In this document: piece after piece, positions 1 to 64,000 of the stretch | Numbering within the stretch: the stretch's first letter is position 1 | Layout: the number at the start of each line of letters is the position of its first letter | IMG/VR virus record: IMGVR_UViG_3300028400_000005 | Coordinates: 1 to 64,000 of that record | Strand: one strand, 5' to 3' | Source of the DNA: a virus | DNA length: 64,000 bases | Made by a program: the position numbers and the translations under genes | The notes under the pieces: model-generated | Seen by the model: only the letters and a program-made list of their open reading frames with translations | The model's database searches: none | Told to the model about the DNA's origin: nothing

Positions 1-868
1 CCGGGTACGGGCGTGTGGGGATCGTCCAGACGCTGCGGGCGTTGCGGGTCGGGCCGTTGTAGGCGACGGCGGGGCGGTCGCTGCGGTGCGTCCCCCGGTC
101 CTGCCCGGGCACGATTGGCTCGCCGCGCTGGCTGCCCTCGCGCCGGAACGTCGCCCCCGCACCGCTGTGCCCGCCAACGGCGGTCTCGGCGATGGCGGCC
201 GCGTCGTAGTAGTAGCGGGGCGATTTGGTGAGCAGGAAAACGTACTCGTGCGCGCGGGTCGGGCGGTCGCGCACGCTCTCGGGGATCGCGTTAGGTTTTG
301 ACCAGATGATGTCCGAGCGCAGGTACCAGCCGTCGGCCTGCAAGGCCAGCGCCAGCCGCCAGGGGATGCCGGACAGGTCCTTGCGCTTGAGCCCCCCGAC
401 CGCCCCCGTGACGTAGGAGTCGCCGATGTTGAGCCAGAGGGTGCCGTCCTCGGCGAGGACGCGACGCGCCTCGCGGAACACCGCCACCATGTGCTCGACG
501 TAGAGGTCGGGCGTGGGCTCGAGCCCGAGCTGCCCCTGCCACGCCCCGCAGCGGGTGCAGAAGCGGCCGCCGTTCTGGGGCGCGCGGTTCTGCTCCAGGT
601 GGGTGCTGAGGCGGGATTTGCTGTTGCTGACCTCCTCGGGGAGCAGGTCCTGGCGCTTGCCGCGCTCCATCGGCCCCCACTCGTGGCGGCACTCGGGATC
701 TCCACCCCAGACGCCGGGCTCGAGGCCGTAGTCGCGCAACCCCCAGTAGGGCGGGCTGGTGACGATGCAATGCACCGCCCCGTCGGGCAGGAGGCGCAGC
801 TGCTCGAGGGCGTCGCCCTCGTACAGTTGGTAGCCCTCCGGGTAGGGCCATGAGTGGCGTGGCTTCAT
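1..868 (-). CDS. Site-specific DNA methyltransferase (N4-cytosine/N6-adenine type), 3' end cut by window
   Basis: Transfers a methyl group from S-adenosylmethionine to an exocyclic amino group of DNA. The reading frame is open from an ATG at 868 to the window edge (289 residues visible). Residues 37-41 read TSPPY followed by WGLRDYG, the catalytic motif IV of amino-methyltransferases; the S rather than D at the first position is more usual in N4-cytosine enzymes. GDALEQL (about 19-25) and WSKPNAIPESVRDRPTRAHE (from about 189) are other hallmarks of the N6_N4_Mtase family. C104 and C107 sit in a small insertion that may bind zinc. The start lies 6 nt from a -10 element, so the mRNA is probably leaderless. 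Likely role: self-methylation against host restriction. The function call is firm; target base and site are unknown. Confidence 0.9.
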   Translation of the reverse strand, partial: MKPRHSWPYPEGYQLYEGDALEQLRLLPDGAVHCIVTSPPYWGLRDYGLEPGVWGGDPECRHEWGPMERGKRQDLLPEEVSNSKSRLSTHLEQNRAPQNGGRFCTRCGAWQGQLGLEPTPDLYVEHMVAVFREARRVLAEDGTLWLNIGDSYVTGAVGGLKRKDLSGIPWRLALALQADGWYLRSDIIWSKPNAIPESVRDRPTRAHEYVFLLTKSPRYYYDAAAIAETAVGGHSGAGATFRREGSQRGEPIVPGQDRGTHRSDRPAVAYNGPTRNARSVWTIPTRPYP

Positions 869-904
869 GCGTCTACTATACCGGACAGGCGATTAAGCCC
901 GCAA
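869..904 (-). promoter_or_regulatory. Class A promoter/operator of the methyltransferase
   Basis: On the minus strand: -35 TTGCGG (904-899), 18-nt spacer, -10 TATAGT (880-875), then 6 nt to the ATG at 868. The -10 sits inside the near-palindrome CGTCT-N8-GGACA at 870-887 (plus-strand reading). It is one of a family of matching sites at 7470, 8968, 28927, 40385, 41992 and 52150. Confidence 0.75.
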
Positions 905-930
905 GCTGGGTTGTCCGTCCAGAAAGCCAG

Positions 931-996
931 CCCCCGAAACCTTACACCGGCGAGGCCTCGGCGTGTAAGGTTCGGGGGCGATAAGAGGGTTTATCG
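931..996. terminator. Long hairpin plus second small hairpin after the head-gene operon
   Basis: The segment 931-978 folds into a stem of about 23 bp (CCCCCGAA..CCTTACAC against GTGTAAGG..TTCGGGGG) around a palindromic AGGCCT centre. Next to it, CGATAA-gagggt-TTATCG (979-996) overlaps the stop codon of the upstream gene. It lies between the leftward operon and the methyltransferase promoter and probably ends that operon. There is no strong T-run. The AACCTTACAC/GTGTAAGGTT stem and the GATAA hairpin recur at 33801-33857, and the stem alone recurs at 45840-45878. Confidence 0.6.
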
Positions 997-1932
997 GCCG
1001 CGGCCCGGGTAGTTGTTCCAAAGGCGCAGCATCAGGCGGCGGGGGAGACTGTGGCCGCCGGCATGGCGGTCGTAGGTTAGTCCGTCGAGGACGTAGTATT
1101 CCGGCGCGGCGTCGTACTCGAGGACGTACGGGGTCCGCGGCGCCGGTCCCCGCCCCGGCAGCCACTCCACCTCGCCGTCGTTCACCTGGAAGTCCACCCC
1201 CTCGGCGTACTCGACCACCTGGTCGTTCACGACGGCGCGGGCCCCCAGGATCCGGTGGATCCAGGTGTAGGTCAGGGTCTCCTTGCGGCCGCGGCGCATG
1301 CGCTGCTGGTAGCGGTAGGTCTCGTCCACCAGGATGAAGCGGTCGTGCGGGCCGGCGTTCCAGGCCGGGTTGGGGGTCTTCAGGTCTTCGAGGGTGTACG
1401 GGATGGAGGCGATCAGGTCGCCCGCCTGGACCTCGCCGCGGTCAGCGTAGATGCGCCGCTTCTGGGCGCTTTCGGCGTGCATGCGGCCCTGCACCGGGGC
1501 CCGGTAGCGCACCGTGTAGCGTTTGCCCGGCGCCGGCGCGCGGTTGGTGCTGGTGAAGCGGATGCGGCCGTTGGGGTCGAAGGTCACTTCGGTGTAGGGG
1601 GCGTAGATCGTGCCGTCCTCGTCCTGTACCTCGAGCAGGGCCACCACGCCCCCGCGCGTCATGCGCTCGCTCGAGCTGGCCTGGTCGAGGCCCCACACCG
1701 TCGGCTCGACGCGCACCAGGGTGTCCGTGTACTCCGCGTACTGCACCGGCTCCCAGGTGTACCCCACGCCGTGGCAGACGGGGCACTTCGGGTCGGGCCC
1801 GGCTCCGCGCTCGTCCTGGCAGGGGCACAGAGCCGCGCGGCGGTACACGACGCGGTAGGTGAGGTCGGAGTTGAGCAGGGTGTCGAACCACGCCGGCTCG
1901 ATCTCAGGGATGGGGAAGTGATCGTAGTCCAT
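991..1932 (-). CDS. Phage head/neck-region protein with Cys-rich N-terminal knob, function unknown
   Basis: Protein of 313 residues at the end of the capsid operon, immediately after the connector gene (3 nt gap). Residues about 37-56 carry CPC and CPVCHG motifs spaced like a zinc site. The middle, with PYTEVTFDPNGRIRFTS and GKRYTVRYRAP, has a beta-rich pattern common in phage neck and tail-completion proteins. Position after capsid and adaptor genes suggests a head-closure or head-tail joining role, but no family was recognised. The start was taken at ATG 1932 directly after the previous stop. It has no promoter of its own and is expected to be co-transcribed with 1936-2745. Confidence 0.75.
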   Translation of the reverse strand: MDYDHFPIPEIEPAWFDTLLNSDLTYRVVYRRAALCPCQDERGAGPDPKCPVCHGVGYTWEPVQYAEYTDTLVRVEPTVWGLDQASSSERMTRGGVVALLEVQDEDGTIYAPYTEVTFDPNGRIRFTSTNRAPAPGKRYTVRYRAPVQGRMHAESAQKRRIYADRGEVQAGDLIASIPYTLEDLKTPNPAWNAGPHDRFILVDETYRYQQRMRRGRKETLTYTWIHRILGARAVVNDQVVEYAEGVDFQVNDGEVEWLPGRGPAPRTPYVLEYDAAPEYYVLDGLTYDRHAGGHSLPRRLMLRLWNNYPGRGR

Positions 1933-1935
1933 GGT

Positions 1936-2745
1936 CTACACCACCCCGAAGCGGACGCCCGACTTGCGCGCCCAGAAGGTCTTCTCCCAGGTGGCCAGCT
2001 CCTCGCTGTAACGCGCGATCAGGGCCTGGTACTTGAGGGAGTTGGGGGTGTTGGTCAGGCTCAGGGACTGCGAGAGGCCGTCCACGCTGACGTTGCGGGC
2101 GGTAACGCCGTCGGCGAAGTGCTTGTCGAGGCTCCCCGGGGTCAGCACCTCGAGCGCCGTCGCCTTCCCGAGGGCGTCGAGCAGGTCGTAGTCCTGACCC
2201 TGGAGGTCCTCTTCGGTGTAGCCCGCGCGGTAGAGGAAGTGCCAGCCGCCCGGGATCGGCCGGTTGAGGCCGATCAGGTTCATCATGATGCCGCTGAGCT
2301 GGGGAATCGCGTAGGTCAAGGTCTTCCCGACGTAGATGCGCACGGTCGCGCTGCGCTCGGGGTACACCCAGTCGCTCGGGAACACCGCGGGCCGCGGCAT
2401 GCCGGGCATCCACAGGCCCACGCGGTGGATCTCGACGATGGGCCCGACGGGCAGGCGCATGATGAAGTGGCGGTGGTCCTTGTTCTGGTCGCTGTGCCAG
2501 TCCACCCCCGGGAACCGCTCGTCAACGGTGAAGGCGTCCTCGTCGTCGAAGGGGTAGGTGCCCAGCTTGATCGTCTTGGGCTCGAGGCGGATGCCGTACT
2601 TGCGCTCGAAGGTCCGCACCACCGCCTTGACGCGCTGGGTGATGGTCTCGTCGGGCAGGGGGCGCCCCTGCGAGTCGAGCAAGGGCAGCCCGGGCAGGTA
2701 CCGGTCGCGGATGTATGCCGGGGTCAAAAGCGTCTCGAGGGGCAT
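1936..2745 (-). CDS. Head-tail connector/adaptor-like protein
   Basis: Protein of 269 residues. The N-terminal part has a helix of the kind seen in gp6-like adaptors (DETITQRVKAVVRTFERKYGIRL, about residues 32-54). The centre holds a proline/aromatic-rich beta region ending in FLYRAGYTEEDL and a following helix (DLLDALGKATALEVL). YRAGY before a helical segment is typical of adaptor proteins that sit under the portal in phages with HK97-fold capsids. The neighbours (capsid upstream, neck-type protein downstream) support this. The ATG at 2745 lies 6 nt after a TAGGGT -10 element, so it may be read from a leaderless mRNA as well as by read-through. The family call is inferred from pattern and context. 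Confidence 0.65.
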   Translation of the reverse strand: MPLETLLTPAYIRDRYLPGLPLLDSQGRPLPDETITQRVKAVVRTFERKYGIRLEPKTIKLGTYPFDDEDAFTVDERFPGVDWHSDQNKDHRHFIMRLPVGPIVEIHRVGLWMPGMPRPAVFPSDWVYPERSATVRIYVGKTLTYAIPQLSGIMMNLIGLNRPIPGGWHFLYRAGYTEEDLQGQDYDLLDALGKATALEVLTPGSLDKHFADGVTARNVSVDGLSQSLSLTNTPNSLKYQALIARYSEELATWEKTFWARKSGVRFGVV

Positions 2746-2751
2746 GGGCGT

Positions 2752-2773
2752 ACCCTACCCCCCGAGACGGTCA
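2752..2773 (-). promoter_or_regulatory. Class B (late) promoter candidate before the connector gene
   Basis: The minus strand reads ACCGTC, a short spacer, then TAGGGT (2757-2752), with 6 nt to the ATG at 2745. It matches the recurring pattern ACCGYC-N8-TASGGT-N6/7-ATG. Confidence 0.55.
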
Positions 2774-2782
2774 CGCTGCGGG

Positions 2783-3211
2783 CTACTTGTTGTTGCTGGT
2801 GGCCTTCTTGGTGGTGGTCTTCTTGGGCCGGGGCTTCTTGGCGGCCGCCTTGGGGGCCTCGGCCGGGGCCGCCTCCGCCGGCGCTGGCTCGGCGGCTGGT
2901 TCCGCGGCCGTCTCGGTCGCGTCCCCCTCGGGCGGGGCCGCCTCGGTCGCGCCCTCCTTGGCCTCGCCTGCCGGCGTCGCCACCCGGATCTTCTCGCCGC
3001 TGAGGTCGCTGACGACCTCGTAGGGGGGCTCGGCGCGCACGAGCAGGTACCCCGTGACCCCCATGAAGGTCTTGATCGTCGCGTCGGGCACGGGCTCGGA
3101 GATCGCGCGCCCCTCGCGTTCCTCGAACTTCACGCCGTTGACCTGGTGGTGGCCGCTTTTGCGCACGGAATGCACCACGGCCGGGTGTTTTGCTTCGATG
3201 CGGTATTCCAT
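2783..3211 (-). CDS. Small structural-region protein with low-complexity Ala/Pro/Glu and Lys-rich tail
   Basis: Protein of about 142 residues when started at ATG 3211, which has GGAGA a few bases upstream; the longer open frame (to 3259) would run through the capsid-gene terminator hairpin and is rejected. Residues 1-75 form a compact domain containing MGVTGYLLVRAEPPYEVVSDL. The remainder is a run of Ala/Glu/Pro repeats ending in a Lys/Thr-rich stretch, KKTTTKKATSNNK. Placement directly after the major capsid gene suggests a capsid accessory or head-tail component. Function not recognised. Confidence 0.7.
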   Translation of the reverse strand: MEYRIEAKHPAVVHSVRKSGHHQVNGVKFEEREGRAISEPVPDATIKTFMGVTGYLLVRAEPPYEVVSDLSGEKIRVATPAGEAKEGATEAAPPEGDATETAAEPAAEPAPAEAAPAEAPKAAAKKPRPKKTTTKKATSNNK

Positions 3212-3230
3212 ACGTCTCCAGAATAGCAGA

Positions 3231-3256
3231 AACGGCCGTCTGAGTAGACGGCCGTT
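3231..3256 (-). terminator. Intrinsic terminator/attenuator after the major capsid gene
   Basis: Perfect 11-bp stem (AACGGCCGTCT against AGACGGCCGTT) with a 4-nt loop. On the minus strand it is followed by a T-rich stretch (TTTCTGCTATTCT). It sits 18 nt beyond the capsid stop codon, so it would give extra capsid transcripts while letting some read-through reach the connector genes. Confidence 0.8.
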
Positions 3257-3273
3257 CAAGCAAGCTACTGAGC

Positions 3274-4734
3274 TTACTTAAAGGGCTTCCAGGACGCCAG
3301 CGGCGAGACGAAGTTCTTGACGACGAAGTGGTGGTTGGGGATGGAGAGCTGCAGCGCGCCGTAGAGCAGCACCGCCCACGGGATCACGGCCTTGTTCGTG
3401 GGGTAGAGGGGGAACTGCGTGGCGGGCAGCAGCTGGATCCACGAGATGGACTCGGGATCGCGGTTGAGGAGGTAGAGCTTGGAGCTCCCGGGGATGTCCT
3501 CGTTCTTGTCCTCGAAGACCGTGTCGGCCGTGCGGTCCGCGTTCGCGGGGATGCGCTTGACCAGGCGGTACTCGCCGAGGTCGGGGGCCGAGGCCGGGTC
3601 CTGGGTGCTGCGGTAGATCGCGTAGCCGGTCTGCTTGCGGTCGGCGTTGGGGGTGATGGTGAGGGTGATGCTGCCGTCGGCGGCCACCGCACCCGAGACC
3701 GCGGTGCTGGGGATGCCCTCGACGCCGCGCTCGTCAATCGCGGCCACGACGTAGTAGTAGGTGCCCGCCTTGGCGGCATCGAAGCGGGAGCCGGCGCCGA
3801 CGTTGGCGGTGGCGCTGACGGTCGGCGCGCCCGGGGCGTCGTCGGGGACCCGGCCGTACTTGGCGAAGGCCGGCTTGGCGTTCTCGGGGCCCTCGATCCA
3901 GATGTCCTGCTCGGTGAAGACGTTGCCGTAGCTGGTGCGGATCGCCGTCACCGGAGCGCCCAGCTGGAGCGAGGCGGGGTTGTTGTCCAGGTTGACGCGG
4001 TAGGCGGGGTCGAGGTAGCGGTCCAGCGCCGCCTGGGTGATGGGGTCCATGTAGACGTGGGTCAGCTTCCCGAAGTTGCCCTCGCCCAGGACCTCCGCGA
4101 ACGAGGCGTAGATGGTGTCCACGATCGCGCCCACGTCGCTCGAGCCCTGTGCGTCCTTGATGTGCGAGCCACCGCGCCAGCCGCGCAGGATCGCCTCGAT
4201 GCCGTCGAACTGCATCGGGGCCACCGAGGCGTCGCCGTGGTACATGGACCAGTTGGCCGCGCGCGAGAGACGCAGGAGAGCGTTGGTGTTCTCGCGCGCC
4301 TTCAGGGGCACGATGGTCTTCTGCACCGAGGCGACGTGGGAGACCTGCGCCTGGGTCATGAGGTACTTCACGAAGGTGATCTGGCGCTCGTACTCGCCGA
4401 CCTCAGCACCGATGTCCCCGGTCTCGGAGTTGAAGGCGCCGCCAGGCTGGCCGCCGATGCTGGTCTGGACGGTGTACTCATGCACCGAGCTGCCGACCGG
4501 CTGGCGCTTCAGGGCCCGGAAGAGCTTGAAGCTCTCCTCCTTTTCGATCACCTTCTTGAGCGTGGTCTCGAGGCTTTCCACGCGCAGCCCGCCCACGCCG
4601 GTGAGCTGGCTGTGGTCCGTCTCGTAGGTCGAGGTCTGGATCGCCTTGGCGAACGCGTTCCAGTCCTCGAAAGTCTCGATGCCTCCGGCGGGGATGCCCG
4701 CGCCGCTGATGACTCCTTCTCCCAGTCCGTGCAT
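3274..4734 (-). CDS. Major capsid protein with inserted Ig/FN3-like domain
   Basis: Protein of 486 residues, the putative shell subunit. Order and size fit an HK97-fold capsid gene: prohead protease, scaffold-like gene, then this one, followed by a terminator and connector genes. The first 300 residues show long helices and the EYTVQTSIGG..FNSETGDIGAEVGEYERQ region typical of large phage capsid proteins. Residues about 310-415 form an inserted beta-sandwich resembling a fibronectin-III/Ig-like decoration domain (PGAPTVSATANVGAG, GTYYYVVAAIDERGVEG, TGYAIYRST). The C-terminal 70 residues return to the capsid core. The start is ATG 4734 with a GGAGGAAA ribosome site. Confidence 0.85.
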   Translation of the reverse strand: MHGLGEGVISGAGIPAGGIETFEDWNAFAKAIQTSTYETDHSQLTGVGGLRVESLETTLKKVIEKEESFKLFRALKRQPVGSSVHEYTVQTSIGGQPGGAFNSETGDIGAEVGEYERQITFVKYLMTQAQVSHVASVQKTIVPLKARENTNALLRLSRAANWSMYHGDASVAPMQFDGIEAILRGWRGGSHIKDAQGSSDVGAIVDTIYASFAEVLGEGNFGKLTHVYMDPITQAALDRYLDPAYRVNLDNNPASLQLGAPVTAIRTSYGNVFTEQDIWIEGPENAKPAFAKYGRVPDDAPGAPTVSATANVGAGSRFDAAKAGTYYYVVAAIDERGVEGIPSTAVSGAVAADGSITLTITPNADRKQTGYAIYRSTQDPASAPDLGEYRLVKRIPANADRTADTVFEDKNEDIPGSSKLYLLNRDPESISWIQLLPATQFPLYPTNKAVIPWAVLLYGALQLSIPNHHFVVKNFVSPLASWKPFK

Positions 4735-4753
4735 TCGTTTCCTCCTCTTTGAC

Positions 4754-5464
4754 TTACTTCAGTTCGAGCTTGGCGCGCTCTTCGGCGGTCAGGCTGGACA
4801 GCATGCCTTCGGCGTCACCGCTGTGGTAGTAGTGTTCGACCTGGGCCATCCGCACCGGGTCGTCCACGACCTCAGCCGCCTTGGCGAAGATCTCTCGCAG
4901 GGAGTCCACCTGCTTGCGGGTGGGTACCGAGACGGTCTTCGACTTCGGGCGCCGGGGGGTCTCGTCGGTGAGGACCTGGTGCGCCTTGACCAGGACCCCC
5001 AGGCCGGCGTTCTGCTCGACGAGCGCCTTGACCAGGGTGGCGTTCTGGGCCTCGAGCTGCCGCACCCGCTCGGCCAGGGCGTCCAGCTTCGCCAGCTTGG
5101 CGTCAATCGCCTCCAGGAGCGGGGTGGCGTCTACGAAGCCGTCGGCCGCCTTGGCCATGGGCTCCTCGTCGCCGGTCGGGCCGGGGACCGGCACCGTGCC
5201 GTCCTCGCTTTCGCCCTTCGGGGCGTCGTCGTCCTGCTTCTCGCAGTCCTCTTCGCCCTCGGGGCAGTCGTCGTCGCCGTCCTTGTCGGGCCCGCCCTCG
5301 CCCACCTCGTCCTCGGTGGGTTCGGGATGGTCGAGGCCGGCGAAGTCCTCGTCGGGGTCTTCGCCGCCCTCGGCCGGGTCGAACTCCTGGGCCTTGGCCA
5401 GGAGTTCGGCGGCCCGCTCGAGCGCGGCTTCGCCTTCTTGGAGCATCTTTTCATGGTCGGCCAT
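4754..5464 (-). CDS. Scaffold-like acidic coiled-coil protein
   Basis: Protein of about 236 residues from ATG 5464 (GGAGG 5 nt upstream; a GTG two codons earlier is less likely). Residues 1-110 are strongly acidic and low-complexity (many Asp/Glu, with CPEGEEDCEK). Residues 110-150 form a heptad-like coiled coil (LLEAIDAKLAKLDALAERVRQLEAQ). The C-terminal 80 residues are helical and basic-acidic. Scaffolding proteins of phages with this gene order are acidic, helical and sit between protease and capsid, exactly as here. It would line the inside of the procapsid and then be cleaved by the neighbouring protease. The role is inferred from context and composition. Confidence 0.7.
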   Translation of the reverse strand: MADHEKMLQEGEAALERAAELLAKAQEFDPAEGGEDPDEDFAGLDHPEPTEDEVGEGGPDKDGDDDCPEGEEDCEKQDDDAPKGESEDGTVPVPGPTGDEEPMAKAADGFVDATPLLEAIDAKLAKLDALAERVRQLEAQNATLVKALVEQNAGLGVLVKAHQVLTDETPRRPKSKTVSVPTRKQVDSLREIFAKAAEVVDDPVRMAQVEHYYHSGDAEGMLSSLTAEERAKLELK

Positions 5465-5492
5465 GTGCACCTCCGTCGTTTTTCACGCCCGC

Positions 5493-5514
5493 ACCCTAGC
5501 GGCGTTTGCCGTCA
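5493..5514 (-). promoter_or_regulatory. Class B-like element at the protease stop codon
   Basis: The TAG stop of the protease gene is part of TAGGGT preceded by ACGGC, matching the late-promoter pattern. The next gene starts 28 nt downstream with a normal GGAGG site, so here a short leader would be present. Could be chance because half of it is coding. Confidence 0.35.
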
Positions 5515-6422
5515 GGCTGCATGCGGGTCGCTTCCAAAAGCAGGCGCTCGGTGTAAGCGCGCGCGGTCTCCGGGTCACAGCCCAGCTTCTGGAACGCCTG
5601 GGCGATCGCGGCGCGCCGCGGCGGCAGCTTGCGGCGCAGGATCGCGCGCAAGACCGTCCGGCTGGCGCGGTCGTACGCGGGCACGACCTTGCGGGGGTTG
5701 CGGTCCAGGCTCTCGGGCGTGAGCGCCTGCACGCCCTCCTTCGCGGCGCTGTCGGTGACGGGCACTCCGACCGTCAGCGCCTTGGCGAAGGTGCCCAGGT
5801 CCATGACCGTGACGCCGGCGCGTTCGCCCTCGGCGGGCTCGAGCTGCACGGCCTTGGCCAGGGGGCCGATCGGCTCGGTGGACACCGGGGGCAGCTCCGG
5901 GTGCTGCGCCCGCTGGGCGAAGCCCACGGAGAACCACTCAACCTGCGTGATGCGGCGGACCTCCCGCCCCTTGACGGTTACGCGCTTGGCCGCCTTGATC
6001 TGCCCGAAGACCGAGGGGTACCAGCGCTGCGGCGGGTCCATCTGGGTGATGGAGTGCCAGAACCAGTTGGCCCAGTCGCCCGAGCTCCCGGGGGGCGGCG
6101 GGGTCTTGTTGGAGAAGATCTCGCCCTTGACGAAGATCGAGCGCCCCTGGCGCTTGACCTCGAGGGGAAGGCCGATGACGTACTCCGGGCGCGCGCCGGT
6201 CCCGATGGGGTTCCCGAGCCAGGACCAATGATTGAGGTCCAGGTTCCCCTGCTCGAGGAAGAGCTTGCGCGAGCCCCAGAGCGCGTCGGCCGCCACGATG
6301 TCGCCCTCGCGGTCCACCACGCCGTCGCGGGAGGCCTCGAAGTACACCAGGCGCCGCCCCCCGACGTCGGCCGCCTTGGCCACGTACGGGAGGTGCACGA
6401 TGATCGCTGCGTCGTAGTCCAC
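5496..6422 (-). CDS. Prohead maturation protease
   Basis: Protein of 308 residues, expected to cleave scaffold and capsid during head maturation. The N-terminal 180 residues have the herpesvirus-assemblin-like (U35/S78) pattern: VDREGDIV near residue 37, NLDLNHWSW near 60 carrying the catalytic histidine, then GRSIFVKGEIFSNK near 95 and EWFSVGFA near 165, where a serine is expected. The C-terminal 100 residues are helical and may bind scaffold. The start codon is GTG at 6422, 6 nt after a TAGGGT -10 element, so translation is probably leaderless. It heads the leftward protease-scaffold-capsid operon. Confidence 0.85.
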   Translation of the reverse strand: MDYDAAIIVHLPYVAKAADVGGRRLVYFEASRDGVVDREGDIVAADALWGSRKLFLEQGNLDLNHWSWLGNPIGTGARPEYVIGLPLEVKRQGRSIFVKGEIFSNKTPPPPGSSGDWANWFWHSITQMDPPQRWYPSVFGQIKAAKRVTVKGREVRRITQVEWFSVGFAQRAQHPELPPVSTEPIGPLAKAVQLEPAEGERAGVTVMDLGTFAKALTVGVPVTDSAAKEGVQALTPESLDRNPRKVVPAYDRASRTVLRAILRRKLPPRRAAIAQAFQKLGCDPETARAYTERLLLEATRMQPDGKRR

Positions 6423-6428
6423 GCCGCC

Positions 6429-6450
6429 ACCCTAGAAGCGGCGGCGGTGT
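6429..6450 (-). promoter_or_regulatory. Class B (late) promoter for the head-morphogenesis operon
   Basis: The minus strand reads ACCGCC, 8 nt, TAGGGT (6434-6429), then 6 nt to the GTG start. It lies downstream of the terminator at 6480-6504, so it is placed to start a new transcript. Confidence 0.65.
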
Positions 6451-6479
6451 GACAGCGAGCTGGACTGGAACGAAAACGA

Positions 6480-6504
6480 CCCCCGCGGGCCTTACCCGCG
6501 GGGG
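6480..6504 (-). terminator. Intrinsic terminator
   Basis: Perfect 10-bp GC stem CCCCCGCGGG/CCCGCGGGGG with a 5-nt loop, followed on the minus strand by TCGTTTTCGTT. It ends the transcript of the two genes at 6527-7452. Confidence 0.85.
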
Positions 6505-6526
6505 CGTCGCGTCGCTTCCTGTGCGC

Positions 6527-7141
6527 CTACGTCCGGGCGGGCTCCACCATCAGCTCGGGGGGCATCCGGTTGGGGGCGCGGACCCCGGACCAATGTGCGT
6601 AGCCAAACTCCTCCCAGATGCGCCCGAAGTGGCCCTCGCCGAAGTCCTGGACGCTGTAGCCGCAGATCACCGAGCGCTCGCCCACCGAGCACGGCACCTC
6701 CACCCCGGACTTGATCGAGAGGGCGTCGCGGTTGTCGTCCATGAAGACCCGCGCCAGCCAGAGGGGCACCTCGCCGGCGCGCTCGTGGATCTCCTTGGGC
6801 ACCGTCGCCGAAAGCACGCCGTACACGGTGAAGGGGTCCATCCCGTCAAGGGCCTGGTCGAGCGTGTCGCCCTTGCCGGCGAACTTGACGATGATCCGGC
6901 CACCGCTCGCCTTGAACTCGAGCTGCGCCGTCGCGACGTACCAGCGCTCGGTCGCCTCATCCGCGACGCCCCGGTCCCACGGGCCCCGCGTGTACAGGGC
7001 AGCCTGCACGCTGTCCAGCTTCAGCGGGAAGTCGTGCCGCGCCATGGCCGCGACCACGCGGCGGGTCCCCTCCATCTGGAGCGGGGTCTTCAGCACCACC
7101 ACGTCCTGCCGCTTCTCCCACATGCCGTTTTCGACCTTCAT
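6527..7141 (-). CDS. Protein of unknown function
   Basis: Protein of 204 residues with mixed alpha/beta composition. No family was recognised; it has no signal peptide, membrane segment or nucleotide-binding loop. It overlaps the stop of the receiver-like gene by ATGA (7138-7141), so the two are translationally coupled, and both are read from the class A promoter at 7470-7504 and end at the terminator at 6480. The pairing suggests they act together. Being under a putative repressor operator, the pair is more likely an accessory or conflict function than a head protein. Confidence 0.75.
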   Translation of the reverse strand: MKVENGMWEKRQDVVVLKTPLQMEGTRRVVAAMARHDFPLKLDSVQAALYTRGPWDRGVADEATERWYVATAQLEFKASGGRIIVKFAGKGDTLDQALDGMDPFTVYGVLSATVPKEIHERAGEVPLWLARVFMDDNRDALSIKSGVEVPCSVGERSVICGYSVQDFGEGHFGRIWEEFGYAHWSGVRAPNRMPPELMVEPART

Positions 7142-7452
7142 ACCTCTCCCCCTTTCACCCAGCGCTGCAACCGCTCGGCGGCGCGCTCGATGTTGCTTCG
7201 CCCCACGGGGTTCGCGGAGTGGCTTACGATCCGGGGCAGCTCGCGCAGGTCATGGGCGACCACGTAGCGCTCGAGCCAGTTGATGAAGTCGTAGCCGGTC
7301 TCCCCTTCCCCGAGGTCGTGGTCGAGGCTGATCTCCTCTACCCCCTCGAGGCCGTGGCCCTCCACCCACGCCCGGAGCTCCGCGGCGGTACGGAACAACC
7401 GGTATCCCGGGGGTGGTGTGCGCAGGTCATCGAGGAACAGCCGTAGACTCAT
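7138..7452 (-). CDS. Cyclic-phosphate processing receiver-like (cREC_REC) protein
   Basis: Protein of about 104 residues from ATG 7452 (GGGAGA upstream; a longer open frame to 7518 would start inside the promoter and is rejected). The sequence follows a stand-alone receiver-like family: LFLDDLRTPPPGY at residues 4-16, ISLDHDLGEGETGYDFINWLE at about 41-61, and IVSHSANPVGRSNIERA near the end. The LDD and LDHDLG acidic pairs are the conserved putative metal-binding residues. The family has been proposed to process cyclic phosphates; no reaction is assigned here. It is the first gene of a two-gene unit with the unknown protein at 6527-7141. Confidence 0.8.
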   Translation of the reverse strand: MSLRLFLDDLRTPPPGYRLFRTAAELRAWVEGHGLEGVEEISLDHDLGEGETGYDFINWLERYVVAHDLRELPRIVSHSANPVGRSNIERAAERLQRWVKGGEV

Positions 7453-7469
7453 CGTGTCTCCCTTCTGCG

Positions 7470-7504
7470 CGTCCATTATACCGGACAGACGGGAAATCAT
7501 GCAA
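7470..7504 (-). promoter_or_regulatory. Class A promoter/operator
   Basis: -35 TTGCAT (7504-7499), 18-nt spacer, -10 TATAAT (7480-7475), with the -10 inside CGTCC-N8-GGACA (7470-7487). The leader to ATG 7452 is about 15 nt and carries a ribosome site. Confidence 0.8.
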
Positions 7505-7518
7505 GCATTTTGCGGCAC

Positions 7519-7711
7519 CTTCCCCTTACCGGGTGTTGGCCGCGCCGGTTTTAGGGGGCATACAATCGGTGGGTCTGTACGTGCCGATGTACACGGCCTG
7601 CATCCGTGCTAACATGAGGCATGCGCGATAATGTCTATTATCGCTTCGTACACCAGGCTCCGGCCCCGGGTTTTCTCGCTCTCCTTCCACCTTGGCCCCT
7701 AGGGTGGTCAC
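7519..7711. other. Non-coding integrase leader with palindromes; candidate attP region
   Basis: This 193-bp gap before the integrase contains TGTAC-N8-GTACA (7576-7593) and the perfect palindrome GCGATAAT-gtct-ATTATCGC (7625-7644). Paired arm sites close to an integrase gene suggest attachment or excision-control sites, but no core identical to a tRNA end was seen. A weak -10 (TACAAT) lies at 7561-7566. Confidence 0.4.
7684..7705 (+). promoter_or_regulatory. Class B-like promoter of the integrase
   Basis: TAGGGT at 7700-7705 followed by 6 nt and the ATG at 7712. The upstream ACC box is shifted relative to the other copies, so the match is partial. Confidence 0.45.
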
Positions 7712-8671
7712 ATGGCTAGAGGCGGTTACCGCGGCGAGGCGTTTCCATGGGGGGCGGTCAAGCCCGAGCGGCGAGCTGAGAAGGTGCGCGCGATGCTCGA
7801 GGCCGGCGACCGGGCCGGCCTGTGGGCCCTGGTCAAGCACCACCTCATGACCTGGGGGCGTGCGGGCGCGGCGACGAGCCCCCACACCCTGCGCACCTAC
7901 CGCACCGGGCTGAACAGCTTCCTCGACTACCTGGCCGAGCTCGGGCTCGAGGGGGAGCTGCTGGCCGAGGCGGTCCTCGATCCGTCGGAGGACCTGGGGG
8001 CTGAGTACCTGCGCCACCTGCAGCGTCACCACGCCCCCGCCACCGTGAACAACCGCCGGGCGGCGGCGCGGGCCTTCTACCGGGCGCTGCAATGGGCCCG
8101 GGCCACGCAGACCAACCCCTTCGACCTGGCCCCGACCGTGCGGGACCCGACGCCGCGCCACGAGAAGCGCCGCCCCTACGAGGACGACGAAATCAAGCGG
8201 TTGACCCGAGAAGCGGACCCGCACGAGCGGGTCATGGTGCTGCTCGGGGCCCAGGGCGGGCTGCGCATCTCGGAGGCGGCGCGGCTTCGCTGGGACGACG
8301 TGGACCTCGGGGCGAAGCGGATCACGATCCGGGACGGCAAGGGAGGGAAGACGGCGAGCGTCCTCATCCCCAAGGGGCTGCGCGCCGCGCTCCGCGCCCT
8401 TCGCAAGGCCGAACCCGAGGGCGAGTACGTGCTGCCCTGGCGTACGCCTGCGAGCATCCGGCGCCGGCTCAAAGCGCTGTGCGACCGGGCCGGCGTACGC
8501 TACAAGGGCTACCACGCCCTGCGGCACTACTGCGGCACCTACATCTACCAGCAGACGGGCGACCTGAACACGGCCGCCCGCCAGCTGCGGCACTCCCAGC
8601 TGCAGACGACCGCGATCTACGCAAAGTGGGCTGAGGAGATGGCGCGCGAGCTCCTGGACGGCTGGGACTAG
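7712..8671 (+). CDS. Tyrosine recombinase (phage integrase)
   Basis: Protein of 319 residues catalysing site-specific integration and excision. The N-terminal core-binding SAM-like domain spans about 30-135 (TSPHTLRTYRTGLNSFLDYL). The catalytic domain spans 150-310 with all active-site residues visible: R185 in GGLRISEA, K213 in GKGGK, H268 and R271 in HALRHYCGT, H294 in LRHSQ, and nucleophile Y303 in TAIYAKW. Length is normal for a simple XerD-like integrase without a long arm-binding domain. It is the only plus-strand gene in the left 34 kb and is closed by its own terminator. The start is ATG 7712, 6 nt from a -10 element. Together with the repressor it shows the phage is temperate. Confidence 0.95.
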   Translation: MARGGYRGEAFPWGAVKPERRAEKVRAMLEAGDRAGLWALVKHHLMTWGRAGAATSPHTLRTYRTGLNSFLDYLAELGLEGELLAEAVLDPSEDLGAEYLRHLQRHHAPATVNNRRAAARAFYRALQWARATQTNPFDLAPTVRDPTPRHEKRRPYEDDEIKRLTREADPHERVMVLLGAQGGLRISEAARLRWDDVDLGAKRITIRDGKGGKTASVLIPKGLRAALRALRKAEPEGEYVLPWRTPASIRRRLKALCDRAGVRYKGYHALRHYCGTYIYQQTGDLNTAARQLRHSQLQTTAIYAKWAEEMARELLDGWD

Positions 8672-8689
8672 GCCCGGCCACAAGGGAGC

Positions 8690-8716
8690 GGGCCGCCCCG
8701 CGGGGCGGCCCTTTGC
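8690..8716 (+). terminator. Intrinsic terminator after integrase
   Basis: Fully palindromic GC stem GGGCCGCCCCG/CGGGGCGGCCC (8690-8711) followed by CTTTG. It could work in both directions, also ending the leftward gene at 8736-8948. Confidence 0.8.
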
Positions 8717-8735
8717 GCAAGAACACCGTCGGCGT

Positions 8736-8948
8736 TCACGAGAAGGCGTCGAAGCTCTTGGCGTAGCGGTAGGGGTCGTCGAGCGGCGTGTTGCTCGACA
8801 CGTACGAGACACCGAAGCCCTTGGTGACCGGGTACTTCTTGAGCAGGCGGCTGCGCACCGTCTTGCGGTCGCCGTTGACGGGCACCACGGCCACCTTGGA
8901 ACCGTCCGAGGCCCGGGTCACCACGTAGTAGTCGTAGCTCTTGCTCAT
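8736..8948 (-). CDS. Small protein of unknown function under repressor-type promoter
   Basis: Protein of 70 residues, mostly polar, with MSKSYDYYVVTRASDG at the start and no membrane segment or known motif. It is a single-gene transcription unit: a class A promoter lies immediately upstream and the integrase terminator lies downstream. It starts with ATG at 8948, with a purine-rich GAGAGAGGGGG leader. Isolated small genes controlled like this are often anti-host, anti-phage or excision-control proteins. Adjacency to integrase makes an excisionase-like role possible, but no HTH was seen. Confidence 0.7.
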   Translation of the reverse strand: MSKSYDYYVVTRASDGSKVAVVPVNGDRKTVRSRLLKKYPVTKGFGVSYVSSNTPLDDPYRYAKSFDAFS

Positions 8949-8967
8949 CTCGTACCCCCTCTCTGCA

Positions 8968-9001
8968 TGTCCAGTATACCAGACACCGGCCCCGTCCGCA
9001 A
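8968..9001 (-). promoter_or_regulatory. Class A promoter/operator
   Basis: -35 TTGCGG (9001-8996), 17-nt spacer, -10 TATACT (8978-8973). The -10 is inside TGTCC-N8-AGACA (8968-8985), one mismatch from a perfect palindrome. Confidence 0.8.
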
Positions 9002-9004
9002 GCG

Positions 9005-9805
9005 TCAGTTCTGCAGCTTGTGGGCGGGGAACTCGAGCCCGTACTTCTTGACCCGCGGCGGGGCCTTGGGGAAGTCGGGGCCGATCTTGCCGCCGTTGGC
9101 GTGGAGGTGGTCGCTGACCTGCTTCATGTACGCCACGCCCTCACGCTTGACGGCCTCGCGCTCGTGCGCGGGCACCAGCTTCCGCAGGTTGTCGTCCTTG
9201 TAGAAGTTGTCGTGGGCGTGGTCGGCCCAGACGTTCTGCCAGGGGTGCCGCAGCTGCACCTCGAGCCGCTGCCCCTTGTGCCCGATGCCGTTGAAGTGCA
9301 CCGAGCGGTAGCCGTCGCGCGAGCCGTCGTGCACCTCGTGCTCCAGCACCTTGAGGTGGGGGTGGGGGTTGTCCATCAGGCTCTTGAGGCGGCGGTGGGC
9401 CTCCTCGAAGTGGGCCGGGTCGTGCACGGTCACGCGCAGGCCCACGGTATCGCCCAGGCGGTTGAAGTGGCGCGGCTGCTTGCCCGGGCGCCCCATCTTC
9501 TCCGCGACCTTGTACGGCTCCTTGATGCGGCCGCCGATCTGCACGTTCAGCCCCTGCAGCACCTTTTCCAGGTGCGCCTTGGCGCGGTCGTGGGCCTCTT
9601 CGGCGATCGGATGCAGGTGCTCGGAGATGTGCTGCTGGACTTCCGGCGCGGTGTGCGGCACCCAGCGGCGCCCGCTGGGGGTCTTCACCCGCACCATCAT
9701 CCGGCCGCTGGGAAGCACGCGCATGGCGCTCGCGCCCTGGGCCTTGGCGAGGAGCGAGAGGGCCAGCTCGACGAGCGAAAAGGAAGACGCTAGGGTGCGA
9801 TCCAT
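9005..9805 (-). CDS. RelA/SpoT-fold nucleotidyltransferase (putative alarmone synthetase or toxSAS-like)
   Basis: Protein of 266 residues. Residues 91-205 carry the synthetase signature. GGRIKEPYKVAEKMGR (91-106) matches the R-x-K..S/Y..K ATP-binding motif. LGDTVGLRV (117-125) carries the catalytic Asp119. DGYRSVHF (164-171) is the guanosine-stacking Tyr motif, and LEVQLRHPWQNVWADHAH (181-198) carries the metal-ligand Glu182 and the H..YK end motif. There is no hydrolase, TGS or ACT domain, so it is a small stand-alone form. The first 60 residues hold a beta-hairpin GRMMVRVKTPSGRRWVPH also common in polyvalent phage proteins. It is the last gene after the giant helicases, with its own class B promoter and a 14-bp hairpin around the start codon. 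It could make (p)ppGpp or (p)ppApp, or modify tRNA, during infection; the substrate is unknown. Confidence 0.8.
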   Translation of the reverse strand: MDRTLASSFSLVELALSLLAKAQGASAMRVLPSGRMMVRVKTPSGRRWVPHTAPEVQQHISEHLHPIAEEAHDRAKAHLEKVLQGLNVQIGGRIKEPYKVAEKMGRPGKQPRHFNRLGDTVGLRVTVHDPAHFEEAHRRLKSLMDNPHPHLKVLEHEVHDGSRDGYRSVHFNGIGHKGQRLEVQLRHPWQNVWADHAHDNFYKDDNLRKLVPAHEREAVKREGVAYMKQVSDHLHANGGKIGPDFPKAPPRVKKYGLEFPAHKLQN

Positions 9806-9833
9806 GGCCGCACCCTAGCGTCGGGGACGGTGG
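9786..9833 (-). promoter_or_regulatory. Class B promoter with 14-bp inverted repeat around the start codon
   Basis: The minus strand reads ACCGTC-N8-TAGGGT (9817-9812) then 6 nt to ATG 9805. The box is half of a perfect inverted repeat: GACGCTAGGGTGCG (9786-9799) inside the coding start and its complement at 9809-9822, with the start codon in the 9-nt loop. Any transcript beginning upstream (read-through) would hide the start codon in this hairpin, whereas a leaderless transcript would not. Confidence 0.6.
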
Positions 9834-9837
9834 GTCG

Positions 9838-10203
9838 TTACGCTCCGACGGCGTTGGCCGGCCCCATGTCGGGGTCGTAGAGCACGTAACCCTCGCCGGA
9901 CGGCCAGTAGCTGTGCCCCTGGTAACGCTCGCCCCAGAGCGTCTTCTGCTCGGCGTGGTGCAGCGCGGCCAGGAAGAGCGACCACTCGTCGGGGTAGAGC
10001 TGTTCGAGCCGGGCCACGGTCTCCGGCTCGTCGTGGGGGTGGGGGAGATGCACCGACGGCAGCGTCTCCGCGTCCGTTTCCCGGCGCAGCCAGCGCTTCA
10101 GCGGCCACCAGTACATGCCGTAGGCCTTGTAGCTGCCAGGATCCCGCTGGAGCAGCTGCACCACCCCGCTCAGGGCTTCACGGTCCACCTTGCGCTTGCT
10201 CAT
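9838..10203 (-). CDS. Protein of unknown function
   Basis: Protein of 121 residues, overlapping the giant methyltransferase-helicase stop by 4 nt (ATGA at 10200-10203), hence translationally coupled to it. It is rich in Trp, Tyr and His (YGMYWWPLKRWL, GHSYWPSGEGYVLYDPDMG). No catalytic motif was recognised. Coupling suggests it may be packaged or act with the 2340-residue protein. Confidence 0.7.
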   Translation of the reverse strand: MSKRKVDREALSGVVQLLQRDPGSYKAYGMYWWPLKRWLRRETDAETLPSVHLPHPHDEPETVARLEQLYPDEWSLFLAALHHAEQKTLWGERYQGHSYWPSGEGYVLYDPDMGPANAVGA

Positions 10204-13200
10204 CGCGTCCTCCCCGTCATTTTATGGTAAAGCTCCACGAGCGAGGCCTTCACCAGGTACTCGGCCTGCTCGGGGCGCGGTATCGCGCGCCAATGCCGCT
10301 TGCCCAGCACCCGCTCGGCGTAGAAGGGCAGCGCACCGAGGGCGTCGTAGCCCAGGTCGCGCTCGCCGTGGTGTTTCCGCCACAGCTCGATGTCCTCGGG
10401 GGTGTTGGTGAGCAGCCGCTCGCCCTCTTCAAGCGGGATGCCGGGCTTGGCGTACGAGGCGGTGCGGTGCTCGGGGACGCCCTCGCGGTTGACGACCCAG
10501 GCCCCGATGCCGCCCCGGTCCTGCTTGGCCCACTCCTTGAGCGCTTCCTGGATCCGGTCGTGGTGCCGGCGCACCACGTCGGGGTGCACCTTCTGCAAGC
10601 CGGTGACGCCCACGTGCCGCAGCCGCTGCGCCAGCTCCTGCCCCAGGGTTTCGTCGTCCACCCGCGGGCGCGCGAAGATGTTGCCCAGCTCGGCCACGTC
10701 CTCGATCTTGTAGCTCGAGGGCTTGGGCTCGGAGCCGTAGCGCTGCAGCGGCACCAGCGGGGCGATCTGCATCGTCTTGGTGACGGGGCTGACCGAGAGG
10801 ATGCGGAAGTGCCGCACGCCGCCGTCCTTGGTGTGCTGCTCGATGTGGCCGCCCTCCACGAAGACCTGGCCCGACGGGGCGATCACGAAGGGACGGCCCT
10901 CGCGGATCGCGTCCAGCTGGTCCTTGCTCACCTGCTCGTTGCGCTCGAGGTCGGACATGCGCGCCCGCCACTCGCCCTCGAGGCGCTTGAGCTTGCGGCT
11001 GCGCTCCTCCAGGCGCCGGTTCCACACGGCCACCTTCTCGGGGCTCCCCTCGGCGTGCGCCTTCTCCAGGTTGGCCTGCGCCTGAGCGACCAGGCCGCGC
11101 TGCTTCTGGACGGAGTGGTGCAGGATGCTCGCCTGCTGCAGCTTCTGGACGGTGGCCTGCCACGCGGCGGCCTTGGCCTCCTCGAGGCGCTTTTTCTTCT
11201 GCTTCTCCAGGATCGCCCGCACGTCGTCGGGGTTGTCGGCCGTCTGCATGAGCATCTGGGTGTAGGGGTCGTTCTCCGGGTCCATGGCGTCGGCGTTGCG
11301 GGCGCGCTCCTCGGTGCTGTTCCACAGGATGTCGGTCCAGCCCTTCTTACCGAGCATGGTGCCGTAGGTCATGGCGTCCACGGAGCCGCGCGCCAGCAGC
11401 ACGTGGTTGCGCACCTTCTCCTGGGTGTTGCCCTGCCGTACGGCGCGGCCCAGGCGCTGCCAGTAGGTGCCCGGGTCCCAGGGGATGTCCAGGTGCACCA
11501 TGTCGGTCGTGCCCGTCTGCAGGTTGAACCCCTCGCCGATGACCCCGGTGGAGCCGATGACCACGCGGATCTTGCCGGCCTTGTAGGCGGCCTCGATGTC
11601 GGCGCGGGCGGCCGAGCTCTTGGCCGTCTTCGAGGTGACGACGGCGATCTGGTCTTCGGGCACGCCCGCCTCGATGAGGTGCTGCTTAAGCCGGGCGTAG
11701 GCGTTGGTGCGGCTCTCCTCGAGGTGCTTGGCGACCAGCTTCCGCAGCTTGGCGGTGGTCATGCCCTCATGGGGGAGCTTGTTGCGCTTGGCGTACTCGC
11801 GCAGGGCGTCCTCGCCCATGTCCTCGGCGGGGTTCTCGTCCATGGACGACTGCCCCAGGTCCATGAACATGACCACCTTCCCGCCCTCGCTGAGCGCCTG
11901 TTTGGCGATCTCGCCCGCCTTCTGGAAGCGCGGGTTGGGCAGGTGCCCCAGGCGCTCGGGGTCGTAGACCGCGGGGTCGAGGGTGAGGAAACGCATGCGC
12001 GCCAGGTAGGAGAAGAAGTGCTCGTCGCCTTCGGCTTCGCGGTTGGCCGCGGCGTGCTGGGCGGCGGCGGCCAGGGCGCGGTACTCCGTGTGCTGCTCGG
12101 GGTGCATCTCGAAGATGTGCTCGTGGTCCTCGCGCTCGGGGATCTTGAGACCCACCTCCTGCGCGGTGCGCCGGAAGATGTAGCGGTTCATCAGTCCCCG
12201 AAGCTCCCCCAGGTTCTTGAACCCGAGGACGGCGGTCCGCACCTCCACGCCGCCGGGCGTGGCCACCAGGGCATTGCCGATGTCCGTGTAGCGGCTGATG
12301 AACGCCTCCGGGGTGGGCGCGATGCGGTCTACGGCGTCGGTGACGTAGCGCAGCATGTTGTAGACCTCGAGCGGCGAGTTTTTGGTCGGGGTGGCCGTGA
12401 GGGCGTAGATCCCGCTGCCGTCGTTGTGGTCGCGCACGTGCCGCGCCTTGATCAGCATGTCGAGCGCGCGCTGCGACTCCGAGCCGGCCCCCAAAAACTT
12501 CGGCGACTCGCCGAAGACCCGCGGCGCCGCATGCAGGTTCTTGTAGGCGTGGTGCTCGTCCGAGATGAGCGCGTCCACGCCCAGGTCCTCCCAATGCACC
12601 GCCCGCACCTGGTCGCCGAAGAGCTTGGCCGTGGCCTTCTCCATGGCCTGCTGCATCTTGCCCACCCAGTCGCGCTCGCTGCGCTTCTTGCGCTTGTCGT
12701 GCTGCGCCTCCTCGAACTCGCGGGCGCGCACCACGTCGTCCTTGACGTAGCGCTCGAGGGTTTCGGGCCGTACCGGGATGGCACCGAACTTGTCGCGGGT
12801 GATGAGCACGCGGGTGATGCTGGGGTCCGCGGCGAGGCGCGCGAGCTTGGTGGCCACGTCCTTCATTTTGTCCTCGCGCCAGACCTTCTTCTTGGGATCA
12901 AAGGTCTCGCCGATGACCATCACGTGGTCCCCGGGGACGCCCCGGGCCACGTCCGCCCGGGACAGGGCGCGCAGCGCCGCGCGGAAGCGCTCGGGCTCGA
13001 GCCCGCTGGCCTTCTCGGCGTCGTTCAGGTTGATGAGGTCGCGCTCCTTGAGCAGATCGTAGACCTTCTGCGCGTCCGCGGCGGTCTGCTCGTCGGTGCC
13101 CTCGGGGACGGCGAACTCGCCCGTGATGTACCAGCGGCCGCTACCGAGCTCGGCGTAGCTGTTGCGCCAGTTGCCCATCAGGCTCTTGGGCATGACGTGC

Positions 13201-16200
13201 ATGACCCGCTTGGCCCGGCCTTCGTGCTCGAGGAGCTGGGCTAGCGCGAGGCCGGCGTACGTCTTCCCGAGACCCACGTCGAGGGCCATGATCGAGTTGC
13301 CGGTGTCGAGGGCGTGCCGCACCGCCTCCGTCTGGAAGTCATGCAGCGGCGGACCCTTCCAGTCGGGGATGTCCAGCGCCTCGTTGCTGTACTTGGGCGG
13401 GATGTAGCTGTTGTAGGTGCGGTTGTAGCCCTCTTCGAGCTCTTCGCGGTAGTCGGAGCTGGCCGCCCACGCCTTGAACTGGTCGGCCCACTCCTGCTCC
13501 TGCTTGCGGGCCTCCTCGCGGTACTGCGCCTTGAGCGCGTCCAGCTCGGCGCGGGTCATGGTCCTCGTCTGCTCGGCCGTGAGGCGCCGCACCGGGGTGT
13601 CGAAGTTGAGGTACTTGACGAACTCCTTGACGTGGTCGGGGAGACTGTAGCCCTCGGCGTGCTCCACGATGAAGATGCCGGTGTCCGTACGCCGCACATT
13701 GTACTGGCCGCCCGGGTCCACGACCTCGCCGATGAAGTCGCGCACCACCTCCGGGCGCACGTAGTGGTCGCGGGCCGTGATCTCGACCTCCTCGAGGGGC
13801 TTGCGGGGCAGCTTCTCGCGGAACTTCTTGGCCTGGGCCCGCAGGATCTCGCGTTCGGTGTTCGAGAGGCCCGGGGCCTCGGCGGCCCGCTCCAGCGCCT
13901 CGGAGCGCTCGTACACGTCCCCGACGTAGAACTCGTCGTCGGGAATCCAGCGCCCCGACTCGTCCATGGCGTAGCCGTTCTCGGCCAGCCACTCCATGGC
14001 CTGCGTGGTGCCCCAGCCTTTCCCCGCCAGCACCGAGGCCAAGCGGGTGGGGGTGAGGCGCCGCTGCCGCGCAAGGTGCGCCGCGACGGCGTAGGGGTCG
14101 GTGTAGTCCACCCCCTCGCCGCGCTCGCCCGTGACCGGGTTGAGCAGGTGCTCGGCCACGTCGCCCTTGGGCGTGACGGCGCTGAGCAGGTGGGCGAGGC
14201 TGTGCCGGCGTTTGAGCTCGCCGGCCAAGTGTTGGTGGGGGTTGCCGTACTCCTCCAGGTAGCGCTTCAGGGACTCGACCACCGCCTTACGGCGCGCCTC
14301 GGCGTCGGCCGGGCTGCCGTTGTTGAGCACGTGCACGTACTCGCGCAGCTCGTCGGCGATGCTGACCGCGGCCGCGAGGCGCGGGTCCTCGCCCTGGATC
14401 GTGTGCCAGCGCCCGTTGCGGAAGACCAGGCGGCCGTCCTCGCTGACCGTCCCCTCCTCGACGCGGCCGCGCTCGAGGTTCGAGGCCGCGCTCGTGGCCC
14501 AGTCGCGGGCCGATGCGTACTCGTCCCCGTAGTGGCGCTCCAGCGCCGCCATGTCCGCCGGCTGTTCGTCGGTGGGGGCCTGGGCCAGGCGCTCGAGCAG
14601 CCCGGGCTCGAGCTCGCCCTCGATCTTCTTGTAGCCGTGGTACGTGGTCTCGCCGCTCCACGTCCCGAAGAGGTGGTCGTCGCGCAGGTGCAGCTTGCCG
14701 TCCAGGAAGTCGCGCGCGGCGTCCGTGAGCACGCCCGCCTTCTCCAGGGCCTCCTCGCCGTGGCGCTGCACCAGGCGCAGGAGGGTCATCCCCTCATCGT
14801 CCGGGCGCTTGCGCACCACCAGCACCACCGGGGGCACCCCCGAGTTGGACTCCTTGAAGACGCTGGAGGGGAGCTGGTAGGCCCCCAGGACCTCCGCCCG
14901 GGCCAAGAGGCGCCGGCGGAAGTCGCGGGTCGAGGGGTTCTCGACGGGTCCCGGGTTGATCAGGTGCACGCCCACGCCGCCGTCCTTGAGGCGGTCCAGG
15001 GAGGCGTCAATGAAATACTGCTCGGCCTTGGCGAGCCACGGCTTGCCCTTGCCGATCAGGCTGCCGCGGATGCCGTAGGGCGGGTTGGCGATCACCGCGT
15101 CGTAGGTGTGCTCCTGCCCTTCGCCCTGGTTGTACTCCTCGAAGGACAGGCCGGGGTAGACCTTGTGCCCCCGGGGCTCGTGCAGCAGCTTGCCGATCTT
15201 GCCCGATACCTCGGAGAGCTCGACGCCGGTCACGCGGGTGCCGTCGGGGGCGGTGTGCAGGAAGACGCCGTTGCCCATCGAGGGCTCGAGCGCGGTCTTG
15301 GGCTGGCCGGCCACGCGGTGCAGCAGGGCCCACATGGCGGCCGCCAGCGGCGCCGGGGTGTAGTGGGCGTTCAGGTCGCCCGTCAGGCCGCCCTCGCCGG
15401 TGTAGGCGGCCAGGACCTGGCGCTCCTCCTCGGTGGGCTCGCGCTTCTCGTCTTCCAGGCGCTCCAGCAGCTCCACGGCGCGCGCGTTGGCCTTGGTGCG
15501 CTGGGCAACCGTGGCCTTGGGCAGCAGCGCGAACCCGAACCGGGGAATACGCTTCAGGATCTCGCGCAGGGGGCGCGCGTAGTTGAGTCCGCGGCCTTCG
15601 GCTTCGGCCTGGGGCGGCTCCTCGGCGGCCGGCTCGGCCTCGGCCTCGGGCTCGGTCTCGGTCGGCTTGGCCTCGGGTTCGGGCTCCGGCTCGGCCTGGG
15701 GTTCGGCCGCTCCGGCTTCCGCCTCGGGCGCGGTCGGCTTGGCCTCGGGTTCGGGCTCCGAGGTGGCCTGGGGCTCGGGTTCGGTTTCCTGCCGGGGCGC
15801 GCTCGGGGCGCTTTCGGGTTCCTCGTCCACGCGGTGCCAGCGCCCGCCCTTGAGGCGGTACGTGTGGGCCCCGTCGGCGAAGACGACCGTCTTCTCGGCA
15901 CCCTCCCGCAGGTGCTGATCGGAAGGGTCGGCCGGCAGCTCCGCGGGGGCCGGTCCCGCGGTGTCGGGCACCGACGGCTCCACCTGCGGCGCGTTCTTGC
16001 CCTCCCAGCGCTCGCGCGGCACTTCATGGTAGAAGTGGTCGGTCAGGTTCTGGGCGAAGACCCGGGCGAACTGGGGGTCGCGTCCCCGCAGCTCGTAGCC
16101 GCGGATCGGGTCGTGCGTCGCCGTCTCCTCCAGCTCGAGGGCGCCGTCGGGAGCCACCTTGTACACCAGCTCGCCGTCGAGGTAGATGTCGCTCATTGGG

Positions 16201-17222
16201 TCGTCGGGGTCGGCGTGGCGGTAGTGGGTGAGGTACAGCCGCGGCGCGCCGTCCCGCCCCGGGTGGCGCTCGATGACCAGCGGCAGGAAGGGCGGGTTGG
16301 GGATGCGCAGGTGGTAGTCGCCGTCCTCGTCCCCCTCGCGCAGGACGTGCTCACGCAGGCCGGCCCGCTCCAGGAACTCCGCCACCGCCTTGGCGTCGGC
16401 GCTCTTCTGGCGGTCGGCGGGGGCGACGGCCGGCCCCGCGTCCTGTTCGGGCTCGGCCGGCTTGGGCGGCTCCAGCTCCCCGCGGCTGGCCAGGCGGGCC
16501 GCGGCCTCGACCTTCTTGGCGAGGGCGCCCGCCGTCTTGATCAGGTTCTCCGAGCCGTGGTCCACCCGTCCCCCGGCGTCGTAGGCGAAGCTGCTCGCGG
16601 CGTACAGGTCCTTCATCGCCGCCTGCAGCTTCACCAGCATGCGCTGCAGGCGCGACAACGGGTCGTTCCCGCGGGGCAGCTTGCGCGGGCGCAGCTTCTT
16701 GCGCTCCCACTTGGGGGCCGCGTTGGAGTCGAAAACGCGCTCCACCTCGCGCTCGAGCTCGTCCAGGGCGGCCTCGGGATCGCGGCGCAGGGTCGCTTCC
16801 CAGTCGTCCGGCGCCGGCCGCTCTTCGGGTTTGGCCTCGGGTTTGGCCTCGGTCTCGGTCGGCTTGGCCTCGGCCTCGGGCTTGGGGGCGGCGGCCTGCG
16901 GCTTCGGCTTCTGCGCGGCCTCCGCCTCGCCGTCCGCCTTCTCCCAGTACGTCTGCGTGTGAACCTTGCCGCTCTTCTCGCGCACCACCTTTTTGACCGG
17001 CTTGAGGTGCGCCTTGTCGTGCCGGCGGTCGAAGAGCGACGGCTGCTCGGGCTGGCGGCCCTGCCCGTCGAAGAGTGCGGGCTGGTCGGGGGGCGGCGCC
17101 TTGCGCCGGCGCGTCCCCGCAGAGCGCCGCGTGCGGCGCGCGGACCGGCTGGGGGCTGGAGGGAGGTTGAAGAGGGCCTGGGCCTGGGCTTTGATGAGGT
17201 CGTAAATCTCGCGTAGGGTCAT
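10200..17222 (-). CDS. Giant DarB-like polyvalent protein: adenine methyltransferase plus SNF2 helicase
   Basis: Protein of 2340 residues. An N-terminal disordered region of Ala/Glu/Pro/Lys repeats carries two sliding-clamp-type motifs, QPALF (47-51) and QPSLF (60-64). An N6-adenine methyltransferase domain follows at about 600-780, with SMGNGVFLHT as the SAM-binding loop and ANPPYG near 713. A superfamily-2 helicase spans about 1300-1950: Walker A DVGLGKT near 1315, DEHH box near 1555, and RLGRAVRQG motif VI near 1920. The 350-residue C-terminus is helical. The arrangement resembles P1 DarB, an internal head protein injected with DNA to block restriction, and large polyvalent proteins of phages and plasmids. 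It is co-transcribed with the helicase gene at 17485-22722. Confidence 0.85.
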   Translation of the reverse strand: MTLREIYDLIKAQAQALFNLPPAPSRSARRTRRSAGTRRRKAPPPDQPALFDGQGRQPEQPSLFDRRHDKAHLKPVKKVVREKSGKVHTQTYWEKADGEAEAAQKPKPQAAAPKPEAEAKPTETEAKPEAKPEERPAPDDWEATLRRDPEAALDELEREVERVFDSNAAPKWERKKLRPRKLPRGNDPLSRLQRMLVKLQAAMKDLYAASSFAYDAGGRVDHGSENLIKTAGALAKKVEAAARLASRGELEPPKPAEPEQDAGPAVAPADRQKSADAKAVAEFLERAGLREHVLREGDEDGDYHLRIPNPPFLPLVIERHPGRDGAPRLYLTHYRHADPDDPMSDIYLDGELVYKVAPDGALELEETATHDPIRGYELRGRDPQFARVFAQNLTDHFYHEVPRERWEGKNAPQVEPSVPDTAGPAPAELPADPSDQHLREGAEKTVVFADGAHTYRLKGGRWHRVDEEPESAPSAPRQETEPEPQATSEPEPEAKPTAPEAEAGAAEPQAEPEPEPEAKPTETEPEAEAEPAAEEPPQAEAEGRGLNYARPLREILKRIPRFGFALLPKATVAQRTKANARAVELLERLEDEKREPTEEERQVLAAYTGEGGLTGDLNAHYTPAPLAAAMWALLHRVAGQPKTALEPSMGNGVFLHTAPDGTRVTGVELSEVSGKIGKLLHEPRGHKVYPGLSFEEYNQGEGQEHTYDAVIANPPYGIRGSLIGKGKPWLAKAEQYFIDASLDRLKDGGVGVHLINPGPVENPSTRDFRRRLLARAEVLGAYQLPSSVFKESNSGVPPVVLVVRKRPDDEGMTLLRLVQRHGEEALEKAGVLTDAARDFLDGKLHLRDDHLFGTWSGETTYHGYKKIEGELEPGLLERLAQAPTDEQPADMAALERHYGDEYASARDWATSAASNLERGRVEEGTVSEDGRLVFRNGRWHTIQGEDPRLAAAVSIADELREYVHVLNNGSPADAEARRKAVVESLKRYLEEYGNPHQHLAGELKRRHSLAHLLSAVTPKGDVAEHLLNPVTGERGEGVDYTDPYAVAAHLARQRRLTPTRLASVLAGKGWGTTQAMEWLAENGYAMDESGRWIPDDEFYVGDVYERSEALERAAEAPGLSNTEREILRAQAKKFREKLPRKPLEEVEITARDHYVRPEVVRDFIGEVVDPGGQYNVRRTDTGIFIVEHAEGYSLPDHVKEFVKYLNFDTPVRRLTAEQTRTMTRAELDALKAQYREEARKQEQEWADQFKAWAASSDYREELEEGYNRTYNSYIPPKYSNEALDIPDWKGPPLHDFQTEAVRHALDTGNSIMALDVGLGKTYAGLALAQLLEHEGRAKRVMHVMPKSLMGNWRNSYAELGSGRWYITGEFAVPEGTDEQTAADAQKVYDLLKERDLINLNDAEKASGLEPERFRAALRALSRADVARGVPGDHVMVIGETFDPKKKVWREDKMKDVATKLARLAADPSITRVLITRDKFGAIPVRPETLERYVKDDVVRAREFEEAQHDKRKKRSERDWVGKMQQAMEKATAKLFGDQVRAVHWEDLGVDALISDEHHAYKNLHAAPRVFGESPKFLGAGSESQRALDMLIKARHVRDHNDGSGIYALTATPTKNSPLEVYNMLRYVTDAVDRIAPTPEAFISRYTDIGNALVATPGGVEVRTAVLGFKNLGELRGLMNRYIFRRTAQEVGLKIPEREDHEHIFEMHPEQHTEYRALAAAAQHAAANREAEGDEHFFSYLARMRFLTLDPAVYDPERLGHLPNPRFQKAGEIAKQALSEGGKVVMFMDLGQSSMDENPAEDMGEDALREYAKRNKLPHEGMTTAKLRKLVAKHLEESRTNAYARLKQHLIEAGVPEDQIAVVTSKTAKSSAARADIEAAYKAGKIRVVIGSTGVIGEGFNLQTGTTDMVHLDIPWDPGTYWQRLGRAVRQGNTQEKVRNHVLLARGSVDAMTYGTMLGKKGWTDILWNSTEERARNADAMDPENDPYTQMLMQTADNPDDVRAILEKQKKKRLEEAKAAAWQATVQKLQQASILHHSVQKQRGLVAQAQANLEKAHAEGSPEKVAVWNRRLEERSRKLKRLEGEWRARMSDLERNEQVSKDQLDAIREGRPFVIAPSGQVFVEGGHIEQHTKDGGVRHFRILSVSPVTKTMQIAPLVPLQRYGSEPKPSSYKIEDVAELGNIFARPRVDDETLGQELAQRLRHVGVTGLQKVHPDVVRRHHDRIQEALKEWAKQDRGGIGAWVVNREGVPEHRTASYAKPGIPLEEGERLLTNTPEDIELWRKHHGERDLGYDALGALPFYAERVLGKRHWRAIPRPEQAEYLVKASLVELYHKMTGRTR

Positions 17223-17452
17223 TCGGTCGCCTCCACCGCGCGGGCCGTCCCGCGCTCGAGCACGTGGCTCAGGTACTCGTCTTCCAGCGCGCTTCCCCGC
17301 GGGGCGCGGATGCCGTCGGCGGCCGCGCGGGCGGCCTCCTCGTGGCGCTCGGCCACGCGACGGGCGGCACCGCGCGCTGCGGCCTCCTCCACGTGGGCGC
17401 GCGCGATCTCGGCGCTGATCTCGGCCAGCAAGCGCTTGGCGTCGTCCTTCAT
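17219..17452 (-). CDS. Small helical protein between the two giant helicases
   Basis: Protein of 77 residues from ATG 17452 (AAGGTG ribosome site; a GTG three codons earlier is possible). It is almost entirely a charged alpha helix (KRLLAEISAEIARAHVEEAAARGAARRV). The stop overlaps the ATG of the giant gene by 4 nt, so it is coupled to it. Role unknown; could be a small packaging or chaperone partner. Confidence 0.65.
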   Translation of the reverse strand: MKDDAKRLLAEISAEIARAHVEEAAARGAARRVAERHEEAARAAADGIRAPRGSALEDEYLSHVLERGTARAVEATE

Positions 17453-17484
17453 GGTGCGCACCTTATCCGCCGTGGTGGTCAGTC

Positions 17485-20400
17485 CTACCCGAAAAGCGTT
17501 CCCTGCTGCGCCGCGGGGTTCGGCGCCGGCGGGGGCGGGGGCGTTGGATCGTCGTCGTCGTCGCGCTCAGGGCGGGACAGGCCGGCCAGCTGCAGCTGCA
17601 GCGCGAGGCCGGTGTCGTCCATGTGTTCGTACGGCCCCTGGAAGATCTGCCCCAGGAGGCGCTTGCGCTCGAGGCGTTCCAGGTTGGCGCGGTCGTGGTC
17701 GGTGTCCGTCATGAGGGTGTGGATCTCGATCGCCTTCTTCTGCCCGAGGCGGTCAATCCGCGCCGAGCGCTGCTCCCACGTCTTGTGCGTCATGGGCAGG
17801 TCGTAGTGCACCAGCCACTCGCCGCGGTGCTGCAGGTTCGCGCCGGTCGCGCCGGCGTCGGAGGCGACGATGATGTCCACCTCGCCGCGGTCGAAGCGCT
17901 GGCGGATGCGCGCCTTGTCCTGGGCGCTGTGCCCCCCGTGCAGGACGGCGACCTTGTGCCCGGCCCGCTCGAGGGCGGCGGCGATCTCGGCCACCGCCTT
18001 GCGGTTGTGGGCGAAGACCACGCCGCCCTTCCCGCGCCGCTGCTCCGCGAGCGAGAGCAGGTGCTGGATCTTGGCGTTGCGGTCGGCGGGGGCCTCGTTG
18101 ATCACGCGCGCCTTCGCGGCCTCATGCAGCACCCCGAGGCTGCGGTTGAGTTTCTGGGCGACCTGCTCGTGCTGGGCCTCGGGGACGCCCTCGAAGCTGC
18201 GGGGCGAAAGGGCCCGCAAGGCCTCCAGGTCCACGTCGCCGCGGTCGCGGGCGCGCACGGCGCGCTGGTAGGCGGCGCGCACCTCTTCCAGCTGCGCCCG
18301 CTGCTCCGGGTGCAGCGGGATCGGGGCGTGCCCGCTGGGGGTGTCGCCGCGGGTGCCGTCCGCGCCCCAGACGACGCGCTTGGTCGTCCCCGAGGGCACC
18401 ACGTCGTGGTAGACGTAGCGGTCGGCCAGCCGCTTCAGCGCCTCACGTGCGGTCAGCGCGTCCACGCCGTAGCGGCGCCGGAACTCGGCCGCGTCGCCGA
18501 AGCGCTTGGGGTCGAGCTTCTTGAGCCAGTCGCCGATCTCGGAGGCGTCGTTCTTGACCGGGCTCCCGGTCATCAGGGTGCCGTACGGCGACAGGCTCAT
18601 CGCGGTGTCGAGCACGGCCGTGAGCAGCGACTCCGCCTTGCCCTGGCGGTTCAGGGCGTCGTGGGCCTCGTCCACGGCGACGTAATGCAGGGGGATCCCG
18701 TGGGCCTCCAGGGCCTCACGCATGAGGCGCTGGCGCTCCGGCAGGTCGGCCTCGAGGAAGCGGTCCTTGAACGCCTCGAGGTCCTCCCCGTGGTGCTCCG
18801 CCATCAGCTTGAGCATGTCGTCGCGGAAGGCCTGGTGGGTAACGGCCACCATGTGCACGTCGGGGGTGGCGTAGGCGGCCCGGCGCTCTTCGTGCGTGGC
18901 CTCGCGCGCGTGCCAGCGGAAGCGGCCGGGCTCGAGCACCCGGGCCATCTCCTCGCCGAACTGGTCGCGCACGATCGAGGGCACCACGAACAGGCCCTTC
19001 TTGGCCTCGCCGCGGTGGTGGAGCTCGGTGAAGGCCCCGATCGCCACCGAGGTCTTGCCGCTCCCCGTCCCCAGGAAGGCGGCGAGCTTGCGGCCTTCGA
19101 TAATGGCCTTTATCGCCCGCTGCTGCTTCACGTACTTGGTGCCCTTGCCCATGGTCACGGGGTACATCTGCACCGGGCTCATGCCCGCGTGGACGCTGCC
19201 GGCAACCTCCGGCATGAGGGCCGCCAGCCGCTTCTCGACGGCGGGGGGCAGGGCGTGCCGCTCGAGGTGCGGCACCGGGGCCTCGGGCTCGACCGCCTCG
19301 TCGCCGGCGTTGGCGAAGAGGCTGGCCTGCGCCATGCGCGCGGCGCGCTCTTCCTCCTTCTTCTTGCGCCACGCCTCGAGCAGCGACCCCTTCCCGCCCA
19401 TGTACGCGAAGCGGCCGCCCTGACGCTCCCGCAGGCTGTGCTGCTGGCGGGCGATCTCGTCCTTGAAGCGGCGGTACCCCTCGGGGTCGCGCACCGCCCA
19501 CAGGTGCTCGCCCCAGCGGTTCGCCTCCTTCGACAGGCGTAGGGGCTGGCCGGTGAGCTTGGCGTGGTAGTGGGCGTAACGGCTCGCCAGCGACCCCCTC
19601 ATGTGCTCCTGCACCGCCTCGTAGGCGCGCTGCGGCCCGCCGATGCCCTCCACGAACTTGTTCCACTCGACGAGCTCCGCCTGGTCGCCCAGCGCTTCGG
19701 TGGCCACCCGCTGGCGGTCGCGGTGCCACTTCACCCAGTCCGGGTTCAAGGGGAGGTCGCTCGCCAGCCGGTCGGGGTAGGGGTTGCCCCGCAGGTTGGC
19801 CTTGCCGTCCTCGGTGAGGGTCACGCTGCCGTCGTCGTTTTCCACGTAGTCGCCGCGGCCCAGCCCCATCGCGCGCAAAGTCTCGGCGCGGAGGTCGGGG
19901 TCGGCGGCCACATGGTCACGGAACCGCAGCGTGATGGGGGCGTCGGGGTCTACGGGGGCCGGCTCTCCGAAGAGGCCGCCGTCCTGGGGCGCGCCCCACT
20001 TCTCCGGCATGGGGTGCTTGGCCTCGTACTCGGCCAGGGCCTTGCGCACCGCGTTCTTGCGCGCGGCCAGCTCCTCGGGGCTCTTGCCCAGGATCTCGGT
20101 CAGGTAGTAGTGCCGCAGCGCACGCTGGTCGCGGTGGTCGAGCTCGCCCAGGGGCTTGAGGGCCACCTGCGTGCGCGGATCGGCGAGCACGCTCAGGTAG
20201 AGGGCCTTGCGGACCTCCGGGGTGTCGCCCACCGTCTGGCCGTAGAAGTCGGCCTCCCCGGGGTGCTCGCGCTCCACGAAGTCACGGGCCAGGCCGCGCA
20301 GCCGCTCATGGAGCTCGGGGTGCTTCTCCTGCAGGCGGTCGTAGTCCACCGGGATCGGTACCCGGTACTCCTCGCCCTTGCGGTTCTTGCGCACCTCCTC

Positions 20401-22722
20401 GCCCGCCCACGTAGGCAGCAGCTCCTCCAGGTGGCGGTCGTACTCCTCCATCTTCTCCGGGGGCACCCAGTCACGGATGAAGCTGCTCGAGGTGAGCAGG
20501 CGCTTGACCTCCGCCGGGGTCCACCCGTCGGCCAGGCGGCTGGCCACGGCCTCCTCCAACCCCGCGCGCACGTCGTCGCGGAAGTTGGGAGCGCGGGCGA
20601 GGCGGCGGGCCTTGGGGGGCTCCTGCTGGTCGAAGGCGCTGGCCGGGTAGCGGGCGAAGCCCGCCGGCAGCCAGTCCTCTTCGTCGTGGCGGCCGGCCTT
20701 GATCGCCTTGACCCGCTCGGCGGTCTCGCGTTCGGCGGGGTCGGCGTCGGGGGTCAGCCGGTCCATGCCCTGCCGGTTGAGCCGCACCCTGAAGCGGTCG
20801 TCGTCCCACTCGTAGGTGTAGTCGCCAGGCTCCAGGCCCAGGGCGCGCAGGGCCGGGATCACGTCGCGGGCGCTCTTGGAGAACTCCAGCTCGAGGTGGT
20901 CGGCCGGGGGCTGGCTGAGGGCGAGGTTGAGCGCCGCGGACGCCTCCAGCTTCCCGAGGGCGGTACCGAGGTGCCGGTGGGCCTCTTCGAGCAGGCGCCG
21001 CTTCCGGCGCACCAGGTCCATGACCGCCGCGGCGTCGGTGGTCGAGGTGATCGCCGGGATCTCGATCGCACGCGCGGCCTCGAGGGCCTTGGTGCCCCGC
21101 TCCATCGCCTCCTTGAGCATGGGCTCGAGGGTGCGGTCGTGGTGTTCGGCCAGGGCCTTGCGGACCTTGTCCAGCTCCTCCTCGCTCAGACCCCGGCGCA
21201 GCGCGTGCGCCGTGAGCTTGACCCCCGCGTCGAGACCCAGGGCATCGAGGGCGAGCCGGTCCAGGGTGTCGCGCCCGAGGACCGCGAGCGCCACGTTGCT
21301 CAGGTGGGCGTAGGCCCCGGCGGCGTGGTGCTTGTACAGGGCCTTGCGCAACTCGCCGTAGCTCCACCCGGGCTCGGCCGCCCGGTTCACGGTGTCCAGG
21401 AAGCTGCGGGTCAGGTCTTCCTTCGCCAGGTCGTCCACCCGGGCCGCGATCTCGCGCGCCAGGTCGGGGTCCACCTCCTCCGTGTGCACGAGCAAGGGGC
21501 TGCCGTCTTCACGCGCGTGGGCCTCCTCGAGGGCGCGCACCTCTTCCTCGCTGGCGTCGGGGTCGTGACCCAGCAGCGCGCGCCGCTTGGCGCGTTGCAG
21601 CTTGCGCAGTTGGCGCGCCGCGGCAAGGAAGGCACGCACGTCCTCGGCGTGCTGGCGCAGCTCCTCCGGCGTGGGGGCCTCCGGCTTGGGGGCGGCCTCC
21701 TCGAGGGCGGCGCCCGCCTCCTGCGCGAGGGGCTGGGCCGCGCGCATGCGCTCCCGGGCGGCGAGCACCCGGGCCTGGACCTCTGGCGCGTACTGCGCGA
21801 GCCGCGCCTGGAACGCCTCTTCGGCCTCGCGCTCGAACTCGTCCTGCGTGAGGCCCCGCTCCTCGGCCAGCTGGCGCATGGAGCCCCCGTAACCGCGGCT
21901 GGCCACCGGAGCCGTCTCCGCCCCGGGGATCTCGTCGGGTTCGATCTGCCCCCGCTCGCCCAGAACCGCGCTGCGTAGGTCGGGGTCGCGCACCAGGTGC
22001 TTGAGGACCTGGCGCTCGATCCGCTTGACGGCCTGGGTCGCGGCGCGAACGTGGCGCGCGGTGGCCAGGCCGGCGGCCAGGGAGGCCGCGTCGCCCTCGC
22101 CGGCCGCCTGCTGCGCGATGGTGCGCAGTTGCTCACGGGTCTCGTCGTCGAGCATGCGCTCGAGGTGCGGGTTTCCGGTGATCCGGGCGGCCGCGGCGAG
22201 CGCGGCCCGGTGCGCGGCCTCGATGTGCTCCTGCAGCCGCTGGGCCAGCTCCTTGCGCCGCTGGCGCTCCTCGGGGGGCACGTCCGGCTTGGGAGCGCGC
22301 TCTTGCTGGCGGCCGCGTCCGATCCGCGTCAGGCGCAACCCGTGCAAACCCTTGGGCCCCGAGACGACGTGGGCCGATCCGTCGGGGTTGACCTTGATCT
22401 TGACGTGGACGTAGTCGGGGTGGTCGGGTCCGTGGGGCTTCAGCGTGATCCAGCGCTCGTTGGGCCCTAGGTCGCCCCCGTCCGCCTTGTGCACCAGCTC
22501 GGCGGGCTCGAGCCAAAACACCAGCGCGAAGCCGTTTTCGTCGTAAGCCAGGTAGTAGCCCTTGGCCAGCGCACCCTTGGCCCGGGCAATGGCGATCCGT
22601 ATCGCCTCTCCCTCGTCGTACCCCTCGCGAAGCAGCGCGTTGGCGATCCGCACCGCCCGGCGCCGCACGGGGGGCGCGAGGTGCTTCATGGCATCGGGAA
22701 AGCGTTCTGCGGTCCAGGGCAT
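17485..22722 (-). CDS. Giant SNF2/SF2 helicase, polyvalent phage protein
   Basis: Protein of about 1745 residues started at ATG 22722, chosen over a longer frame to 22869 because it follows a TACGGT -10 by 7 nt. The N-terminal 50 residues match a widespread small domain (MKHLAPPVRRRAVRIANALL). Residues 200-1100 are helical and charged, with no enzyme motif recognised. Helicase core: GTGSGKT near 1215, DEAH near 1351, GSPVKN as motif III, ATGANLQH as motif V and RSARIDRLGQ as motif VI near 1650. It contains clamp-binding-like QASLF near 1131 and ends with QGTLFG. It is probably a virion-injected DNA-remodelling or anti-defence protein working with the DarB-like neighbour. Confidence 0.85.
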   Translation of the reverse strand: MPWTAERFPDAMKHLAPPVRRRAVRIANALLREGYDEGEAIRIAIARAKGALAKGYYLAYDENGFALVFWLEPAELVHKADGGDLGPNERWITLKPHGPDHPDYVHVKIKVNPDGSAHVVSGPKGLHGLRLTRIGRGRQQERAPKPDVPPEERQRRKELAQRLQEHIEAAHRAALAAAARITGNPHLERMLDDETREQLRTIAQQAAGEGDAASLAAGLATARHVRAATQAVKRIERQVLKHLVRDPDLRSAVLGERGQIEPDEIPGAETAPVASRGYGGSMRQLAEERGLTQDEFEREAEEAFQARLAQYAPEVQARVLAARERMRAAQPLAQEAGAALEEAAPKPEAPTPEELRQHAEDVRAFLAAARQLRKLQRAKRRALLGHDPDASEEEVRALEEAHAREDGSPLLVHTEEVDPDLAREIAARVDDLAKEDLTRSFLDTVNRAAEPGWSYGELRKALYKHHAAGAYAHLSNVALAVLGRDTLDRLALDALGLDAGVKLTAHALRRGLSEEELDKVRKALAEHHDRTLEPMLKEAMERGTKALEAARAIEIPAITSTTDAAAVMDLVRRKRRLLEEAHRHLGTALGKLEASAALNLALSQPPADHLELEFSKSARDVIPALRALGLEPGDYTYEWDDDRFRVRLNRQGMDRLTPDADPAERETAERVKAIKAGRHDEEDWLPAGFARYPASAFDQQEPPKARRLARAPNFRDDVRAGLEEAVASRLADGWTPAEVKRLLTSSSFIRDWVPPEKMEEYDRHLEELLPTWAGEEVRKNRKGEEYRVPIPVDYDRLQEKHPELHERLRGLARDFVEREHPGEADFYGQTVGDTPEVRKALYLSVLADPRTQVALKPLGELDHRDQRALRHYYLTEILGKSPEELAARKNAVRKALAEYEAKHPMPEKWGAPQDGGLFGEPAPVDPDAPITLRFRDHVAADPDLRAETLRAMGLGRGDYVENDDGSVTLTEDGKANLRGNPYPDRLASDLPLNPDWVKWHRDRQRVATEALGDQAELVEWNKFVEGIGGPQRAYEAVQEHMRGSLASRYAHYHAKLTGQPLRLSKEANRWGEHLWAVRDPEGYRRFKDEIARQQHSLRERQGGRFAYMGGKGSLLEAWRKKKEEERAARMAQASLFANAGDEAVEPEAPVPHLERHALPPAVEKRLAALMPEVAGSVHAGMSPVQMYPVTMGKGTKYVKQQRAIKAIIEGRKLAAFLGTGSGKTSVAIGAFTELHHRGEAKKGLFVVPSIVRDQFGEEMARVLEPGRFRWHAREATHEERRAAYATPDVHMVAVTHQAFRDDMLKLMAEHHGEDLEAFKDRFLEADLPERQRLMREALEAHGIPLHYVAVDEAHDALNRQGKAESLLTAVLDTAMSLSPYGTLMTGSPVKNDASEIGDWLKKLDPKRFGDAAEFRRRYGVDALTAREALKRLADRYVYHDVVPSGTTKRVVWGADGTRGDTPSGHAPIPLHPEQRAQLEEVRAAYQRAVRARDRGDVDLEALRALSPRSFEGVPEAQHEQVAQKLNRSLGVLHEAAKARVINEAPADRNAKIQHLLSLAEQRRGKGGVVFAHNRKAVAEIAAALERAGHKVAVLHGGHSAQDKARIRQRFDRGEVDIIVASDAGATGANLQHRGEWLVHYDLPMTHKTWEQRSARIDRLGQKKAIEIHTLMTDTDHDRANLERLERKRLLGQIFQGPYEHMDDTGLALQLQLAGLSRPERDDDDDPTPPPPPAPNPAAQQGTLFG

Positions 22723-22729
22723 CGCCCCC

Positions 22730-22751
22730 ACCGTAGCGGCGGGGGCGGTTG
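22730..22751 (-). promoter_or_regulatory. Class B (late) promoter for the giant helicase operon
   Basis: The minus strand reads ACCGCC, 8 nt, TACGGT (22735-22730), then 7 nt to ATG 22722, in a 59-bp gap between genes. Confidence 0.65.
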
Positions 22752-22781
22752 GGGTGCGGGCCCGGTCGGGGCGTCGTCGCG

Positions 22782-23546
22782 CTACGGCTGCCCAGCCAGC
22801 AGCGAGGCCCAGAAGTCCGCGATCGGGATGCGCCGGGTGACCCGGCCCGAGCCGTCGCACACGTGGCACTTCACCTCTTCGGGCTCGGGCTGGTCGTAGC
22901 CGTGCTCGGACCAGAACCTACGTACGAGCTCGTTCACCTGCTCCACGGTGAGCCCGTGACGCTCCTTTGGGGGGTGGGCGGCGTAGAAGGCCTCCCACAG
23001 GGGATGCGCGACGATCCCCTGCCCCCGGCACTCGTCGCACCTGGACTTGGTGACGACGTGGGTGACGGTGCCGCCGTAGGCGTCCTCGACCGCGCCCTTG
23101 ACGGCTCGGACCGCGTCGTGCACGTCGCAGGCGTCTTCGTCGCGCGCTTGTCGCTCGAGCTCGGCCAGGGTCAGCCCATGCCGGCGCGCGAGCCAGTTGG
23201 CGAGTTTGCGGGGCATGGGGTTCCGGGTTTTTTCCGGGTCCACGAGCCCCGGGAGGTCGTCGAGGTCATAGGCGCCGAAAAAGTCCTCAAGCGGCTCGTT
23301 GAAGCTGGTCTCGCAACCGTACCCCACCTGGAGGTTCCAATCCACGAGCTCAGCGCAGCGGCCGCAGATCTTGTACGTGCTCCACTTGTGGCCGTCCTCG
23401 TCCAGAACGTCGTGGCGGTAGTAGGTGGCCTTCGGGGGAATCACGCCGCCGCACGAGCTGCACGTATGCTGCCGGCGCGCCTTCAGGCGCTGTTCCTTGT
23501 GGAGCCGTACGTCGCAGTTATCCGTGTAGACCGTCACAGTAGCCAT
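22782..23546 (-). CDS. Zinc-ribbon protein of unknown function
   Basis: Protein of about 254 residues from ATG 23546 (purine-rich AAGGGGGGG upstream). Four Cys clusters are visible: CSSCGG and CGRC in the first 70 residues, then CDEC and CHVCDGSGR in the last 80. The last two resemble the CxxCxGxG repeats of DnaJ-type zinc domains. The middle is helical. It is the last gene of the accessory run 22782-28912. Possibly a nucleic-acid-binding or chaperone-like protein; no catalytic residues seen. Confidence 0.7.
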   Translation of the reverse strand: MATVTVYTDNCDVRLHKEQRLKARRQHTCSSCGGVIPPKATYYRHDVLDEDGHKWSTYKICGRCAELVDWNLQVGYGCETSFNEPLEDFFGAYDLDDLPGLVDPEKTRNPMPRKLANWLARRHGLTLAELERQARDEDACDVHDAVRAVKGAVEDAYGGTVTHVVTKSRCDECRGQGIVAHPLWEAFYAAHPPKERHGLTVEQVNELVRRFWSEHGYDQPEPEEVKCHVCDGSGRVTRRIPIADFWASLLAGQP

Positions 23547-23560
23547 CCGTGCCCCCCCCT

Positions 23561-23926
23561 TCACGCCAGCGGCCGCCTCGGATCGCGCCCCCCGGCCGAT
23601 TCGGCCAGCGCCTCCGCCATCATCCCGGCGGTTTTCAGCAGCATCGAGGCGAACCGCAGCGCCTTAACCCGCGTCTCATCGCACGGGTCGTCACCCCCGA
23701 GCTCGTCCGCGGCGTCCAAGAACGCTGCGGAGGCGCGCGTGTAGGCTTCGGCCGCCCCGCGCATGAAGATCTCCAGCGTGCCAAGGTGGTCGCCCAGAAC
23801 AACGCCGGCGGGCACGAGCTCAGCGGCCACGTCCACCAGCTTCTCGGCGACCTCCTGCTCCATGCCACCGTGCTTGAGAATGTTGACGAGCGACGCCTTG
23901 CTTGCGCTCCCCTGTTCGGTCGTCAC
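23561..23926 (-). CDS. Small helical protein, unknown
   Basis: Protein of 121 residues, all-helical pattern (EVAEKLVDVAAELVPAGVVLGDHLG, TRVKALRFASMLLKTAGMMAEALAE). Its ATG overlaps the stop of the Gp37/Gp68-like gene by 4 nt. No family recognised; operon position links it with the radical-SAM-type neighbour. Confidence 0.65.
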   Translation of the reverse strand: MTTEQGSASKASLVNILKHGGMEQEVAEKLVDVAAELVPAGVVLGDHLGTLEIFMRGAAEAYTRASAAFLDAADELGGDDPCDETRVKALRFASMLLKTAGMMAEALAESAGGRDPRRPLA

Positions 23927-24936
23927 GCCACCACCTCCTCAGCCTCCGGGTACTCCTCGTACAGCCGCCCGTCCAGTTCCCGGCCGGCCGCCCTGCGACC
24001 GACGCGCGACATGACGACCGGGCGGTCGAGGTCGGCCGTCCCCCCGAGCTCCACCGGGACAACCTGACCGTCCACGTCGAGCAGGAAGGGCGTCCGCGAG
24101 GGTGCCTCCCCCGGGGCGAACTCGCCCCATTGCTTGAAGAAGAAGGCGGCGCCGTACCGGTGCGCCTGGGTGCGCAGGGACCGCACCCAGGCCGGATGCA
24201 TGGGGCGCGCGCCGCGGCCGGTCTCGCCCCCCACGATCACCCAGCTCACCCGTCCCGGGAGCTGCTGGCCCGGGCGGTCCAGTCGCTCCCCGGTCAGCAC
24301 GTTGTACAGACCGCCCCCGTCCCGGTCGTCGGCCTGCACGTGGTCCAGCCACAGGCTGCCCAGCAACGGCTCGGCGCTGACGAACCGCACGAGCGGCACC
24401 GGGCTGCGGATGCTGGCCAGGTCGAGGGCCCGCTGCGCGAACTCCTGCCGCCCCACCGACACGCCGAACCAGATTGAGGCGGCCCCAATCGGCGCGACGC
24501 GGTGCTCCAGGAACTCGTCGAACCAGGTCTCCAGGATGTCCCGCATGCGCCTGGACCGCTTGGTCAGCACCATGAAGCGGTGCGGCTTCTGACCGGCGTG
24601 GACGCGGTTCGCGTTAACCTGCTCCATAGTGTTCAGGATCCGCAGGATGGTGCGCGCGGGCAGGTCCTCATGGAAGAGGTCGCCCATCGAGCAGCAAAAC
24701 ACGGCCCGGGGCGCGCGCCACCGCGCGGGGACGCTCAGGCGGTCCTCCAGGAACTGCACTTCGGTAAACGGGCGGCCGTACTGCGCCGGGGCCCCCCTCC
24801 ACTCCCCCCGCTTCCAGGCGCGGTGCCGCTTCGTATGCAGGCGCTCGGCGTAGCAATGCTTGCACTCGGTGCTGACCTTGGTGCAGCCCACCACGGGGTT
24901 CCAGGTCTCCTCCGCCCATTCGATCTTCGTTGGCAT
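23923..24936 (-). CDS. Phage Gp37/Gp68 family (DUF5131), radical-SAM-like protein
   Basis: Protein of 337 residues. It opens with IEWAEETWNPVVGCTKVSTECKHCYAE, the family signature in which C18, C25 and C28 would bind a 4Fe-4S cluster. Later conserved blocks are FCCSMGDLFHEDLP, HRFMVLTKRSRRM, IWFGVSVG, RFVSAEPLLG and WVIVGGETGRGARPMH. The family is common in phages and mobile elements and is related to radical SAM enzymes; the substrate is not established. It lies in the accessory operon read from the class A promoter at 28927. The match to the family is strong, the role open. Confidence 0.85.
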   Translation of the reverse strand: MPTKIEWAEETWNPVVGCTKVSTECKHCYAERLHTKRHRAWKRGEWRGAPAQYGRPFTEVQFLEDRLSVPARWRAPRAVFCCSMGDLFHEDLPARTILRILNTMEQVNANRVHAGQKPHRFMVLTKRSRRMRDILETWFDEFLEHRVAPIGAASIWFGVSVGRQEFAQRALDLASIRSPVPLVRFVSAEPLLGSLWLDHVQADDRDGGGLYNVLTGERLDRPGQQLPGRVSWVIVGGETGRGARPMHPAWVRSLRTQAHRYGAAFFFKQWGEFAPGEAPSRTPFLLDVDGQVVPVELGGTADLDRPVVMSRVGRRAAGRELDGRLYEEYPEAEEVVA

Positions 24937-24948
24937 GATGCCCCCCTT

Positions 24949-25203
24949 CTACCTTTCCGTCAGCGGGACCAACGCCGTGACCTTCCGGGTTTCGTAGTCC
25001 ACGTGTACGAAGTCGAGGGCGCTGAAGTGTTCCCGCACCACCTGCGCGATCCGGTCGAGAACGTCGGCCGTCGAGGCGTCGAACATGACCTGCTCGTCGT
25101 GCTCGTCCACGAGCGTGGGCACGTTCGTCACGATGAGGACGGGACCGCCGTCGGGCAGCTGCCACGCGTGCACCGTGCGCTCCTCGCGCAGGCTAGCGTG
25201 CAT
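24949..25203 (-). CDS. Small protein of unknown function
   Basis: Protein of about 84 residues from ATG 25203, overlapping the previous stop by 11 nt. It has an alternating beta/alpha pattern (VLIVTNVPTLVDEHDEQ, VLDRIAQVVREHFSALDFVHVDYE). No family recognised. The GGGAGG upstream supports this start. Confidence 0.6.
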   Translation of the reverse strand: MHASLREERTVHAWQLPDGGPVLIVTNVPTLVDEHDEQVMFDASTADVLDRIAQVVREHFSALDFVHVDYETRKVTALVPLTER

Positions 25204-25435
25204 CGCCCTGACCTCCCTCACCCGCCTCGGGAAACAGCTCCACCGTCACCACCGCGCGCATTCCGACGGCGAGCTCCCGCACCGCGCCTTCGTCCGTGGG
25301 GATGGTGGCGATCACGCGGTCGTGTTCGTCGGTCAGCACGAGCTCGGGGTCGCCGTTGCACCCCTCGATGACCTCGGACAGGCGCGCGGGGATGACGTAC
25401 GTGGTCGGGGTCGGTTTAGTCTTGGTCCTGGTCAC
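25193..25435 (-). CDS. Small protein of unknown function (GTG start)
   Basis: Protein of about 80 residues from GTG 25435 with GAGGAGC just upstream; the longer open frame is a shadow of the neighbour. It contains YVIPARLSEVIEGCNGDPELVLTDEHDRVIATIPTD, a beta-strand-rich pattern. It overlaps the preceding gene by 20 nt and the next by 11 nt, as in tightly packed phage accessory operons. Confidence 0.55.
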   Translation of the reverse strand: MTRTKTKPTPTTYVIPARLSEVIEGCNGDPELVLTDEHDRVIATIPTDEGAVRELAVGMRAVVTVELFPEAGEGGQGDAR

Positions 25436-25709
25436 GCTGCTCCTCCTCCCGCTGCATGGCGACCCGCAGGCTGCGCAGGGCCGTCTCGGTCGCGCGCATC
25501 TGGCCGTAGGTGTCCGCGGCCAGCTCGCGCGCCACCGTGAGGGCTGACTGCACCTCCGGGCCCCGGGTTCCTTCCGTGGCCGCATCGGCGACCCGGATCG
25601 CGTCGAGCGCGCGCTCGATCGCTTCCTTACCGCGCGTGCGCAGCTCCTCCTCGGCCCGCAGCAGCATGCGGTGCGCGTCGGTGAAGCTGGTCGGTTCGTG
25701 CTTGGTCAT
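25416..25709 (-). CDS. Small helical protein, unknown
   Basis: Protein of 97 residues from ATG 25709 (AAGGAGGGCAGGG upstream). It is a single long charged helical protein (HRMLLRAEEELRTRGKEAIERALDAIRVADAA, ALRSLRVAMQREEEQ), probably dimeric by coiled coil. The start lies inside the preceding HTH gene (83-nt overlap). No function assigned. Confidence 0.6.
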   Translation of the reverse strand: MTKHEPTSFTDAHRMLLRAEEELRTRGKEAIERALDAIRVADAATEGTRGPEVQSALTVARELAADTYGQMRATETALRSLRVAMQREEEQRDQDQD

Positions 25710-26781
25710 CCCTGCCCTCCTTTCTGTCGCTGCTCTTTCGGCGGCTCCGCCGCGTACGCCACTCCACGTAGGCCCGCCACGCCTCCGGGGAACAGTAGCG
25801 GACGGGCGTGGCCTTCGGGTCGTCGGGCTGACGCACGGGCACCGTCTTGTGCCCGTAACGGCGCAGCCAGTTGTGGGTAGCGCCCACGCTCCACCCGTTC
25901 CGCTCGGCCTCCTCCGACACGTGCACCCAGCCCTCCGGTGGGCGCTCGAGGATGCCCGCCTCCCACCGCTCACGCCACTCCACGTAAGCCTGCCAAGACT
26001 CCGGCGGGCAGTAGCGGGAAGGAGCGACCCGCGCATCGGGCTGGCGCGCCAGCACCGTGGGGTGCCCATACCGGCGGAGCCAGTTCTGGACCGCGCCTGC
26101 GCTCCATCCCCTCCGCTCGGCCTCTTCCGACACGTGCACCCAGCCCTCCGGTGGGCGCTCGAGGATGTCCTTGTACTCGATGATCTGGGCGGCGTCCAGC
26201 GGTGCGTACCAGTTGACGCGCCGCCCGCCCGCGCGCGGATCGGGTGCCACGCGCGCCTGAATGCCCAGCGCCTTAGCGCGCGAGAGCACCGTCCGGGTGT
26301 GCAGCCCGGTGCGGCGCGCGATGTCGGCCAGCGACAGCCACCCCTCGGGGATGGAGCGCCGTCGCAGGTACGCCTGGAACAAATCGGGCTCGAAGTACAG
26401 CCGCCCCTTGTACTTCACCGCGCGCAGCTCCCCCCGGCGCGCCGCGGCGGTCAAGGTGTCCACGTGCTGCCCCGAAAGCTCCTGGGCCCGCTGGCTGGTG
26501 AGCCAGCGGGCGGGGCGCTTGGCCACGCGGGGCACGCCGTCGTTGTCCAGGTACTCCTTGGCCACTTCGGCGCGCACGTACGCGCACTTCCCGACTTTGC
26601 GGTAGTACGGGCATCGGGTGTAGTTGCGTTCCAGGCGCCACTCGCGGAACGCCGCGTGGCTGACCCCGGCTTCACGCAGCACCCATTGGACCGGTACGAA
26701 GATCCCGCTGCGGCGCCCGCACAGATCTTCCGGCGGAGCCGGGCACGGCTTCCGGCGACCATCGGACCGGCGGTCACGCAT
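25627..26781 (-). CDS. Multi-HTH DNA-binding protein with two near-identical 70-residue repeats
   Basis: Protein of about 384 residues from ATG 26781, which overlaps the previous stop by 8 nt. It has at least four helix-turn-helix-like segments: VLREAGVSHAAFREWRLE near 35, AQELSGQHVDTLTAAARRG near 100, LADIARRTGLHTRTVLSRAKALG near 150, and then two tandem repeats (about 206-275 and 276-345). Each repeat starts ILERPPEGWVHVSEEAE and ends in YVEWR, with a MerR-like turn (GWSAGAVQNWLRRYG). A single protein with this many units could recognise an extended DNA array. The C-terminus runs 83 nt into the next gene in another frame. Confidence 0.7.
   Translation of the reverse strand: MRDRRSDGRRKPCPAPPEDLCGRRSGIFVPVQWVLREAGVSHAAFREWRLERNYTRCPYYRKVGKCAYVRAEVAKEYLDNDGVPRVAKRPARWLTSQRAQELSGQHVDTLTAAARRGELRAVKYKGRLYFEPDLFQAYLRRRSIPEGWLSLADIARRTGLHTRTVLSRAKALGIQARVAPDPRAGGRRVNWYAPLDAAQIIEYKDILERPPEGWVHVSEEAERRGWSAGAVQNWLRRYGHPTVLARQPDARVAPSRYCPPESWQAYVEWRERWEAGILERPPEGWVHVSEEAERNGWSVGATHNWLRRYGHKTVPVRQPDDPKATPVRYCSPEAWRAYVEWRTRRSRRKSSDRKEGRDDQARTDQLHRRAPHAAAGRGGAAHAR
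25750..26170 (-). repeat. Tandem 210-bp repeat inside the multi-HTH gene
   Basis: The stretch beginning at 25908 (cacgtgcacccagccctcc core) recurs exactly 210 bp further on at 26118, giving two in-frame 70-codon repeats with only scattered differences. Confidence 0.75.
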
Positions 26782-28072
26782 CGAAGAGCGGCTGCGAGCC
26801 GTCACGTCGCGCCACCTCCTCCCCCGCCTCGGCGGCCGTCACCAGGGCCTCCAGCCGGTCCAGGTCGTAGGCGTCCTCACTCGTCTTCGGGGGTATGAGG
26901 GCCGGGTCCACGGCCGCCAGCCGCCCGATCAGCTCGCGCCAGCGGGCCACGACCTTCTCGGCGGTCTGGACGGTGTGCGCGGCCATCTCCTCATCGGCAC
27001 GCTCCAGCAGCTCCTTGAGGCTGTCCGTGGCGCCGCCCGTCGCGTACGCGATCAGCCACGCACGCCCCGGGCGCTCCCGGTACGGGGTGCCCTGCGTGAC
27101 GGCGTAGTAGCGCTTGCGCCAGTCGTCGGGGTTGAACCCTCGTTCCACCCGCAGGAGCTGGGCGTCGCTGACCTCCAGACCCTCGTCTTCGTCGCCGGCG
27201 ATGAGGGTCGTCTCGCTCACGGGCGGCGGGGGTTCGAGCGTGAGCGCCTGCGCCTCCTGGGTCGCCGCCTGCACGATGGTCGAGAACACCCGGCTGGTGA
27301 GGCGCATGGCCTTCGGGTCCGGGGTGCTCATCCGCAGCCCCCAGATGGGTGCGTTGAACCGCCCACCGTCAGGGGTGGTTGTGTTCTCGATCTTGGTGTA
27401 GAGCTCGAAGGGAATGCCCGCGATGCGCCCCCGCGTGATCTGGGCCGTCTGGTTGATCATGCTCAGGATGTTCCGGGCTCCGCGCGAGCTGGTGGTGCGC
27501 AGGCGGTAGTACCCGTAGCCGTCCGGGAAAACGATCATGGGGCGGCCGTCCTCATCCCACTCGGCGAGCAGGAAGTAGACGAACGTGGCCACCTTGCACT
27601 CCCGTACGGTGCGCTCGTATTCGGGGGTGCCTTTGAGGTACACCTCCCGTTTGTTGGCCCCCCGGATCACGGTGATCTGCTTGTCGTCACCGTAGGCGGC
27701 GAGCTTGGTTGCCGTGTAGTACACGTAGCGCTGGTGAAAGAACAGCGACGGGCGGTCGAACGGAAACGTGATGATGAGCGACTTACCGCCGCGGCGCTTC
27801 AGCGCCTCCACCAGGCCTGGGGCGCGCTCCGCGCCGTGCACGATGATCTTGCCGTCGCGGGACACGCGCGGGCGGCCGTCGCCCGTGCGCTCCCCGAGGC
27901 TGATCGTCGCCATTGCGTCGAGGTGGTAAGCCACGTCCTGCACGTCCATGGCGTACTGGTCCAGGACCGTGGCGGGCTCGGGGGTGTAGGGCGGCAGCAC
28001 CAGGTCTGGCGCGCCGTCGTCCTGGGGCTCCGCCGGAACCGCGTGTACGAGCTCTCCTGCGATGGGTTTCAT
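26774..28072 (-). CDS. Conserved-type phage protein, unknown function
   Basis: Protein of 432 residues. The pattern PDGYGYYRLRTTSSRGARNILSMINQTAQITRGRIAGIPFEL (about 180-222) suggests a phage protein with a ligand-binding beta core, of the sort seen in recombination-directionality-like or single-strand-binding-like families, but the match was not firm. The C-terminal third is helical and ends in SQPLFDA, similar to sliding-clamp peptides. Ribosome site AAGGAGGAC precedes ATG 28072. It is the largest gene of the accessory operon. Confidence 0.65.
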   Translation of the reverse strand: MKPIAGELVHAVPAEPQDDGAPDLVLPPYTPEPATVLDQYAMDVQDVAYHLDAMATISLGERTGDGRPRVSRDGKIIVHGAERAPGLVEALKRRGGKSLIITFPFDRPSLFFHQRYVYYTATKLAAYGDDKQITVIRGANKREVYLKGTPEYERTVRECKVATFVYFLLAEWDEDGRPMIVFPDGYGYYRLRTTSSRGARNILSMINQTAQITRGRIAGIPFELYTKIENTTTPDGGRFNAPIWGLRMSTPDPKAMRLTSRVFSTIVQAATQEAQALTLEPPPPVSETTLIAGDEDEGLEVSDAQLLRVERGFNPDDWRKRYYAVTQGTPYRERPGRAWLIAYATGGATDSLKELLERADEEMAAHTVQTAEKVVARWRELIGRLAAVDPALIPPKTSEDAYDLDRLEALVTAAEAGEEVARRDGSQPLFDA

Positions 28073-28136
28073 ACGTCCTCCTTTCCGTTGGTCTGCGTGT
28101 GCTGGGGGTGGACGGTGGGGGCGCGGCCGGGCGGCG

Positions 28137-28487
28137 TCATGCGAGCATGCCCCGGCAACGGCGTCTCAGGCACCGCGCCAGCGACCGCAGCACCGACTCC
28201 CGGTCGCGCTGGCGGTTGGTCTTGCAGATACGCCCGTCGCGGGCCTCGGCCTCGCCGTAGTAGCCGAGCTCCGTGTCGTAGCGCACGAAGTGACGGCGGG
28301 AAAGCGCGCGCACCTCCGCCTCGTGCGGGTTGGTGCCGATCCGGGCGTCGGCGAAATCCTGCGCCAGCTCGCGCAGCTCCTCATGCGTTCCCCGGGCGCG
28401 GTAGGTCCAACCCTGTTCCGTGGACCACAGCACCAGGGTCGCGTCGTTCCGAGGGCCCGTAATGGCCCACCCGATCGCCAGACCCAT
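28137..28487 (-). CDS. Small protein of unknown function
   Basis: Protein of 116 residues from ATG 28487, sharing the A of the previous TGA. The N-terminal half has an RNase-H-like look (GLAIGWAITGPRNDATLVLW). The C-terminus is very basic (RSLARCLRRRCRG). No catalytic set was confirmed. It is coupled to the gene at 28487-28912. Confidence 0.6.
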   Translation of the reverse strand: MGLAIGWAITGPRNDATLVLWSTEQGWTYRARGTHEELRELAQDFADARIGTNPHEAEVRALSRRHFVRYDTELGYYGEAEARDGRICKTNRQRDRESVLRSLARCLRRRCRGMLA

Positions 28488-28912
28488 CACTCGACCTCCC
28501 CGAACCCGAAGTCGCGCTCCATCGTGCGGCGCTCCAGGTCCTTCTTCCATTGCTCCCAGACGTTGAGAGCGCGCTTGCGGGCCTTGGGCGCCTCGACGAA
28601 GCCCACGACCCGGATGGTGAGCAGGTCCTCCTCCGGGCGCTCGATGGCGACGCGGATGCCGCCCTGCCGCAGGCGCTCCACCAGCGCCTCGATCTGCTTC
28701 ACGCGCTCGGGGCCCTCCTCCCGGCGAACCACCAACCCGCCGGTGCTGTAGAGCATCCCCGCGTCGTGCTCCTCGAGCACATGCTCATAGGCCGCGAACT
28801 TGGCGAAACACTTCGGCCCCAGGGCCCCGATGCCGGGAATCTCCCGCCCCTGGCCCTTGAGCAAGCGCCCGCACGCGGCACAACGGTCTCCGGCTTTTCT
28901 GGGTGTCTTCAT
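28487..28912 (-). CDS. Zinc-finger-containing small protein, first gene of accessory operon
   Basis: Protein of 141 residues from ATG 28912 (GGGAGGTTGCC upstream). The N-terminal CAACGRLLKGQGREIPGIGALGPKC has the form of a DUF6011-like CxxC..C finger. The remainder is alpha/beta with no further motif. It begins the leftward accessory run controlled by the class A promoter at 28927-28961, so it is probably repressed in the lysogen. Confidence 0.65.
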   Translation of the reverse strand: MKTPRKAGDRCAACGRLLKGQGREIPGIGALGPKCFAKFAAYEHVLEEHDAGMLYSTGGLVVRREEGPERVKQIEALVERLRQGGIRVAIERPEEDLLTIRVVGFVEAPKARKRALNVWEQWKKDLERRTMERDFGFGEVE

Positions 28913-28926
28913 GGCAACCTCCCACG

Positions 28927-28961
28927 TGTCCAGTTTATCGGACACGCGAGAAAGCTGTCAA
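28927..28961 (-). promoter_or_regulatory. Class A promoter/operator of the accessory operon
   Basis: -35 TTGACA (28961-28956), 18-nt spacer, -10 TAAACT (28937-28932). The perfect palindrome TGTCC-N8-GGACA (28927-28944), extended to GTGTCC/GGACAC, covers the -10. It is the best operator copy. Confidence 0.85.
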
Positions 28962-28979
28962 GCTGTACACCCTGTCTGT

Positions 28980-30002
28980 CTACTTGCTGGCCGCGGCGAT
29001 CAGCGCCTGCAGCTTCTCCTCGAAGTCGGGGTCCGCCTCAGCGCCGCGGTCGGTCGGGGTGCCGGCGTGCGTGACCAGGATCCAGCGGCAACGGCAATGC
29101 GGGTGCAGCGGGATGGCCGCGTGTTCGACGGGGTCGCGGCGGCCGATCGGGTTCTTGCCCACCCATACGTCGAGCTTGGGGTCGCCCGGGCCTGGGTGCA
29201 CCACCGTGAACCGCCGACCATGCAGCGCCCGGCACTTGTCGCAGGCGTCCCGGGCGGCGCTCCACTCCACCAGAGCCCCCTCGGGCAGGGCGGCGATGAA
29301 GCCGGCCGAGCGGTTGCGCGCCGTCTCGGTGAGGGCGACGCGCCGCCAGTCCCGGTTGAGGACTCCGAAGCGGTCGGCAAGTGCCCGGGCCAGGTCTATG
29401 GGCTGGCGCCGGTCCTCCTCCCACGCGTAGATCGTCTGCAGGATGGCGTGCCGAGTCTGGTCGTCCAGGAAGCGCACGTGCTCGGCAGCGCGCGCCCGCG
29501 CGAACTCGATGCGCGCCGCGTGGCGCTCGCCCAGCAACCCCGTGTAGCGCTCGAGCATCACCTCGGGCCGCACTCGCAGGGCGTAACCGCCCTGCACCAA
29601 CCCGACGATGTAGCTCGCCACGGCGCGCTGCTGCGCGCGTGTCTCGAGCTTGCCCCGCCCGTACCACTCCTCGGTGATCACGCGTACGAGGTCCCGGTAA
29701 GCCTCCGGGGGCACGTCCCCGGGGGCGTAGCCGGCCAGGCGCTCCTGGAAGAGGCGCTGCGCGCGCTCAAGGGCGCGCCGGCGCGCCTCGGCCTGGCTCG
29801 CCTTGGCCAGGGTCTCGACGTGGTACGTGGACCGGATGAGGTCGGCCGGCAGGCTGGGCAGCCCGAGCACCCGGTGCAGGTCGCGGTGGACATGGTACAG
29901 GTACGTGGTCCCCAAAGCGGTCATGGACCGCTCGAGGGCTGCCACCAGCGGGTCGGGGTCCGGGCTCCAAACGTCGCGCTCGGAGGCGGCCGCGGGCCTC
30001 AT
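28980..30002 (-). CDS. SPP1 gp7 / Mu F family head morphogenesis protein
   Basis: Protein of 340 residues. The C-terminal half has the MuF-domain landmarks: ALTETARNRSAGF near 225, EWSAARDACDKCRALHGRRF near 245-262, and HAAIPLHPHCRCRW near 295. The paired cysteines and the HPHCRC box are the family hallmark. The family sits next to portal genes and is a minor head protein incorporated during procapsid assembly, sometimes ejected with DNA. Its ATG overlaps the InPase-like gene stop by 4 nt; portal, InPase and this gene form one operon. Confidence 0.88.
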   Translation of the reverse strand: MRPAAASERDVWSPDPDPLVAALERSMTALGTTYLYHVHRDLHRVLGLPSLPADLIRSTYHVETLAKASQAEARRRALERAQRLFQERLAGYAPGDVPPEAYRDLVRVITEEWYGRGKLETRAQQRAVASYIVGLVQGGYALRVRPEVMLERYTGLLGERHAARIEFARARAAEHVRFLDDQTRHAILQTIYAWEEDRRQPIDLARALADRFGVLNRDWRRVALTETARNRSAGFIAALPEGALVEWSAARDACDKCRALHGRRFTVVHPGPGDPKLDVWVGKNPIGRRDPVEHAAIPLHPHCRCRWILVTHAGTPTDRGAEADPDFEEKLQALIAAASK

Positions 30003-30577
30003 GCCTCTCCCCCATCGGGCACCCGCACCAGGCGGCCCTTGCGGGCGATCTCGACCAGCGTGCGCAGCTCCCGGCTCCGTGCCTCCGGCAGCGGCTCGCC
30101 CATGACGACGCGCCCTCGGAGCCTCCCCTCACGCGCCAGTCGGACGAAGGTCTCGGCGGGGATGCGGGTCATCCCCCCGTAGTAGCTCCGGGGGATGTGG
30201 GCGAGGTAGGCGGCCTTTGCCTCCCGTGCCGATCGGAACCCCAGCATTACCTTGTCCTCGTCGTGCTCCCCGGTGTCGGGCCGGACCTGGTGCACCACGT
30301 AGACGTAGCGCGCGTTCTCGTAGGGGCCTACGTACACGTCGAGGTGATCCGGCCGCTTCTTGCCCGGCTCGCGGTCCACGCCTTCCGTGCCGCGGATGTA
30401 GCCGTAGTCGTAGCGCATGAGGGTCTTGCCCTCACGCCCGTTTTCGTCGCGCCACGGGCGGTACTGCCCCTTCTTGGCCTCGATGCTGATCTCCAGCCCG
30501 CGCCAGCGGCGCCGGCCGGCGAGTGGGTACCCCGTCGCGTGCGCCTTGGCGAGACGCACCACCAGACGCGGCATCAT
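29999..30577 (-). CDS. Inorganic-pyrophosphatase-like (InPase) phage protein
   Basis: Protein of 192 residues. The core TLMRYDYGYIRGTEGVDRE, followed by PDHLDVYVGPYENARYVYVVHQ and DEDKVMLGFRSAREAKAAYLAH, matches the soluble-pyrophosphatase-like domain often found in polyvalent phage head proteins. The acidic residues of RPDHLDVYVGP and HDEDKVM are in the right places for metal binding. It is unusual as a stand-alone gene between portal and MuF. It may clear pyrophosphate or act on a nucleotide after injection. The gene overlaps both neighbours by 4 nt. Confidence 0.75.
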   Translation of the reverse strand: MMPRLVVRLAKAHATGYPLAGRRRWRGLEISIEAKKGQYRPWRDENGREGKTLMRYDYGYIRGTEGVDREPGKKRPDHLDVYVGPYENARYVYVVHQVRPDTGEHDEDKVMLGFRSAREAKAAYLAHIPRSYYGGMTRIPAETFVRLAREGRLRGRVVMGEPLPEARSRELRTLVEIARKGRLVRVPDGGEA

Positions 30578-32412
30578 TCGACCTCCTCCGGCCAGTCCTC
30601 GATGGCCGTCACGCTCACGGCCTTGGCGGCCAGGTCCTCATCGCCGCGGCCCGGAGCCCTGGGGACATGGTGCTCGAGGGCCCACTCCTCCTCATCGGGT
30701 GACGCGGGGCCCTCCTCTCCCCCGGCACCTTCGGGCGGCGCGCCTTCGCCCTCCTCTTCCGCCGGGGGCATACCCTCCTGCTCGGCCCCCGGCGGCACCT
30801 CGCCCCCCTGCGGCTCCGGGGGAACGCCCTGCGCCTGAGCCTGCTCCTGCTGCTCCTGCTGCAGCGCGAGCTGGTACACCGAGAGCAGCGCCGGGTTCAT
30901 GGGCGCGTTCGCCAGGATCGGCGACTCGGGCTCGGACTCGCCGCGGCTGCGGCGGAACTCGCCCAGCGTGAGCATCTTCTCCTCGTCAGCCTTGGCGAGC
31001 TGCTGGTCCTGCTCGAGCCCCGTCCAGTAGAGCTCGACCTCCGGGTCCACCGTGTACAGGATCTCGTTCAGCGTCTGCCCCAGGAACTGCAGCAGGGGCC
31101 ACAGGCCCTTGTCCTTCGAGCTCGCCAGCCGCTCCTCGGTGTCGGAGCCTGAAAGCGTTGAGGGCCGGGCCGAAAACGACTCGAAGTTGATCTCCTCCGG
31201 GTCCATCCCGTAGAGCGCCGCCTTGATCGCTACCAGGAACGTCATCCAGCGGGCAAAGTACATTTCGTTGAAGTCCTGCCCGATGGGCACGAAGCTCACG
31301 CCCGCGTTCTGCGCGTCGCTGGAGATCATCACCGGCATCCGCCAGCGGTTGCTGAGACCGGTGACGTAGGCGTCCCACTCCATGCGGAACTGCTCGATGT
31401 CCTGCTCGTTGAAGTCCCCCCAGACCGTGAGGACGCCCTTGGGGATGGAGTTATGCGTGAAGCCGCGCAGGTTGAGCGTCAGGGCGTTGACGAAGCCGGT
31501 CACGATACGGATCAGGTCCTCCGGCTCGGGCTGCCCGTACCCGAGCGCCAGGGCCTCCGAGCGCGGCCGCCTGACGCGGTAGAGCAGGTCGTCGTGCGTG
31601 TACCACGCCTGGACGCGCCCCTCGTGCGCCAGGATCGCCACGACCTCGGTAGGGTCGGGGATGTCCAGGCCGTACCGCTGGTGCAGGCTGGGCGGCTCGC
31701 GGTCCGTGGCGCCGTAGTTGGGGTCCACCAGGTAGACCATCCCGCCGTCCACATGCACCCAGCCGTGCGTGCGACCCGACGGGGTGGGGATCAGCTCGAC
31801 CGGTGCCGCGTCGAGCGTGAGGGAGTCCTGAAGGTGTTTCGAGGTCCAGTCCCAGAGGTTGTCGCGCCGCAGCGCGCGGCGCTTGCGGGGGTCGAACTCC
31901 GCCCCCGCGTTGAGGACGTACTGCTCGAGCCACGAAATCCGCGCACGGTCTTCTGGGGTGGTCTTGCGGTGCCGGTCGCGGAAACGGATGCGGTACCCCG
32001 GCTTCCACTCTTGCAGCGAGGGGCGCAGGAAGCGCTGGACCTGCGAAATGCGGGTCCAGATCACGCTTTTCAGGACCGGGTCCTCGCGTACGATGCTGCG
32101 CAGCTGCGGCCAGTCCAGGCCCACGGGGCGCACCAGCCACACCGTGCGCGCGTTGGGGTCCTCGAGGTCGAGGGACACCCGCGCCATGCGCTGCAGTTTC
32201 TGGCCGGGGATCTCCTTCGGGGCGAAGGCCTGCGCCCACCGCATGACCTCGTTTACGGGTACAGCTTTCGCCATGGGGGCAAGCTCTCGGGCAGCCGCCG
32301 CAACGGCCTCGGCGCGTTCGTCGGCGGGCGCGTCCGGGGTCGCGGCCACGCGGGCCGCGCCCAGGTACTCCTTCGTGGGGTCGTACAGGCGGCGCGCCTT
32401 GGGCTTCTTCAT
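30574..32412 (-). CDS. Portal protein
   Basis: Protein of about 612 residues from ATG 32412, 7 nt after a TAGGGT -10 (a GTG three codons earlier is possible). The fold follows phage portals: helical wing, PVGLDWPQLRSIVREDPVLKSVIWTRISQVQRFL near 95, stem region, and a C-terminal clip/barrel with AALYGMDPEEINFES near 385. The last 110 residues are a low-complexity acidic Glu/Pro/Gln tail. It forms the dodecameric DNA channel and terminase docking site. It heads the operon portal-InPase-MuF. Confidence 0.87.
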   Translation of the reverse strand: MKKPKARRLYDPTKEYLGAARVAATPDAPADERAEAVAAAARELAPMAKAVPVNEVMRWAQAFAPKEIPGQKLQRMARVSLDLEDPNARTVWLVRPVGLDWPQLRSIVREDPVLKSVIWTRISQVQRFLRPSLQEWKPGYRIRFRDRHRKTTPEDRARISWLEQYVLNAGAEFDPRKRRALRRDNLWDWTSKHLQDSLTLDAAPVELIPTPSGRTHGWVHVDGGMVYLVDPNYGATDREPPSLHQRYGLDIPDPTEVVAILAHEGRVQAWYTHDDLLYRVRRPRSEALALGYGQPEPEDLIRIVTGFVNALTLNLRGFTHNSIPKGVLTVWGDFNEQDIEQFRMEWDAYVTGLSNRWRMPVMISSDAQNAGVSFVPIGQDFNEMYFARWMTFLVAIKAALYGMDPEEINFESFSARPSTLSGSDTEERLASSKDKGLWPLLQFLGQTLNEILYTVDPEVELYWTGLEQDQQLAKADEEKMLTLGEFRRSRGESEPESPILANAPMNPALLSVYQLALQQEQQEQAQAQGVPPEPQGGEVPPGAEQEGMPPAEEEGEGAPPEGAGGEEGPASPDEEEWALEHHVPRAPGRGDEDLAAKAVSVTAIEDWPEEVE

Positions 32413-32419
32413 ACCGGAC

Positions 32420-32441
32420 ACCCTAGGTGCTGCGGCCGTCG
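32420..32441 (-). promoter_or_regulatory. Class B (late) promoter for the portal operon
   Basis: The minus strand has GACGG, spacer, TAGGGT (32425-32420), then GTCCGGT and ATG 32412 (7-nt gap). Confidence 0.55.
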
Positions 32442-32442
32442 G

Positions 32443-33033
32443 TCAACGCATCCGCACTACCGTGAGGACGTTGCCGGCGCGGTCCACGAACAGGCCGTAG
32501 CGCACACCGCTCACGACGACCGTCCAAACGCCCTCCGCGGGGGGCTGTGGGCGCACGCGCTCCGCCTCGGCCACGGTAGCCGGGATGGCGTCGCGCAGCA
32601 GCCCCTCCAGCTCCTCCTCCGCGGCGCGCAGGGAGCCGCGCCCACCGAGCACGCGCTGGCGGTAACGCACCACCGCATGCCGGGTCAGGCGCGCCGGCGG
32701 GACCACGATCCTGGGCTCGGGGGCAGGGGCATGCACCACCAGGGTGTGGCGGTCGCGCACGGCCACGACCTGCGCCACCCGGTTGGCGGGCAGCGTGTAC
32801 CGGCCCGAGTTGTGCACCTCCAGGACGGCCTCCGCGTCCCCGTCGTAGGGATGCAGGTCCATGCCCGCAATCGCGCCGTCGGCGTCGTAGAACGGCGTGG
32901 CCACCACACGGTCGTTGCCGCGCAGGGAAACCCGCGAGCGAAGCTCGAACGGGCCCATGCGGTAGGTGTACAAGCGCCCCCTGCCGCGGTGCGCTCGCGG
33001 GACTCCACGGACCTCGACGGGTACGGCGATCAT
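32443..33033 (-). CDS. Protein of unknown function upstream of portal
   Basis: Protein of about 196 residues from ATG 33033, overlapping the previous stop as ATGA. A beta-rich N-terminus (YRMGPFELRSRVSLRGNDRVVATPFYD) is followed by a helical stretch (RHAVVRYRQRVLGGRGSLRAAEEELEGLLRDAI) and a C-terminal beta hairpin (VWTVVVSGVRYGLFVDRAGNVLTVVR). The C-terminal part looks like a small phage-encoded toxin/RNase-like hairpin but no active site was identified. Confidence 0.65.
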   Translation of the reverse strand: MIAVPVEVRGVPRAHRGRGRLYTYRMGPFELRSRVSLRGNDRVVATPFYDADGAIAGMDLHPYDGDAEAVLEVHNSGRYTLPANRVAQVVAVRDRHTLVVHAPAPEPRIVVPPARLTRHAVVRYRQRVLGGRGSLRAAEEELEGLLRDAIPATVAEAERVRPQPPAEGVWTVVVSGVRYGLFVDRAGNVLTVVRMR

Positions 33034-33545
33034 TGCGCCATCACCTCCAGGTAGCCCCGCTTGACCCCGTACGCCAGCGCCGGCTCGTGCGGCGCGACGA
33101 GCACGTCCACGGTGCGCCGCCACCGCGGCGCCATGGTGTCCCACACCACCGCCTCGACGACGGTGCCGTCCTCCATGACGACCTTCACCCGCGCGCCGCA
33201 GCCGAGCTGCCGGAACAGGTCGCGCGATACCGCCACCTGGGTCCAGGGACTCCGCGTCGGCCCGCACGCGGAGTATTCCGGGTCGTGGTCCGTCTGCGAG
33301 GGGACCGCCTGGTAAAAGCTAATGCGCCGGACCTCGATCCGGCGCGTCGGGTCGTCCACGTCGGGGGGCGTGGCGGGTGGCTCCGGGACGGGAACCAGGG
33401 TGATGACGGTCGTGCTGTCGCCCGCCGCCTTGGTCCTGTCCGGGACCATCGCGAGCAGGGCCGATAGGAACGAGAGAATGGACACGGCCAGCACGACCAG
33501 AACCAGGAGGGCCAGAAGTCGGAGGGTGTACAGTAGGTTGTCCAT
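33030..33545 (-). CDS. Membrane-anchored double-psi beta-barrel (3D/RlpA-like) protein
   Basis: Protein of 171 residues. Residues 8-33 form one transmembrane helix (LRLLALLVLVVLAVSILSFL), then a Pro-rich linker. A C-terminal barrel follows (about 80-165), with YSACGPTRSPWTQVAVSRDLFRQLGCGARVKV and VVWDTMAPRWRRTVDVLV. The SACGP..VAVS..LF..L..G..V pattern is that of 3D-type lytic transglycosylase domains, in which the final Asp (D in TVDVLV) is catalytic. Possibly a periplasmic cell-wall enzyme for lysis or host modification. The start lies 6 nt from a consensus -10, so it is probably leaderless. Confidence 0.75.
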   Translation of the reverse strand: MDNLLYTLRLLALLVLVVLAVSILSFLSALLAMVPDRTKAAGDSTTVITLVPVPEPPATPPDVDDPTRRIEVRRISFYQAVPSQTDHDPEYSACGPTRSPWTQVAVSRDLFRQLGCGARVKVVMEDGTVVEAVVWDTMAPRWRRTVDVLVAPHEPALAYGVKRGYLEVMAQ

Positions 33546-33855
33546 GATTCTAGACTAACGAGCAAGCATTCAAGCTGTCAAGGTTGTCTGTCCGCTTCCT
33601 CTACCCCTCGCGTTTGGCCACCCACCACCGCCGCAGCTACGCTGGGGGTGTGGCAGGGGCCCTACCCCCCTACGCCGAACCCGTGGCTGGATACCACGTT
33701 GCCGCCTGGCTGACCCCCAGGCCGGATAGGCGCAGGGGCGAACGGGCCCCGCCAACCCTGTAAAGGCGGCCCGCCTTGCGGCGGGCCGTTCCGGCTGTGG
33801 CCTTACATGGGCTAGGCCTCGGCGTGTAAGGTTTCAGGGGCGATAATCGCCCTTA
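33546..33855. other. 310-bp intergenic region with terminators, otherwise nothing recognised
   Basis: It holds the promoter above, a C-rich segment (33600-33740) with several short inverted repeats but no credible ORF or tRNA fold, then the hairpins at 33767 and 33801. It separates the two leftward units. Confidence 0.5.
33552..33581 (-). promoter_or_regulatory. Strong sigma70-type leaderless promoter
   Basis: -35 TTGACA (33581-33576), 18-nt spacer, -10 TAGTCT (33557-33552), 6 nt to ATG 33545. It lacks the TGTCC-N8-GGACA operator. Confidence 0.8.
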
Positions 33856-33857
33856 TC
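33767..33857. terminator. GC hairpin plus GTGTAAGG and GATAA hairpins
   Basis: CGGCCCGCC-ttgc-GGCGGGCCG (33767-33788) is followed by GTT. Then CCTTACA..TGTAAGG (33801-33831) and GATAA-tcgccc-TTATC (33842-33857), which overlaps the stop of the leftward gene. The last two repeat the arrangement at 931-996. Confidence 0.65.
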
Positions 33858-34296
33858 AGACCAGGGACACCTCAATCACCGTCCACTCCCCCTCGGCCCA
33901 GGGCCGCTCGGACGCTTCGCGCAACGCCCGCGACTTGGGGCTCTCCCACAGGACCGGCTGCCCTTCGTCGTCAAGCGGGCGGCGGTCCACCACCCAGATC
34001 GGGGTTCGGCCGTTGCGCAAAAGCGCCAGCGCCACCGAGGACGCGGTCTGCTCCTCGACGGGGCCGATCACCTCGTACCCCTCCCCCTCCTGGCAGCGCA
34101 CCGCGACGTACTGGGCCGGCTCGGCGTCGAAGCCGGGCTCCAGGAGCTCGGAGCAGCCGCTCTCCCAGCGGTACAGGGGGCCGCGGGGGTACTCGAACAC
34201 ATGCCTCACCGGCGGGAGCTCGGGGTGAAAGCGAAGGCTCCGGCGCGTGAAAAAGACCCTCCCGCTTATCTTGCGTCTGTCTCGTTTGCCGTCCAC
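33856..34296 (-). CDS. Protein of unknown function, divergent from the early operon
   Basis: Protein of 146 residues from GTG 34296, which lies 6 nt after a TAGATT -10. The N-terminus is basic (MDGKRDRRKISGRVFFTRRS); the rest is beta-rich (YVAVRCQEGEGYEVIGPVEEQTASSVALALL). No family recognised. Its promoter shares a palindrome with the early rightward promoter, so the two genes are oppositely oriented and probably co-regulated. Confidence 0.65.
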   Translation of the reverse strand: MDGKRDRRKISGRVFFTRRSLRFHPELPPVRHVFEYPRGPLYRWESGCSELLEPGFDAEPAQYVAVRCQEGEGYEVIGPVEEQTASSVALALLRNGRTPIWVVDRRPLDDEGQPVLWESPKSRALREASERPWAEGEWTVIEVSLV

Positions 34297-34302
34297 GCCT
34301 GC

Positions 34303-34368
34303 AATCTAGCCCAGCGCCTAGGCATCTGTCAACCCCCGTTGACAAACCGCTGCATCTGTGCGTAGGAT
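34303..34368. promoter_or_regulatory. Divergent leaderless promoters with -35 boxes joined in a palindrome
   Basis: TGTCAAC-cccc-GTTGACA (34327-34344) contains both -35 boxes. Rightward: TTGACA 34339-34344, 18 nt, TAGGAT 34363-34368, 9 nt to ATG 34378. Leftward: TTGACA 34332-34327, 18 nt, TAGATT 34308-34303, 6 nt to GTG 34296. A dimer bound to the palindrome would block or activate both. Confidence 0.8.
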
Positions 34369-34377
34369 GGTCTCGCA

Positions 34378-34812
34378 ATGGAGACAAACGTCAAAGCGTC
34401 GGAAAATAGTCGCACTCCAACTGCGGCGATTCGTGTTACCGGGGTCAGACCCGGCCCCGACCTGCAGATGCGCGTCGGCCCACACGCCGGCTTCACCGCC
34501 ATCGCACGGCGTGACCTGGGGCGCTACTACGCGCTGCTCGACCACGTGCGCGACGGCATGCGTGGGCGCTTCACCGCCGATGAACTCGACGCGCTCGCGG
34601 ACCACCTCACCGCGACGCCCATGTTGGACCTCCCCGAAGCGCTGGCCGTCGTGCCCCACATTCTACTGGAGGCCGCCGAACGCGGCCTGCTCGACGAAGG
34701 CCTAGCCGAGCGGGTGCGGCAACTGACCCACGCGGAGCGCTGGGCGCTCGTGGACGCGGCCGAGGTGGTGTCCTCCGGCACGGCCTCCTGGGCCGATCTA
34801 GGGATGGTCTGA
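34378..34812 (+). CDS. Early protein, paralogue of the gene at 44221-44682
   Basis: Protein of 144 residues starting 9 nt from a -10, first gene of the rightward replication operon. The core IARRDLGRYYALLDHVRDGMRGRFTADELDALADHL, and the later LTHAERWALVDAAE, match the leftward gene at 44221-44682 almost block for block, showing a duplicated phage family. It is helical, without enzyme motifs. A small regulator or replication accessory is plausible, but function is unknown. Confidence 0.75.
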   Translation: METNVKASENSRTPTAAIRVTGVRPGPDLQMRVGPHAGFTAIARRDLGRYYALLDHVRDGMRGRFTADELDALADHLTATPMLDLPEALAVVPHILLEAAERGLLDEGLAERVRQLTHAERWALVDAAEVVSSGTASWADLGMV

Positions 34813-34814
34813 TC

Positions 34815-35822
34815 ATGGGCAGCCTCCACGACGGCCGAATCAAAAACTTCTGGTGGGGACCCAACGCCCTGGTAGACGACGGGCATCTCGAGCGCATGGG
34901 TCCCCACGCCGTTTCGGTGTACGTGGCGCTGCTGCGCTACTCGGACAACGACCGCCGCTCGTGGCCCAAGGTCGAAACCCTGGAGCGCCTGACCGGCATC
35001 TCTCGCGCCCAGGTCTACCGCGCGCTCGCGCGCCTCGAAGAGCTGGGCTACGTATCCCGCGAGCGTGACGGCCGGCGCAACGTCTACCATCTGCTGCAGC
35101 TCCCCACGGCATCCCCCGCCGACCCGCCCGTGAAACAGGTCTCAGGCAGAGACGTTTCCAGCGAAAAGGTCTCAGAGGGAGACCCTTCGGGGGAAAGGGT
35201 CTCAGACAGAGACAAAAAGGGTCTCAGACAGAGACGTGTAAGGTCTCAGACAGAGACGTATGGTGACACCGAGAGCGCGCGTCCTGGACGGGAAAAACTC
35301 CCCCAAAATGCAGGCCGAAGAAAACAAATAGAAAAAGACCTAGGGAAGAAAACAACACAAGAAGAAGAAGAAGAAGAAGCGGCCGCTCACGAAAATCTCA
35401 GAAAGGAACCGCCCCCCTACGCCTCGGTGTTCGCCACCCCGGCCGCGATGAAGGACGCGGTGTTGCATGCGGCGCTGCGCGGTGCCCCCGAGCGCCGCAT
35501 CCGTATGCTGGCGGACCTCGTCGAGGCTGGGGTGTGGGAAAAGTTGCGCGCGCTCGCGCGCGAAAACCGCCGCGGCGCGCGCGCGTGGCACGACTGGCTC
35601 GATCAGCTGTCGCGGCAGCTCGAGGGCCGGCCGGACGGCCTCGAGCGGCTGCGCCAGGCTCTCGAGGCGCTTACCCCGGACATCGAACGCCCCTTTGCGT
35701 GGGTGACGCGGTTCCTGAGCACCGAGGCCCCGACGCCGGCGCCTAAGCGGGCGCCGGCGCGGAACGCAGGCGTAGGCGACGGCGTGGAAGTGGACATGCG
35801 CGGTGTGTACATGGAGGACTGA
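34815..35822 (+). CDS. Replication initiator (lambda O-like) with internal origin
   Basis: Protein of 335 residues. The N-terminal winged-helix domain (about 25-95) reads HLERMGPHAVSVYVALLRYSDNDRRSWPKVETLERLTGISRAQVYRALARLEELGYV. A variable, polar linker (about 108-195) is encoded by the iteron array and an A-rich tract. The C-terminal domain (about 200-335) is helical and probably contacts the helicase loader encoded next. DNA-binding domain first, origin in the gene middle, and the loader gene immediately after (1 nt gap) reproduce the lambda O/P arrangement. Its job would be to bind the iterons, open the A-rich segment and recruit helicase. Confidence 0.8.
   Translation: MGSLHDGRIKNFWWGPNALVDDGHLERMGPHAVSVYVALLRYSDNDRRSWPKVETLERLTGISRAQVYRALARLEELGYVSRERDGRRNVYHLLQLPTASPADPPVKQVSGRDVSSEKVSEGDPSGERVSDRDKKGLRQRRVRSQTETYGDTESARPGREKLPQNAGRRKQIEKDLGKKTTQEEEEEEAAAHENLRKEPPPYASVFATPAAMKDAVLHAALRGAPERRIRMLADLVEAGVWEKLRALARENRRGARAWHDWLDQLSRQLEGRPDGLERLRQALEALTPDIERPFAWVTRFLSTEAPTPAPKRAPARNAGVGDGVEVDMRGVYMED
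35138..35257 (+). repeat. Five origin iterons inside the initiator gene
   Basis: Copies of GGTCTCAGACAGAGAC or close variants start at 35138, 35168, 35198, 35220 and 35242 (spacing 30, 30, 22, 22 bp, i.e. close to whole helical turns). Each copy is itself an inverted repeat (GTCTC..GAGAC), as expected for dimeric winged-helix binding. Confidence 0.88.
35285..35392 (+). other. A-rich tract, putative DNA-unwinding element of the phage origin
   Basis: It runs directly downstream of the iterons, inside a high-GC gene, with long purine/A runs (aaaaactcccccaaaa, gaagaaaacaaatagaaaaa, gaagaagaagaagaagaag). Such strand asymmetry is typical of lambda-type origins. Confidence 0.75.
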
Positions 35823-35823
35823 C

Positions 35824-36615
35824 ATGGGCGACGCCCCGGAGAAGGATCAGGAGAACCCCTTTCTGGCGCTGGTCGAGGAAATCCGCTCGAAGAACCCGCC
35901 GGCGGCGCGGGTCGAGTCCGACCACGAGTGCTTCGACGGGATGGTCGAGGACGACAAGGGCCGCTGGGTGCCGTGCCCGGTGTGCAAGGCGCGGCGCGAC
36001 GAAGCCATGCTGCGCATGCGCCTCCAGTCGTCGGGGATCGCGGAGCGCTACCTCGACGTGGGCTGGGACGACCTCGAGATGCTGCCGCCCTTCCCGCTGG
36101 TGCGAAGCGTGGCCGAGCGCATCGGCGACCTGATCCACGCCGGCGAGTCCGCGGTGTTTACGGGGCCGGTGGGGACGGGCAAGACCCAGGCCGGGCTGCT
36201 CCTGGTGCGGGCTGCGGTGCGCGCCGGGTTCGAGGCGCGGGTCGTCAACGTCGGCTGGCTGGGGGTTGAGGTGCGCTCCACCTGGAACGGCGGTGAGGGC
36301 ATCACGGAAAACGAGGCCGTGCGCCTCATGGCTCAGCCCGACCTGCTGCTGCTCGACGACGTGGGGGCCGGCGAAACCCGCAACGCCGAGCTCGAGCGCC
36401 GCCTCCTCTACCTCGCCCTCGAGGCGCGGAACCAGAACCGGCGCCCGACGATCATCACGACCAACCTCGGGGTTGGGTCAAAATCGGCCTCGCGCGCCAC
36501 ATTGGAGCAGTACCTTGGAGGGCGGATATGGGACCGCCTCAAGCCGCTCCGGGTGGTGGCCTTCAAGCACGGGAAAAACTTCAGGGAGCGGGAGATTAGC
36601 GTATGGGCAAACTGA
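35824..36615 (+). CDS. DnaC/IstB-like AAA+ helicase loader
   Basis: Protein of 263 residues from ATG 35824. It has an N-terminal Cys cluster (C36, C51, C54) that may bind zinc. The AAA+ core shows Walker A GPVGTGKT (114-121), Walker B LLLLDD (174-179), the sensor-1 strand PTIITTN (208-214), and an arginine region near ERRLLYLALEARNQNRR. It belongs to the DnaC/DnaI group that loads the replicative helicase. As no DnaB-like helicase was found in the window, the host helicase is probably used. The end overlaps the TPR gene by 13 nt. Confidence 0.88.
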   Translation: MGDAPEKDQENPFLALVEEIRSKNPPAARVESDHECFDGMVEDDKGRWVPCPVCKARRDEAMLRMRLQSSGIAERYLDVGWDDLEMLPPFPLVRSVAERIGDLIHAGESAVFTGPVGTGKTQAGLLLVRAAVRAGFEARVVNVGWLGVEVRSTWNGGEGITENEAVRLMAQPDLLLLDDVGAGETRNAELERRLLYLALEARNQNRRPTIITTNLGVGSKSASRATLEQYLGGRIWDRLKPLRVVAFKHGKNFREREISVWAN

Positions 36616-38033
36616 GCTATGACGACCTGGTCGATCCGGCCCGCTGGGACGTGGTGGGCTACGAGATCGGCTTGGATGACCTGGGCGAGTTTGAACCCGA
36701 CGACATCGTGCGCAGCCGTCGCGCTCAGCTGCTGATGCGTCAGGAACGTTATGAAGAAGCGCTCCTCGAGCTCGACCGCGTAGAGGGACCTCCGGGATCG
36801 GGGTTGCGCCGGCTGGCGCGGCTGGGCCTTGGGCTCTACGAGCGGGTGCTGCAATCCGAACCCACGCCCGCGGAAACCCTGAACCCCATCGAGCTCGAGG
36901 AGCAGTTCTACTTCGCCTTTGCCCGGGCGGGTGCGGCCAGCCAGCTCGGCAAGCTGGACCTGGCGCTGCAGCACAACGCCGTGGCGGAGTTCATCGCCCG
37001 CACCCTGCGCATGGAGCGCCGTCTCCACGTCGTTCATGCGGACATCCTGCGCATTCGCAACCTGATGGGCGACCCCCAGCCCGAGGAAATGGCCGGACTC
37101 TACGCGATCATGGGGCGCTGGAACCGGCGCCTGAGCCTGTGGGGGCGGCGCACCCTCGTGGAGATGCACCTGGCGCGCGGGGACTACACCAGGGCGCACC
37201 GTGACGCTCGGGGCGATTCGGCCCTCGAGGCGTTCACCGGCATGCTGGCCTGCGACGGAACCGCGCGCCCCAGCAACGGCGATCACGGGGCCATCGCCAA
37301 CATCGCGCAAAGCGTTCTGGGCGGCCACTACCTGCCCGATGACGTTGCCTCGCAGCCGTACAGCGACTACGCCCGGGTGATCCGCGCCTACGGGCTGCTG
37401 CGCCGGGGGCATCCGACGGCCGCCATGCGCCACCTGGGACCCAAGCCCCCGGGCTTCCCCGACCAGCGCGTCTACTGGGGCGGGGTCGCGCTGCTGGCGC
37501 TGGCGCACGCCGGCAGCAGCGGACTTCCCCCGTTCGACCCCCTGTCCATCGCGGACGTAGTGCACGAGGGCGTGGCGAGGATGATCTCCACCGACGGAGT
37601 GGTGTGCGTGATGCGGCGGTACATGCCCGACGCCCTGGCCGCCCTGGCCGTGCATCCCGAGACCCACCCGCACCTGGCCGGCGGGCTGGCCGAAGTACCC
37701 CTGCTGGTCGGTGGGTGGGTGGAATACCGCGGCGACCGCGTCAAGGTCCCCCCCACCCTTGGCGAGGCTGCGATCTTGCGCGCGCTGGGCGTGTCCAACG
37801 GCCGCCTGCCTACGGTCCACGCCGCCCAGGAGTCACGCTACCGGTCGTACCTTGGGCGGATGGGGCTGTCCCCGGACGAAGTCGTGAACGTGGGCGTGCT
37901 CTACCGCCTAGCGCGCACCATGGAGGGCATCGCCAACGGCGACAACGTGCGAAGCGCCCGCGCGTGGCGGCGCGTCGCCGAAGAGCTGGCCTCCAAGGCC
38001 CCGGTCTTGCAGTCCTACGACACCGGGCACTAA
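36603..38033 (+). CDS. TPR-repeat protein, candidate peptide receptor (RRNPP/arbitrium-like)
   Basis: Protein of 476 residues, nearly all helical. TPR-like pairs are visible: RRAQLLMRQERYEEALLELDRV (39-60), YFAFARAGAASQLGKLDLALQHNAVAEFIARTL (about 103-135), GRRTLVEMHLARGDYTRAHRDA (about 181-202) and YARVIRAYGLLRRGHPTAAMRHL. The C-terminal 110 residues (PTLGEAAILRALGVSNG..ESRYRSYLGRMGLSPDEVVNVGVLYRLARTM) could form a helix-turn-helix. No N-terminal XRE domain is present, so it is closer to Rap than to AimR in layout. It is followed after 9 nt by a gene for a secreted peptide. It is inferred to be an intracellular receptor that senses that peptide and adjusts the lysis-lysogeny choice. Alternative: an unrelated TPR adaptor. 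Confidence 0.7.
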   Translation: MGKLSYDDLVDPARWDVVGYEIGLDDLGEFEPDDIVRSRRAQLLMRQERYEEALLELDRVEGPPGSGLRRLARLGLGLYERVLQSEPTPAETLNPIELEEQFYFAFARAGAASQLGKLDLALQHNAVAEFIARTLRMERRLHVVHADILRIRNLMGDPQPEEMAGLYAIMGRWNRRLSLWGRRTLVEMHLARGDYTRAHRDARGDSALEAFTGMLACDGTARPSNGDHGAIANIAQSVLGGHYLPDDVASQPYSDYARVIRAYGLLRRGHPTAAMRHLGPKPPGFPDQRVYWGGVALLALAHAGSSGLPPFDPLSIADVVHEGVARMISTDGVVCVMRRYMPDALAALAVHPETHPHLAGGLAEVPLLVGGWVEYRGDRVKVPPTLGEAAILRALGVSNGRLPTVHAAQESRYRSYLGRMGLSPDEVVNVGVLYRLARTMEGIANGDNVRSARAWRRVAEELASKAPVLQSYDTGH

Positions 38034-38042
38034 GGTGCAGGC

Positions 38043-38141
38043 ATGAAAAAGTACAGAAAGTACCTCCCCGCGCTTTTGGTCCTCGGAATCCTGCTTTGGG
38101 CCGCCATCGCCAACGCTGACCCCTGTCCGGGTTGCGTGTAG
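38043..38141 (+). CDS. 32-residue pre-peptide with signal sequence; predicted mature DPCPGCV
   Basis: This small ORF has a good ribosome site (AAGGTG, 6 nt spacer) 9 nt after the TPR-gene stop. It begins with positively charged KKYRKY, then a hydrophobic core (LPALLVLGILLWAAIA), then A-N-A as a signal-peptidase I site, leaving the heptapeptide DPCPGCV at the C-terminus. There is no lipobox cysteine at the cleavage point. Basic n-region, h-region, cleavage and a 7-residue tail are exactly what Phr/AimP-type pheromone precursors show. The two cysteines could form a disulphide loop. Alternatives: a small secreted toxin or lysis peptide. Confidence 0.65.
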   Translation: MKKYRKYLPALLVLGILLWAAIANADPCPGCV

Positions 38142-38160
38142 CGCCTCTGGGTGTTAGTCG

Positions 38161-38212
38161 AGTGTTACCAAAAGCCACCCATTCCCGGTAAGGGGCGCGG
38201 TAAAATCCGAAC
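38161..38212 (+). promoter_or_regulatory. Leaderless promoter candidate, weak -35
   Basis: -10 TAAAAT (38201-38206) lies 6 nt before ATG 38213. GTTACC (38164-38169) and GGTAA (38187-38191) form an inverted repeat around the -35 region, where a regulator could bind. Confidence 0.5.
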
Positions 38213-38404
38213 ATGGCATTGACTATGAAAACACCCACTCAGCAGGAGGCCCGAAACCGGCTCATCAAGGCCACGGAGGGCGACCTGGACAGCGAAATCG
38301 CCGCGTTTTCGATCATCGCCAAAGCCAACGAAATCGGCCAGCTGCTCCAGCAGCTGGCCCCCGAGGCGCGCGAGACCGCGCGCGAGCTTCTAAGAGCCTT
38401 GTAG
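38213..38404 (+). CDS. Small helical protein of unknown function
   Basis: Protein of 63 residues, helical (QEARNRLIKATEGDLDSEIAAFSIIAKANEIGQLLQQL). It lies downstream of the candidate peptide pair with its own leaderless start. Its 3' end overlaps the convergent RHH gene by 15 nt, so expression of one may interfere with the other. Confidence 0.65.
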   Translation: MALTMKTPTQQEARNRLIKATEGDLDSEIAAFSIIAKANEIGQLLQQLAPEARETARELLRAL

Positions 38405-38815
38405 CGTCTTCTGGCCCTTCGGGGCCGCACGCAAGGCCCGATCCAGGGCCGTGAGGATCACGCTGTTCTGCGTGATCTTTTCTTTGCGGGACTGGTTCAG
38501 CCGCTCCACCGTGTCGTGGAGGACCCGGACCAGCTCCACGGGCAGCCGTTGGCTGCGCACCGGGTCGTACGGACGCGGGTTACGCCAGTACCGGGGCAGC
38601 GCGTCCGGGCGGCGCCGCGCCTCCCGCAGGAAGGCGGCGAGCGCGCGCTCAACGTAGCCCTGGATCGTGAGCCCTTCGGCCATGGCCGCGATCTTCAGCT
38701 CCTGGTACATGTCGTCCGGCATTTTGTAGGACACGATCCGCCGCAACTGCTGTTTCGGGCCGACCGGCTTCGCGCTGTGCTCCATCAGCCCCTCGTACTG
38801 GTGTTTGTTGGGCAT
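38390..38815 (-). CDS. Double ribbon-helix-helix protein, ParA partner
   Basis: Protein of 141 residues with two RHH-like units: RRIVSYKMPDDMYQELKIAAMAEGLTIQGYVERALAAFL (about 25-63) and SQRLPVELVRVLHDTVERLNQSRKEKITQNSVILTALDRAL (about 88-130). It is the third gene of the repressor-ParA operon, 11 nt after ParA, with AGGAGGAGCC as ribosome site. RHH proteins next to ParA act as centromere-binding factors (ParG/Omega type), so it probably completes a partition module. It could also be a plain transcription regulator. Confidence 0.75.
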   Translation of the reverse strand: MPNKHQYEGLMEHSAKPVGPKQQLRRIVSYKMPDDMYQELKIAAMAEGLTIQGYVERALAAFLREARRRPDALPRYWRNPRPYDPVRSQRLPVELVRVLHDTVERLNQSRKEKITQNSVILTALDRALRAAPKGQKTLQGS

Positions 38816-38826
38816 GGCTCCTCCTG

Positions 38827-39624
38827 TTAGCGGCTGGGCACCAGCTCGGCCCGTTCCGCGACCCAGTCCCCCAGCGCCATGTAGTCAATCGCGCCCGGGG
38901 ACCGGGGCTTGTACTCGAAGATGGTCAGCCCGCGCTCCGGCGCTTCGGCGAGGTGGACGTTGCGCCGGATGTGACCGGCGTAGGTGGGCCCGTAGGCCTC
39001 CTGCAGGTCGGGCACGAGGTTGCGGGACAGACGTTCGCGTCGGTCGATCATCGTGGCCAGCACGCCCATCAGCGCCGGCGCGTAACCGAGGCGGTCGCGC
39101 ATGGCGCGCAGGCGCGTTCGCAGCCCCTCCACCCCGGCCCGGGTGGCCGCACCGGGGGCCACGGGCACGATGACGGCGTCGGCCGCGTAGAGGGCGAGCA
39201 GGCTGGCCAGGTTGACGGTGGGGCCCACGTCTATGATCACGAGCTGGTAGCGGTCGCTGACCTCCTTAAGCCGCTCGGCCAGGATCATGTGCCGGTCTTC
39301 GCGGCCGGCGATCTCGAGCTCGGCTTGGGCGATGCGGGGGTTGTTGGGGATGAGGTCGAGCCCGTCGCGCACGTTCAGGGTGATGAGCTCGTCGGCGGGG
39401 CGGTAGGTCGGGTCGAGCGGGTCCGAAAACACCAGCATCTCGTACATCCCCGCGCGGTCCTCCCCCTCCGTGGTGAACCCCAGGAACATGCCCGCCTGCC
39501 CCTGCGAGTCCATGTCCACGAGCAGCACCTTGCCTACGCGGTCGGCCAGGTAGGCCGCAAGGTTGACCGCGGTGGTGGTCTTCCCCACCCCGCCCTTTTC
39601 AGCAGCGATAGCCAGGACCATCAT
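38827..39624 (-). CDS. parA: ParA-type partition ATPase
   Basis: Protein of 265 residues. The deviant Walker A motif KGGVGKTT is at 9-16, with the signature Lys; A' (VLLVDMDSQGQ) is near 33 and Walker B (LVIIDVGPT) near 128. It is in the Soj/ParA family that segregates low-copy plasmids and phage-plasmids. Translation is coupled to the upstream repressor (overlap 39621-39624), and the RHH gene follows. No parS array was identified with certainty. Presence with an integrase suggests that the prophage may also exist as an extrachromosomal element. Confidence 0.92.
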   Translation of the reverse strand: MMVLAIAAEKGGVGKTTTAVNLAAYLADRVGKVLLVDMDSQGQAGMFLGFTTEGEDRAGMYEMLVFSDPLDPTYRPADELITLNVRDGLDLIPNNPRIAQAELEIAGREDRHMILAERLKEVSDRYQLVIIDVGPTVNLASLLALYAADAVIVPVAPGAATRAGVEGLRTRLRAMRDRLGYAPALMGVLATMIDRRERLSRNLVPDLQEAYGPTYAGHIRRNVHLAEAPERGLTIFEYKPRSPGAIDYMALGDWVAERAELVPSR

Positions 39625-40262
39625 GACACCCGCTTAGGCCGCACCCACGTCACCACACCAATCACCTTGTCGCTCGGCTTGGGCGGCGGGGCCTCTTCGT
39701 CGTCGTACACGTAGCCGCCCTTGGTGGCCCACACGGCCTCGAGGCCGCTACCCAGCCGCTCGAGCACCACGAGGTCGCCCTCTTCGATCCGCTCGGTCGC
39801 CCGCACCCCCACCGGCTCGTTGAGCGGCAGACAGGCGATCCTGCCCGACGTGGGAACGAAGAGCAGGTCGCAGGGCAGCGCCGGCTCCTCGCGCCGCGCG
39901 GCGGGGCCCTGGGCGGACTCCCCCTCGAGGTAGACGGGCACCGTCACGGCGACCTTGGCCGCCGGTTCGCCGTTGGCGGGCGCCACCACGGCGAGCCCGG
40001 TCTCCTCCACGAACCCCTGGTAGTCCCCGTCCCACAGGAGGGCGACCAGGGTACGCAGCCGGGCCGGCGAGAGGGTGCGCACGGCTACGTCGGGCTGCGT
40101 GATCAGCGTATGCAGCGTCGGGCGCGACACGCGCTCGTAGATACCGGGTTCGCGCTCGGCCAGGTCCTGGCTAAGCGCGTCCACGTCCCGCAGGCTCAGC
40201 TTGCGGGCCTTCATCCGCTGGTGTATCGCGTCCGAAAGAGACTTGGTTTTGACTGCTCCCAC
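39621..40262 (-). CDS. CI-like repressor: XRE-type HTH plus S24/LexA-like C-terminal domain
   Basis: Protein of 213 residues from GTG 40262 (GGAG upstream). The N-terminal HTH spans about 8-60 (LSDAIHQRMKARKLSLRDVDALS, RPTLHTLITQPD). The C-terminal half resembles a peptidase-S24 fold (CDLLFVPTSGRIACLPLNEPVGV, RIEEGDLVVLERLGSG), although a clear Ser-Lys dyad was not placed. It is divergent from a Cro-like gene across a 141-bp control region, the classic immunity layout. It is the prime candidate for binding the TGTCC-N8-GGACA operators. It leads the operon with ParA and the RHH protein, so partition is expressed in the lysogen. Confidence 0.8.
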   Translation of the reverse strand: MGAVKTKSLSDAIHQRMKARKLSLRDVDALSQDLAEREPGIYERVSRPTLHTLITQPDVAVRTLSPARLRTLVALLWDGDYQGFVEETGLAVVAPANGEPAAKVAVTVPVYLEGESAQGPAARREEPALPCDLLFVPTSGRIACLPLNEPVGVRATERIEEGDLVVLERLGSGLEAVWATKGGYVYDDEEAPPPKPSDKVIGVVTWVRPKRVS

Positions 40263-40403
40263 CTAACTCCACCCCCGTAAATGCGTGTGCCTCTTCCCTC
40301 CGTATAGTGCTTATTGTAGTCCAGAATATTGGATAACGCAAATGGACAGACAGCACGGCTGGCCAGCTTGCCCCCTTGTCCGTCTGTCTGTAAAATGAGA
40401 CAC
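40263..40403. promoter_or_regulatory. Immunity control region: divergent promoters and operators
   Basis: Leftward (repressor): TTGCGT (40341-40336), 17 nt, TACAAT (40318-40313), with a degenerate operator AGTCC-N8-GGATA at 40318-40335. Rightward (Cro-like): TTGCCC (40368-40373), 17 nt, TAAAAT (40391-40396), inside the perfect operator TGTCT-N8-AGACA (40385-40402), and 7 nt to ATG 40404 (leaderless). CAGACAG (40347-40353) and CTGTCTG (40384-40390) are further inverted partners. Confidence 0.8.
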
Positions 40404-40607
40404 ATGGAGACGATCCGCCTCAGCGAAATCCACACGCGCCTGAGCGAGCTGTCCGGCGAGCAGATCCTCGAGCTCGCTCGCCGAACCGGCATCGGCCGCT
40501 CGACCCTGTACCAGTACCGCGCCAGCCCGGAGGCGCTGAAGCGGGCTCGAGGCTCCACCCTGCTGGCCATCCAGAGGGCCCTGGATGAGGTGCGCGATGC
40601 TGCCTAG
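40404..40607 (+). CDS. Cro-like small HTH protein
   Basis: Protein of 67 residues from ATG 40404; longer open frames would start upstream of the promoter. It is one HTH: LSELSGEQILELARRTGIGRSTLYQYRASPEALKRARGSTLLAIQRALDE, with the recognition helix around RSTLYQYR. It is divergent from the repressor and starts from the leaderless operator-promoter. It is expected to repress the repressor promoter during lytic growth. It overlaps the next gene by 11 nt. Confidence 0.8.
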   Translation: METIRLSEIHTRLSELSGEQILELARRTGIGRSTLYQYRASPEALKRARGSTLLAIQRALDEVRDAA

Positions 40608-41250
40608 GGACCTGGACCCGTGGGGCGAGTGGCGCAACCCGGGCCTGAACCCCGACGTGGCCGAGTTCCTGGTGACCCACCGACCCACCTACGCGCAGTC
40701 GGTGGGTTTCATCCGAGCGGAGCGGCCGCGCGAGAACAATCATGAGGCCACCGCGTGGTGGAGCACCACCCCTGCCCGCGCGCACCTCATCAACGCGCTG
40801 CTGCGCCGGGGCGATCGCACCGTCGAGGCGGTCGAGCGGGAGCTGGGCATCCCCTCGTCCAAGATTTACTACTACCTGCGCGAGTTCCGCATGGCCTTCC
40901 AGCCCCGTCCGGGCTCGTCGGTGGTCATCATCGGCTACAGGGGCGAGTTCTACGAGGGGTGGGTGCTCAAGGACTACGGGAACGGCCGGGCGCGCCTGGT
41001 CGTGCCCGAGCACGGGGCGGTGGTCGAGGGCGAATGGAGCCGCACCAACCAGGCGTTCCGTTTGTCGCAGCCGTTACCGCGCACGGTGCCGCTTCGTGCC
41101 GCGGCGGAAAGCATGGGCGTCAAGGACTCCACGCTGCGCAAAGCCCTCAAGGCGCTGGGGGTGCCGGTCTACCAGCGGGCCCCTGTGCCGCTGCTCCAGC
41201 GCATGCTGCCTGAGCGAGCCCGCTACCTGGGAGGGCTATGGGGGAGCTAA
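40597..41250 (+). CDS. Early DNA-binding regulator with two HTH-like segments
   Basis: Protein of 217 residues from ATG 40597 (GAGGTG ribosome site within the Cro-like gene). HTH-like stretches are RTVEAVERELGIPSSKIYYYLREF (about 74-97) and RAAAESMGVKDSTLRKALKALGV (about 168-190), separated by a beta-rich SH3/KOW-like part (SVVIIGYRGEFYEGWVLKDYGNGRARLVVPEHG). The second gene of a cro operon often encodes a CII-like activator or an antiterminator. The architecture would fit a regulator of the class B promoters, but this is speculation from position. Confidence 0.7.
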   Translation: MLPRDLDPWGEWRNPGLNPDVAEFLVTHRPTYAQSVGFIRAERPRENNHEATAWWSTTPARAHLINALLRRGDRTVEAVERELGIPSSKIYYYLREFRMAFQPRPGSSVVIIGYRGEFYEGWVLKDYGNGRARLVVPEHGAVVEGEWSRTNQAFRLSQPLPRTVPLRAAAESMGVKDSTLRKALKALGVPVYQRAPVPLLQRMLPERARYLGGLWGS

Positions 41251-41453
41251 TCGCGCTCATCGAGCGGCTGGATCTGGCCAATGGGCTGCCCTACCTGCTG
41301 GCGGCGCGCGCCGGTGAGCTAGATAACCCGCCGTTGATCTGGCTCCTGTGGGAAGTGGAGGGCCTGGTCGAGGGGTCCAAGCTCACCGCGAAGGGTGAGA
41401 AGGTGGTGCACCACCTTCTCGGGCTGGCCGATGCCCTGGACATAGCCATCTGA
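41238..41453 (+). CDS. Small early protein, unknown
   Basis: Protein of 71 residues, leucine-rich and acidic-basic helical (LIALIERLDLANGLPYLLAARAG, IWLLWEVEGLVEGSKLTAKGEKVVHHLLGLADAL). Its start overlaps the preceding gene by 13 nt (GGGAGGGCT as ribosome site). It has no predicted transmembrane helix long enough to be sure. Role unknown. Confidence 0.6.
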   Translation: MGELIALIERLDLANGLPYLLAARAGELDNPPLIWLLWEVEGLVEGSKLTAKGEKVVHHLLGLADALDIAI

Positions 41454-41480
41454 GACGGACAAGCAAGCAAGGGAGACTGC

Positions 41481-41951
41481 ATGTACATTCAACGGGACAG
41501 ACGCACCGGGGAGCTGGGGCTCGTCCTGTGCGCTGCGGTGCTGGTGCTCACCCGCTACCGCTACGGGGGCGAGTATTGGCACATGGACATGAACGGCCTC
41601 GGCCTCGCGGCGCTTTGGCGGGCGCGGGAGCTGGAGCAGGCCGGCTACTACGTGCACCTCCGCCCAACCCGCACGGTGGTGCCCTCGCGCTGGCTGCTCG
41701 TAGCCCAGCTGCTGCTGGCGGCTTGGGTCGAGCGCGTCAGCGACCGAATCGGCCGGTGGGCAGAGGCCATATGGCACCGCAGCTGGAAGCACCACGTCCG
41801 GGCCGGCCGGCAGCTGGCACGCCGGGTCGCCTCGAGGTTGTGGCGGCGCGTGCGTGCGGCGGCCGGGGTGGCGCTTGGAGAACGACTCGAGCGCGCGGCG
41901 CCGAAACCGCGGGCATGGCCGCGGTACCGGAAGCCCTGGAAGCGGTGGTAG
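41481..41951 (+). CDS. Basic protein, possibly membrane-associated
   Basis: Protein of 156 residues with GGGAGA upstream of ATG 41481. There is a hydrophobic patch (WLLVAQLLLAAWVE, about 73-86) and a strongly basic C-terminal half (RSWKHHVRAGRQLARRVASRLWRRVRAAAG, PRYRKPWKRW). It is the last gene of the cro operon. Composition suggests membrane or nucleic-acid binding; no family recognised. Confidence 0.6.
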   Translation: MYIQRDRRTGELGLVLCAAVLVLTRYRYGGEYWHMDMNGLGLAALWRARELEQAGYYVHLRPTRTVVPSRWLLVAQLLLAAWVERVSDRIGRWAEAIWHRSWKHHVRAGRQLARRVASRLWRRVRAAAGVALGERLERAAPKPRAWPRYRKPWKRW

Positions 41952-41974
41952 GGAAGAGGGACAGGCAAGCCAGC

Positions 41975-42009
41975 TTGACGGCTTTGTCAGCCGTCCGGTA
42001 TCCTAGACA
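41975..42009 (+). promoter_or_regulatory. Class A promoter/operator of the clamp operon
   Basis: -35 TTGACG (41975-41980), 18 nt, -10 TATCCT (41999-42004) inside CGTCC-N8-AGACA (41992-42009). The leader to ATG 42032 carries GAGGAGG. Confidence 0.8.
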
Positions 42010-42031
42010 CGCAAGGCGAGGAGGTTAAGCC

Positions 42032-42286
42032 ATGAAGACACCCGAAGCAGTTCTCCAGCACGCACCCGCCGCCGCTCACGGCGCCGCGTCGGCGGCCGTG
42101 ACGCTCTTGCCGGCTGACGGCTGGCGCGCCGTCTATGAAGGCGGGGACGCGCGACCGTTGGTAGCTTGGCGCTTCGTCGGAGACCGCGGCGAGGGCATCG
42201 TGCTCAACGAAGCGGGGGAGACGGTAGCGGCCCCGATGCTCCCGGGGTTCAAACGCTACCTGTACGTCCAGCGGAGGAGCGCATGA
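42032..42286 (+). CDS. Small protein preceding the sliding clamp
   Basis: Protein of 84 residues with an excellent AGGAGGT site. The N-terminus is Ala-rich (VLQHAPAAAHGAASAAVTL); the rest is a beta sheet pattern (WRAVYEGGDARPLVAWRFVGDRGEGIVLNEAGETVAAP). The stop overlaps the clamp ATG by 4 nt, so its translation sets clamp synthesis. No family recognised. Confidence 0.65.
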   Translation: MKTPEAVLQHAPAAAHGAASAAVTLLPADGWRAVYEGGDARPLVAWRFVGDRGEGIVLNEAGETVAAPMLPGFKRYLYVQRRSA

Positions 42287-43353
42287 AGTTCGCCCAGGCC
42301 GTCTCACTCCTGGCGGGCCTCGTGCCTACCCGCGCCAGCAACCCGGCGCTGGGCCACATCCACCTCGATACCAAAGACGGGGTGCTCGTCGGCCGCGCGT
42401 CCAACGGGGAAGTGGACCTCGAAATCATGACGACGGAGGCGGCCCTCGAGCTGGATCCGGGCGGGGTGCTGGTGCCCCCGGCGGGGTTTGCGCGGTTTGT
42501 CGCTAGCCTGAAAGAACCTGCGCTGGGATACGACCCCGAGACGCGCGAGCTGGTCGTCAGCGGCGGCGCAGCCTCGGCCCGTTTCCGCACCGGCCGCGCC
42601 GACGACTTCCCCGAGATGCGCGCCTTTGGGGGCGAGGTTCCGCGCGTGCGCATCCCTGCCGGCGAGCTTCGCCGGGCGCTGTCCGTGCGCTTCGCAAGCT
42701 CGGCCGAAGACTACCGCGCGATCTTCCGCGGGGTGCAGTTCGAGTTCCGCGAGAAAGGCTTCCGCACCGCGGCCTCGGACGGGTTCCGCCTCGCGGTCTA
42801 CGACTTCCCCGAAAGCGAGGGCGAGGTCGAACGCCTGTTCGTCATCGCCCGAAAGTCGCTCGACGTGCTGAGCAAGCTCCTTCCCGGGGACGAGTCGCCC
42901 GTAGAGGTGGCCGTCCAAGGCCCGCAGGTGCAGTTCGTGTGGGAAGGCGTGCGCCTGGTCCTCACGGCCATGGAGGGGCAGTTTCCCGACTACGAGCGGG
43001 TCGTGCCCAAGGAGATCACCCACACCATCGAAGCGCCGCGTGACGACCTCCTGACCGCGCTCAAGCGGCTGGCGCCGCTCACGGACCCGAACACGGCCCG
43101 GGTGGACGTGCGGTTCGAGGACGGGGCCGCCACACTCACCGCCGAGGGCGACTACGGTAAGGCCAACGACCGGGTGGAGCTCCTGGCGGTCCAGGGCGAA
43201 CCCGTCCTGCAGTCGTACAACCTGCATTACCTGCAGGAGGCGCTGCAGCACGTGGACACCGATCGTGCCACCCTCGAGCTCAGCGGTCCCGTGACCCCTG
43301 CGGTCATCCGCGGAGAAAGCACCTGGAGCATCGTGGTACCGCTGCGAACCTAG
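42283..43353 (+). CDS. dnaN: DNA polymerase III beta-like sliding clamp
   Basis: Protein of 356 residues (ATG 42283), length normal for DnaN. Three-domain beta-clamp features are visible: MKFAQAVSLLAGLVPTRASNPALGHIHLDTKDGVLVGRASNGEVDLE at the N-terminus, ASDGFRLAVYDF near 160 (the conserved A-T/S-D-x-x-R-L), VVPKEITHTIEAPRDDLLTALKRL near 240, and NLHYLQEAL near 313 with a terminal STWSIVVPLR. It encircles DNA and tethers polymerase and other partners carrying Q-x-x-L-F peptides; such peptides occur in the two giant helicases of this phage. It is repressor-controlled by the class A promoter at 41975. Confidence 0.93.
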   Translation: MKFAQAVSLLAGLVPTRASNPALGHIHLDTKDGVLVGRASNGEVDLEIMTTEAALELDPGGVLVPPAGFARFVASLKEPALGYDPETRELVVSGGAASARFRTGRADDFPEMRAFGGEVPRVRIPAGELRRALSVRFASSAEDYRAIFRGVQFEFREKGFRTAASDGFRLAVYDFPESEGEVERLFVIARKSLDVLSKLLPGDESPVEVAVQGPQVQFVWEGVRLVLTAMEGQFPDYERVVPKEITHTIEAPRDDLLTALKRLAPLTDPNTARVDVRFEDGAATLTAEGDYGKANDRVELLAVQGEPVLQSYNLHYLQEALQHVDTDRATLELSGPVTPAVIRGESTWSIVVPLRT

Positions 43354-43383
43354 CGGTTAACCGGCCGTCCTACCCTCCTAGGG

Positions 43384-43420
43384 CGGTACCCCCGCGGTTC
43401 CTACCGTGGGGGTACCGTTT
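43384..43420 (+). terminator. Intrinsic terminator after clamp gene
   Basis: CGGTACCCCC (43384-43393) pairs with GGGGGTACCG (43408-43417), 14-nt loop, then TTTGTT. Confidence 0.8.
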
Positions 43421-43460
43421 GTTACCGCTACCCATGTACCGCTCGAGGCCGGAAAAACTC

Positions 43461-43482
43461 CCACGGTATCGACGCGTACGGT
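43461..43482 (+). promoter_or_regulatory. Class B (late) promoter of the packaging unit
   Basis: CCACGG box, 9-10 nt, TACGGT (43477-43482), then 7 nt to ATG 43490. Placed immediately after the clamp terminator. Confidence 0.55.
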
Positions 43483-43489
43483 AGGTGCG

Positions 43490-44224
43490 ATGGGTGACCG
43501 TTCCGACGACTACATCCAGCTCCCCAACGGCGGGCGGGCGCTGCGCTGCAAGGCCACCCTCAAGAACGGCAAGCGCTGCTCCAACCCGGCCCGCAAGGGC
43601 TTCGAGGTCTGCTGGAAGCACGGCGCCGGATCGGGCAAGCGCGAAAAGGAGGGCACGCGTAAGCCCCCGGGCCGGCCGCCCGTGCATGGCCTCTACTCCA
43701 AGCACGGGCTCACCTCGATCCGGGAGCTGCGGGATCAGCTGCTCGAGCTCGGGGGAGAGCTCGACAACACCGACGCGGCGCTGGCCACCCTCAAGGCCAC
43801 CCTCGAGTGGCTGCTCAGCCTCGCGGACAACCAGAAGGACAAGGCGGAGAAGTTCGAGAAGCTGGCCGATACGCTCGCCGCGGCGGCCTCGGAGGCGAGG
43901 TCGTACGGCGACGTGGAAACGGCCGTCGAGCTGGGTCGGGACGTGCGCGCGGCCCTGCGGCTCGCCACCGAGCTGTCGTCCTGGACGGACCGCCTCGTCG
44001 AGGCCGCCCTCAAGGTGATCAACGCGGTCAAGCAGCGCGCCGAAACCCGGGCCAAGCTGGCCGAAACCAGGGCGCTCGAGCAGTTCGTCAAGCTGGCCGC
44101 GGGCGTCCGCGACATCGTTTGGGACCTGATGGACGAGGAAACCCTGAACGTCTTCGAGGACCGCTTGCGCCGGGAGCTGCTGGCCCCGAAGCGCCTGCAG
44201 CTCCCGGAACGCACGCAGGACTAG
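43490..44224 (+). CDS. Putative small terminase subunit
   Basis: Protein of 244 residues from ATG 43490, leaderless-type start. The N-terminal RCKATLKNGKRCSNPARKGFEVCWKHG zinc-like C-C-C-H box is followed by GRPPVHGLYSKHG, the G-R-P-x-x-H-G-L-Y-S motif common in small terminase-like DNA-binding proteins. The rest is a long helical oligomerisation region (about 75-210). Small terminases recognise pac/cos DNA and feed the large subunit encoded 2.2 kb downstream on the same strand. The call rests on motif and context. The gene ends convergent with the next, overlapping by 4 nt. Confidence 0.65.
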   Translation: MGDRSDDYIQLPNGGRALRCKATLKNGKRCSNPARKGFEVCWKHGAGSGKREKEGTRKPPGRPPVHGLYSKHGLTSIRELRDQLLELGGELDNTDAALATLKATLEWLLSLADNQKDKAEKFEKLADTLAAAASEARSYGDVETAVELGRDVRAALRLATELSSWTDRLVEAALKVINAVKQRAETRAKLAETRALEQFVKLAAGVRDIVWDLMDEETLNVFEDRLRRELLAPKRLQLPERTQD

Positions 44225-44682
44225 CTCGAGCGCAGACCCAAACCGACCCAGCCCTCCTCGCCGCGTTGGTCACGCGGGAGCTCCAGGTACTGGCCGATCG
44301 CGTCCACCAGCGCGTAGCGCTCCGCCAGGCTCAGCTCCCGGACCCGCCGCAGCAGGCCCTCGCAGTCGTCCAGTCCGGCCTGCTCGCACAGGCGCTCGTG
44401 CTGCTCGGCCTCCTCGACCGTCGCCGGCACTAGGTAGATCAGCTCGGGAGCCTCCACGGACGCCATCGAGCTGAGGGCGTACGCCAGCGCCTCGAGCTCA
44501 GCAACGGAGAAGCGGTCGCGCAACCCGCGCATGGCGCGCTCGAGCATGGAGTAGTAGCGCGCGAGGTCGCGGCGCGCGATCTCAGTCGGGGTGGCGGAGC
44601 GCGCCCGCTGGACCAGGTCGGCCCCCGGACGCACGTCCGGGCTCAGCGACGTGTTAACCCGCAAGGCGTTTTTCATGGGCAT
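44221..44682 (-). CDS. Paralogue of the early protein at 34378-34812
   Basis: Protein of 153 residues from ATG 44682 (GGAGGTG ribosome site). Block similarity to the early protein: DVRPGADLVQRAR..IARRDLARYYSMLERAMRGLRDRFSVAELEALAYAL..LSLAERYALVDAI. It is transcribed leftward from a promoter that shares an operator with the gene at 44785. Function unknown; duplication and separate control suggest a regulatory or dosage role. Confidence 0.75.
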   Translation of the reverse strand: MPMKNALRVNTSLSPDVRPGADLVQRARSATPTEIARRDLARYYSMLERAMRGLRDRFSVAELEALAYALSSMASVEAPELIYLVPATVEEAEQHERLCEQAGLDDCEGLLRRVRELSLAERYALVDAIGQYLELPRDQRGEEGWVGLGLRSS

Positions 44683-44700
44683 TTCAGCACCTCCGCCGCC

Positions 44701-44764
44701 ATCCTAGCACGGTACGCGGACCGCGCGCAATAGGATTGCAAGGGTACGCGTACCGTGCTACAAT
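44701..44764. promoter_or_regulatory. Divergent promoters sharing paired operators
   Basis: Arms TAGCACGGTACGCG (44705-44718) and CGCGTACCGTGCTA (44747-44760) are perfectly complementary; the second contains the palindrome GGTACGCGTACC (44743-44754). Rightward: TTGCAA 44736-44741, 17 nt, TACAAT 44759-44764. Leftward: TTGCGC 44730-44725, 18 nt, TAGGAT 44706-44701. Each arm covers the same place next to each -10. Confidence 0.8.
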
Positions 44765-44784
44765 ACGGGTGTGGGAGGTATGCG

Positions 44785-45459
44785 ATGAAGAAAGCGGAAA
44801 TGAGCGCGAAACTGTTGGCGGCCCTGAGCGAGCTCGGTGACTCCTTGGCCCCGCTGCACGTGATGCTTGGCAACGAGCTCGAGCCCCGCCCGGCCTACCT
44901 GTTCCTCGGCGAGGACGAGGTGGGGTTCCGGGTGGCGTACTCCGACGGTACGCCGGAGGCCGTCTGGAACGGCCGCGTCCGTGAGTGGTCGCTCCACCCG
45001 CGGCTCTCCGCGGACGCCCTGCGCCGGTTGGCCGAAGACGACCGCGTGCTGTCCCTGCTCGAGCGCGTGGCGGCCGGCCTCAGCGTGGAGTGGGACGGCA
45101 GCAACCGCGTGGGCCGCCTCTCGCCCGACGCCGCGGCCGCCGAGGAGGAGCTGGGCGACCTGCTCGAGCGCGAGTACGGGCTCGACGGCGACCTGGTGCC
45201 GTCCTACGACGCCGATGAGGTTGTCTGGGGCGTGAACGTGCCGTCGCGCGAAAAGCTCGCTGAGGTCTGGCCCCCGGAAAAATCCCTCGACGAGGCCGTG
45301 AGTGCGCTGGAAGAGCTGGCCCGGTCTGAGGGCTTTCTCGTCCGCGGCGACCTCGAGCGGGTGCTCCTGGACGCCCTGGAATCGCTGGGCGACGAAGACC
45401 CCGACGCCCTCACGGGCGAGCACCGGCGGGAGTACGAAGCGCGCTTCGCCGCGGCCTGA
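44785..45459 (+). CDS. Acidic protein of unknown function
   Basis: Protein of 224 residues from ATG 44785 (GGGAGG ribosome site). It is strongly acidic and helical (DALRRLAEDDRVLSLLERVAAG, AAAEEELGDLLEREYGLDGDL). Highly negative small phage proteins can act as DNA mimics or protein inhibitors, but there is no specific evidence here. It is a monocistronic unit closed by the terminator at 45478-45503 and controlled by the paired operator at 44701-44764. Confidence 0.7.
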   Translation: MKKAEMSAKLLAALSELGDSLAPLHVMLGNELEPRPAYLFLGEDEVGFRVAYSDGTPEAVWNGRVREWSLHPRLSADALRRLAEDDRVLSLLERVAAGLSVEWDGSNRVGRLSPDAAAAEEELGDLLEREYGLDGDLVPSYDADEVVWGVNVPSREKLAEVWPPEKSLDEAVSALEELARSEGFLVRGDLERVLLDALESLGDEDPDALTGEHRREYEARFAAA

Positions 45460-45477
45460 TCCGGTCTCGACTCCTCA

Positions 45478-45507
45478 AAGGCCGCCCTGGGAAGGGCGGC
45501 CTTGCTC
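45478..45507 (+). terminator. Intrinsic terminator
   Basis: AAGGCCGCCCT (45478-45488) pairs with AGGGCGGCCTT (45493-45503), 4-nt loop, followed by GCTC. Symmetric, so possibly bidirectional. Confidence 0.8.
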
Positions 45508-45593
45508 ATGGGCCCGCCACCGGGACGGCTTTGTGCGCGTGTGGGGCGCAGCTTCCATTGTTCACCGGCCTTTACTAAAATCTATATCGGTAC

Positions 45594-45776
45594 TCAAAAA
45601 TGTATCAAAAGCCAAAATACAAGAAGAGCAATCGTAAGGAAAATCAGACCCGTAAGCCCTGTCCAGACCGCCACCCTGGCCTCTTCGAGCGCGTGTCGCT
45701 CCTGCTGCAGATAGCGCGCCTGGTGGTGGCCCTCCTGCAACTCCTGCTGCGCTGATGGTCTGGTGTTACAGACCAC
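45594..45776 (-). CDS. Candidate tail-anchored membrane mini-protein (overlapping alternative on the other strand)
   Basis: GTG-started frame of 60 residues. It is a polar, Gln-rich helical N-terminus (QQELQEGHHQARYLQQERHALEEA) followed by one textbook C-terminal membrane helix (VWTGLTGLIFLTIALLVFW). The opposite strand holds an overlapping 51-residue ORF (45600-45755), basic at the N-terminus (MYQKPKYKKSNRKENQTRK) and hydrophobic at the C-terminus (LLLQIARLVVALLQLLLR). Neither has a good ribosome site. The region is much richer in A/T than its surroundings. At most one is likely real. Confidence 0.4.
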   Translation of the reverse strand: MVCNTRPSAQQELQEGHHQARYLQQERHALEEARVAVWTGLTGLIFLTIALLVFWLLIHF

Positions 45777-45804
45777 GCAGCAAGCATGTTGGCTGGACCG
45801 TCTA

Positions 45805-45836
45805 ATATTCCCGCTAATAGAAATAAACGGGAATAT
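45805..45836. promoter_or_regulatory. AT-rich inverted repeat
   Basis: ATATTCCCG (45805-45813) and CGGGAATAT (45828-45836) flank an A-rich 14-nt spacer. Could be an operator or part of a cis site. Confidence 0.5.
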
Positions 45837-45839
45837 CCC

Positions 45840-45878
45840 GGAACCTTACACCCCGAGGCCCTGCGGGTGTAAGGTTCC
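45840..45878. terminator. Perfect 14-bp hairpin, third copy of the AACCTTACAC stem
   Basis: GGAACCTTACACCC (45840-45853) pairs perfectly with GGGTGTAAGGTTCC (45865-45878) around an 11-nt loop. Same core as the hairpins at 931 and 33801. It lies just upstream of the packaging promoter. Confidence 0.65.
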
Positions 45879-45906
45879 CGCCCTGGGCGTCCCGGGCGGC
45901 CGCTTC

Positions 45907-45928
45907 TGACCGCCCCCGCGCCTAGCGT
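45907..45928 (+). promoter_or_regulatory. Class B (late) promoter of resolvase-terminase operon
   Basis: TGACCGCC, 8 nt, TAGCGT (45923-45928), then 6 nt to ATG 45935. One of the best matches to the consensus. Confidence 0.65.
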
Positions 45929-45934
45929 GGGGGT

Positions 45935-46453
45935 ATGAGCCCTGCGCATCGCATCTACGCCGTGGACCCCGGGGGCACCACCGGGCACGCCGTCGTCGAA
46001 GGGGGAACCGTGCGTATGGCGGGCGCCGTCCCGCGCTCCGACGCCCTCGAGGTCCTGACGGCCGCCTTCGTGGACTACCGCCCGCACCTGGTGGTGCTCG
46101 AGGGCTGGGAGAATCAGGGCCGCCGCCCGAACATCCACGCCGCCTACGCCAATCAGGTCCTGGGGTACGTCAAGGCCCTAGCCCACGTCTACAAGGTGCC
46201 GCTCGTCGAGACCTACGCCTCGGTCTGGAAGCCCGCCATGCGGGCCGGCGCCATGGCGATCCCCGGGGACCGCTACGGGGTGCCGACGGTGCGCAAGGAA
46301 AGCCGGGCGCTCGCCCTGCGGCTCGCCCTCGAGCTCGGCGGCTGGCCGGCGGACACCTTCGAGGGCCTGCCCCGGCGCGACTGGCCGCACGTCATTGACG
46401 CGCTCGCCCTGGCCGTCTGGGGGTGGAAGTATGGCGCCCGCCCTCGAGCCTGA
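45935..46453 (+). CDS. RuvC-like Holliday-junction resolvase
   Basis: Protein of 172 residues with an RNase-H-like fold. The first strand IYAVDPGGTTG carries Asp11, the second block HLVVLEGWEN carries Glu56, and the last helix WPHVIDALALAVWG carries His152 and Asp155, giving the D-E-H/D set for two-metal catalysis. Phage resolvases next to terminases clear branched DNA before packaging. The start is leaderless-type. The 3' end overlaps the large terminase by 23 nt. Confidence 0.82.
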   Translation: MSPAHRIYAVDPGGTTGHAVVEGGTVRMAGAVPRSDALEVLTAAFVDYRPHLVVLEGWENQGRRPNIHAAYANQVLGYVKALAHVYKVPLVETYASVWKPAMRAGAMAIPGDRYGVPTVRKESRALALRLALELGGWPADTFEGLPRRDWPHVIDALALAVWGWKYGARPRA

Positions 46454-48452
46454 GTTTGCACGCGCGGCGAGCGAGGTCCTGTTTCGCCCGCCGCCGGTCT
46501 TCAGCGCCGATGAGCTCGAGACCCTAGCCGGCTTCGCGCACGCGTCGGGGATCCGCCCCGAGGGGGTCGGGGGGCCGCGGTTCTCCCTCGAGGGGCGCCC
46601 CTACCTGGAAGCGCTGTACGGCGAGCGCCGGGACAAGCCGTTCACCCGGCTGGTGATCATGAAGGCCGCCCAGATGGGCCTCACCGTGAAGCTGCTGTAC
46701 CGCGCCGGCTGGCTCACCGCGGACGCGAACACCCGCTTCAACGTCGCCCTCATGTTCCCGACGCTCGAGGCCGTCCTCGACCTGCACAAGTCGCGTTTCC
46801 GGCCGATGATGCAGTCGTCGAGCAAGATGATGAAGCTGATCGGGGACGTGGACGCCGTGGGCCTGGTGCGCGTCGGGGTTTCCACGATGCGCTTCCGCGG
46901 CATGCGCTCGGGGATCGGGGTGGACTCCTTCCCGGCGGACGCCCTGCTCTTCGACGAGGTGCGCCTCATGGACCTGGCCACCATCGAGCGCACCTTCGTG
47001 CGCGTCTCGGCCTCGAGGTTCGAGTGGGAGGGCCGCCGCGGGCTGATCGAGCTGAACTCCACCGCCGGTTTCCCGGGCATGGACATAGACCGCTGGTTCC
47101 AGCGCTCGACCATGAACTACTGGCGGACGCCCTGCCCCAACCCCGCCTGCAAGCTCCACCACGAGGGGATCGTCATGCCCCTGCGCTGGCCGGACGTGGT
47201 GGGCCGGGACGGCTCGAGGCTCTACTACCAATGCCCCGAGTGCAAGACCGAGATCACCGACGACGTGCTGCTCAAGCACGGGTTCTACGTGCCCGAAAAC
47301 CCCGGCGCCGAATGGGAGGGCTACCAGTTTTCGCAGATCCTGCGGGGCAACCGCTACCTGCCCGAGCTGTGGGCGGCCTGGGAGCGTGGCGACAACCTGC
47401 CCGAGTTTTACAACTCGCGCCTCGGGCTGCCCTACCGCGACCCCGACGCCGTGCCGGCGCCGCGCGAGACCGTCGAGGCCTGCATGGACCCCGAGTACCG
47501 CTGGCCCGACCCCGAGGACCTGAAGGGGGAGTGGGTGGCCGTGGGCGTAGACCAGCGCGCCCCCGAAAAGCACGCCGTCGTCTACAAGCTGGGCCACGGG
47601 AGCACCTTCGACCTGGTGCACCTTGAGGTCCTGGAGGTCAGCGGTGAGGACGCCGTGCGCGCGCTCGAGCTCCTGGCCCGCCGCTGGCACGCCAAGATCG
47701 TGGTGATTGACGGCGAGCCCTCCTACGACCTGGCCGTCGGCCTCGCCCGCCGCCTGCCCAAGGGGGTGGTCTGGCTGGCGGACTACGCGGACTCGCCCCA
47801 CGCGATCACGTGGAAAGACGAGCGCACCCGCAAGGACATCCAGAAGTCCACCGGTGAGGTCAAGTACGAGTACCGGGTGCTGCTGGACCGCTACAAGGCC
47901 CTCGACTGGGCCCTCACGCAGTTTCAGCGGCGCCGCATCCGCGTGCCCGTGGACTTCTACGAGAAGCACCAGACCCGGCGCATCGGCGGGGTGGCGCAGA
48001 AGTGGCCGGTGGCGAAGGAGTACGTGACCCACCTCGAGAACATTGCCCGGGCCACCATCCCGGTCTACCGCACGCTGCCCACCGGCGAGCGCGTGCACTC
48101 CGGCGAGGTGCGCCAGATCTACCGCCACCTGGCCCTCGACCCCCACTTCGCCCACGCCCACGTCTACGCCCTCGTCGGGCTGGCCCGCCGGATGGGGGAC
48201 ACGACCATCCACATGGGGGCCGAGGCCTCGCTCAAGCCCCCGTCGCCGCTCGAGGCCGCCACCCCCCAAGGCCTGAGGCCGGGCGACCTGGCGCTCGAGC
48301 GTCAGCGGGCGCTCAGCCGCACCTGCGGGGTCTGCCGCTACTACTCCGCGCTGTCGGGGGGCAAGGGGCGGTGCAATCACCCCAGCAACGCCGCGATCAA
48401 CCTGCGGGTGGGCGAAAGCGACCCCCATTGCCCGCTGTGGCGGCGCAAGTAG
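46431..48452 (+). CDS. terL: Terminase large subunit (GpA-like)
   Basis: Protein of 673 residues, the ATP-driven packaging motor and nuclease. The ATPase part has LVIMKAAQMGLTVKLLY (adenine/Walker A-like, 75-90, without the usual GKT lysine order) and Walker B ADALLFDEVRLM (169-180). A zinc-like box CPNPAC..CPEC follows. The nuclease region begins near 362 (VAVGVDQRAPEKHAVVYKL), with IVVIDGEP and the later DPHFAHAHVYALVGLARR. The C-terminus adds a Cys cluster (CGVCRYY..CNHP..CPLW). Length and order fit Terminase_GpA-type enzymes. ATG 46431 lies inside the resolvase gene with a GGGGGTGGAAG site. Confidence 0.88.
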   Translation: MAPALEPEFARAASEVLFRPPPVFSADELETLAGFAHASGIRPEGVGGPRFSLEGRPYLEALYGERRDKPFTRLVIMKAAQMGLTVKLLYRAGWLTADANTRFNVALMFPTLEAVLDLHKSRFRPMMQSSSKMMKLIGDVDAVGLVRVGVSTMRFRGMRSGIGVDSFPADALLFDEVRLMDLATIERTFVRVSASRFEWEGRRGLIELNSTAGFPGMDIDRWFQRSTMNYWRTPCPNPACKLHHEGIVMPLRWPDVVGRDGSRLYYQCPECKTEITDDVLLKHGFYVPENPGAEWEGYQFSQILRGNRYLPELWAAWERGDNLPEFYNSRLGLPYRDPDAVPAPRETVEACMDPEYRWPDPEDLKGEWVAVGVDQRAPEKHAVVYKLGHGSTFDLVHLEVLEVSGEDAVRALELLARRWHAKIVVIDGEPSYDLAVGLARRLPKGVVWLADYADSPHAITWKDERTRKDIQKSTGEVKYEYRVLLDRYKALDWALTQFQRRRIRVPVDFYEKHQTRRIGGVAQKWPVAKEYVTHLENIARATIPVYRTLPTGERVHSGEVRQIYRHLALDPHFAHAHVYALVGLARRMGDTTIHMGAEASLKPPSPLEAATPQGLRPGDLALERQRALSRTCGVCRYYSALSGGKGRCNHPSNAAINLRVGESDPHCPLWRRK

Positions 48453-48457
48453 CCGAA

Positions 48458-48500
48458 CAGACGAACGCCCGGGCCAGCATACGAGCCCGGGCGTCTGTCT
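48458..48500. terminator. Bidirectional terminator between convergent operons
   Basis: CAGACG-aa-CGCCCGGGC pairs with GCCCGGGCG-TCTG around a 10-nt loop (48458-48497). It lies between the terminase stop and the leftward dNMP kinase stop. Confidence 0.8.
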
Positions 48501-48513
48501 AACCTACGTGCCG

Positions 48514-49314
48514 CTATGCGCCGGCCAGGTAGTCCTCGACCGGTCCGAAGAGCTCGTCGCCGGCCGCCTTGAGCTCGACGAGGGACGCGGCCCTCACCGT
48601 GTGGTCGGGCTCCACCGCGTCCACCATGCGCTCGCTGGCGTGCTTCTGCGCCTCGGGATCCAGGACCTCCGGGGCGTTGTCCCGCACCACCCGCACCACC
48701 TCGCCCAGGCCGGGCGGGGGGAGAAGGCCGCCCTCCTCGTCCCAGGTATGGGTGAGCGCGTGCCGCACCACGTCCAGCGTGGGACCGTCGTGCTGCTCGT
48801 AGTAGGCCCGCATGCGCTCCACGTCGCCCTGGATCGCGTACGCCTCGTTCGGGAAGCGCACATCCGTCACGGCCACCCGCCCGCCGGCGGCGAGCACCCG
48901 GCGCGCCTCGGTGAGGGCCGGGACCAGCCAGAGGCCCGGGTCAATGCTGCGGCCGATCTCGGTGCCCAGGTGCTGCAGCAGGCGCCGCTCCCGCGGGGCC
49001 TTGTTCGCGCCGAAGTAGGCGTAGTAGCGCTCGAGCACCATCGAGAGCGTGGGCTTGAGGTAGATCCCGACGATCTCCCGCGGCTCGGGGGCGCGGCCCT
49101 CGTCCTTGGCGACCTTCTTGGTGTACGCGGCCACCTGCTCCGCCAGCCCCGGCGTGACCATGGGCACCGTCAGCCCCTCGAGCACCAGCGCCAGACCCTT
49201 CAGGGGGTCGGCCAGGGCGATGCGGGTGTAGCCCCGAGGGGCCAGCACCATGCCGTAGAAGCTGTCCTTGCCCGCGCGCGCTTTGCCGGTGATGCCGATC
49301 AGTCTTGGTTTCAT
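48514..49314 (-). CDS. Deoxynucleoside monophosphate kinase-like protein
   Basis: Protein of 266 residues from ATG 49314 (GGGAGG site). The P-loop ITGKARAGKDSF is at 7-18, followed by YTRIALADPLK, the T4 gp1-like signature, and VAVTDVRFPNEA near 148 as in phage dNMP kinases. It would phosphorylate dNMPs for phage DNA synthesis. It is coupled (4-nt overlap) to a 5'-nucleotidase-like gene, which suggests control of the dNTP pool or of modified nucleotides. Confidence 0.82.
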   Translation of the reverse strand: MKPRLIGITGKARAGKDSFYGMVLAPRGYTRIALADPLKGLALVLEGLTVPMVTPGLAEQVAAYTKKVAKDEGRAPEPREIVGIYLKPTLSMVLERYYAYFGANKAPRERRLLQHLGTEIGRSIDPGLWLVPALTEARRVLAAGGRVAVTDVRFPNEAYAIQGDVERMRAYYEQHDGPTLDVVRHALTHTWDEEGGLLPPPGLGEVVRVVRDNAPEVLDPEAQKHASERMVDAVEPDHTVRAASLVELKAAGDELFGPVEDYLAGA

Positions 49315-49961
49315 GCGTTCCTCCCGTGCTGTCCGCGTTTGTTGCCGTACCCGAGCGGGTCGCGCCGCTCGCGGTAGTCCAGGGGTAGGCGCTCGAGCAG
49401 ACCGCGCAGCGCCTCCCAGCTGCCCGCCCGCAGCACCCACGGCTCCGTGAGGCTGCGGTTGTAGCGGTGCTCGATCAGGATCGGGGTGAGGCCGGCCTCG
49501 GCGAACTCGCGGGCCTCCCGGGGGCTGTCCTCGACCAGGATCGAGACCCCGAGGCGCGCGGCCACCTCCGCCTTGGTCTCGGGGCGCTCCACGTGATGCA
49601 CGGGGCGCATGGGGAAGCCGCGCTCGCGCAGCCACTCCAGGGTCACGTCCCGGGTGTGGGGCTTGCGCCGGGTGATGTAGGCGGTGAGCAGCTTGCGCCG
49701 CGCGAGCCATTGGGCGGCCTCGAGGGCGTGCGGCATGGGATGGGCTTCCCGGTAGGTCTCCGGGTCGCCGTAGATCTCCGAGAGGATCCGCTCCGCCTCC
49801 GGGGTCCGTACGCGCTCGGGGAACTCGGCCAGCACGTCGTCGTAGTGCTCGGGGTCCCAGTAGCGCACGTCCGCGGGCTCGAGCCCCAGCCGCTCCACTA
49901 GGCGCCGCATGACGACGGGGGTGAGGTTGGCGACCACGCCGTCGAGGTCGAGGGCGATCAT
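49311..49961 (-). CDS. HAD-superfamily 5'(3')-deoxyribonucleotidase-like protein
   Basis: Protein of 216 residues. Motif I ALDLDGVVANLTP (D5, D7), motif II YITRRKPHTRD near 96 and motif IV VSILVEDSPREA near 140 are all present. It dephosphorylates nucleotides or another small phosphate. The C-terminal 40 residues are basic. Pairing with a dNMP kinase is common in phages, where the two adjust nucleotide pools. Confidence 0.8.
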   Translation of the reverse strand: MIALDLDGVVANLTPVVMRRLVERLGLEPADVRYWDPEHYDDVLAEFPERVRTPEAERILSEIYGDPETYREAHPMPHALEAAQWLARRKLLTAYITRRKPHTRDVTLEWLRERGFPMRPVHHVERPETKAEVAARLGVSILVEDSPREAREFAEAGLTPILIEHRYNRSLTEPWVLRAGSWEALRGLLERLPLDYRERRDPLGYGNKRGQHGRNA

Positions 49962-50302
49962 GCCTGCACCCCCGAGGGGGCCGGCGCCGCCTGCGCGCCG
50001 TGGACGAGAACCAGGGCGGGGGTGGTGCCCATGCTCGAGGTCAGCCCGATCATGTCGGGGGCCAGCGCCCGCACCAGCTCGAGGTTTTCCATGACCAGCT
50101 CGTCGTAGGCCGCGGCGGCCCGGTAGAGGGCGTTCGTGTTGTTCAGGTGTTCCGAGCTGGGGTAGTTGGGATCGGCGTGGGCCTTCAGGAAGGTGCTACG
50201 GATGCCCAGGTAGGTACGGGCGCGCCGGCCCAGCTCCCGGACGATCCACGCTTCGGGGTAGAGGCCCAGGGCGGCTCGCAGCCGGTGGTACGCCTTCTTC
50301 AT
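49958..50302 (-). CDS. Small protein of unknown function
   Basis: Protein of 114 residues with an AAAGGAG site. Helical, with AYHRLRAALGLYPEAWIVRELGRRARTYLGIRSTFL and NTNALYRAAAAYDELVMENLELVRAL. It has 4-nt overlaps at both ends. No known motif; conserved position in the phosphoesterase-nucleotidase-kinase operon suggests a DNA-metabolism accessory. Confidence 0.65.
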   Translation of the reverse strand: MKKAYHRLRAALGLYPEAWIVRELGRRARTYLGIRSTFLKAHADPNYPSSEHLNNTNALYRAAAAYDELVMENLELVRALAPDMIGLTSSMGTTPALVLVHGAQAAPAPSGVQA

Positions 50303-51759
50303 GCGGTCTCCTTTCGGGGCTCGAGCCCGTCCCCGTCTGCGAAGAACGGGAACATGGCCACGTAGCCGCGTTCACGGTGGAATACGTGCGCCTCGGCCGA
50401 GCGCAGGTTGGCGATGAAGCCCTTCTTGTGGTGCCAGGCGTCCGTCGCGGAGAGGGACGGCAGCACGCGCACGCGCACCCCGCCGTTCTCGGCGAGGGGC
50501 TGGAACGCCGCCTCGCTCTTCCGGTGCAGGTGCCCCACGTGCCACTCGCGGTAGCGGGTCTGCGACCAGTCCTCGGGGCGCTCGTTCGCCATGATGAGGG
50601 GCAGGTCGCGGTGCTTCTCCTCGTTGCCGTGGGTGTAGCCGATCAGCACCCGCCCCCAGCGCAGGTACTTGCGCGGGGTGGCGCCATTGTCCACGTGCAC
50701 GTCCTCCGTGGCGCGGTAGTAGGCCCGCAGCACCTCTCCGAGGTAGAAGGTGCGCTGGTGGTCGTGGTTGCCCGGCACCATGAGCAGCCGCACCGGGGCG
50801 ATGGCCCGGGCGCGGTCAATCAGGTCGGTAATGAGCAGGTCCACCACCCGCCGGAAGGCGGTCTGCCAGCGGGTGTCCACGTCCACCCGCGTGCCCTTCG
50901 TGGTGGTGTTGTCGAGGGTGTCTATGTGGAAAAGGTCGTTGCCCAGGGGGATGACGATCTCGTCCAGGGGGTAGAGGGCGGCCTGCTCGAGCAGGTACTC
51001 GACGGCCTCCTTCCACACCGCGATGGCCCGCTTGGTGTCGTAGGCGTTCCCCGTCTCCTCGGCCGCGGCCAGCTTGCCCACGTGCAGGTCGTAGACGCTG
51101 ATCTCGGCGAGGTACCCCGAGTTGCGCTCGAGCCGGCGGACGCGTACCGGGGGTTGCCCCGTGGGTCGGGGTACGGCCCGGGCGGCCAGGTCCTCGATCA
51201 GCCCCTCGAAGATGGCCTTGAGGTCCACGTCCCGCTTGCGCCGCAGCCAGACCTTGATCTGCCACAGGGGAGCCTTCTTGATCTCGCCCTCGTCTTCGAT
51301 GATGCCGCTCATGCGGCTGTCTTCCCACTCGAGGGACTTCTTGGTCTTGGCCCGCCCCATCTCCCAGGTGTTCACGACGTAGCGCTCGACCTCCCACACG
51401 TCGGGGTCCACCTGGGCGATCCGCAGCACGTCCTCGAGGCTGAGCGGCCGCTCGCCCTTGTAGGCCAGGGTCGCGTTGCCGGTGGCCGTCTCCTCGAAGC
51501 GCACGTCGGGGCGCTTGGGCTCCTGGACCTTGGGCGGCTCCGGGGGGCGCTTGGGGGCCGGCGCCGGCATGCCCTCGGGGGTGTAGGCGGTCACGAAGTG
51601 GTAGAGCTCCCGGGAGCGGTAGTAGGTGAGCTCGTGGCCGATGGAGGCCAGGTGGTTCTTCAGGTACTGGGGCCCGTGGCCCGGGTTGGCCTCGAGGTAG
51701 GCCCGGGCGGCGGCCTCGAGCTCGGGGGTGAGCCACTTGGGGCGCTTGGGTCCGGCCAC
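50299..51759 (-). CDS. Calcineurin-like metallophosphoesterase with N-terminal DNA-binding-type domain
   Basis: Protein of 486 residues from GTG 51759, which shares its first base with the preceding stop. Residues 1-60 look like a small HTH-like domain (LTPELEAAARAYLEANPGHGPQYLKNHLASIGHELTYYRSRE). The phosphoesterase core has D-x-H in VYDLHVG near 222, GND in PLGNDLFH near 272, GNHD in VPGNHDH near 330, and the late His motifs YTHGNEEKH and WHVGHLHR near 408. All metal ligands of the two-metal site are present. A nuclease or phosphatase acting on DNA is likely. Confidence 0.83.
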   Translation of the reverse strand: MAGPKRPKWLTPELEAAARAYLEANPGHGPQYLKNHLASIGHELTYYRSRELYHFVTAYTPEGMPAPAPKRPPEPPKVQEPKRPDVRFEETATGNATLAYKGERPLSLEDVLRIAQVDPDVWEVERYVVNTWEMGRAKTKKSLEWEDSRMSGIIEDEGEIKKAPLWQIKVWLRRKRDVDLKAIFEGLIEDLAARAVPRPTGQPPVRVRRLERNSGYLAEISVYDLHVGKLAAAEETGNAYDTKRAIAVWKEAVEYLLEQAALYPLDEIVIPLGNDLFHIDTLDNTTTKGTRVDVDTRWQTAFRRVVDLLITDLIDRARAIAPVRLLMVPGNHDHQRTFYLGEVLRAYYRATEDVHVDNGATPRKYLRWGRVLIGYTHGNEEKHRDLPLIMANERPEDWSQTRYREWHVGHLHRKSEAAFQPLAENGGVRVRVLPSLSATDAWHHKKGFIANLRSAEAHVFHRERGYVAMFPFFADGDGLEPRKETA

Positions 51760-52148
51760 TACCTACCCCCCAGGCGTGCGAAGGCGCGGAACACGTAGGT
51801 GCCTGCGGGGCGGTACTGGGCCTCGAGCCCCAGCGTCACGCGGGGGCCGTCCGCTAGGGCCTGCACCCCCACCCAGGAGCGCTCGAGCGCGCCCGGGTAG
51901 AAGGCTAGCTGGGGCATGAGGTAGGCGTCCACGTCCCAGCTCGAGCCCAGCCAGTAGTAGGCGTCCAGGCGCACGTAGTGGCCCGAGAACGGTGCGCGGT
52001 CGGCTGAGGGCTCCGTCGCGGCCGGCGCGGGGCCGCTCCACTCCCAACCGAGCTCCACGTCCCAGCCGGTCCAGCCGGTGCCGCCGGCGCCGGTGGCGAA
52101 GGCGAGTCCGGCGGCCAGCACCAGGGGAGCGATAAGGTGCTTTATCAT
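51759..52148 (-). CDS. Secreted small beta-rich protein under repressor-type promoter
   Basis: Protein of 129 residues from ATG 52148. A signal peptide (MIKHLIAPLVLAAGLAFATGAGG) is followed by alternating strands rich in Trp/Tyr (WDVELGWEWSGPAP, YVRLDAYYWLGSSWDVDAYLMPQLAFYPG, VTLGLEAQYRPAGTYVFRAFARLGG), the look of a small outer-membrane barrel or periplasmic protein. The start is 7 nt from a -10 lying in an operator copy. Possibly an envelope protein that changes host surface or excludes other phages. Confidence 0.65.
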   Translation of the reverse strand: MIKHLIAPLVLAAGLAFATGAGGTGWTGWDVELGWEWSGPAPAATEPSADRAPFSGHYVRLDAYYWLGSSWDVDAYLMPQLAFYPGALERSWVGVQALADGPRVTLGLEAQYRPAGTYVFRAFARLGGR

Positions 52149-52149
52149 G

Positions 52150-52167
52150 CGTCTTATTCTACAGACG
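52150..52167 (-). promoter_or_regulatory. Class A operator with leaderless -10
   Basis: Perfect palindrome CGTCT-N8-AGACG containing -10 TAGAAT (52161-52156), 7 nt before ATG 52148. The -35 is weak. Confidence 0.65.
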
Positions 52168-52230
52168 GGCACGGGTGGGGTAGAGAAAGGGCCTAACGGT
52201 TCAGTAACAGACCCGGGGAATAGCAGAGGC

Positions 52231-52248
52231 GGCGGGCTCGAGCCCGCC
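52231..52248 (-). terminator. Hairpin after the small hydrophobic protein gene
   Basis: The 18-bp self-complementary sequence GGCGGGCTCGAGCCCGCC, then GCCTCTGCTATT on the minus strand. Confidence 0.55.
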
Positions 52249-52304
52249 ACCGGTCTACCTGCGCAATCCTCGCCGTCGGGGTCGCCGGCGCACCTGCCCC
52301 GCCC

Positions 52305-52577
52305 CTAGGTAGGCGGCGCGCCGGACTTCTCGAAAAAACCCGTGGCGTTGAAAAAAGCGACGACGGCGCGGATGACCATGCGCGCGATGATGTCGTAGCT
52401 GTCGCGGAAGGCCTCCGGGAGCATTTCCGGGGGGAAGAGCTCCCGCATCTGCGCCACCGCCTTGTCCTCCTTTGCCTTGCCCTTCTCACCGGTCCCCTCG
52501 GCGGTGAGCTCCACCAGGGTGACGGCGAGGCCGGCCGCCTGAATGATCGCCTGCAGGATCGAGAGCAGCTTCTTCAT
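52305..52577 (-). CDS. Small hydrophobic protein of the lysis region
   Basis: Protein of 90 residues from ATG 52577 (GGAGGT site). Residues 3-24 are hydrophobic (LLSILQAIIQAAGLAVTLVEL) and a second hydrophobic helix lies near the end (ARMVIRAVVAFFNATGFF). It lies directly downstream of the putative endolysin. Could be an accessory holin or antiholin; the main holin is at 53856. Confidence 0.65.
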   Translation of the reverse strand: MKKLLSILQAIIQAAGLAVTLVELTAEGTGEKGKAKEDKAVAQMRELFPPEMLPEAFRDSYDIIARMVIRAVVAFFNATGFFEKSGAPPT

Positions 52578-52593
52578 CGTTACCTCCGCGGCC

Positions 52594-52615
52594 ACCCTAG
52601 GCGCTGGGGCGGTCG
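52594..52615 (-). promoter_or_regulatory. Class B-like element overlapping endolysin stop
   Basis: ACCGCC, 8 nt, TAGGGT (52599-52594), where TAG is the stop of the upstream gene. The next ATG is 16 nt away with a ribosome site, so a short leader would be made. Confidence 0.45.
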
Positions 52616-53328
52616 GGGTCCTCCCACCACTTGCGCCAGTAGCTGATGCCGAAGTCGCGCTCGAGCTCGTAGCGCCGGCCGTGCACGGTGCCGCGGCCCA
52701 CGGCGATCGTGAGCTTGCGGCTCAGCACGTCGTCGCGCCAGCGGGGGTTGGCGCTGTCGGCCACCACCTGGGCCAGCAGCTTGAGGCGCTGCCACTCCAT
52801 GGGGTAGCGCGTCCCCGCCCCGAGGCGGCGCCGGTAGCGGCGGATGTGGTCGCGGCGCGGCGCGCCGTTCTGCACGGCGATGTCCACCCCGAGGGCGTAG
52901 GCGCGCTCGGTCGTGAACCCCAGGGCCTCCACGAGCCTCCGGCCGCGGTCCAGGTACGGCTGGGCGGCCTCGCGGAACGCCTGCTGGGTGCCGGGCAGCT
53001 CCTCGAGGCGGTGGAAGGCGTTGCGCCACTCCCACGTCGGCCGGCCGCGGCGGTCCAGGATACGCGCCCGGGCGAAATCCACGAGCGCCGCGTTGCCGCG
53101 CCGGGCGGCCTCGACGAACTCCTCGCCCATGATGCGGGCGGCCTGCTCGGGCTCGAGCTCGACGATGCGCGCCAGCACCGGGCCCAGCGTCCCCTGCCCG
53201 AGGTTCCATTGCAGCGGCCCCCAGGAGAGCACCTGGCCGTCGAAGTCGCCGGCCAGGTGCCCCCCCTCGAACGCGTGCACCATGCGGAGCACGCGGGTCT
53301 GGAGGGTGGGGTGGGGTTTGCGGTTCAT
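52597..53328 (-). CDS. Putative endolysin (lysozyme-fold glycosidase)
   Basis: Protein of 243 residues. The segment MVHAFEGGHLAGDFDGQVLSWGPLQWNLGQGTLGPVL (about 16-52) has a catalytic-type Glu21 in HAFEGG, the acidic D29/D31 pair and the S-W-G-x-L-Q-W-N motif of phage muramidase/chitosanase-like folds. The rest is helical. It has no signal peptide, as expected for a holin-dependent lysin. Holin gene 0.5 kb upstream and a small hydrophobic gene downstream form the lysis cassette. Enzyme class is inferred. Confidence 0.65.
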   Translation of the reverse strand: MNRKPHPTLQTRVLRMVHAFEGGHLAGDFDGQVLSWGPLQWNLGQGTLGPVLARIVELEPEQAARIMGEEFVEAARRGNAALVDFARARILDRRGRPTWEWRNAFHRLEELPGTQQAFREAAQPYLDRGRRLVEALGFTTERAYALGVDIAVQNGAPRRDHIRRYRRRLGAGTRYPMEWQRLKLLAQVVADSANPRWRDDVLSRKLTIAVGRGTVHGRRYELERDFGISYWRKWWEDPDRPSA

Positions 53329-53333
53329 GGACG

Positions 53334-53825
53334 TTAGAGCATGCCGATGACGCCGTAGTTGCCGCCGCCGGCAACGATCGGACCGGGCATTTCGCTCGGA
53401 TCGGCGGGCTCGAGCTGCAGGGTGAAGGCGATGTCGCCGATGGACGTGTCGGCCGTCGCGGGGGCGGTGATGACGAGGGTGTCGCCGGGGGCGAGGTACA
53501 CGTCCCCCATGGGGAAGTCGAACGCGCCGTCCGACTGCCCGGCGAGGAGGGCCGCCGCGATCGAGCCGCTGCCGCCCGAGATGTCGGCTACCCAGTCGGC
53601 CGCCGGGGGCAGGTCGGCGTAGAGCCGGTGGTTGCCGTTCGCGGGGATCTTGACGTGCTCGGCCGCCACGTAGATGAACAGGACGGCGTCGGCGGCGGGG
53701 GTGCCGGGTACGAAGACGCGAAGCTCGCTGGGGCCGCTGCCTAGGTCGGCGAGCTCCGACGCCTGCTCGAGCTGCTTGAGAAAGCGGGTGTTGGTACCGG
53801 GTAGGTGTCTGCGCTCCTTTGCCAT
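53334..53825 (-). CDS. Virion-type small beta-rich protein
   Basis: Protein of 163 residues. After a basic helix (ERRHLPGTNTRFLKQLEQASELADL), the rest is beta-rich with a repeated pattern (MGDVYLAPGDTLVITAPATAD) similar to the ends of the fibre protein at 54339 (GMVYLAPGDRLRITYATTA). This shared motif suggests a fibre-associated or decoration protein. The start is 6 nt from TACGGT (leaderless-type). Confidence 0.65.
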   Translation of the reverse strand: MAKERRHLPGTNTRFLKQLEQASELADLGSGPSELRVFVPGTPAADAVLFIYVAAEHVKIPANGNHRLYADLPPAADWVADISGGSGSIAAALLAGQSDGAFDFPMGDVYLAPGDTLVITAPATADTSIGDIAFTLQLEPADPSEMPGPIVAGGGNYGVIGML

Positions 53826-53831
53826 GCCGCC

Positions 53832-53853
53832 ACCGTAGAAACGGTGGCGGTAA
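53832..53853 (-). promoter_or_regulatory. Class B promoter; also a 10-bp hairpin
   Basis: ACCGCC, 8 nt, TACGGT (53837-53832), 6 nt to ATG 53825. CCGCCACCGT and ACGGTGGCGG around it form a 10-bp stem. Confidence 0.6.
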
Positions 53854-53855
53854 GG

Positions 53856-54305
53856 CTACACGTCGGACCTGGGCGCGCGCTCGCGCAATAGGGACTCGAG
53901 CCGTTGCAGGATGGGGAGGTCGGGGTAGATGCGCTGCAGGTTCTCCAGGATGGACAGCGCCTCGGTGACGATCAGCATGCCCAGGCCCACGCCGGTGAAG
54001 AGGGCCCCCATGCCGATGCCGCGCTCGGCGAGGTTGATGGCGGCGAGCGCCGTCCCGTAGACCACGAGCTTGGCCCCCGTCTTGGTGGCCATGATGGCGC
54101 TGGTGATGTGGTGCCCGCGGTAGCGGGCGGCGATCACCCCCGTCAGAAAGTCGAGGGCCACGAGCGCCCCCAGGATGCCGTACGCCTCACGCCACGGCGA
54201 GTAGATCCAGATCACCAACCCCACGAGCAGCTTGACGATGAGGAGGTCGGTGAGGCGGCTCAGGATGTCGGCGATCGAGAGAAAGAAGGTCGTGAGGCGT
54301 TCCAT
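53856..54305 (-). CDS. Phage holin (holin-4/Cph1-like family)
   Basis: Protein of 149 residues with three to four membrane helices: IVKLLVGLVIWIYSPW, YGILGALVALDFLTGVIAA, KLVVYGTALAAINLA and GALFTGVGLGMLIVTEALSILENL. The strings ALDFLTGVIAARYRGHHITS and EALSILENLQRIYPDLPILQRLESLL follow the family pattern (LDFxTGV..S, E-x-L-S-I-x-E-N). It forms holes in the inner membrane to release the endolysin. The start is 6 nt from a class B -10. Confidence 0.85.
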   Translation of the reverse strand: MERLTTFFLSIADILSRLTDLLIVKLLVGLVIWIYSPWREAYGILGALVALDFLTGVIAARYRGHHITSAIMATKTGAKLVVYGTALAAINLAERGIGMGALFTGVGLGMLIVTEALSILENLQRIYPDLPILQRLESLLRERAPRSDV

Positions 54306-54311
54306 GCCCGC

Positions 54312-54333
54312 ACCCTCGAACCCGTAGCCGTCA
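54312..54333 (-). promoter_or_regulatory. Class B-like promoter of holin
   Basis: TGACGGC box and GAGGGT (54317-54312), 6 nt before ATG 54305. The -10 has G for T at the first position. Confidence 0.45.
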
Positions 54334-54338
54334 GACGG

Positions 54339-55208
54339 CTAGAGCGGGACCACCGTGGCGTTGGGGGCGGTGGTGGCGTAGGTGATGCGCAGACGGTCCC
54401 CGGGGGCGAGGTAGACCATGCCGGCCGTGACTCCGAGGTCGTAGTACGTCGCGCCGTCGCGGCTGAACTCGAGCAGGCTCGGGTCGCCGCCCTGCACGAT
54501 CACGGCCACGGGGTTGGTCCCGGGGTTCTGGTACTCGAAGGGGCTGGCGCCCACCGTGAGCGCAGAGGGGGCGGTGGCCGTGTCCGTGAGGGCGTAGCGG
54601 GCGTCGCCTTCGGCCTGGGTCAGGTACTGGGGGTGCGGGTCGGCGTCGGCGACGTGGGCGTCCAGCGCCGCCTGGTCGGCCTTGCCGTCGAGCTGGGTCT
54701 GGATGGGGCCGGTGACGCCGTCGAGGTAGCCGAGCTCGGTCGCGTCCACGCCCGCGGGCCAGTCGCTGATCTCGGCGAGGGGGTGGGTGTGGGCCTCCGG
54801 GGCGAAGGTGGTGGGCTTGTTCTGCACGTCGTCCCAGCCGATGCCGTCGCCGGCGGGGTCGGCCGTCGCCGCCCAGGACTCGAGCGTGTCCATGCGGTCC
54901 GAGAGCGACCCCACGGCGGCGTTCAGGGCGTCCAGGTCCACGGCCTCGAGGGCGCTCAGGCGCGCGTCCGCGTTGACGGCCTCGAGGGCGTCCAGGCGGG
55001 CTCCGATGTTCAGGGCCTCGAGGGCGGCCACCCGCGGGGCCAGGCCCCCGGTGCCGCCCAGCTCCTGCACCATGCGGTAGAGGATCGCGTCGTTGGTGAT
55101 CAGGTCCTGGAACTGCGGGTTCCAGGTGTCCGGGTGCGCGGGGTCGGTGGTCTCGAGCGCGCGTACGCGGTCGGTAAAGGTGCCGTTTTCGTTGCCGATC
55201 AGGTCCAT
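54339..55208 (-). CDS. Tail fibre protein
   Basis: Protein of 289 residues. The N-terminal 45 residues resemble the N-terminus of the next fibre gene upstream (TTDPAHPDTWNPQFQDLITNDAIL against TTDPVHPSTINPQLLQLVTNDAVL), a common attachment domain. Then come 9-residue repeats around LEAVNADARLDA, a trimeric coiled-coil pattern, followed by ATELGYLDGVTGPIQTQLDGKADQAALDAHVADADPHPQYL, typical of phage fibre shafts, and a beta tip. It binds the host receptor or links to a tip protein. Confidence 0.85.
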   Translation of the reverse strand: MDLIGNENGTFTDRVRALETTDPAHPDTWNPQFQDLITNDAILYRMVQELGGTGGLAPRVAALEALNIGARLDALEAVNADARLSALEAVDLDALNAAVGSLSDRMDTLESWAATADPAGDGIGWDDVQNKPTTFAPEAHTHPLAEISDWPAGVDATELGYLDGVTGPIQTQLDGKADQAALDAHVADADPHPQYLTQAEGDARYALTDTATAPSALTVGASPFEYQNPGTNPVAVIVQGGDPSLLEFSRDGATYYDLGVTAGMVYLAPGDRLRITYATTAPNATVVPL

Positions 55209-55216
55209 GGGTTCTC

Positions 55217-56236
55217 CTACTGCTGCTCAAGGGTGATGAGGAGGGTCGCGTCGAGGAAGATTTCCACGTGCCCCGAGGGGTGGTTGTCGCCGGGCCACTT
55301 GGTGTCACGGAAGGCGCGGACCCAGATCATGCGGCTGGGAAGAAGCGGGCTCACGGTGGTCGGGTCAATCTCAGCCTGGACGTGGTGGTCGGTCTTCGCG
55401 CCCTCGCCGGTGGAGCGGTTGACGATGGTCTGGGCCCCCGAGGTGGTGCTGGGTGCGCCTTCGTCCCCGGGGTCGTTCCAGCGGCTGACGACGCCCTTCG
55501 GGCTCGCGTTGCCGTCCACGTTCCACCAGGCCTGCGCCTTGTAGCGGAAGTCGCCCTGGTTGGACTGCGCGATGTACTTGTACCGCAGCATGAGCGGCAC
55601 GGCGTGCACCACCTTGAGGCCGTACATCATGGTCTGCAGTTGCCAGCGGTCGCTGACGCCGCTGTCGAACATGATGGCCGCCGCGCGCAGCTGCACGCTC
55701 AGGGGCTCCATGCGCCAGAGGTTCTTCCCGTTGCTGGTGCCGATCTTGGTCAGGATGATGTGGGTGCCGTTCCAGGACTTGAGCCAGCGCGAGCCCACGG
55801 CCGCGTCGGCGGGGGGATCGCTGGTGTAGACCGTGATCGCCAGGGTGGCCTGCTCGAGGGCGTCCAGCCTGGCGTCGGCGTTGACGGCCTCGAGGGTGGA
55901 CACGCGGGAACCCAGGGTGATGATGGACTGCTCCACGGTCCCCAGGCGGGCGTCGGCGTTGACGGCCTCGAGCGCGTCCAGGCGCGGCCCGGCGCCGATG
56001 CTTTCGAGGGCGTCGAGGCGAGAGCCGGCGTTCACCGCCTCGAGCGCGCTCACGCGGCCGGGCAGGGCCAGCACCCCCGCCGCCTCGATGATGTCCAGGC
56101 GCTTCTTGAGCACCGCGTCGTTCGTCACCAGCTGCAGCAGCTGGGGGTTGATCGTCGAGGGGTGCACGGGGTCGGTCGTCTGGATCTCGTAGAGGTCCAG
56201 CGCGATGGTCCCGTTGGGGTCGCCGGTGAGTGCCAT
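55217..56236 (-). CDS. Tail fibre protein, paralogous N-terminus
   Basis: Protein of 339 residues from ATG 56236, 6 nt after TAGGGT. It shares its attachment domain and nonapeptide coiled repeats (VSALEAVNAGSRLDALESIGAGPRLDALEAVNADARL) with the fibre at 54339. The C-terminal 200 residues are a different beta-rich head (IILTKIGTSNGKNLWRMEPLSVQLRAAAIMFDSGV..). Two fibres with the same anchor and different heads suggest alternative receptor binding. Confidence 0.83.
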   Translation of the reverse strand: MALTGDPNGTIALDLYEIQTTDPVHPSTINPQLLQLVTNDAVLKKRLDIIEAAGVLALPGRVSALEAVNAGSRLDALESIGAGPRLDALEAVNADARLGTVEQSIITLGSRVSTLEAVNADARLDALEQATLAITVYTSDPPADAAVGSRWLKSWNGTHIILTKIGTSNGKNLWRMEPLSVQLRAAAIMFDSGVSDRWQLQTMMYGLKVVHAVPLMLRYKYIAQSNQGDFRYKAQAWWNVDGNASPKGVVSRWNDPGDEGAPSTTSGAQTIVNRSTGEGAKTDHHVQAEIDPTTVSPLLPSRMIWVRAFRDTKWPGDNHPSGHVEIFLDATLLITLEQQ

Positions 56237-56242
56237 GACTGC

Positions 56243-56264
56243 ACCCTAGGCGTGGGCGCGGTCA
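56243..56264 (-). promoter_or_regulatory. Class B (late) promoter of fibre gene
   Basis: TGACCGCG, 8 nt, TAGGGT (56248-56243), 6 nt to ATG 56236. Strong match. Confidence 0.65.
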
Positions 56265-56987
56265 GGCGGAGTTGAGCACCCAGTTGCCGTTGAGGATGCG
56301 CGTACCGTCGAGCGGGATGGTGCTCGAGCCCATGACCTCGTAGTGGGGGAGGGTGCCGGCGGGGCGGAAGCGGTCCACGATGGAACGCACCACGGCGAGG
56401 TCGTAGGGGCCGCCCTCGAGCCGCACGATCAGCACCCCGAGGTAATACTTCAGGTTCTCGTACGGCCCGCCGGGGTTGAAGCGCACGCTCCCGTCCCAGG
56501 TCTGCACGCCGTCCCAGCGGCGGATGGTGTACCCGCCCTTGGTCTCCACCGTGGTCCAGTCGAAGACGGTGGCCGTGGTGCCCGGGAAGGCGCGCTCGAT
56601 GGCCTGTTCGATGGCCTCCGGGGTGGTGCGCGGCAGGCGCAGCTCGCCCAGGATGCGCTCGCGCAGGGTCTCGTCGGTCTCCCCGGGGAAGCGGGGCTCG
56701 AGCCCGTAGAGGCGCGCGTGGAAGTCCAGCCACTCCCACGTCGCCAGCTGCACGTCGAGCTGGCCGAGGGCGCTCAGGTCCACCCGCTGCAGGCCGGCGT
56801 CGAGCGCGTCCATGAGGTCCGCGGTGACGCCGCGCAGCGGCAGCCAGGGGGGCAGGCGCCAGACCCTCCCCGAGCTCGCGCCGCCGTCCGCCGCCCCCGT
56901 GGGGGGCTGCAGGGGCAGGGTGACGACCACATGGTCCTGTCCGGGACCCGTGAGGGGGTTGGGGTCGGGGTTGAAGGTCTGCGCCAT
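56262..56987 (-). CDS. Baseplate/tail-tip protein, P2 gpI-like
   Basis: Protein of 241 residues. The central LGQLDVQLATWEWLDFHARLYGLEPRFPGETDETLRERILGELRLPRTTPEAIEQAIERAFPG follows the pattern of gpI/Mu gp48-type proteins, which sit between baseplate J and the fibres. The C-terminal half is beta-rich (YENLKYYLGVLIVRLEGGPYDLAVVRSIVDRFRPAGTL). The start is ATG 56987, 6 nt from TAGGGT. Supports contractile-tail (myovirus) morphology. Confidence 0.75.
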   Translation of the reverse strand: MAQTFNPDPNPLTGPGQDHVVVTLPLQPPTGAADGGASSGRVWRLPPWLPLRGVTADLMDALDAGLQRVDLSALGQLDVQLATWEWLDFHARLYGLEPRFPGETDETLRERILGELRLPRTTPEAIEQAIERAFPGTTATVFDWTTVETKGGYTIRRWDGVQTWDGSVRFNPGGPYENLKYYLGVLIVRLEGGPYDLAVVRSIVDRFRPAGTLPHYEVMGSSTIPLDGTRILNGNWVLNSA

Positions 56988-56993
56988 GTCCGT

Positions 56994-57015
56994 ACCCTAG
57001 CGTCCGTGACCGGCT
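56994..57015 (-). promoter_or_regulatory. Class B-like promoter of the gpI-like gene
   Basis: TAGGGT (56999-56994), 6 nt before ATG 56987; the upstream box (GGTCACGG) is only partly like the consensus. Confidence 0.45.
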
Positions 57016-59254
57016 ACATGTACTGGTAGCCGTCGGCCGGAGCGTCGCCCGAGGGTCCGTCCTCGAGGTTGCTCAGCTCCACGTGCAGGTACACCTCGTC
57101 CACGTTGGGCACCAGCGGGAACGAGAACTCGTGGATGGTCTGCGGGTTCAGGGACTCGAGCACGCTCCCGATCTGGTTCCCGTCCTTGTCGGTGACGAAG
57201 AGCAGCACCCCCTCCGGGCGGCTGAGCTCCACCTCGACGTGGGCCGTGAACGTCTGCGGGTCGTAGTTGCGGGTCACGCGGACGATGTGCCCGCCGGCGT
57301 ACCCTTCCTGCAGGGCGGCGATGAAGTCGGGCTCGAGGTCGGCGTAGTAGCTCGCCTGCTTCTGGGCGCGGTCGAAGGTGAACCCGAACGGCTCGGCCAG
57401 CGGGTAGATGCGGTCGCGGTAGACGTAGATCACCCCGGACTCGTAGACGCGGGTGAAGAAGTCGCCCTCGAGCGCGCGCAGCTGCTGGGCCAGCGCGTCG
57501 AGGTACTGGGTGCGGGTGACGTAGCTGGGGTCGCGGATGGCCGGGTAGCTGGTGAGGTCGTTGAAGTAGGTGCTGTCCCCCAGGTCGTAGGTCTCCTGCA
57601 GGGCCGAGGTCACGGCGTAGGAGTAGACCGCGGTGAGGAAGCTGTCCTTGAGCGAGCTCAGGGCGGCGGCGTCGAGCTGGGGGTCGTAGCTGAACTTGAA
57701 GAGGCTCACGCCCACGTCGTAGAGCTCGCGGTAGCCGTCGGCGCGGCCGGTGTCGTAGACCGTGGTCACGGCGCCGTTGCGCTCGCCCTCGAGGTAGGTG
57801 GTGTAAGCGGCGTCGTCGAGGCCGGCCGTGTTGTCCGCGTCGTAGCTGTACGCGGGGTACTGGGCGGCGATGTAGTCGAGGAAGAAGCGCAGACCGGCGA
57901 TCTTGCCCGTGGCTTGCATCTTGTCCTTGTACGGCGCGGCCTGGTCGCGGTACTGGGTCTGGTACCCGGCGTCCCCGGGCTCGAGCGCGGGGTCCACGCT
58001 CACGCGCCAGTCATAGCCGTCCGCGAGGCCCTGGTCGTAGATCTCCTGCGCGGCTCGAGCGAAGCCGGCCTCGTAGACGTGCTTGGCGACGGCGTCCGCC
58101 TGGCCGGAGGTGGTGCTGGTCGGCCAGGCCGTCGCCCCCTCGGGGAGGCCGCCGGTGATCTCCGCGTCGTGGGCGGCCTGGTAGACCTCGCCGTAGGCGC
58201 GGTCGTACCCCGCGGCGTCGCCGTCCCCCTGGATCTGGGCGATGAAGCTCGACTTGAGCCCCGAGAGGTAGGTCCCGTCCTGGCTGGTGGTGTCGTAGGT
58301 GAACGCGGGGTAGGCGCCGTACACGTCGTGGTAAGCCCCGACGCCGCCCGCCTGGTACACCTCGTCGGCCGCCGGCACCGCAAGGTTCTTGTAGTAGTTG
58401 GGGTCGGTGTTGGCGCCGTCGTAGGGCGACGCGCCCTTGGCGACCATGGCGTCGAGGAAGCGCTTGGACGTGTCAATGCTCGAGCGGTCGGCGATGGCCT
58501 GCACCATGGCCTGACGGGTGGCGTCGGTGTCCCAGTCGGGGCCCGCCAGCACCGCGGCCGAGTCGAAGCCGTAGGGGTCGGCGAGCGGGTAGATGGCCTG
58601 CGCGAAGGCGAGACGGCCGTCCGCGACCCCGGTCTGGTAGCTGCCGCCCATCACATCGTCGGTGGGGGAGGCGTACGTGGAGAGCGCTGTGGTGGCCACG
58701 TCGCCGTCGTAGTCGCGGGCGTACTTGGTCATGCCGGCCCGCACCACGATCCGGTAGAGGCCGTCCTGCCGGGGGAAGTCCATGGTCAGGGTCTTGGAGC
58801 CGGTGCCGTCCGCCCCGTCGCCGGCGGTGATGAGCCCGGTCTCGTTGCCGTTGGCGTCGAGGCCCTTGAGGAACATGCTGATGGACCCCGGCTTGTCCAG
58901 GACCACGGTCAGCCGGGACGTGTCGGCGTCGAGCGGGGTGACCTCGAGGCTGAGCACCGCGGGCTCGAGCGCCGCCACCAGGCCCGCCCGCAGCGAGAGG
59001 GCCTTGCGCAGCGCCACGGCGGGGTAGAGGGTGGGCTGCGTCGGCGGCGATGCGTAGAGCCACGCCAGCTTCGCCACCCCGTCGCCGGTGAGGTGGCGAA
59101 AGGCCAGGTGGAAGGTGGTGCCCGTCCCGTCGTCCATGAGGCCGGGCGTGCTGGCGTTGCGCCAGTAGCGCGCCTGCGTCCGCACGCGCGGGCTGGCGAA
59201 CGGGCGCTGCGCGAGCAGGTCGGCGTCGGTCAGGTTCTGGCTCCAGAGAGGCAT
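57014..59254 (-). CDS. Large tail/fibre structural protein with Tyr/Asp-rich repeats
   Basis: Protein of 746 residues (AAGGAGTA site). The N-terminus is MPLWSQNLTDADLLAQRPFASPRVRTQARYW. From about 190 to 640 it is built of degenerate repeats of 50-60 residues with the pattern Y-P-x-x-x-Y-D and a helix with Y..G..DGY (AYGEVYQAAHDAE, VYDTGRADGYRELYD, IYDQGLADGYDW). Two beta-sandwich domains flank them (TPLDADTSRLTVVLDKPGSISMFLKG; TAHVEVELSRPEGVLLFVTDKDGNQIGSV). Probably a long fibre or adhesin; no known fold assigned to the repeats. Confidence 0.72.
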   Translation of the reverse strand: MPLWSQNLTDADLLAQRPFASPRVRTQARYWRNASTPGLMDDGTGTTFHLAFRHLTGDGVAKLAWLYASPPTQPTLYPAVALRKALSLRAGLVAALEPAVLSLEVTPLDADTSRLTVVLDKPGSISMFLKGLDANGNETGLITAGDGADGTGSKTLTMDFPRQDGLYRIVVRAGMTKYARDYDGDVATTALSTYASPTDDVMGGSYQTGVADGRLAFAQAIYPLADPYGFDSAAVLAGPDWDTDATRQAMVQAIADRSSIDTSKRFLDAMVAKGASPYDGANTDPNYYKNLAVPAADEVYQAGGVGAYHDVYGAYPAFTYDTTSQDGTYLSGLKSSFIAQIQGDGDAAGYDRAYGEVYQAAHDAEITGGLPEGATAWPTSTTSGQADAVAKHVYEAGFARAAQEIYDQGLADGYDWRVSVDPALEPGDAGYQTQYRDQAAPYKDKMQATGKIAGLRFFLDYIAAQYPAYSYDADNTAGLDDAAYTTYLEGERNGAVTTVYDTGRADGYRELYDVGVSLFKFSYDPQLDAAALSSLKDSFLTAVYSYAVTSALQETYDLGDSTYFNDLTSYPAIRDPSYVTRTQYLDALAQQLRALEGDFFTRVYESGVIYVYRDRIYPLAEPFGFTFDRAQKQASYYADLEPDFIAALQEGYAGGHIVRVTRNYDPQTFTAHVEVELSRPEGVLLFVTDKDGNQIGSVLESLNPQTIHEFSFPLVPNVDEVYLHVELSNLEDGPSGDAPADGYQYM

Positions 59255-59264
59255 GCGCTACTCC

Positions 59265-61406
59265 TTACGGCTCCGTGTGGAAGCAGACGCTCCAGGGGCT
59301 GTTCCCGTCGGCTCGGCTGATGAAGGTCACCAGGTCCTCCGAGCCGTCGCTGTTGGCGTAGCTGTTGCCGGCCGCCACGTCCTTCGTCGGCCGCATGACG
59401 GTCCGCTCGAGGGGCAGGCTGAAGCGGTAGGGCCGGTCCATCCAGGCCGGGAAGCGCCCCTGCACGTCGGGCTCGAACTCGAGCGTGGGGGCGGACTTGG
59501 CGGTGGTGTACCGCTTCCGGGTGCCGCTGAACCAGCCGGGGAGCGGCGAGAGCTGCCATACCTGCCCCGCCTCCACGCTGGCGAGCGCCACGTCCACCCC
59601 GAGGGGGAGGCAGGCGCCGTAGGCCCACTTACCGTTGCTGCTGTTCTCGGTGGACTCCGTAGGCGCGACCTCGTAGAGCTGGGGGTTGGGGCTGCTGTCG
59701 CCCGGGGAGCGGGTGACCATCATCAGCCCTTCCCCGAAGGCGCTCGTGCCGCTCGTGGGGGTGTCGCCCACCTCGAACTCGAGCCACAGGCTGAGGCTCA
59801 TGTGCACCGCGGCGTTGTTGGGGGCGATGGTGAAGTCGGCGCCGGTCACGTTGAGCACGGTCGAGCCCTGGACCCAGGCGGTGTCGTCGCTCAGGTCGCG
59901 GCAGACCACCGGCCCGAGCATGCGCGCGCCGGTGCCGATGGGGCTGCGCACCGTCGGCACGCCGCGGTAGCTTTGGGTCTTCACGTTGGTGGGAGGCACG
60001 AGCAGGTAGTAGCCGGGGGCAAGGTCCAGGTTCAGGTCCTCGGCGAGCAGCGACCCCGAGCTGCTGCTGCCGTCGCCGACCATGGGAACGTCGGCCACCT
60101 TCTGCTCGTAGACCAGGTCGCCGTTCGTGAGGCTGACCTTGTAGAGGCGGAAGGTGTAGGTGTTCGAGTAGCTGCCGTACACCAGGTCGAGCCGCGCCTG
60201 CGTGAGCTTGCGGTTCTGCCCCTCGACCTTGAAGAGCAGCCCGACGTGCTGGGGGGCGCGGGTGAGGCTCGTGACGTTGCTCGCGTCGGCCTCGAGCCAG
60301 CGCGCGCGCTCGCGGCGCTCGGGGATCGTGGTGGGCGCGGCGGGGAAGACGCTTTTGTCCACCCGGTCGGCGTGGATGTGGATGGTGCTCGAGCCCGCCT
60401 GCGCGCTGCGCAGGAAGAAACCGCGGTGGTCGCCGTTGGAGGCGAGCAGCACGCTGAGGTCGGCACCGTAGGAGTAGTGCTTGACCACCGCGTAGGTGGG
60501 CAGGTGCTCGTTGACCACGCCGATCTGCTGGAGGCCGTCGTCGCGGAAGGCGTTGAAGAGGTGGCCGAAGAGCTGGGTGGGCCGCCAGTAGCTCGTCGAG
60601 GAGGGGACGCTCGATTCGTAGTTGAGGTAGGGCGGCAGGAGCAGCACCCGCGGCCGGTAGGCGTCCTGGATGGGCAGCGGGCGCATGTAGCCGTGGGCGT
60701 AGCCCGCCCCGTCGAGGAAGCGGAACTCGAACAGCGGGCCGTCGAGGTTGGGCCCCTGCACGCCGAAGGCGTCGGGGGTCACGATGTACTCGATCTGGTC
60801 AATGCGCAGAATGACGTTCTTGGCGTAGATGAGGGCGTGCGTCGCCACTTCGGCGACACCGCTCAGGGCGTCGGGGTGGCTCCAGAGGGTGGTGTAGGAC
60901 TGGCCCACGGTGTAGCTCGAGCCCCAGGCCGGATCTTTGAGGCTGGCGGCGCGGGTGGAGCTGGTGATCTGGGAGGGATTGGTGCTGACGGCCCCCTCGA
61001 CCACGTGCATCTCGATGTCCGTGAAGGCGCCGGTGGTGGCCCCGTCGGCGCGGTAGACCGGGGTGAAGGTGATGCGGAACGCCTTGAGGCCGGGCAGGTA
61101 GAAGAGCAGCGGCCAGCGGTGCCGGCCGTCCTGCGTGGGGTAGACGTAGGCCTTGCCGGCGAGGTTGTCCACCCAGTCCACCGCGGTCACGTTGGTCACC
61201 GAGGACGGCGCCGTCACGCTGCCGTCGGGGCGGACCGCGATGGGGCTCGCCTCGGTGTCGGTGGCCTGCTGGGCGGTGAAGCGGTAGCCGCCCTGGATGC
61301 TGACTTTACCGGTCCCCCACCCGAGGGTGTCGAAGGCGGTCTTGTACTGGTCGGCCAGCTGACCGATCGTGAAGGGGGATGCGAGGTTGGCGGAATACTT
61401 GGGCAT
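59265..61406 (-). CDS. Large tail-associated beta-rich protein
   Basis: Protein of 713 residues (GGAGAG site before ATG 61406). It is rich in beta strands, Ser/Thr and aromatic residues throughout. It contains MPKYSANLASPFTIGQLADQYKTAFDTLGWGTGKVSIQGGYRF at the start, a jelly-roll-like middle (LTQARLDLVYGSYSNTYTFRLYKVSLTNGD) and repeated phrases such as LEFEVGDTPTSG. It lies between a carbohydrate-binding-type protein and the repeat protein, so it is probably a tail fibre or baseplate appendage. No enzyme motif seen. Confidence 0.7.
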   Translation of the reverse strand: MPKYSANLASPFTIGQLADQYKTAFDTLGWGTGKVSIQGGYRFTAQQATDTEASPIAVRPDGSVTAPSSVTNVTAVDWVDNLAGKAYVYPTQDGRHRWPLLFYLPGLKAFRITFTPVYRADGATTGAFTDIEMHVVEGAVSTNPSQITSSTRAASLKDPAWGSSYTVGQSYTTLWSHPDALSGVAEVATHALIYAKNVILRIDQIEYIVTPDAFGVQGPNLDGPLFEFRFLDGAGYAHGYMRPLPIQDAYRPRVLLLPPYLNYESSVPSSTSYWRPTQLFGHLFNAFRDDGLQQIGVVNEHLPTYAVVKHYSYGADLSVLLASNGDHRGFFLRSAQAGSSTIHIHADRVDKSVFPAAPTTIPERRERARWLEADASNVTSLTRAPQHVGLLFKVEGQNRKLTQARLDLVYGSYSNTYTFRLYKVSLTNGDLVYEQKVADVPMVGDGSSSSGSLLAEDLNLDLAPGYYLLVPPTNVKTQSYRGVPTVRSPIGTGARMLGPVVCRDLSDDTAWVQGSTVLNVTGADFTIAPNNAAVHMSLSLWLEFEVGDTPTSGTSAFGEGLMMVTRSPGDSSPNPQLYEVAPTESTENSSNGKWAYGACLPLGVDVALASVEAGQVWQLSPLPGWFSGTRKRYTTAKSAPTLEFEPDVQGRFPAWMDRPYRFSLPLERTVMRPTKDVAAGNSYANSDGSEDLVTFISRADGNSPWSVCFHTEP

Positions 61407-61415
61407 GGGTCTCTC

Positions 61416-63386
61416 CTAGGGCTTGACGAGGAGCAGGTGCGCCTCGGCCTGGTTCGAGTAGATCGTCTGCCGCCAGACGAAGACGTAACGGTTGCCGTCC
61501 TCGGCGAGCCAGCTGTCGCCCAGGTTGGCCGAGAAGGCCGCGTCGCGCGCGAGGTAGACGTTGGCGAGGCGGCCGCGGTTGGAGGCTACGCTGTCCGAAC
61601 GGGCGACGTGGGTCTCGGTGAGGGCCATTCGGTCGAGCAGCCGCGTGCCCAGCGCGACCTCGTAGTAGGGCACCGCAGGCTGGCCGGCGTCGTAGGCGTT
61701 GTTCCACCCGGGCGGGGTGTGGAAGTTGGGACCCCAGGCCAGCTGGTAGGACTTCGCCAGCGGCCCGGTGGCGGCCACGACGTAGCCCACGCGGTCGTCG
61801 GGGACGAGCAGCCCCCAGCGCGCCCAGGCGCTACCGTCGTCGGCCGACGAGGGGGGGTCCAGGAAGTCCGCGATGACGACGGGGGCTTTGTACGCGCCGG
61901 CCTGGTAGAAGGCCAGCGCCAGCCCCTGCGCGTTGCCGATGGCGTCAATGAAGAGGTCCTCGTCCTGGGTCATGGCCAGCGTGATCGCGCCCAGGCTTGC
62001 ATGCGGCCGCACGTACGAGGTCGAGGCGGTCGAGCTTTGGCTGTTGTCGAAGATGTCGCCGTTGGCCCCGCCGTACCACTTCAGCGCCACGGCGTCGCCG
62101 TGCTCGAAGCCGGAAGCGGCCACCGTGGTGGCGACCTTGAGCTTGAAGGAGGGGGCGCCGGCGTCCACGACGCGCCACGCCAGCGCCTTGTTGTGGCCGG
62201 CCCCGGAAGTGGCGTTGGTGTCCGCGCGAAGCAGCCCCCCGATGGGCTTGTGCCGCACCCACACTCCGTGCACCTCGAACTTGAGGTGCGACGTGTAGTT
62301 GGAGTAGCGCACCACCGAGAAATACTGCACGCCCAGCCCCGGCTCGCGCGGCTCGAGGAGGAGGAGCAGGGGGTGCTGCGCGTTCCCTGCGTACCACTCG
62401 GGAACGATGACCGCGGTTTGGTCGGAGCTGGTCGAGACGGGAGAGCTCCAGTTCCGGCGCGTGTGGTCGTAGAGGGAGACCCCCGTCCAGTCGGGGCGGG
62501 CGTCCAGCTTGAACGCCACCGCGCTTCCCGGGAGCGCCAGCGCGAGCATGGAGGCGTAGTTGTTGGTGCTGTCGATCGTCTCGTCCACAGCCACCGGGGT
62601 CGGCAGGGGGTGGTAGACCCAGAAGCGCGGGGGCTGCCAGGCGGTCGCGGTCGCGCCCTTCTCCAGCTGCGGGAAGGCGAGGCGCAGGCCCCGCTCACGC
62701 TGGGTCCCGTCCCACGATCCGCGGCCGCCCAGGTGGATGTACACGACGCCGCTCGAGCCCGTGGTGAAGGTGATGACCTTGCGCGCCCACACCCCGAGGC
62801 CCGCGGTCAGCCCGTCGGCGTCCTGGAAGAGGTCGTAGGCGGCCGTGCCGCTGCTCCCGGTGCCCGCGTCCACGTACAGGCTCCAGTCGGCGCTGCCCAG
62901 CTTCTTGTAGTAGAAGCTGAACGTGTAGGTGGTGTTGGGCTCGAGGCCAAACTCCCACCAGAGCACGTTGTCGTTGTTGTAGTTCCACAGGTCGGCCGAG
63001 CCGCCCTTGTACCAGGCGGGCGGCGCCGGCTCGCTGGGCAGGTCGGCGGTCGCCCCGTAGTTTTCTCCGATCAGGCGCACGCTGTAGGCCTTGCGCGGCG
63101 TCCAGTTCTTCGCCGCGCCCGGGGTGGGGTCGAACCCGCTGGTGCGGTCGAAGACGGTCAGGGAGAAGTTGGCGGGCCCGACCGCGAAGAAGGTGTGGTC
63201 GGGGTGGTCGAGCAGGTTGGGGCTGCCGTTGTCCAGGTCGGTGTCGCTGGGGAAGTAGGCGCTTTGCAGACCCACGCCGGCCGCGACCTCGAGCAGGCGG
63301 CTGGTGAACACCTCGGCGGGGTCGCCGTAGGTGTCGTCCGGCGACTTCTTGAAGGGAGCGGGTACGTACTTCGACGACTGGGGCAT
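61416..63386 (-). CDS. Large tail protein with carbohydrate-binding-module-like domain
   Basis: Protein of 656 residues (AAGGAGAC site). Residues about 95-255 read like a CBM4/9-type sandwich: NWTPRKAYSVRLIGENYG, LEPNTTYTFSFYYKKLGSADWSLYVDAG, WARKVITFTTGSSGVVYIHLGGRG and LRLAFPQLEKGATATAWQPPR. The remaining 400 residues are beta-rich. It ends in RYVFVWRQTIYSNQAEAHLLLVKP. It would bind sugar polymers on the host surface. It follows baseplate J with a 10-bp gap. Confidence 0.75.
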   Translation of the reverse strand: MPQSSKYVPAPFKKSPDDTYGDPAEVFTSRLLEVAAGVGLQSAYFPSDTDLDNGSPNLLDHPDHTFFAVGPANFSLTVFDRTSGFDPTPGAAKNWTPRKAYSVRLIGENYGATADLPSEPAPPAWYKGGSADLWNYNNDNVLWWEFGLEPNTTYTFSFYYKKLGSADWSLYVDAGTGSSGTAAYDLFQDADGLTAGLGVWARKVITFTTGSSGVVYIHLGGRGSWDGTQRERGLRLAFPQLEKGATATAWQPPRFWVYHPLPTPVAVDETIDSTNNYASMLALALPGSAVAFKLDARPDWTGVSLYDHTRRNWSSPVSTSSDQTAVIVPEWYAGNAQHPLLLLLEPREPGLGVQYFSVVRYSNYTSHLKFEVHGVWVRHKPIGGLLRADTNATSGAGHNKALAWRVVDAGAPSFKLKVATTVAASGFEHGDAVALKWYGGANGDIFDNSQSSTASTSYVRPHASLGAITLAMTQDEDLFIDAIGNAQGLALAFYQAGAYKAPVVIADFLDPPSSADDGSAWARWGLLVPDDRVGYVVAATGPLAKSYQLAWGPNFHTPPGWNNAYDAGQPAVPYYEVALGTRLLDRMALTETHVARSDSVASNRGRLANVYLARDAAFSANLGDSWLAEDGNRYVFVWRQTIYSNQAEAHLLLVKP

Positions 63387-63395
63387 GGCGTCTCC

Positions 63396-64000
63396 TTAGC
63401 TGGTGCTACCCTCGAGCACGCCCACCACGGCGCGCTCGCCGGGGGCGACGGGCACGTCGGCCGCGGGTTCGATGAGGGTGATCTCGCGCACGTCGGGATG
63501 GGCCACGGTGAGGGCGGCGATGAGGTTTTCCCGGCTCAGCTTCTGCCCGATCTGCAGGTCGCGCACGTGCTGGCGGGCGGCCTCGTAGCAGGCGGCCAGG
63601 GCCTCGTCGCTGCCGTCCACCTGGAAGCGGATGTCCACGTACTTCGGTGCCGCGGCGATGACCTCGAGGGACACCCCGGCGGGGCGTCCGGCGTCGAGCG
63701 CGGTGCGCAGGTAGTCCACCATCTCGGGGGTGACGCTGGCCGAGCCGTTGTCCACGTACAGGCGCACCACCGCCGGCGGGAGGCTGGGGTCGCGGGTGAT
63801 GTCGCGCGCGAGCACCTGGGTTACGCGCTCGCCCGCGGGGCTGGTGGCCTCGAGCGCGGCGGCCTCGAGGGACTGCAGGGTACCCTTCTGCAGGCCGGTA
63901 AAGAAGCGGGCGAAGCGGGCGATCTGGTCTTCGAGGGCTTCCTCGTCACGGCCGCCTACGGCGGGCTGGGGGTTGGTCACCTGCTCCACGCCCGGGATGA
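63396..64000 (-). CDS. Baseplate J-like protein, 5' end outside window
   Basis: The frame is open to the right edge (about 201 residues visible, the C-terminal part). It includes IPGVEQVTNPQPAVGGRDEEALEDQIARF, the classical baseplate J/gp47 signature (V-T-N-P-x-x-A-x-G-G-x-D-E-E). Next are VLARDITRDPSLPPAVVRLYVDNG, PAGVSLEVIAAAPKYVDIRFQVDG and a C-terminal LIAALTVAHPDVREITLIEPAADV. It is a wedge component of contractile-tail baseplates and the main evidence that the phage is a myovirus. Confidence 0.88.
   Translation of the reverse strand, partial: IPGVEQVTNPQPAVGGRDEEALEDQIARFARFFTGLQKGTLQSLEAAALEATSPAGERVTQVLARDITRDPSLPPAVVRLYVDNGSASVTPEMVDYLRTALDAGRPAGVSLEVIAAAPKYVDIRFQVDGSDEALAACYEAARQHVRDLQIGQKLSRENLIAALTVAHPDVREITLIEPAADVPVAPGERAVVGVLEGSTS

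Follow-up and report, generated by a model that had tools for sequence, protein, structure and literature searches.

A stand-alone RelA/SpoT-fold synthetase gene of a Lalka-type phage with a late promoter inside a start-codon hairpin and a predicted head-packaging tag

A phage gene at positions 9005..9805 (minus strand, ATG start) encodes a 266-residue RelA/SpoT-fold synthetase that stands alone and is a predicted head-packaged effector. The window analysed here comprises 64,000 nucleotides of a 79,030-bp contig. By a narrow balance of probability, we favour a reading of the gene product as a late-made, head-packaged and injected pyrophosphotransferase. The enzyme would be produced only late in infection, from a late, leaderless promoter. 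On read-through mRNA from the neighbouring DarB and Ulx genes, a hairpin would mask the start codon or end transcription; this hairpin would be absent from late mRNA. Residues 1-22 would target the protein to the capsid as a propeptide that the head protease removes by cleavage after LLAKA-22; the enzyme would enter the head along with other internal proteins, DarB and Ulx among them, and reach the next host by injection. Its activity there would be to move pyrophosphate from ATP onto a 3'-OH, in the simplest case that of a purine nucleotide (yielding an alarmone), possibly that of tRNA; from what is known of the family, host transcription or translation would be damped at the start of infection. 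The observation that led us to this gene, made in a sequence-only reading, is confirmed by the ORF, the Pfam domain, the motifs and a syntenic copy; the interpretation then offered is partly supported.

Judged by its proteins, the contig is that of a Lalka-type, Thermus-phage-related myovirus: capsid protein, terminase, portal, sheath, DarB, helicase and others share about 45-72% identity with those of Thermus phage Lalka27a. The Lalka phages have been described as a group of myoviruses with lysogeny genes (PMC11437467). By contig identity, the kin of the bin are Myxococcota, yet the phage contig is related to Thermus phages, so that it may be mis-binned. Directly upstream of the RelA gene lie a Ulx-like gene (9838..10203, minus strand; phrog_1629, E=3.4e-9; 44% identical to Lalka27a Ulx) and, as already recognized from the sequence, a gene for a DarB-like giant protein of 2340 aa (10200..17222, minus strand). 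A tblastn search found no RelA gene in Lalka, and Ulx was rejected as a cognate partner of the enzyme, since Lalka has the Ulx-DarB pair without the enzyme gene.

The sole close relative found is IMG/VR contig UViG_3300026531_000001 (hereafter L001), which has in common with our contig the gene order DarB-Ulx-RelA-p70-recombinase-protease-scaffold-MCP. The RelA ORF can be taken as a real gene because its syntenic copy in L001 is 87% identical in amino acids and 83% in nucleotides, with a dN of 0.080 and a dS of 0.755 (dN/dS about 0.1). With a dN of 0.066 in the catalytic core against 0.111-0.117 at the ends, these substitutions indicate that the gene is under purifying selection, strongest in the core, on conservation evidence that is thin in that it comprises two close sequences only.

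The RelA_SpoT synthetase domain (Pfam PF04607) covers residues 92-205 (9191..9532, minus strand), with E=8.2e-15 and 55.5 bits against a curated cut-off of 27. No further Pfam family was matched in the 266-aa protein and no HD hydrolase domain was found in it, which agrees with its initial description as a protein without hydrolase; an HD_4 search of the bin found no partner on the contig, its sole match lying on another contig. All catalytic residues (R-x-K, D of LGD, Y of GYRSVH, E/Q of EVQLR) are kept, and R93, K95, K103, D119, R124, G165, Y166, S168, H170, E182, Q184 and R186 are invariant in an alignment of 69 sequences. The sequence-only reading had held all key synthetase motifs to be intact. 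The motifs that it named are indeed present, Asp119 and Glu182 included, but two positions depart from the family: Lys99 replaces the Ser of the ATP motif R-x-K-x-x-x-S, which is Ser in 94% of relatives, and Pro111 replaces a Tyr found in 98% of relatives. The L001 copy has Lys and Pro at these same two positions. Replacement of Ser by Lys99 might weaken ATP binding.

An AlphaFold2 (AF2) model was built with 69 sequences and replaced an earlier 12-sequence model whose core was poor. It has a mean pLDDT of 78.6 and a pTM of 0.72, with low confidence at residues 1-17. VIA-align matches it to CapRel (Z 14.2 over 210 residues, rmsd 4.7), B. subtilis RelQ/YjbM (Z 14.0 over 168 residues, rmsd 3.3), RelP (Z 14.0) and Tas1 (Z 12.0), polymerase-beta folds outside the RSH group reaching Z about 8-9. 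On the domain match and the model, the protein thus has a RelA/SpoT synthetase fold with its catalytic residues intact. Like a single-domain RSH, it consists of a synthetase domain alone, without HD hydrolase or regulatory domains, and its fold matches RelQ and RelP at Z about 14. As RelQ, RelP, CapRel and Tas1 all match, sequence and fold do not assign an acceptor preference among guanine nucleotide, adenine nucleotide and tRNA, nor does the sequence distinguish ppGpp, ppApp and pyrophosphorylated tRNA as products. The model carries about 53 extra N-terminal residues, forming a helix (11-22) and then a beta-hairpin at residues 36-50 (9656..9700, minus strand; MMVRVKT-PSGRRWVPH region, AF2 strands 36-42 and 45-50) that is kept in L001 and has no counterpart in small alarmone synthetases.

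Searches of PHROGs and phage records gave no homology above chance for the N-terminus (1-66) or the C-terminus (204-266). Two candidate relatives were rejected. Family PDC-S33/phrog_4773 (candidate defence, about 360 aa) has the domain alone in common, the members inspected having a long C-terminal part and no N-terminal tag; the match in Enterobacter phage KKP_3711 is weak and in an unrelated context. Matches in human-gut phages are unannotated fragments and were left out.

The gene was initially credited with its own late promoter, and the sequence upstream bears this out. A TAGGGTG element at 9811..9817 (minus strand) has its first base 12 nt from the A of the ATG, predicting a leaderless mRNA. 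TAGGGTG-N5-ATG precedes many virion genes in this phage and in Lalka, and the genes so equipped include portal, protease, the scaffold operon, tail-module genes and recombinase. Most start codons lie exactly 12 nt from the first T of TAGGGTG, the portal start lying at 13 nt. The sequence TAGGGTGNNNNNRTG occurs 5 times in the window against 0.17 expected, 3 times in the remaining 15 kb of the contig against 0.01, and 6 times in 49 kb of Lalka27a against 0.10. TAGGGT ends at -7 when the A of ATG is counted as +1, a spacing that suggests -10 elements of leaderless mRNAs. Scanning for sigma-70 promoters gave no site close to the RelA gene, the late promoter being of another type. The presence of one motif before RelA and virion genes strongly indicates late transcription, and late-only expression of the RelA gene appears well supported. 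We found no mention of a group-wide TAGGGTG promoter with a fixed 12-nt distance in the passages of the Lalka description that were consulted.

The late promoter falls within an inverted repeat of 15 bp (9786..9822, minus strand) that reads, from 9822 to 9786, GACGCTAGGGTGCGG-CCATGGA-TCGCACCCTAGCGTC. Its 5' arm holds the promoter, its 7-nt loop the start codon, and its 3' arm falls within codons 2-7, an arrangement that no other TAGGGTG gene of the phage has. The predicted hairpin has a minimum free energy of -29.6 kcal/mol (z -6.55), the lowest among the 31 gene-start windows examined (the next being -22.7), and its L001 counterpart reaches -33.6 (z -7.62). The two hairpins differ by one compensatory change from A-U to G-C and one from G-C to G-U, and the 3' arm keeps a rare CTA Leu codon (1.3% of Leu codons). 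On a read-through DarB-Ulx transcript both arms would be present, and the start codon would be hidden or the transcript terminated; mRNA made late, with its 5' end at the ATG, would be without the 5' arm. The hairpin itself is directly visible; its action we infer from a precedent in T4, where a hairpin masks the translation start of I-TevI, soc, e and segB except on the late mRNAs, which are missing its 5' arm (PMC2988022). As in those T4 genes, the late promoter is sited so that late mRNA loses the 5' arm, with the difference that here a leaderless mRNA is predicted and the start codon itself is in the loop. The RelA gene had been regarded as co-expressed with the giant proteins, a view to be qualified by its own promoter and by a hairpin predicted to block its translation from DarB-Ulx read-through mRNA.

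The hairpin might instead be an operator, the remnant of a divergent pair of late promoters, or a plain terminator of the DarB-Ulx mRNA, with no translation switch involved, a possibility that we regard as doubtful but not slight and that concerns the hairpin only, being compatible with every other reading of the gene. The opposite strand also carries TAGGGTG with an ATG 13 nt on, though the frame has only 4 codons, and divergent late promoters precede the Lalka recombinase. The stem is followed by a TTCCTTTT tail. In L001, however, pairing is preserved even though the opposite strand has TAGAGTG and a weaker tail follows; moreover, a terminator at this place would have an identical insulating effect.

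Packaging is suggested by the N-terminus of the protein, where the sequence LLAKA-Q (residues 18-23) matches a [LIVMF]xKA motif. Scaffold, head protease and capsid protein also contain this motif, and DarB has it at its N-terminus. The head maturation protease homologue (5496..6422, minus strand; 62% identical to Lalka_59) is the source of the predicted cleavage specificity, and its position matches that of the Cumys 'head maturation protease' and the Dolphis/ST4 'capsid maturation protease'. It contains three [hydrophobic]AKA sites; the scaffold-position protein (4754..5470, minus strand) has three AKA sites, the first of which is LLAKAQ as in the RelA protein. A strict hydrophobic-[AS]-K-A pattern occurs 3 times in scaffold and 3 times in protease, with about 0.05 expected in each, and the respective counts are three and four in Lalka and three and three in Cumys. 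The major capsid protein (3274..4734, minus strand; phrog_752, 1.8e-75; 69% identical to Lalka MCP) contains NAFAKA-IQTSTYETD. In six related phages, the aligned MCP sites read FAKA-IQTSTYETD, FVKA-VQTSTYQTD, FAKA-VQTAGDP, LIKA-LEASNYQTD, LQKA-LQASNYQTD and LSKA-LQASNYQTD.

Over three phages, with RelA excluded, [LIVMF]xKA is found in the first 40 residues of 11/20 head-class genes and 7/124 others (p=3.6e-7, an optimistic value given the homology of the head-class proteins across these phages); the motif was noticed post hoc, and roughly 6-11% of other genes have a loose match by chance. When scored on a motif matrix, the RelA site falls below the core sites, and 7 of 17,647 other 8-mers score equally high. 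The site is kept in L001. The DarB-like protein of the window begins MTLREIYDLIKA-Q, and the first 14 residues of Lalka DarB end in LLAKA-E. Effectors of phages PHB04 and Dolphis, which were not used in deriving the pattern, provide a check: stand-alone PHB04 proteins begin MIILLTKA-Q (DarB-like), MKPILFLKA-S (helicase), VGAVVLLKA-D (InPase) and VIVFLKA-Q (HD_4 hydrolase), and the first 20 residues of the Dolphis ART protein gp117 end in LLIKA-Q.

Motifs repeated in their substrates are a feature of known prohead proteases such as gp245 of SPN3US, an enzyme that in addition removes short propeptides of 20 and 24 residues (PMC10052503). Thirty N-terminal residues of P1 DarB are enough to carry a reporter into the head, and P1 virions contain both Ulx and DarB (PMC9024508). 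We infer that the KA motif is a capsid-targeting and prohead-protease site. By this motif comparison, residues 1-22 of the RelA protein (9740..9805, minus strand), ending in LLAKA, are a predicted capsid-targeting propeptide; packaging of the protein and its processing after Ala22 are plausible, and we consider them somewhat more likely than not. The early suggestion that the enzyme may be carried in the virion thus gains some ground from an N-terminal LLAKA common to head proteins and presumed injected proteins. Not every packaged protein needs the tag, as Ulx, which in P1 belongs to the virion, has no KA motif. Beside the KA site, several putative injected proteins have near their N-terminus a motif like VxGYTRxDGTxVxPHxR, at loci 23719-24090 and 28290-29138 of the Dolphis extract and 316-894 and 3505-6399 of the PHB04 extract, and VKTPSGRRWVPHT of the RelA protein may be a variant of it.

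The same tag is carried by another enzyme of the phage, a stand-alone InPase (PF18823, E=5.2e-34) encoded between the portal and MuF genes (29999..30577, minus strand). It starts PRLVVRLAKA-HATGYPLAG after Met, and the copy in the relative is 84% identical with the tag kept. The InPase domain is regarded as likely virion-packaged by Iyer et al. (PMC5512222). That a pyrophosphate-transferring and a pyrophosphate-hydrolysing enzyme appear to share one tag in one phage is suggestive. Bordetella phage PHB04 (MF663786.1, 35166-35744; positions 316-894 of the extract used above) encodes, close to InPase and DarB-like genes, a small HD_4 protein annotated as ppGpp synthetase/hydrolase; it begins VIVFLKA-QVAGY and is a candidate injected alarmone or pyrophospho-tRNA hydrolase. 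More generally, and with confidence falling a little short of even, we propose that myoviruses of the Lalka, PHB04 and Dolphis types load free-standing enzymes into the capsid by one short N-terminal signal, made up of a hydrophobic stretch and a [LIVMF]xKA site at which the head protease cuts, and that enzymes handling pyrophosphorylated nucleotides are a recurrent class of this cargo. The cargo would comprise the alarmone synthetase here, the enzyme of HD_4 alarmone-hydrolase type in PHB04, and InPase in both. If this is true, phages would raise or erase host stress nucleotides from injection onward.

Downstream of the RelA gene lies a 70-aa ORF, p70 (8736..8948, minus strand; 65% identical in L001), which is a candidate partner or immunity protein by position only and has no Pfam match and no phage tblastn match. 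Upstream of it, a promoter-like TTGCGG-N17-TATACT (8973..9001, minus strand) is conserved in L001 and differs in class from the late promoter. A receiver-like cREC_REC gene (7138-7480, minus strand) and p70 (8736-8978, minus strand, in this comparison) have a common sigma-70-like promoter with similar flanks around GGTATAxTGGAC, which is perhaps of an early class.

Other accounts of the enzyme have to be set against delivery in the head. It could be a late non-virion enzyme acting in the producing cell, where it would raise alarmones or modify tRNA late and affect shut-off or lysis timing, LLAKA being a chance match. The late promoter class fits such an enzyme, and loose KA matches do occur in 7/124 non-head genes. 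We nevertheless hold this account unlikely: the extra 50-residue N-terminus, missing in small alarmone synthetases, speaks against it, LLAKA is kept in L001 and the same site is found on InPase and on presumed injected proteins of PHB04, and an enzyme that damps translation in the producing cell would be harmful to virion production.

A toxSAS-like toxin, with p70 as the antitoxin of a two-gene toxin-antitoxin or exclusion module, is quite improbable in our estimation. In both genomes p70 directly follows the RelA gene and has its own non-late promoter, it evolves faster (65% identity against 87% for the RelA protein), and CapRel is as good a structural match as RelQ. Still, p70 has no antitoxin domain recognised by Pfam and, by phage tblastn, no homologue elsewhere, and a late promoter on the toxin, with separate promoters for the two genes, would be unusual for a toxin-antitoxin operon. 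Least probable of all, with a very small share of our confidence, is a structural or binding head protein that keeps the fold with catalysis lost or altered. The replacements Ser to Lys99 and Tyr to Pro111 would fit this, as would the EH motif beside the last helix, which reads AH; but long RSH enzymes also have AH at that position, the remaining catalytic positions are invariant, and selection has been tighter on the core than on the ends.

Phage RelA/SpoT domains are known mainly within giant injected proteins or MuF toxins, and their virion delivery has rarely been tested. A small stand-alone enzyme with a defined tag, in a phage group with cultured members (Lalka, Cumys, Dolphis, PHB04), opens both delivery and activity to direct tests. 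Should the KA tag prove to be a genuine signal for capsid loading and processing, sequence alone would reveal what these phages inject; phage entry would also be tied to stress-nucleotide signalling in bacteria, related phages having synthetase or hydrolase versions. In the part of the literature searched, we found no published virion-packaged stand-alone alarmone synthetase; what appears new here is the promoter inside the 5' arm of a hairpin at the RelA gene, and the N-terminal LLAKA tag.

The closest parallels are found among phage polyvalent proteins, in which RelA/SpoT domains occur, as they also do fused to MuF (Iyer et al. 2017, PMC5512222). Matches among viral models include several proteins of ~1000-1300 residues, some of them DdrB-like or ART-PolyVal-like. 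The polyvalent proteins, for instance those with DdrB or ART domains, resemble our case in that a phage protein with this fold is predicted to enter the head and be injected, and our phage also has DarB-type proteins and InPase; here, however, the single catalytic domain has a small gene to itself, with a late promoter, a hairpin and an N-terminal tag of its own. The MuF-Apk2 (p)ppApp synthetase toxins of prophages (PMC12226406) likewise tie a RelA/SpoT-fold enzyme to the head module, whereas the RelA protein has no MuF domain, the MuF-like protein of the phage being a separate gene (28980-30002), and no Aph1-type hydrolase gene is near. The small alarmone synthetases RelQ/YjbM and RelP/YwaC are some of the nearest solved structures by fold (VIA Z 13.5-14.2 over 165-172 residues) but are only 17-22% identical, and the phage protein differs by its extra N-terminal tag and beta-hairpin, by Lys99 for Ser and by a very basic pI of 9.9. 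CapRel, a tRNA pyrophosphokinase and phage-sensing fused toxSAS (PMC9712102), is an equally good structural match (Z 14.2 over 210 residues); CapRel is a defence gene, in contrast to the late phage gene described here, in which no antitoxin domain was found. A similar genomic setting is that of gene 6 of the Nitrososphaera provirus Pro-Nvie1, a stand-alone RelA/SpoT gene (PF04607, 3e-20) that also lies in a head module, between portal and protease/MCP, although it belongs to an archaeal provirus, encodes 210 aa and is about 30% identical over 44% of the query.

Follow-up and report, generated by a model that had tools for sequence, protein, structure and literature searches.

Two giant polyvalent proteins of this phage, a DarB-like methylase-helicase and a large SF2/SNF2-type helicase, carry short peptides that resemble bacterial clamp-binding motifs. 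Docking of both giants on a bacterial β sliding clamp via these candidate motifs is the best explanation of the pattern described below and, in our opinion, a rather probable one.

The two giant proteins and their candidate motifs

The window (the entire analysed stretch of 64,000 nucleotides) is contig C386 of a genome bin of 5.4 Mb in 702 contigs, and contains portal, minor head, major head and terminase genes. The closest relatives of the two giants are proteins of the Thermus myoviruses Lalka8, Lalka27a and Lalka27b (described in PMC11437467), in which the same set of DarB-like protein, Ulx-like protein, helicase and dnaN is found in one genome, at 52–57% identity. The DarB-like protein (2340 aa; 10200..17222, minus strand) is 52% identical to DarB of the Lalka phages and matches PHROG 11801 (3.2e-223) and the Pfam families SNF2 (3.7e-12) and Helicase_C (4.1e-10). 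It consists of a disordered N-terminus, DUF6908, an N6 adenine methylase (about 570–830) and an SNF2/SF2 helicase (about 1290–1940), so that methylase and helicase follow each other within a single polypeptide, and a Ulx-like small protein (9838..10203, minus strand; 43.7% identity to Lalka8 Ulx over 119 aa, E 5.5e-25) is encoded directly downstream. The same methylase-SNF2 helicase fusion followed by ulx is known from P1 DarB and the methylase-helicase dyad (Iyer et al., 2017). P1 DarB is packaged into the virion and protects from type I restriction (PMC9024508), from which we infer by analogy that the DarB-like protein of the window would also be injected and protect against restriction. Unlike the window protein, the DarB proteins of P1, D6 and JK004 have neither a long N-terminal region nor an N-terminal Q..[LM]F. 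The second giant (17485..22722, minus strand; Pfam Helicase_C 2.2e-14) is 57% identical to the Lalka helicases, and its predicted model resembles motors of the SWI2/SNF2 type, Isw1, Ino80, RapA and Rad54 among them. Its reading frame opens at GTG 22869, while the start used by homologues is ATG 22722, giving 1745 aa. Elsewhere in the window, a 192-aa protein encoded at 29999–30577, between the portal and minor-head genes, matches polyvalent-protein PHROGs over the segment corresponding to an inorganic-pyrophosphatase domain of L096.

The preliminary description had placed QPALF and QPSLF within the first 65 residues of the DarB-like protein, and they are found there at residues 47–51 (17070..17084) and 60–64 (17031..17045; QPALPF in the aligned relative L008), both encoded on the minus strand like all the peptides discussed here. 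It had also noted a QASLF near helicase residue 1131 and a C-terminal QGTLFG; the former occupies residues 1132–1136 (19315..19329), about 85 residues before Walker A, and the latter residues 1740–1744 (17491..17505), where QGTLF is followed by glycine and the stop, one residue from the C-terminus. A degenerate first slot in the DarB-like protein, AQALF at residues 14–18 (17169..17183), had been missed. The 67-ORF set of the window contains five Q..[LM]F matches, four of them these peptides and the fifth in a ParA-like protein.

The canonical clamp motif consists of glutamine, an aliphatic residue, any residue, Leu/Met and Phe/Leu; isoleucine is also tolerated at the end and replacement of the glutamine by asparagine does only modest harm (2024 review, PMC11139829). 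All four strict window motifs have Q at position 1, L at position 4 and F at position 5, so the proposed match to the clamp-binding consensus holds within these tolerances. Known motifs sit in C-terminal tails, at an N-terminus (Hda) or in loops (PMC11139829), and the motifs of cellular clients (Pol III α QADMF, Pol V QLNLF, Hda, Pol II, Pol IV) likewise follow Q-x-x-[LM]-[FL] at such N-terminal, C-terminal and loop positions. The DnaE of the window's own bin carries GQTSLFG. At position 2, where cellular motifs prefer leucine but substitutions are tolerated, the window motifs have P, P, A and G, while L and M are frequent in relatives, and therefore single-motif affinities in the window may be weak; QADMF of Pol III α offers a precedent in nature (PMC11139829).

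Are these peptides accessible? In predicted models of the window proteins, DarB residues 15–73 (AF2), including QPALF and QPSLF, have pLDDT under 50 and QGTLF has pLDDT 32–45. QASLF, at about 56, lies at the end of a predicted helix preceding a loop of pLDDT under 50. The predicted locations are thus exposed and flexible, and burial of the motifs in folded segments, which the preliminary description named as evidence against its proposal, is not supported, with three of the four under 50 and QASLF at about 56.

Recurrence and enrichment of the motifs in relatives

Alignment-based scans for both proteins yielded 18 loci with DarB and 97 with the helicase, of which 80 were viral and 17 genomic. 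Dereplication at 70% identity of the ORFs from all loci collected left 45 helicases and 24 DarBs for comparison. The motifs recur in three slots, at the DarB N-terminus, in a linker 74–92 residues before the helicase Walker A (the position of QASLF) and at the extreme helicase C-terminus. Q-x-x-[LM]-F occurs 29 times in the first 130 residues of the 24 DarBs, where 0.75 occurrences are expected (maximum 4 in 200 local shuffles), while the rest of the protein has one against 5.1 expected. The last 25 residues of the 45 helicases contain 12 against 0.58 expected (maximum 3), the whole helicases 32 against 9.3, and a relaxed C-terminal pattern, Q..[LMI][FLI], is present in 19 of the 45 against 0.21 expected (maximum 3 in 5000 shuffles). 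Since these counts are far above the local-shuffle expectation, the motifs are not due to chance. Permuted control motifs (Q.[LM].F, N..[LM]F, E..[LM]F and others) were mostly at or below expectation; the reversed F[LM]..Q exceeded expectation in the DarB body (20 versus 4.5) and, to a slight degree, at the helicase C-terminus (3 versus 0.6), and Q...[LM]F did so to a moderate degree at both termini (6 versus 0.6 and 4 versus 0.6), but none of these approaches the main signal. Chance occurrence in tails rich in P, Q and A is thus rejected by both local shuffles and control motifs. Comparison with other non-overlapping ORFs of the same loci points in the same direction: the C-terminal motif is found in 1 of 701 such ORFs and in 12/45 helicases (Fisher p 6e-15), and the N-terminal motif in 25 of 733 and in 19/24 DarBs (p 1.5e-21), both p values ignoring relatedness among homologues.

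Among the 52 slot motifs, in which the search pattern fixed Q and F, position 4 is L in 47 and M in 5, and position 3 is mostly A, G, S, D or T; variants of the C-terminal slot end in LL or LI. In close relatives the helicase tail may be altered while the motif is kept, as in PAPNPAAQQGTLFG of the window and PPPQQGALFG of L009, which also differ in tail length. The strict Q..[LM]F is absent from the entire protein in 20 of the 45 dereplicated helicases. Under looser slot definitions, 31/45 have at least one slot, and at least 10 changes of the C-terminal label fall on the motor-domain tree, so that the trait is not one inherited accident; the distribution of the slots along this tree shows repeated gain or loss. 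A similar pattern is known for IS transposases that bind the host β clamp (PMC4549789): these are also proteins of mobile elements, with a mostly C-terminal motif that varies and reappears among homologues, although they serve transposition and the giants described here would serve DNA protection.

Other giant DarB-like phage proteins have a single Q..[LM]F each (Itty13 QPQLF, Y7 QDGMF and a gut phage QMSLF; L132, L134, L136), and those of Atu_ph08 and USP_25 have none. When a DarB N-terminus was sought in phages as a module by itself, its own record and weak hits were all that came up. The N-terminal regions of many DarB relatives also contain T/E/V-x-[DA]-[LM]-F peptides, for example TPDLF, TLDLF and TADMF, which are possibly weak clamp motifs.

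Host clamp or phage clamp

The phage does encode a clamp, as the preliminary description stated. The dnaN-like product (356 aa; 42283..43353, plus strand) has all three DNA_pol3_beta domains, its best PDB match is the Deinococcus radiodurans β clamp 4trt (7e-47), and the peptide pocket is conserved: R152, G174, R176, L177, P242, R246, V247 and P363 (E. coli numbering) are kept, with changes at 155 (F), 172 (S), 175 (F), 360 (I), 362 (V) and 364 (L). Because most pocket residues are kept, the phage clamp could also be a partner. While the phage clamp has its best PDB match in Deinococcus, the bin's own clamp (L001, 622–1767) is closest to proteobacterial-type clamps; since these matches differ and the nearest phage relatives infect Thermus, the contig may be wrongly binned.

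Do the motifs then mainly serve the phage's own clamp, with the two giants as dedicated parts of a phage replisome? The window phage, its close relative L008 and Lalka8 all combine dnaN with at least one motif, and the conserved pocket of the window clamp fits such a role. However, PF02767 is above cut-off in only 6/46 records, and strict motifs are present in 5/6 relatives with dnaN and in 33/39 without detected dnaN (45 compared; fragments may hide dnaN). Complete genomes without dnaN, those of PHB04 (94 kb) and Cumys (50 kb), keep the motifs. Lalka8 has dnaN and its DarB keeps QPALF and QPTLW repeats, yet its helicase, unlike that of the window, has no strict motif, and in the Lalka phages no DNA polymerase gene can be recognised, so that reliance on the host enzyme is assumed (PMC11437467). 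We therefore regard such a dedicated role as improbable and reject phage dnaN as the general driver of the motifs. As the motifs are about equally common without dnaN, including in complete genomes, their general partner is more likely the clamp of the host. Of the original clamp-docking proposal, the identification of the peptides as candidate clamp-binding motifs is the best supported part, as they are conserved, enriched and found in low-confidence segments, while the phage's own clamp as their reason is not supported by the comparison of 33/39 with 5/6.

Possible packaging signals and other partners

The main rival to clamp docking is that Q-x-x-L-F is a virion-docking or capsid-targeting signal, bound by a head component during assembly and leading to packaging and injection. 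P1 DarB is packaged via its N-terminal 30 residues, with residues 6–10 (MGVFR) implicated (PMC9024508), and the first DarB slot lies in the same N-terminal position; its LF is invariant across 20 aligned DarB relatives, with Q first in most. This first slot, degenerate as AQALF in the window phage, may be a capsid-targeting element instead of a clamp motif. Motifs are also found in other large polyvalent proteins, some without known DNA activity (for example, one with an ART-PolyVal match), an observation that both the clamp and the packaging models can accommodate. P1 DarB, however, is packaged although it has no N-terminal Q..[LM]F, the helicase slots are internal and extreme C-terminal, and the tolerance of M at position 4 and L/I at position 5 is that of the clamp pocket. 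That P1-type DarB functions without the motif counts, at the same time, against clamp docking, as does the lack of any strict motif in 20/45 helicases and in the helicase of Lalka8.

Plasmid relatives, possibly phage-derived themselves, also speak against a packaging signal, since some end in QLSLF or QLTLF or start with SQLNLF. The Lactobacillus kefiranofaciens plasmid homologue ends in PKQLSLF and the 51% identical one of L. crispatus in ASQLTLF, with different tails, and an Acetobacter plasmid homologue has an N-terminal SQLNLFD. Three Rhizobiales plasmids have TIDLF, TFDLF or TLDLF at the N-terminus, and many of the plasmid homologues examined have neither terminal motif; when 385 genomes belonging to a single class were sampled for plasmid-type homologues, three genomes only were obtained. 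The Rhodovastum linear plasmid L152, possibly a phage-plasmid, encodes a DarB-like protein (17220–26513) with QPDLF and QTMLF and a helicase (41249–45844) with QMGLF and a C-terminal QHSLF. Overall, capsid targeting fits the first slot of DarB but not the helicase C-terminus or the plasmid relatives, and as a general account of the motifs we consider it unlikely. Many DarB and some helicase relatives begin with hydrophobic residues followed by K-A/S (for example MIILLTKA, MKPILFLKAS), a shared beginning that might, independently of the clamp motif, be a common signal for packaging.

It could also be argued that the motifs bind some other phage or host protein and resemble the clamp consensus by convergence, given that the motif is short, that the clamp is a predicted partner and that T replaces the first Q in some rhizobial plasmid relatives (TIDLF, TLDLF). 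This appears very unlikely, as the motif turns up in three distinct sequence contexts, resembles clamp clients in its residue profile and recurs in relatives from phages infecting Thermus, Bordetella and other hosts.

Possible role of the proposed clamp docking

Returning to docking on a β clamp, we propose that the DarB-like protein and the helicase would use motifs in disordered or low-confidence tails and linkers to bind the hydrophobic pocket of the clamp, that of the host in most relatives and that of the host, the phage or both in the window phage. Two motifs per protein would suit a dimeric clamp with two pockets, and such pairing would offset the non-optimal residues at position 2. A docked methylase and dsDNA translocases would be held at sites of DNA synthesis, where new unmethylated phage DNA could, as soon as it is made, be modified or freed from complexes for restriction and repair. 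We infer the binding, the identity of the clamp and the purpose of docking from the motifs, their enrichment, recurrence and sequence context, and the conserved clamp pocket, which together suggest that the giants act on newly copied DNA, usually via the host clamp.

Clamp docking by mobile-element transposases is already known (PMC4549789), and clamps are absent from the 2017 polyvalent-protein paper (Iyer et al., 2017); our search found no earlier report connecting DarB or anti-restriction with the sliding clamp in open-access full text. More broadly, and only tentatively, the large polyvalent anti-restriction proteins that phages and plasmids inject or transfer may commonly be clients of the recipient's clamp, with protection of the incoming DNA coupled to its first replication, and phages with their own clamp may be able to shift the docking there. 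A clamp tether would give giant methylase-helicase proteins a simple rule for finding the right DNA, namely to act where DNA is synthesised. Predictions follow from it directly, both for the binding of the peptides and for mutants of the motifs. If true, it would link anti-restriction with the replisome and extend the clients of the clamp by a large class of proteins.

Follow-up and report, generated by a model that had tools for sequence, protein, structure and literature searches.

A probable replication origin within the initiator gene of a Thermus-type tailed phage

Tandem palindromes in the middle of a protein-coding gene raise the question of whether they are kept for the protein or for the DNA. 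We addressed this question for a 64,000-nucleotide stretch of viral DNA (the window; positions 1 to 64,000 of IMG/VR virus record IMGVR_UViG_3300028400_000005), in which a preliminary description had placed a lambda-O-like origin inside a winged-helix replication gene. Our analysis indicates that this locus is very probably a phage replication origin embedded in its own initiator gene, in a tailed phage of the Thermus-phage type with a tail sheath. The contig is a fragment of a metagenome bin, 79 kb long and not circularised, so a second origin elsewhere is possible. The features of the locus are collected in Table 1, in which L002 denotes IMG/VR contig IMGVR_UViG_3300026531_000001, an 80.7-kb syntenic relative.

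Table 1. Features of the replication operon, in window coordinates.
Feature	Position	Strand	Basis or remark
Sigma-70-like promoter TTGACA-18-TAGATT, divergent from the replication operon	34303..34332	-	Promoter scan
Sigma-70-like promoter TTGACA-18-TAGGAT of the replication operon	34339..34368	+	Promoter scan; L002 has TTGACA in the corresponding position
Lone palindrome GGTCTCGCAATGGAGAC (GTCTC-N6-GAGAC) spanning the first ATG	34369..34385	.	L002 4499-4515 has GGTCTCGAAATGGAGAC
First gene of the replication operon, 144 aa	34378..34812	+	55% identical homologue in L002
Replication initiator gene, O-like, 335 aa	34815..35822	+	Pfam HTH_36, PHROG
Winged helix-turn-helix domain, residues 16-95, recognition helix GISRAQVYRAL	34860..35099	+	Pfam HTH_36, AlphaFold2
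Iteron 1, GGTCTCAGGCAGAGAC	35138..35153	+	1 base off GGTCTCAGACAGAGAC
Iteron 2, GGTCTCAGAGGGAGAC	35168..35183	+	2 bases off GGTCTCAGACAGAGAC
Iteron 3, GGTCTCAGACAGAGAC	35198..35213	+	Exact copy
Iteron 4, GGTCTCAGACAGAGAC	35220..35235	+	Exact copy, second reading frame
Iteron 5, GGTCTCAGACAGAGAC	35242..35257	+	Exact copy, third reading frame
A-rich strand-biased tract, presumed unwinding element	35288..35384	+	Composition, codon choice, kept in L002
Helical C-terminal domain, residues 203-302, presumed loader/helicase contact	35421..35720	+	AlphaFold2; role inferred
DnaC/IstB-like AAA+ helicase loader, 263 aa from ATG 35824	35824..36615	+	PHROG, Pfam

Each iteron is a palindrome, GTCTC-N5-GAGAC, with a G in front (GGTCTC-N5-GAGAC), and is thus an inverted repeat suited to a dimer, as is the lambda iteron CCCTC-N5-GAGGG. 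All five copies lie at the positions claimed for them, with start-to-start spacings of 30, 30, 22 and 22 bp (array 35138-35257), and five matches at up to three mismatches did not arise in any of 100 dinucleotide shuffles of the window. Beyond the array, the 79,030-bp contig holds no further GTCTC-N5-GAGAC. Inside the initiator gene the word is read in all three frames, as VSDRD, LRQR and SQTE, and is therefore not a protein repeat.

The protein encoded around the array is recognisable as a replication initiator. Its winged helix matches Pfam HTH_36 (2e-13) and also phrog_270/391, families of replication initiation, which confirms that the iterons lie mid-gene in a winged-helix replication gene. 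The product of the gene directly downstream, which had been described as a DnaC-like loader, matches phrog_50 (DnaC-like, 8e-34) and Pfam IstB_IS21 (1.5e-10), in agreement with that description. The AlphaFold2 model of the initiator has an overall pLDDT of 67, with both domains confident (local pLDDT mostly 75-87 in the C-terminal domain) and residues 99-196 mostly disordered; the disordered residues coincide with the codons of the iterons and the tract. If the model is right, the origin DNA doubles as the code for a flexible linker that joins the two domains of the initiator. A PDB fold search returned generic winged helices only. Used as the sole query against viral contigs, the winged helix of the window found no relatives, and other winged helices used in this way matched themselves alone or one poor fragment.

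The A-rich, strand-biased tract was likewise found at its claimed place, with 51 A and 4 T in 97 nt; no other 90-bp stretch of the window is as rich in A, and only one is less stable. Codons ending in A make up 23 of 40 in the tract, compared with 111 of 2320 in seven further genes from the window (p=1e-19). For Glu, Lys and Gln codons, the corresponding counts are 15 of 17 and 51 of 310 (p=9e-10), so the tract is more than just Lys/Glu-rich coding. GC skew, a check that had been proposed earlier, takes a weak local turn at 35 kb that is confounded by gene direction. The 90 bp with the highest AT content and lowest stability in the window lie at 45551-45660, where such iterons are absent, and this counts against reading the iteron locus as the origin.

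L002 has the same replication operon, with an initiator that is 61% identical and a loader that is 70-72% identical, and in its initiator gene GGTCTCAGAGAGAGAC iterons and the same A-tract are found at the matching place. It differs from the window in having three perfect iterons plus degenerate ones; in a degenerate copy at L002 5271-5285 (GTATC-AGGGG-GATAC), both half-sites have changed in a symmetrical way, which fits recognition by a dimer. Where the two initiators have identical residues, the codons are also identical at 43 of 49 positions (88%) in the iterons and tract and at 59 of 131 (45%) elsewhere in the gene (p=1e-7), and the two parts taken alone give p=6e-4 (iterons) and p=1e-5 (tract). 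This synonymous conservation, together with the use of three reading frames and the choice of A-ending codons, shows that the iterons and tract coding for the linker are under selection at the level of DNA, and bears out the earlier proposal that the code for the linker is forced by the iterons. With the DNA itself under selection, the locus is almost certainly an origin that works like lambda ori or SPP1 oriL.

The same word accompanies initiator genes in many other viruses. We scanned 2.9 million viral contigs of IMG/VR for two tandem copies of GGTCTC-N5-GAGAC, with no protein used in the search. This yielded 57 viral stretches: 51 lie in an ORF for an HTH_36-like winged-helix initiator (by a profile built from those same sequences), five lie in ORFs truncated at the edge of the sequence examined, and one (L031) is unrelated. 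Scanning 58 ORFs with independent libraries gave matches to Pfam HTH_36 in 49 and to replication-initiation PHROGs in 50. Many of the 57 stretches are near-copies, and at 80% winged-helix identity they represent 17 distinct types, with the window and L002 counted. A control word with the same shape but scrambled letters found five stretches, none of which lay in a winged-helix initiator gene.

In a set of 20 representative genes, the start of the array falls mostly at codon 84-135 and once at codon 221; the spacings form clusters at 21-23, 30-34 and 44-46 bp, a spacing of 17 is also seen, and the reading frames vary. An A-enriched stretch of the coding strand follows the array in 19 of these 20 genes. 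The gene after the initiator varies as well, coding for a DnaC-like loader (L008, L010), a DnaB helicase (L090), a primase (L029) or a product with no assignment. The specificity of the word for initiators holds in viral contigs and not in genomes at large, since the matches of a looser word (no leading G) in bacterial genomes are mostly unrelated palindromes, with 6 of 116 among the matches listed falling in winged-helix ORFs (E<1e-3). Five bacterial genome contigs (L061, L066, L067, L157 and L174) have GTCTC-N5-GAGAC arrays with a regular spacing of 23-37 bp outside winged-helix initiator ORFs.

A related palindrome stands at the start of the operon. Two promoter-like sites lie back to back there (34303-34368), against 0.1 expected from shuffles in the 3.2 kb scanned, and because the -10 box sits 9 nt from ATG 34378, the mRNA is probably leaderless. 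The first gene of the operon has no Pfam or PHROG match. The palindrome over its start, GGTCTCG(C/A)AATGGAGAC, is conserved between the window and L002, abuts the -10 box and has an N6 spacer in place of the N5 of the iterons; it may be an operator for the initiator or for another regulator. This palindrome, together with the resemblance of HTH_36 to transcriptional regulators, would fit the idea that the iterons themselves are an operator or serve copy-number control, so that the protein regulates its own gene or titrates itself and replication begins elsewhere. We regard this as improbable, because the array is 320 bp into the gene and distant from the promoter, the adjoining A-tract is likewise under DNA-level selection, and the layout is repeated in many unrelated phage initiators.

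The phage is likely a Thermus-type myovirus, because its portal shares 73% identity with the portal of the Thermus myophage Lalka27b and the contig codes for a tail sheath; the same portal match supports the earlier label of a thermophile-type phage. Lalka phages have been reported with an O-like protein (PMC11437467). We considered that protein as a direct counterpart of the window's initiator and dropped it, as it has neither a match to the winged-helix profile nor such iterons. In Lalka27b, the gene at 14446-15381 on the minus strand, annotated as replication initiation O-like, may have been given too late a start or too loose a label. Elsewhere in the window, a 213-bp unit is present in nearly two tandem copies that are 80% alike (25756-26167).

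The minus strand at 38390-39624 encodes a ParA-like protein side by side with a small, weakly ribbon-helix-helix-like (RHH) protein, and the ParA is 91% identical in L002. The pair may be a partition cassette, a hint that the phage could form a plasmid-like prophage. As it is encoded 3-4 kb from the array and kept in L002, the iterons might be its centromere (parS); this is very improbable, given that the iteron word goes with the initiator gene in many phages and that, among the loci compared, which are of limited length, L002 alone has a relative of the ParA. It is hardly credible that the repeats and tract are a mere protein-level repeat coding for a charged, repetitive linker: iterons 1-3 share a frame and encode a loosely repeated VSxxD, and the tract codes for a Lys/Glu-rich linker, but iterons 4 and 5 are in the two other frames, synonymous sites are kept in comparison with L002, and A-ending codons are used where the phage elsewhere prefers G-ending ones.

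We therefore return to an origin within the initiator gene, for which a course of events can be proposed. The winged-helix N-terminus would bind each GTCTC-N5-GAGAC iteron, presumably as a dimer, and the five iterons, about two or three helical turns apart, would give rise to a nucleoprotein complex that strains the adjoining A-rich tract to the point of opening. The C-terminal domain of the initiator would recruit the DnaC-like loader from the neighbouring gene, and the loader would put the host (or phage) DnaB helicase onto the opened strand. Replication would then be initiated at this site.

How the iteron word relates to the protein that reads it is a wider question. We read 12 initiators of named phages found by protein similarity, plus that of Shigella phage SfIV, and in most of them repeats with different words directly follow the winged helix. 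The iterons are GTGAC-N5-GTCAC in the Vibrio phages D279 and 1.205.O and GTCA-N5-TGAC in SfIV, whereas Vibrio H20 and others have CC(C/G)AAAACGG-like repeats and Pseudomonas D14E and Itty13 have CCCCGCAG. A wider survey of the window's phylum yielded no further GTCTC member; two phylum-level relatives have GGGTC-N5-GACCC and GGTCG-N5-CGACC, where the N5 reading is our own. Judging from these words and lambda's CCCTC-N5-GAGGG, the 5-N5-5 geometry recurs with differing half-sites, though not everywhere. A recognition-helix motif, [SAG][RK][APCSQ]x[VIL]xR, is present in 21 of 22 GTCTC-class proteins and in 0 of 14 others, although this motif was picked after seeing the data; the window's SRAQVYR fits it. 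The recognition helix thus appears to track the iteron word, which we treat as a lead, not a result. The initiator tree is poorly resolved, with too few independent contrasts, and a single origin of the GTCTC class was not rejected (AU p=0.14).

These observations suggest, as a tentative proposal to which we give slightly less than an even chance, that GTCTC-N5-GAGAC marks an iteron class of its own. In such a class, phages that differ widely in loader and C-terminal domain would have one winged-helix/iteron unit in common, inherited or transferred as a cassette, and an S-R-A-x-V-x-R helix would read GTCTC; other HTH_36 initiators would keep the N5 dimer geometry with other half-sites, so that the recognition helix could predict origin specificity. 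Searches of openly licensed papers turned up no account of this iteron class, and it is the interesting part beyond one more in-gene origin. The locus brings high-GC Thermus-type phages into the lambda/SPP1 design, in which the initiator gene conceals the origin, and the iteron word offers a highly specific finder of such origins in unannotated viral contigs. If the link between helix and word is true, sequence could be enough to assign many uncultured phages their origins and incompatibility groups, and one could directly test a minimal replicon for use in thermophile genetics.

Among known systems, the closest by sequence are the HTH_36 phage initiators (phrog_270/391), including those of SfIV and D279, which share with the window a winged helix followed by in-gene iterons (with the N5 spacer in SfIV and D279) and differ in iteron words, recognition helices and downstream genes. 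In Bacillus phage SPP1, oriL comprises repeats and an AT-rich unwinding element within gene 38, and the initiator, the gp39 loader and a DnaB-type helicase cooperate (PMC6316719). The likeness to SPP1 is at the level of layout, with repeats and an AT-rich unwinding element in the initiator gene and the loader next; unlike what we describe here, SPP1 has a second origin, oriR. In phage lambda, ori consists of tandem palindromic iterons in the middle of gene O, with the loader gene next (PMC7466680). Lambda ori, and that of Stx phages, has in common with the window mid-gene palindromic iterons of 5-N5-5 form (CCCTC-N5-GAGGG in lambda), an A-rich tract of the coding strand right after them and an adjacent loader gene. 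The differences lie in the half-site, in the number and spacing of iterons (four at 20/24/23 in lambda, five at mixed 30/22 in the window), in the loader (lambda P versus a DnaC/IstB-like protein) and in the high GC content of the window's phage. Homology to lambda O was not detectable, the winged-helix profile scoring -3.7 bits on lambda O, and no solved structure matched the lambda O N-terminus; by sequence, the O-likeness of the window's initiator lies only in PHROG families labelled O-like. The earlier term "lambda-O-like" is therefore apt for mechanism and architecture, as the order of winged helix, iterons, strand-biased A-tract, C-terminal domain and loader is that of a lambda-type origin, and does not extend to direct homology, as the winged-helix profile detects none to lambda O and the loader is not a P homologue. 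In function the origin would be lambda-like, and by sequence the initiator groups with the HTH_36 phage initiators and not with lambda O. The best-supported mechanism for the locus would be that of lambda O and SPP1 gp38 (PMC7466680, PMC6316719), and the locus is a new example of a known design, the origin within the initiator gene.
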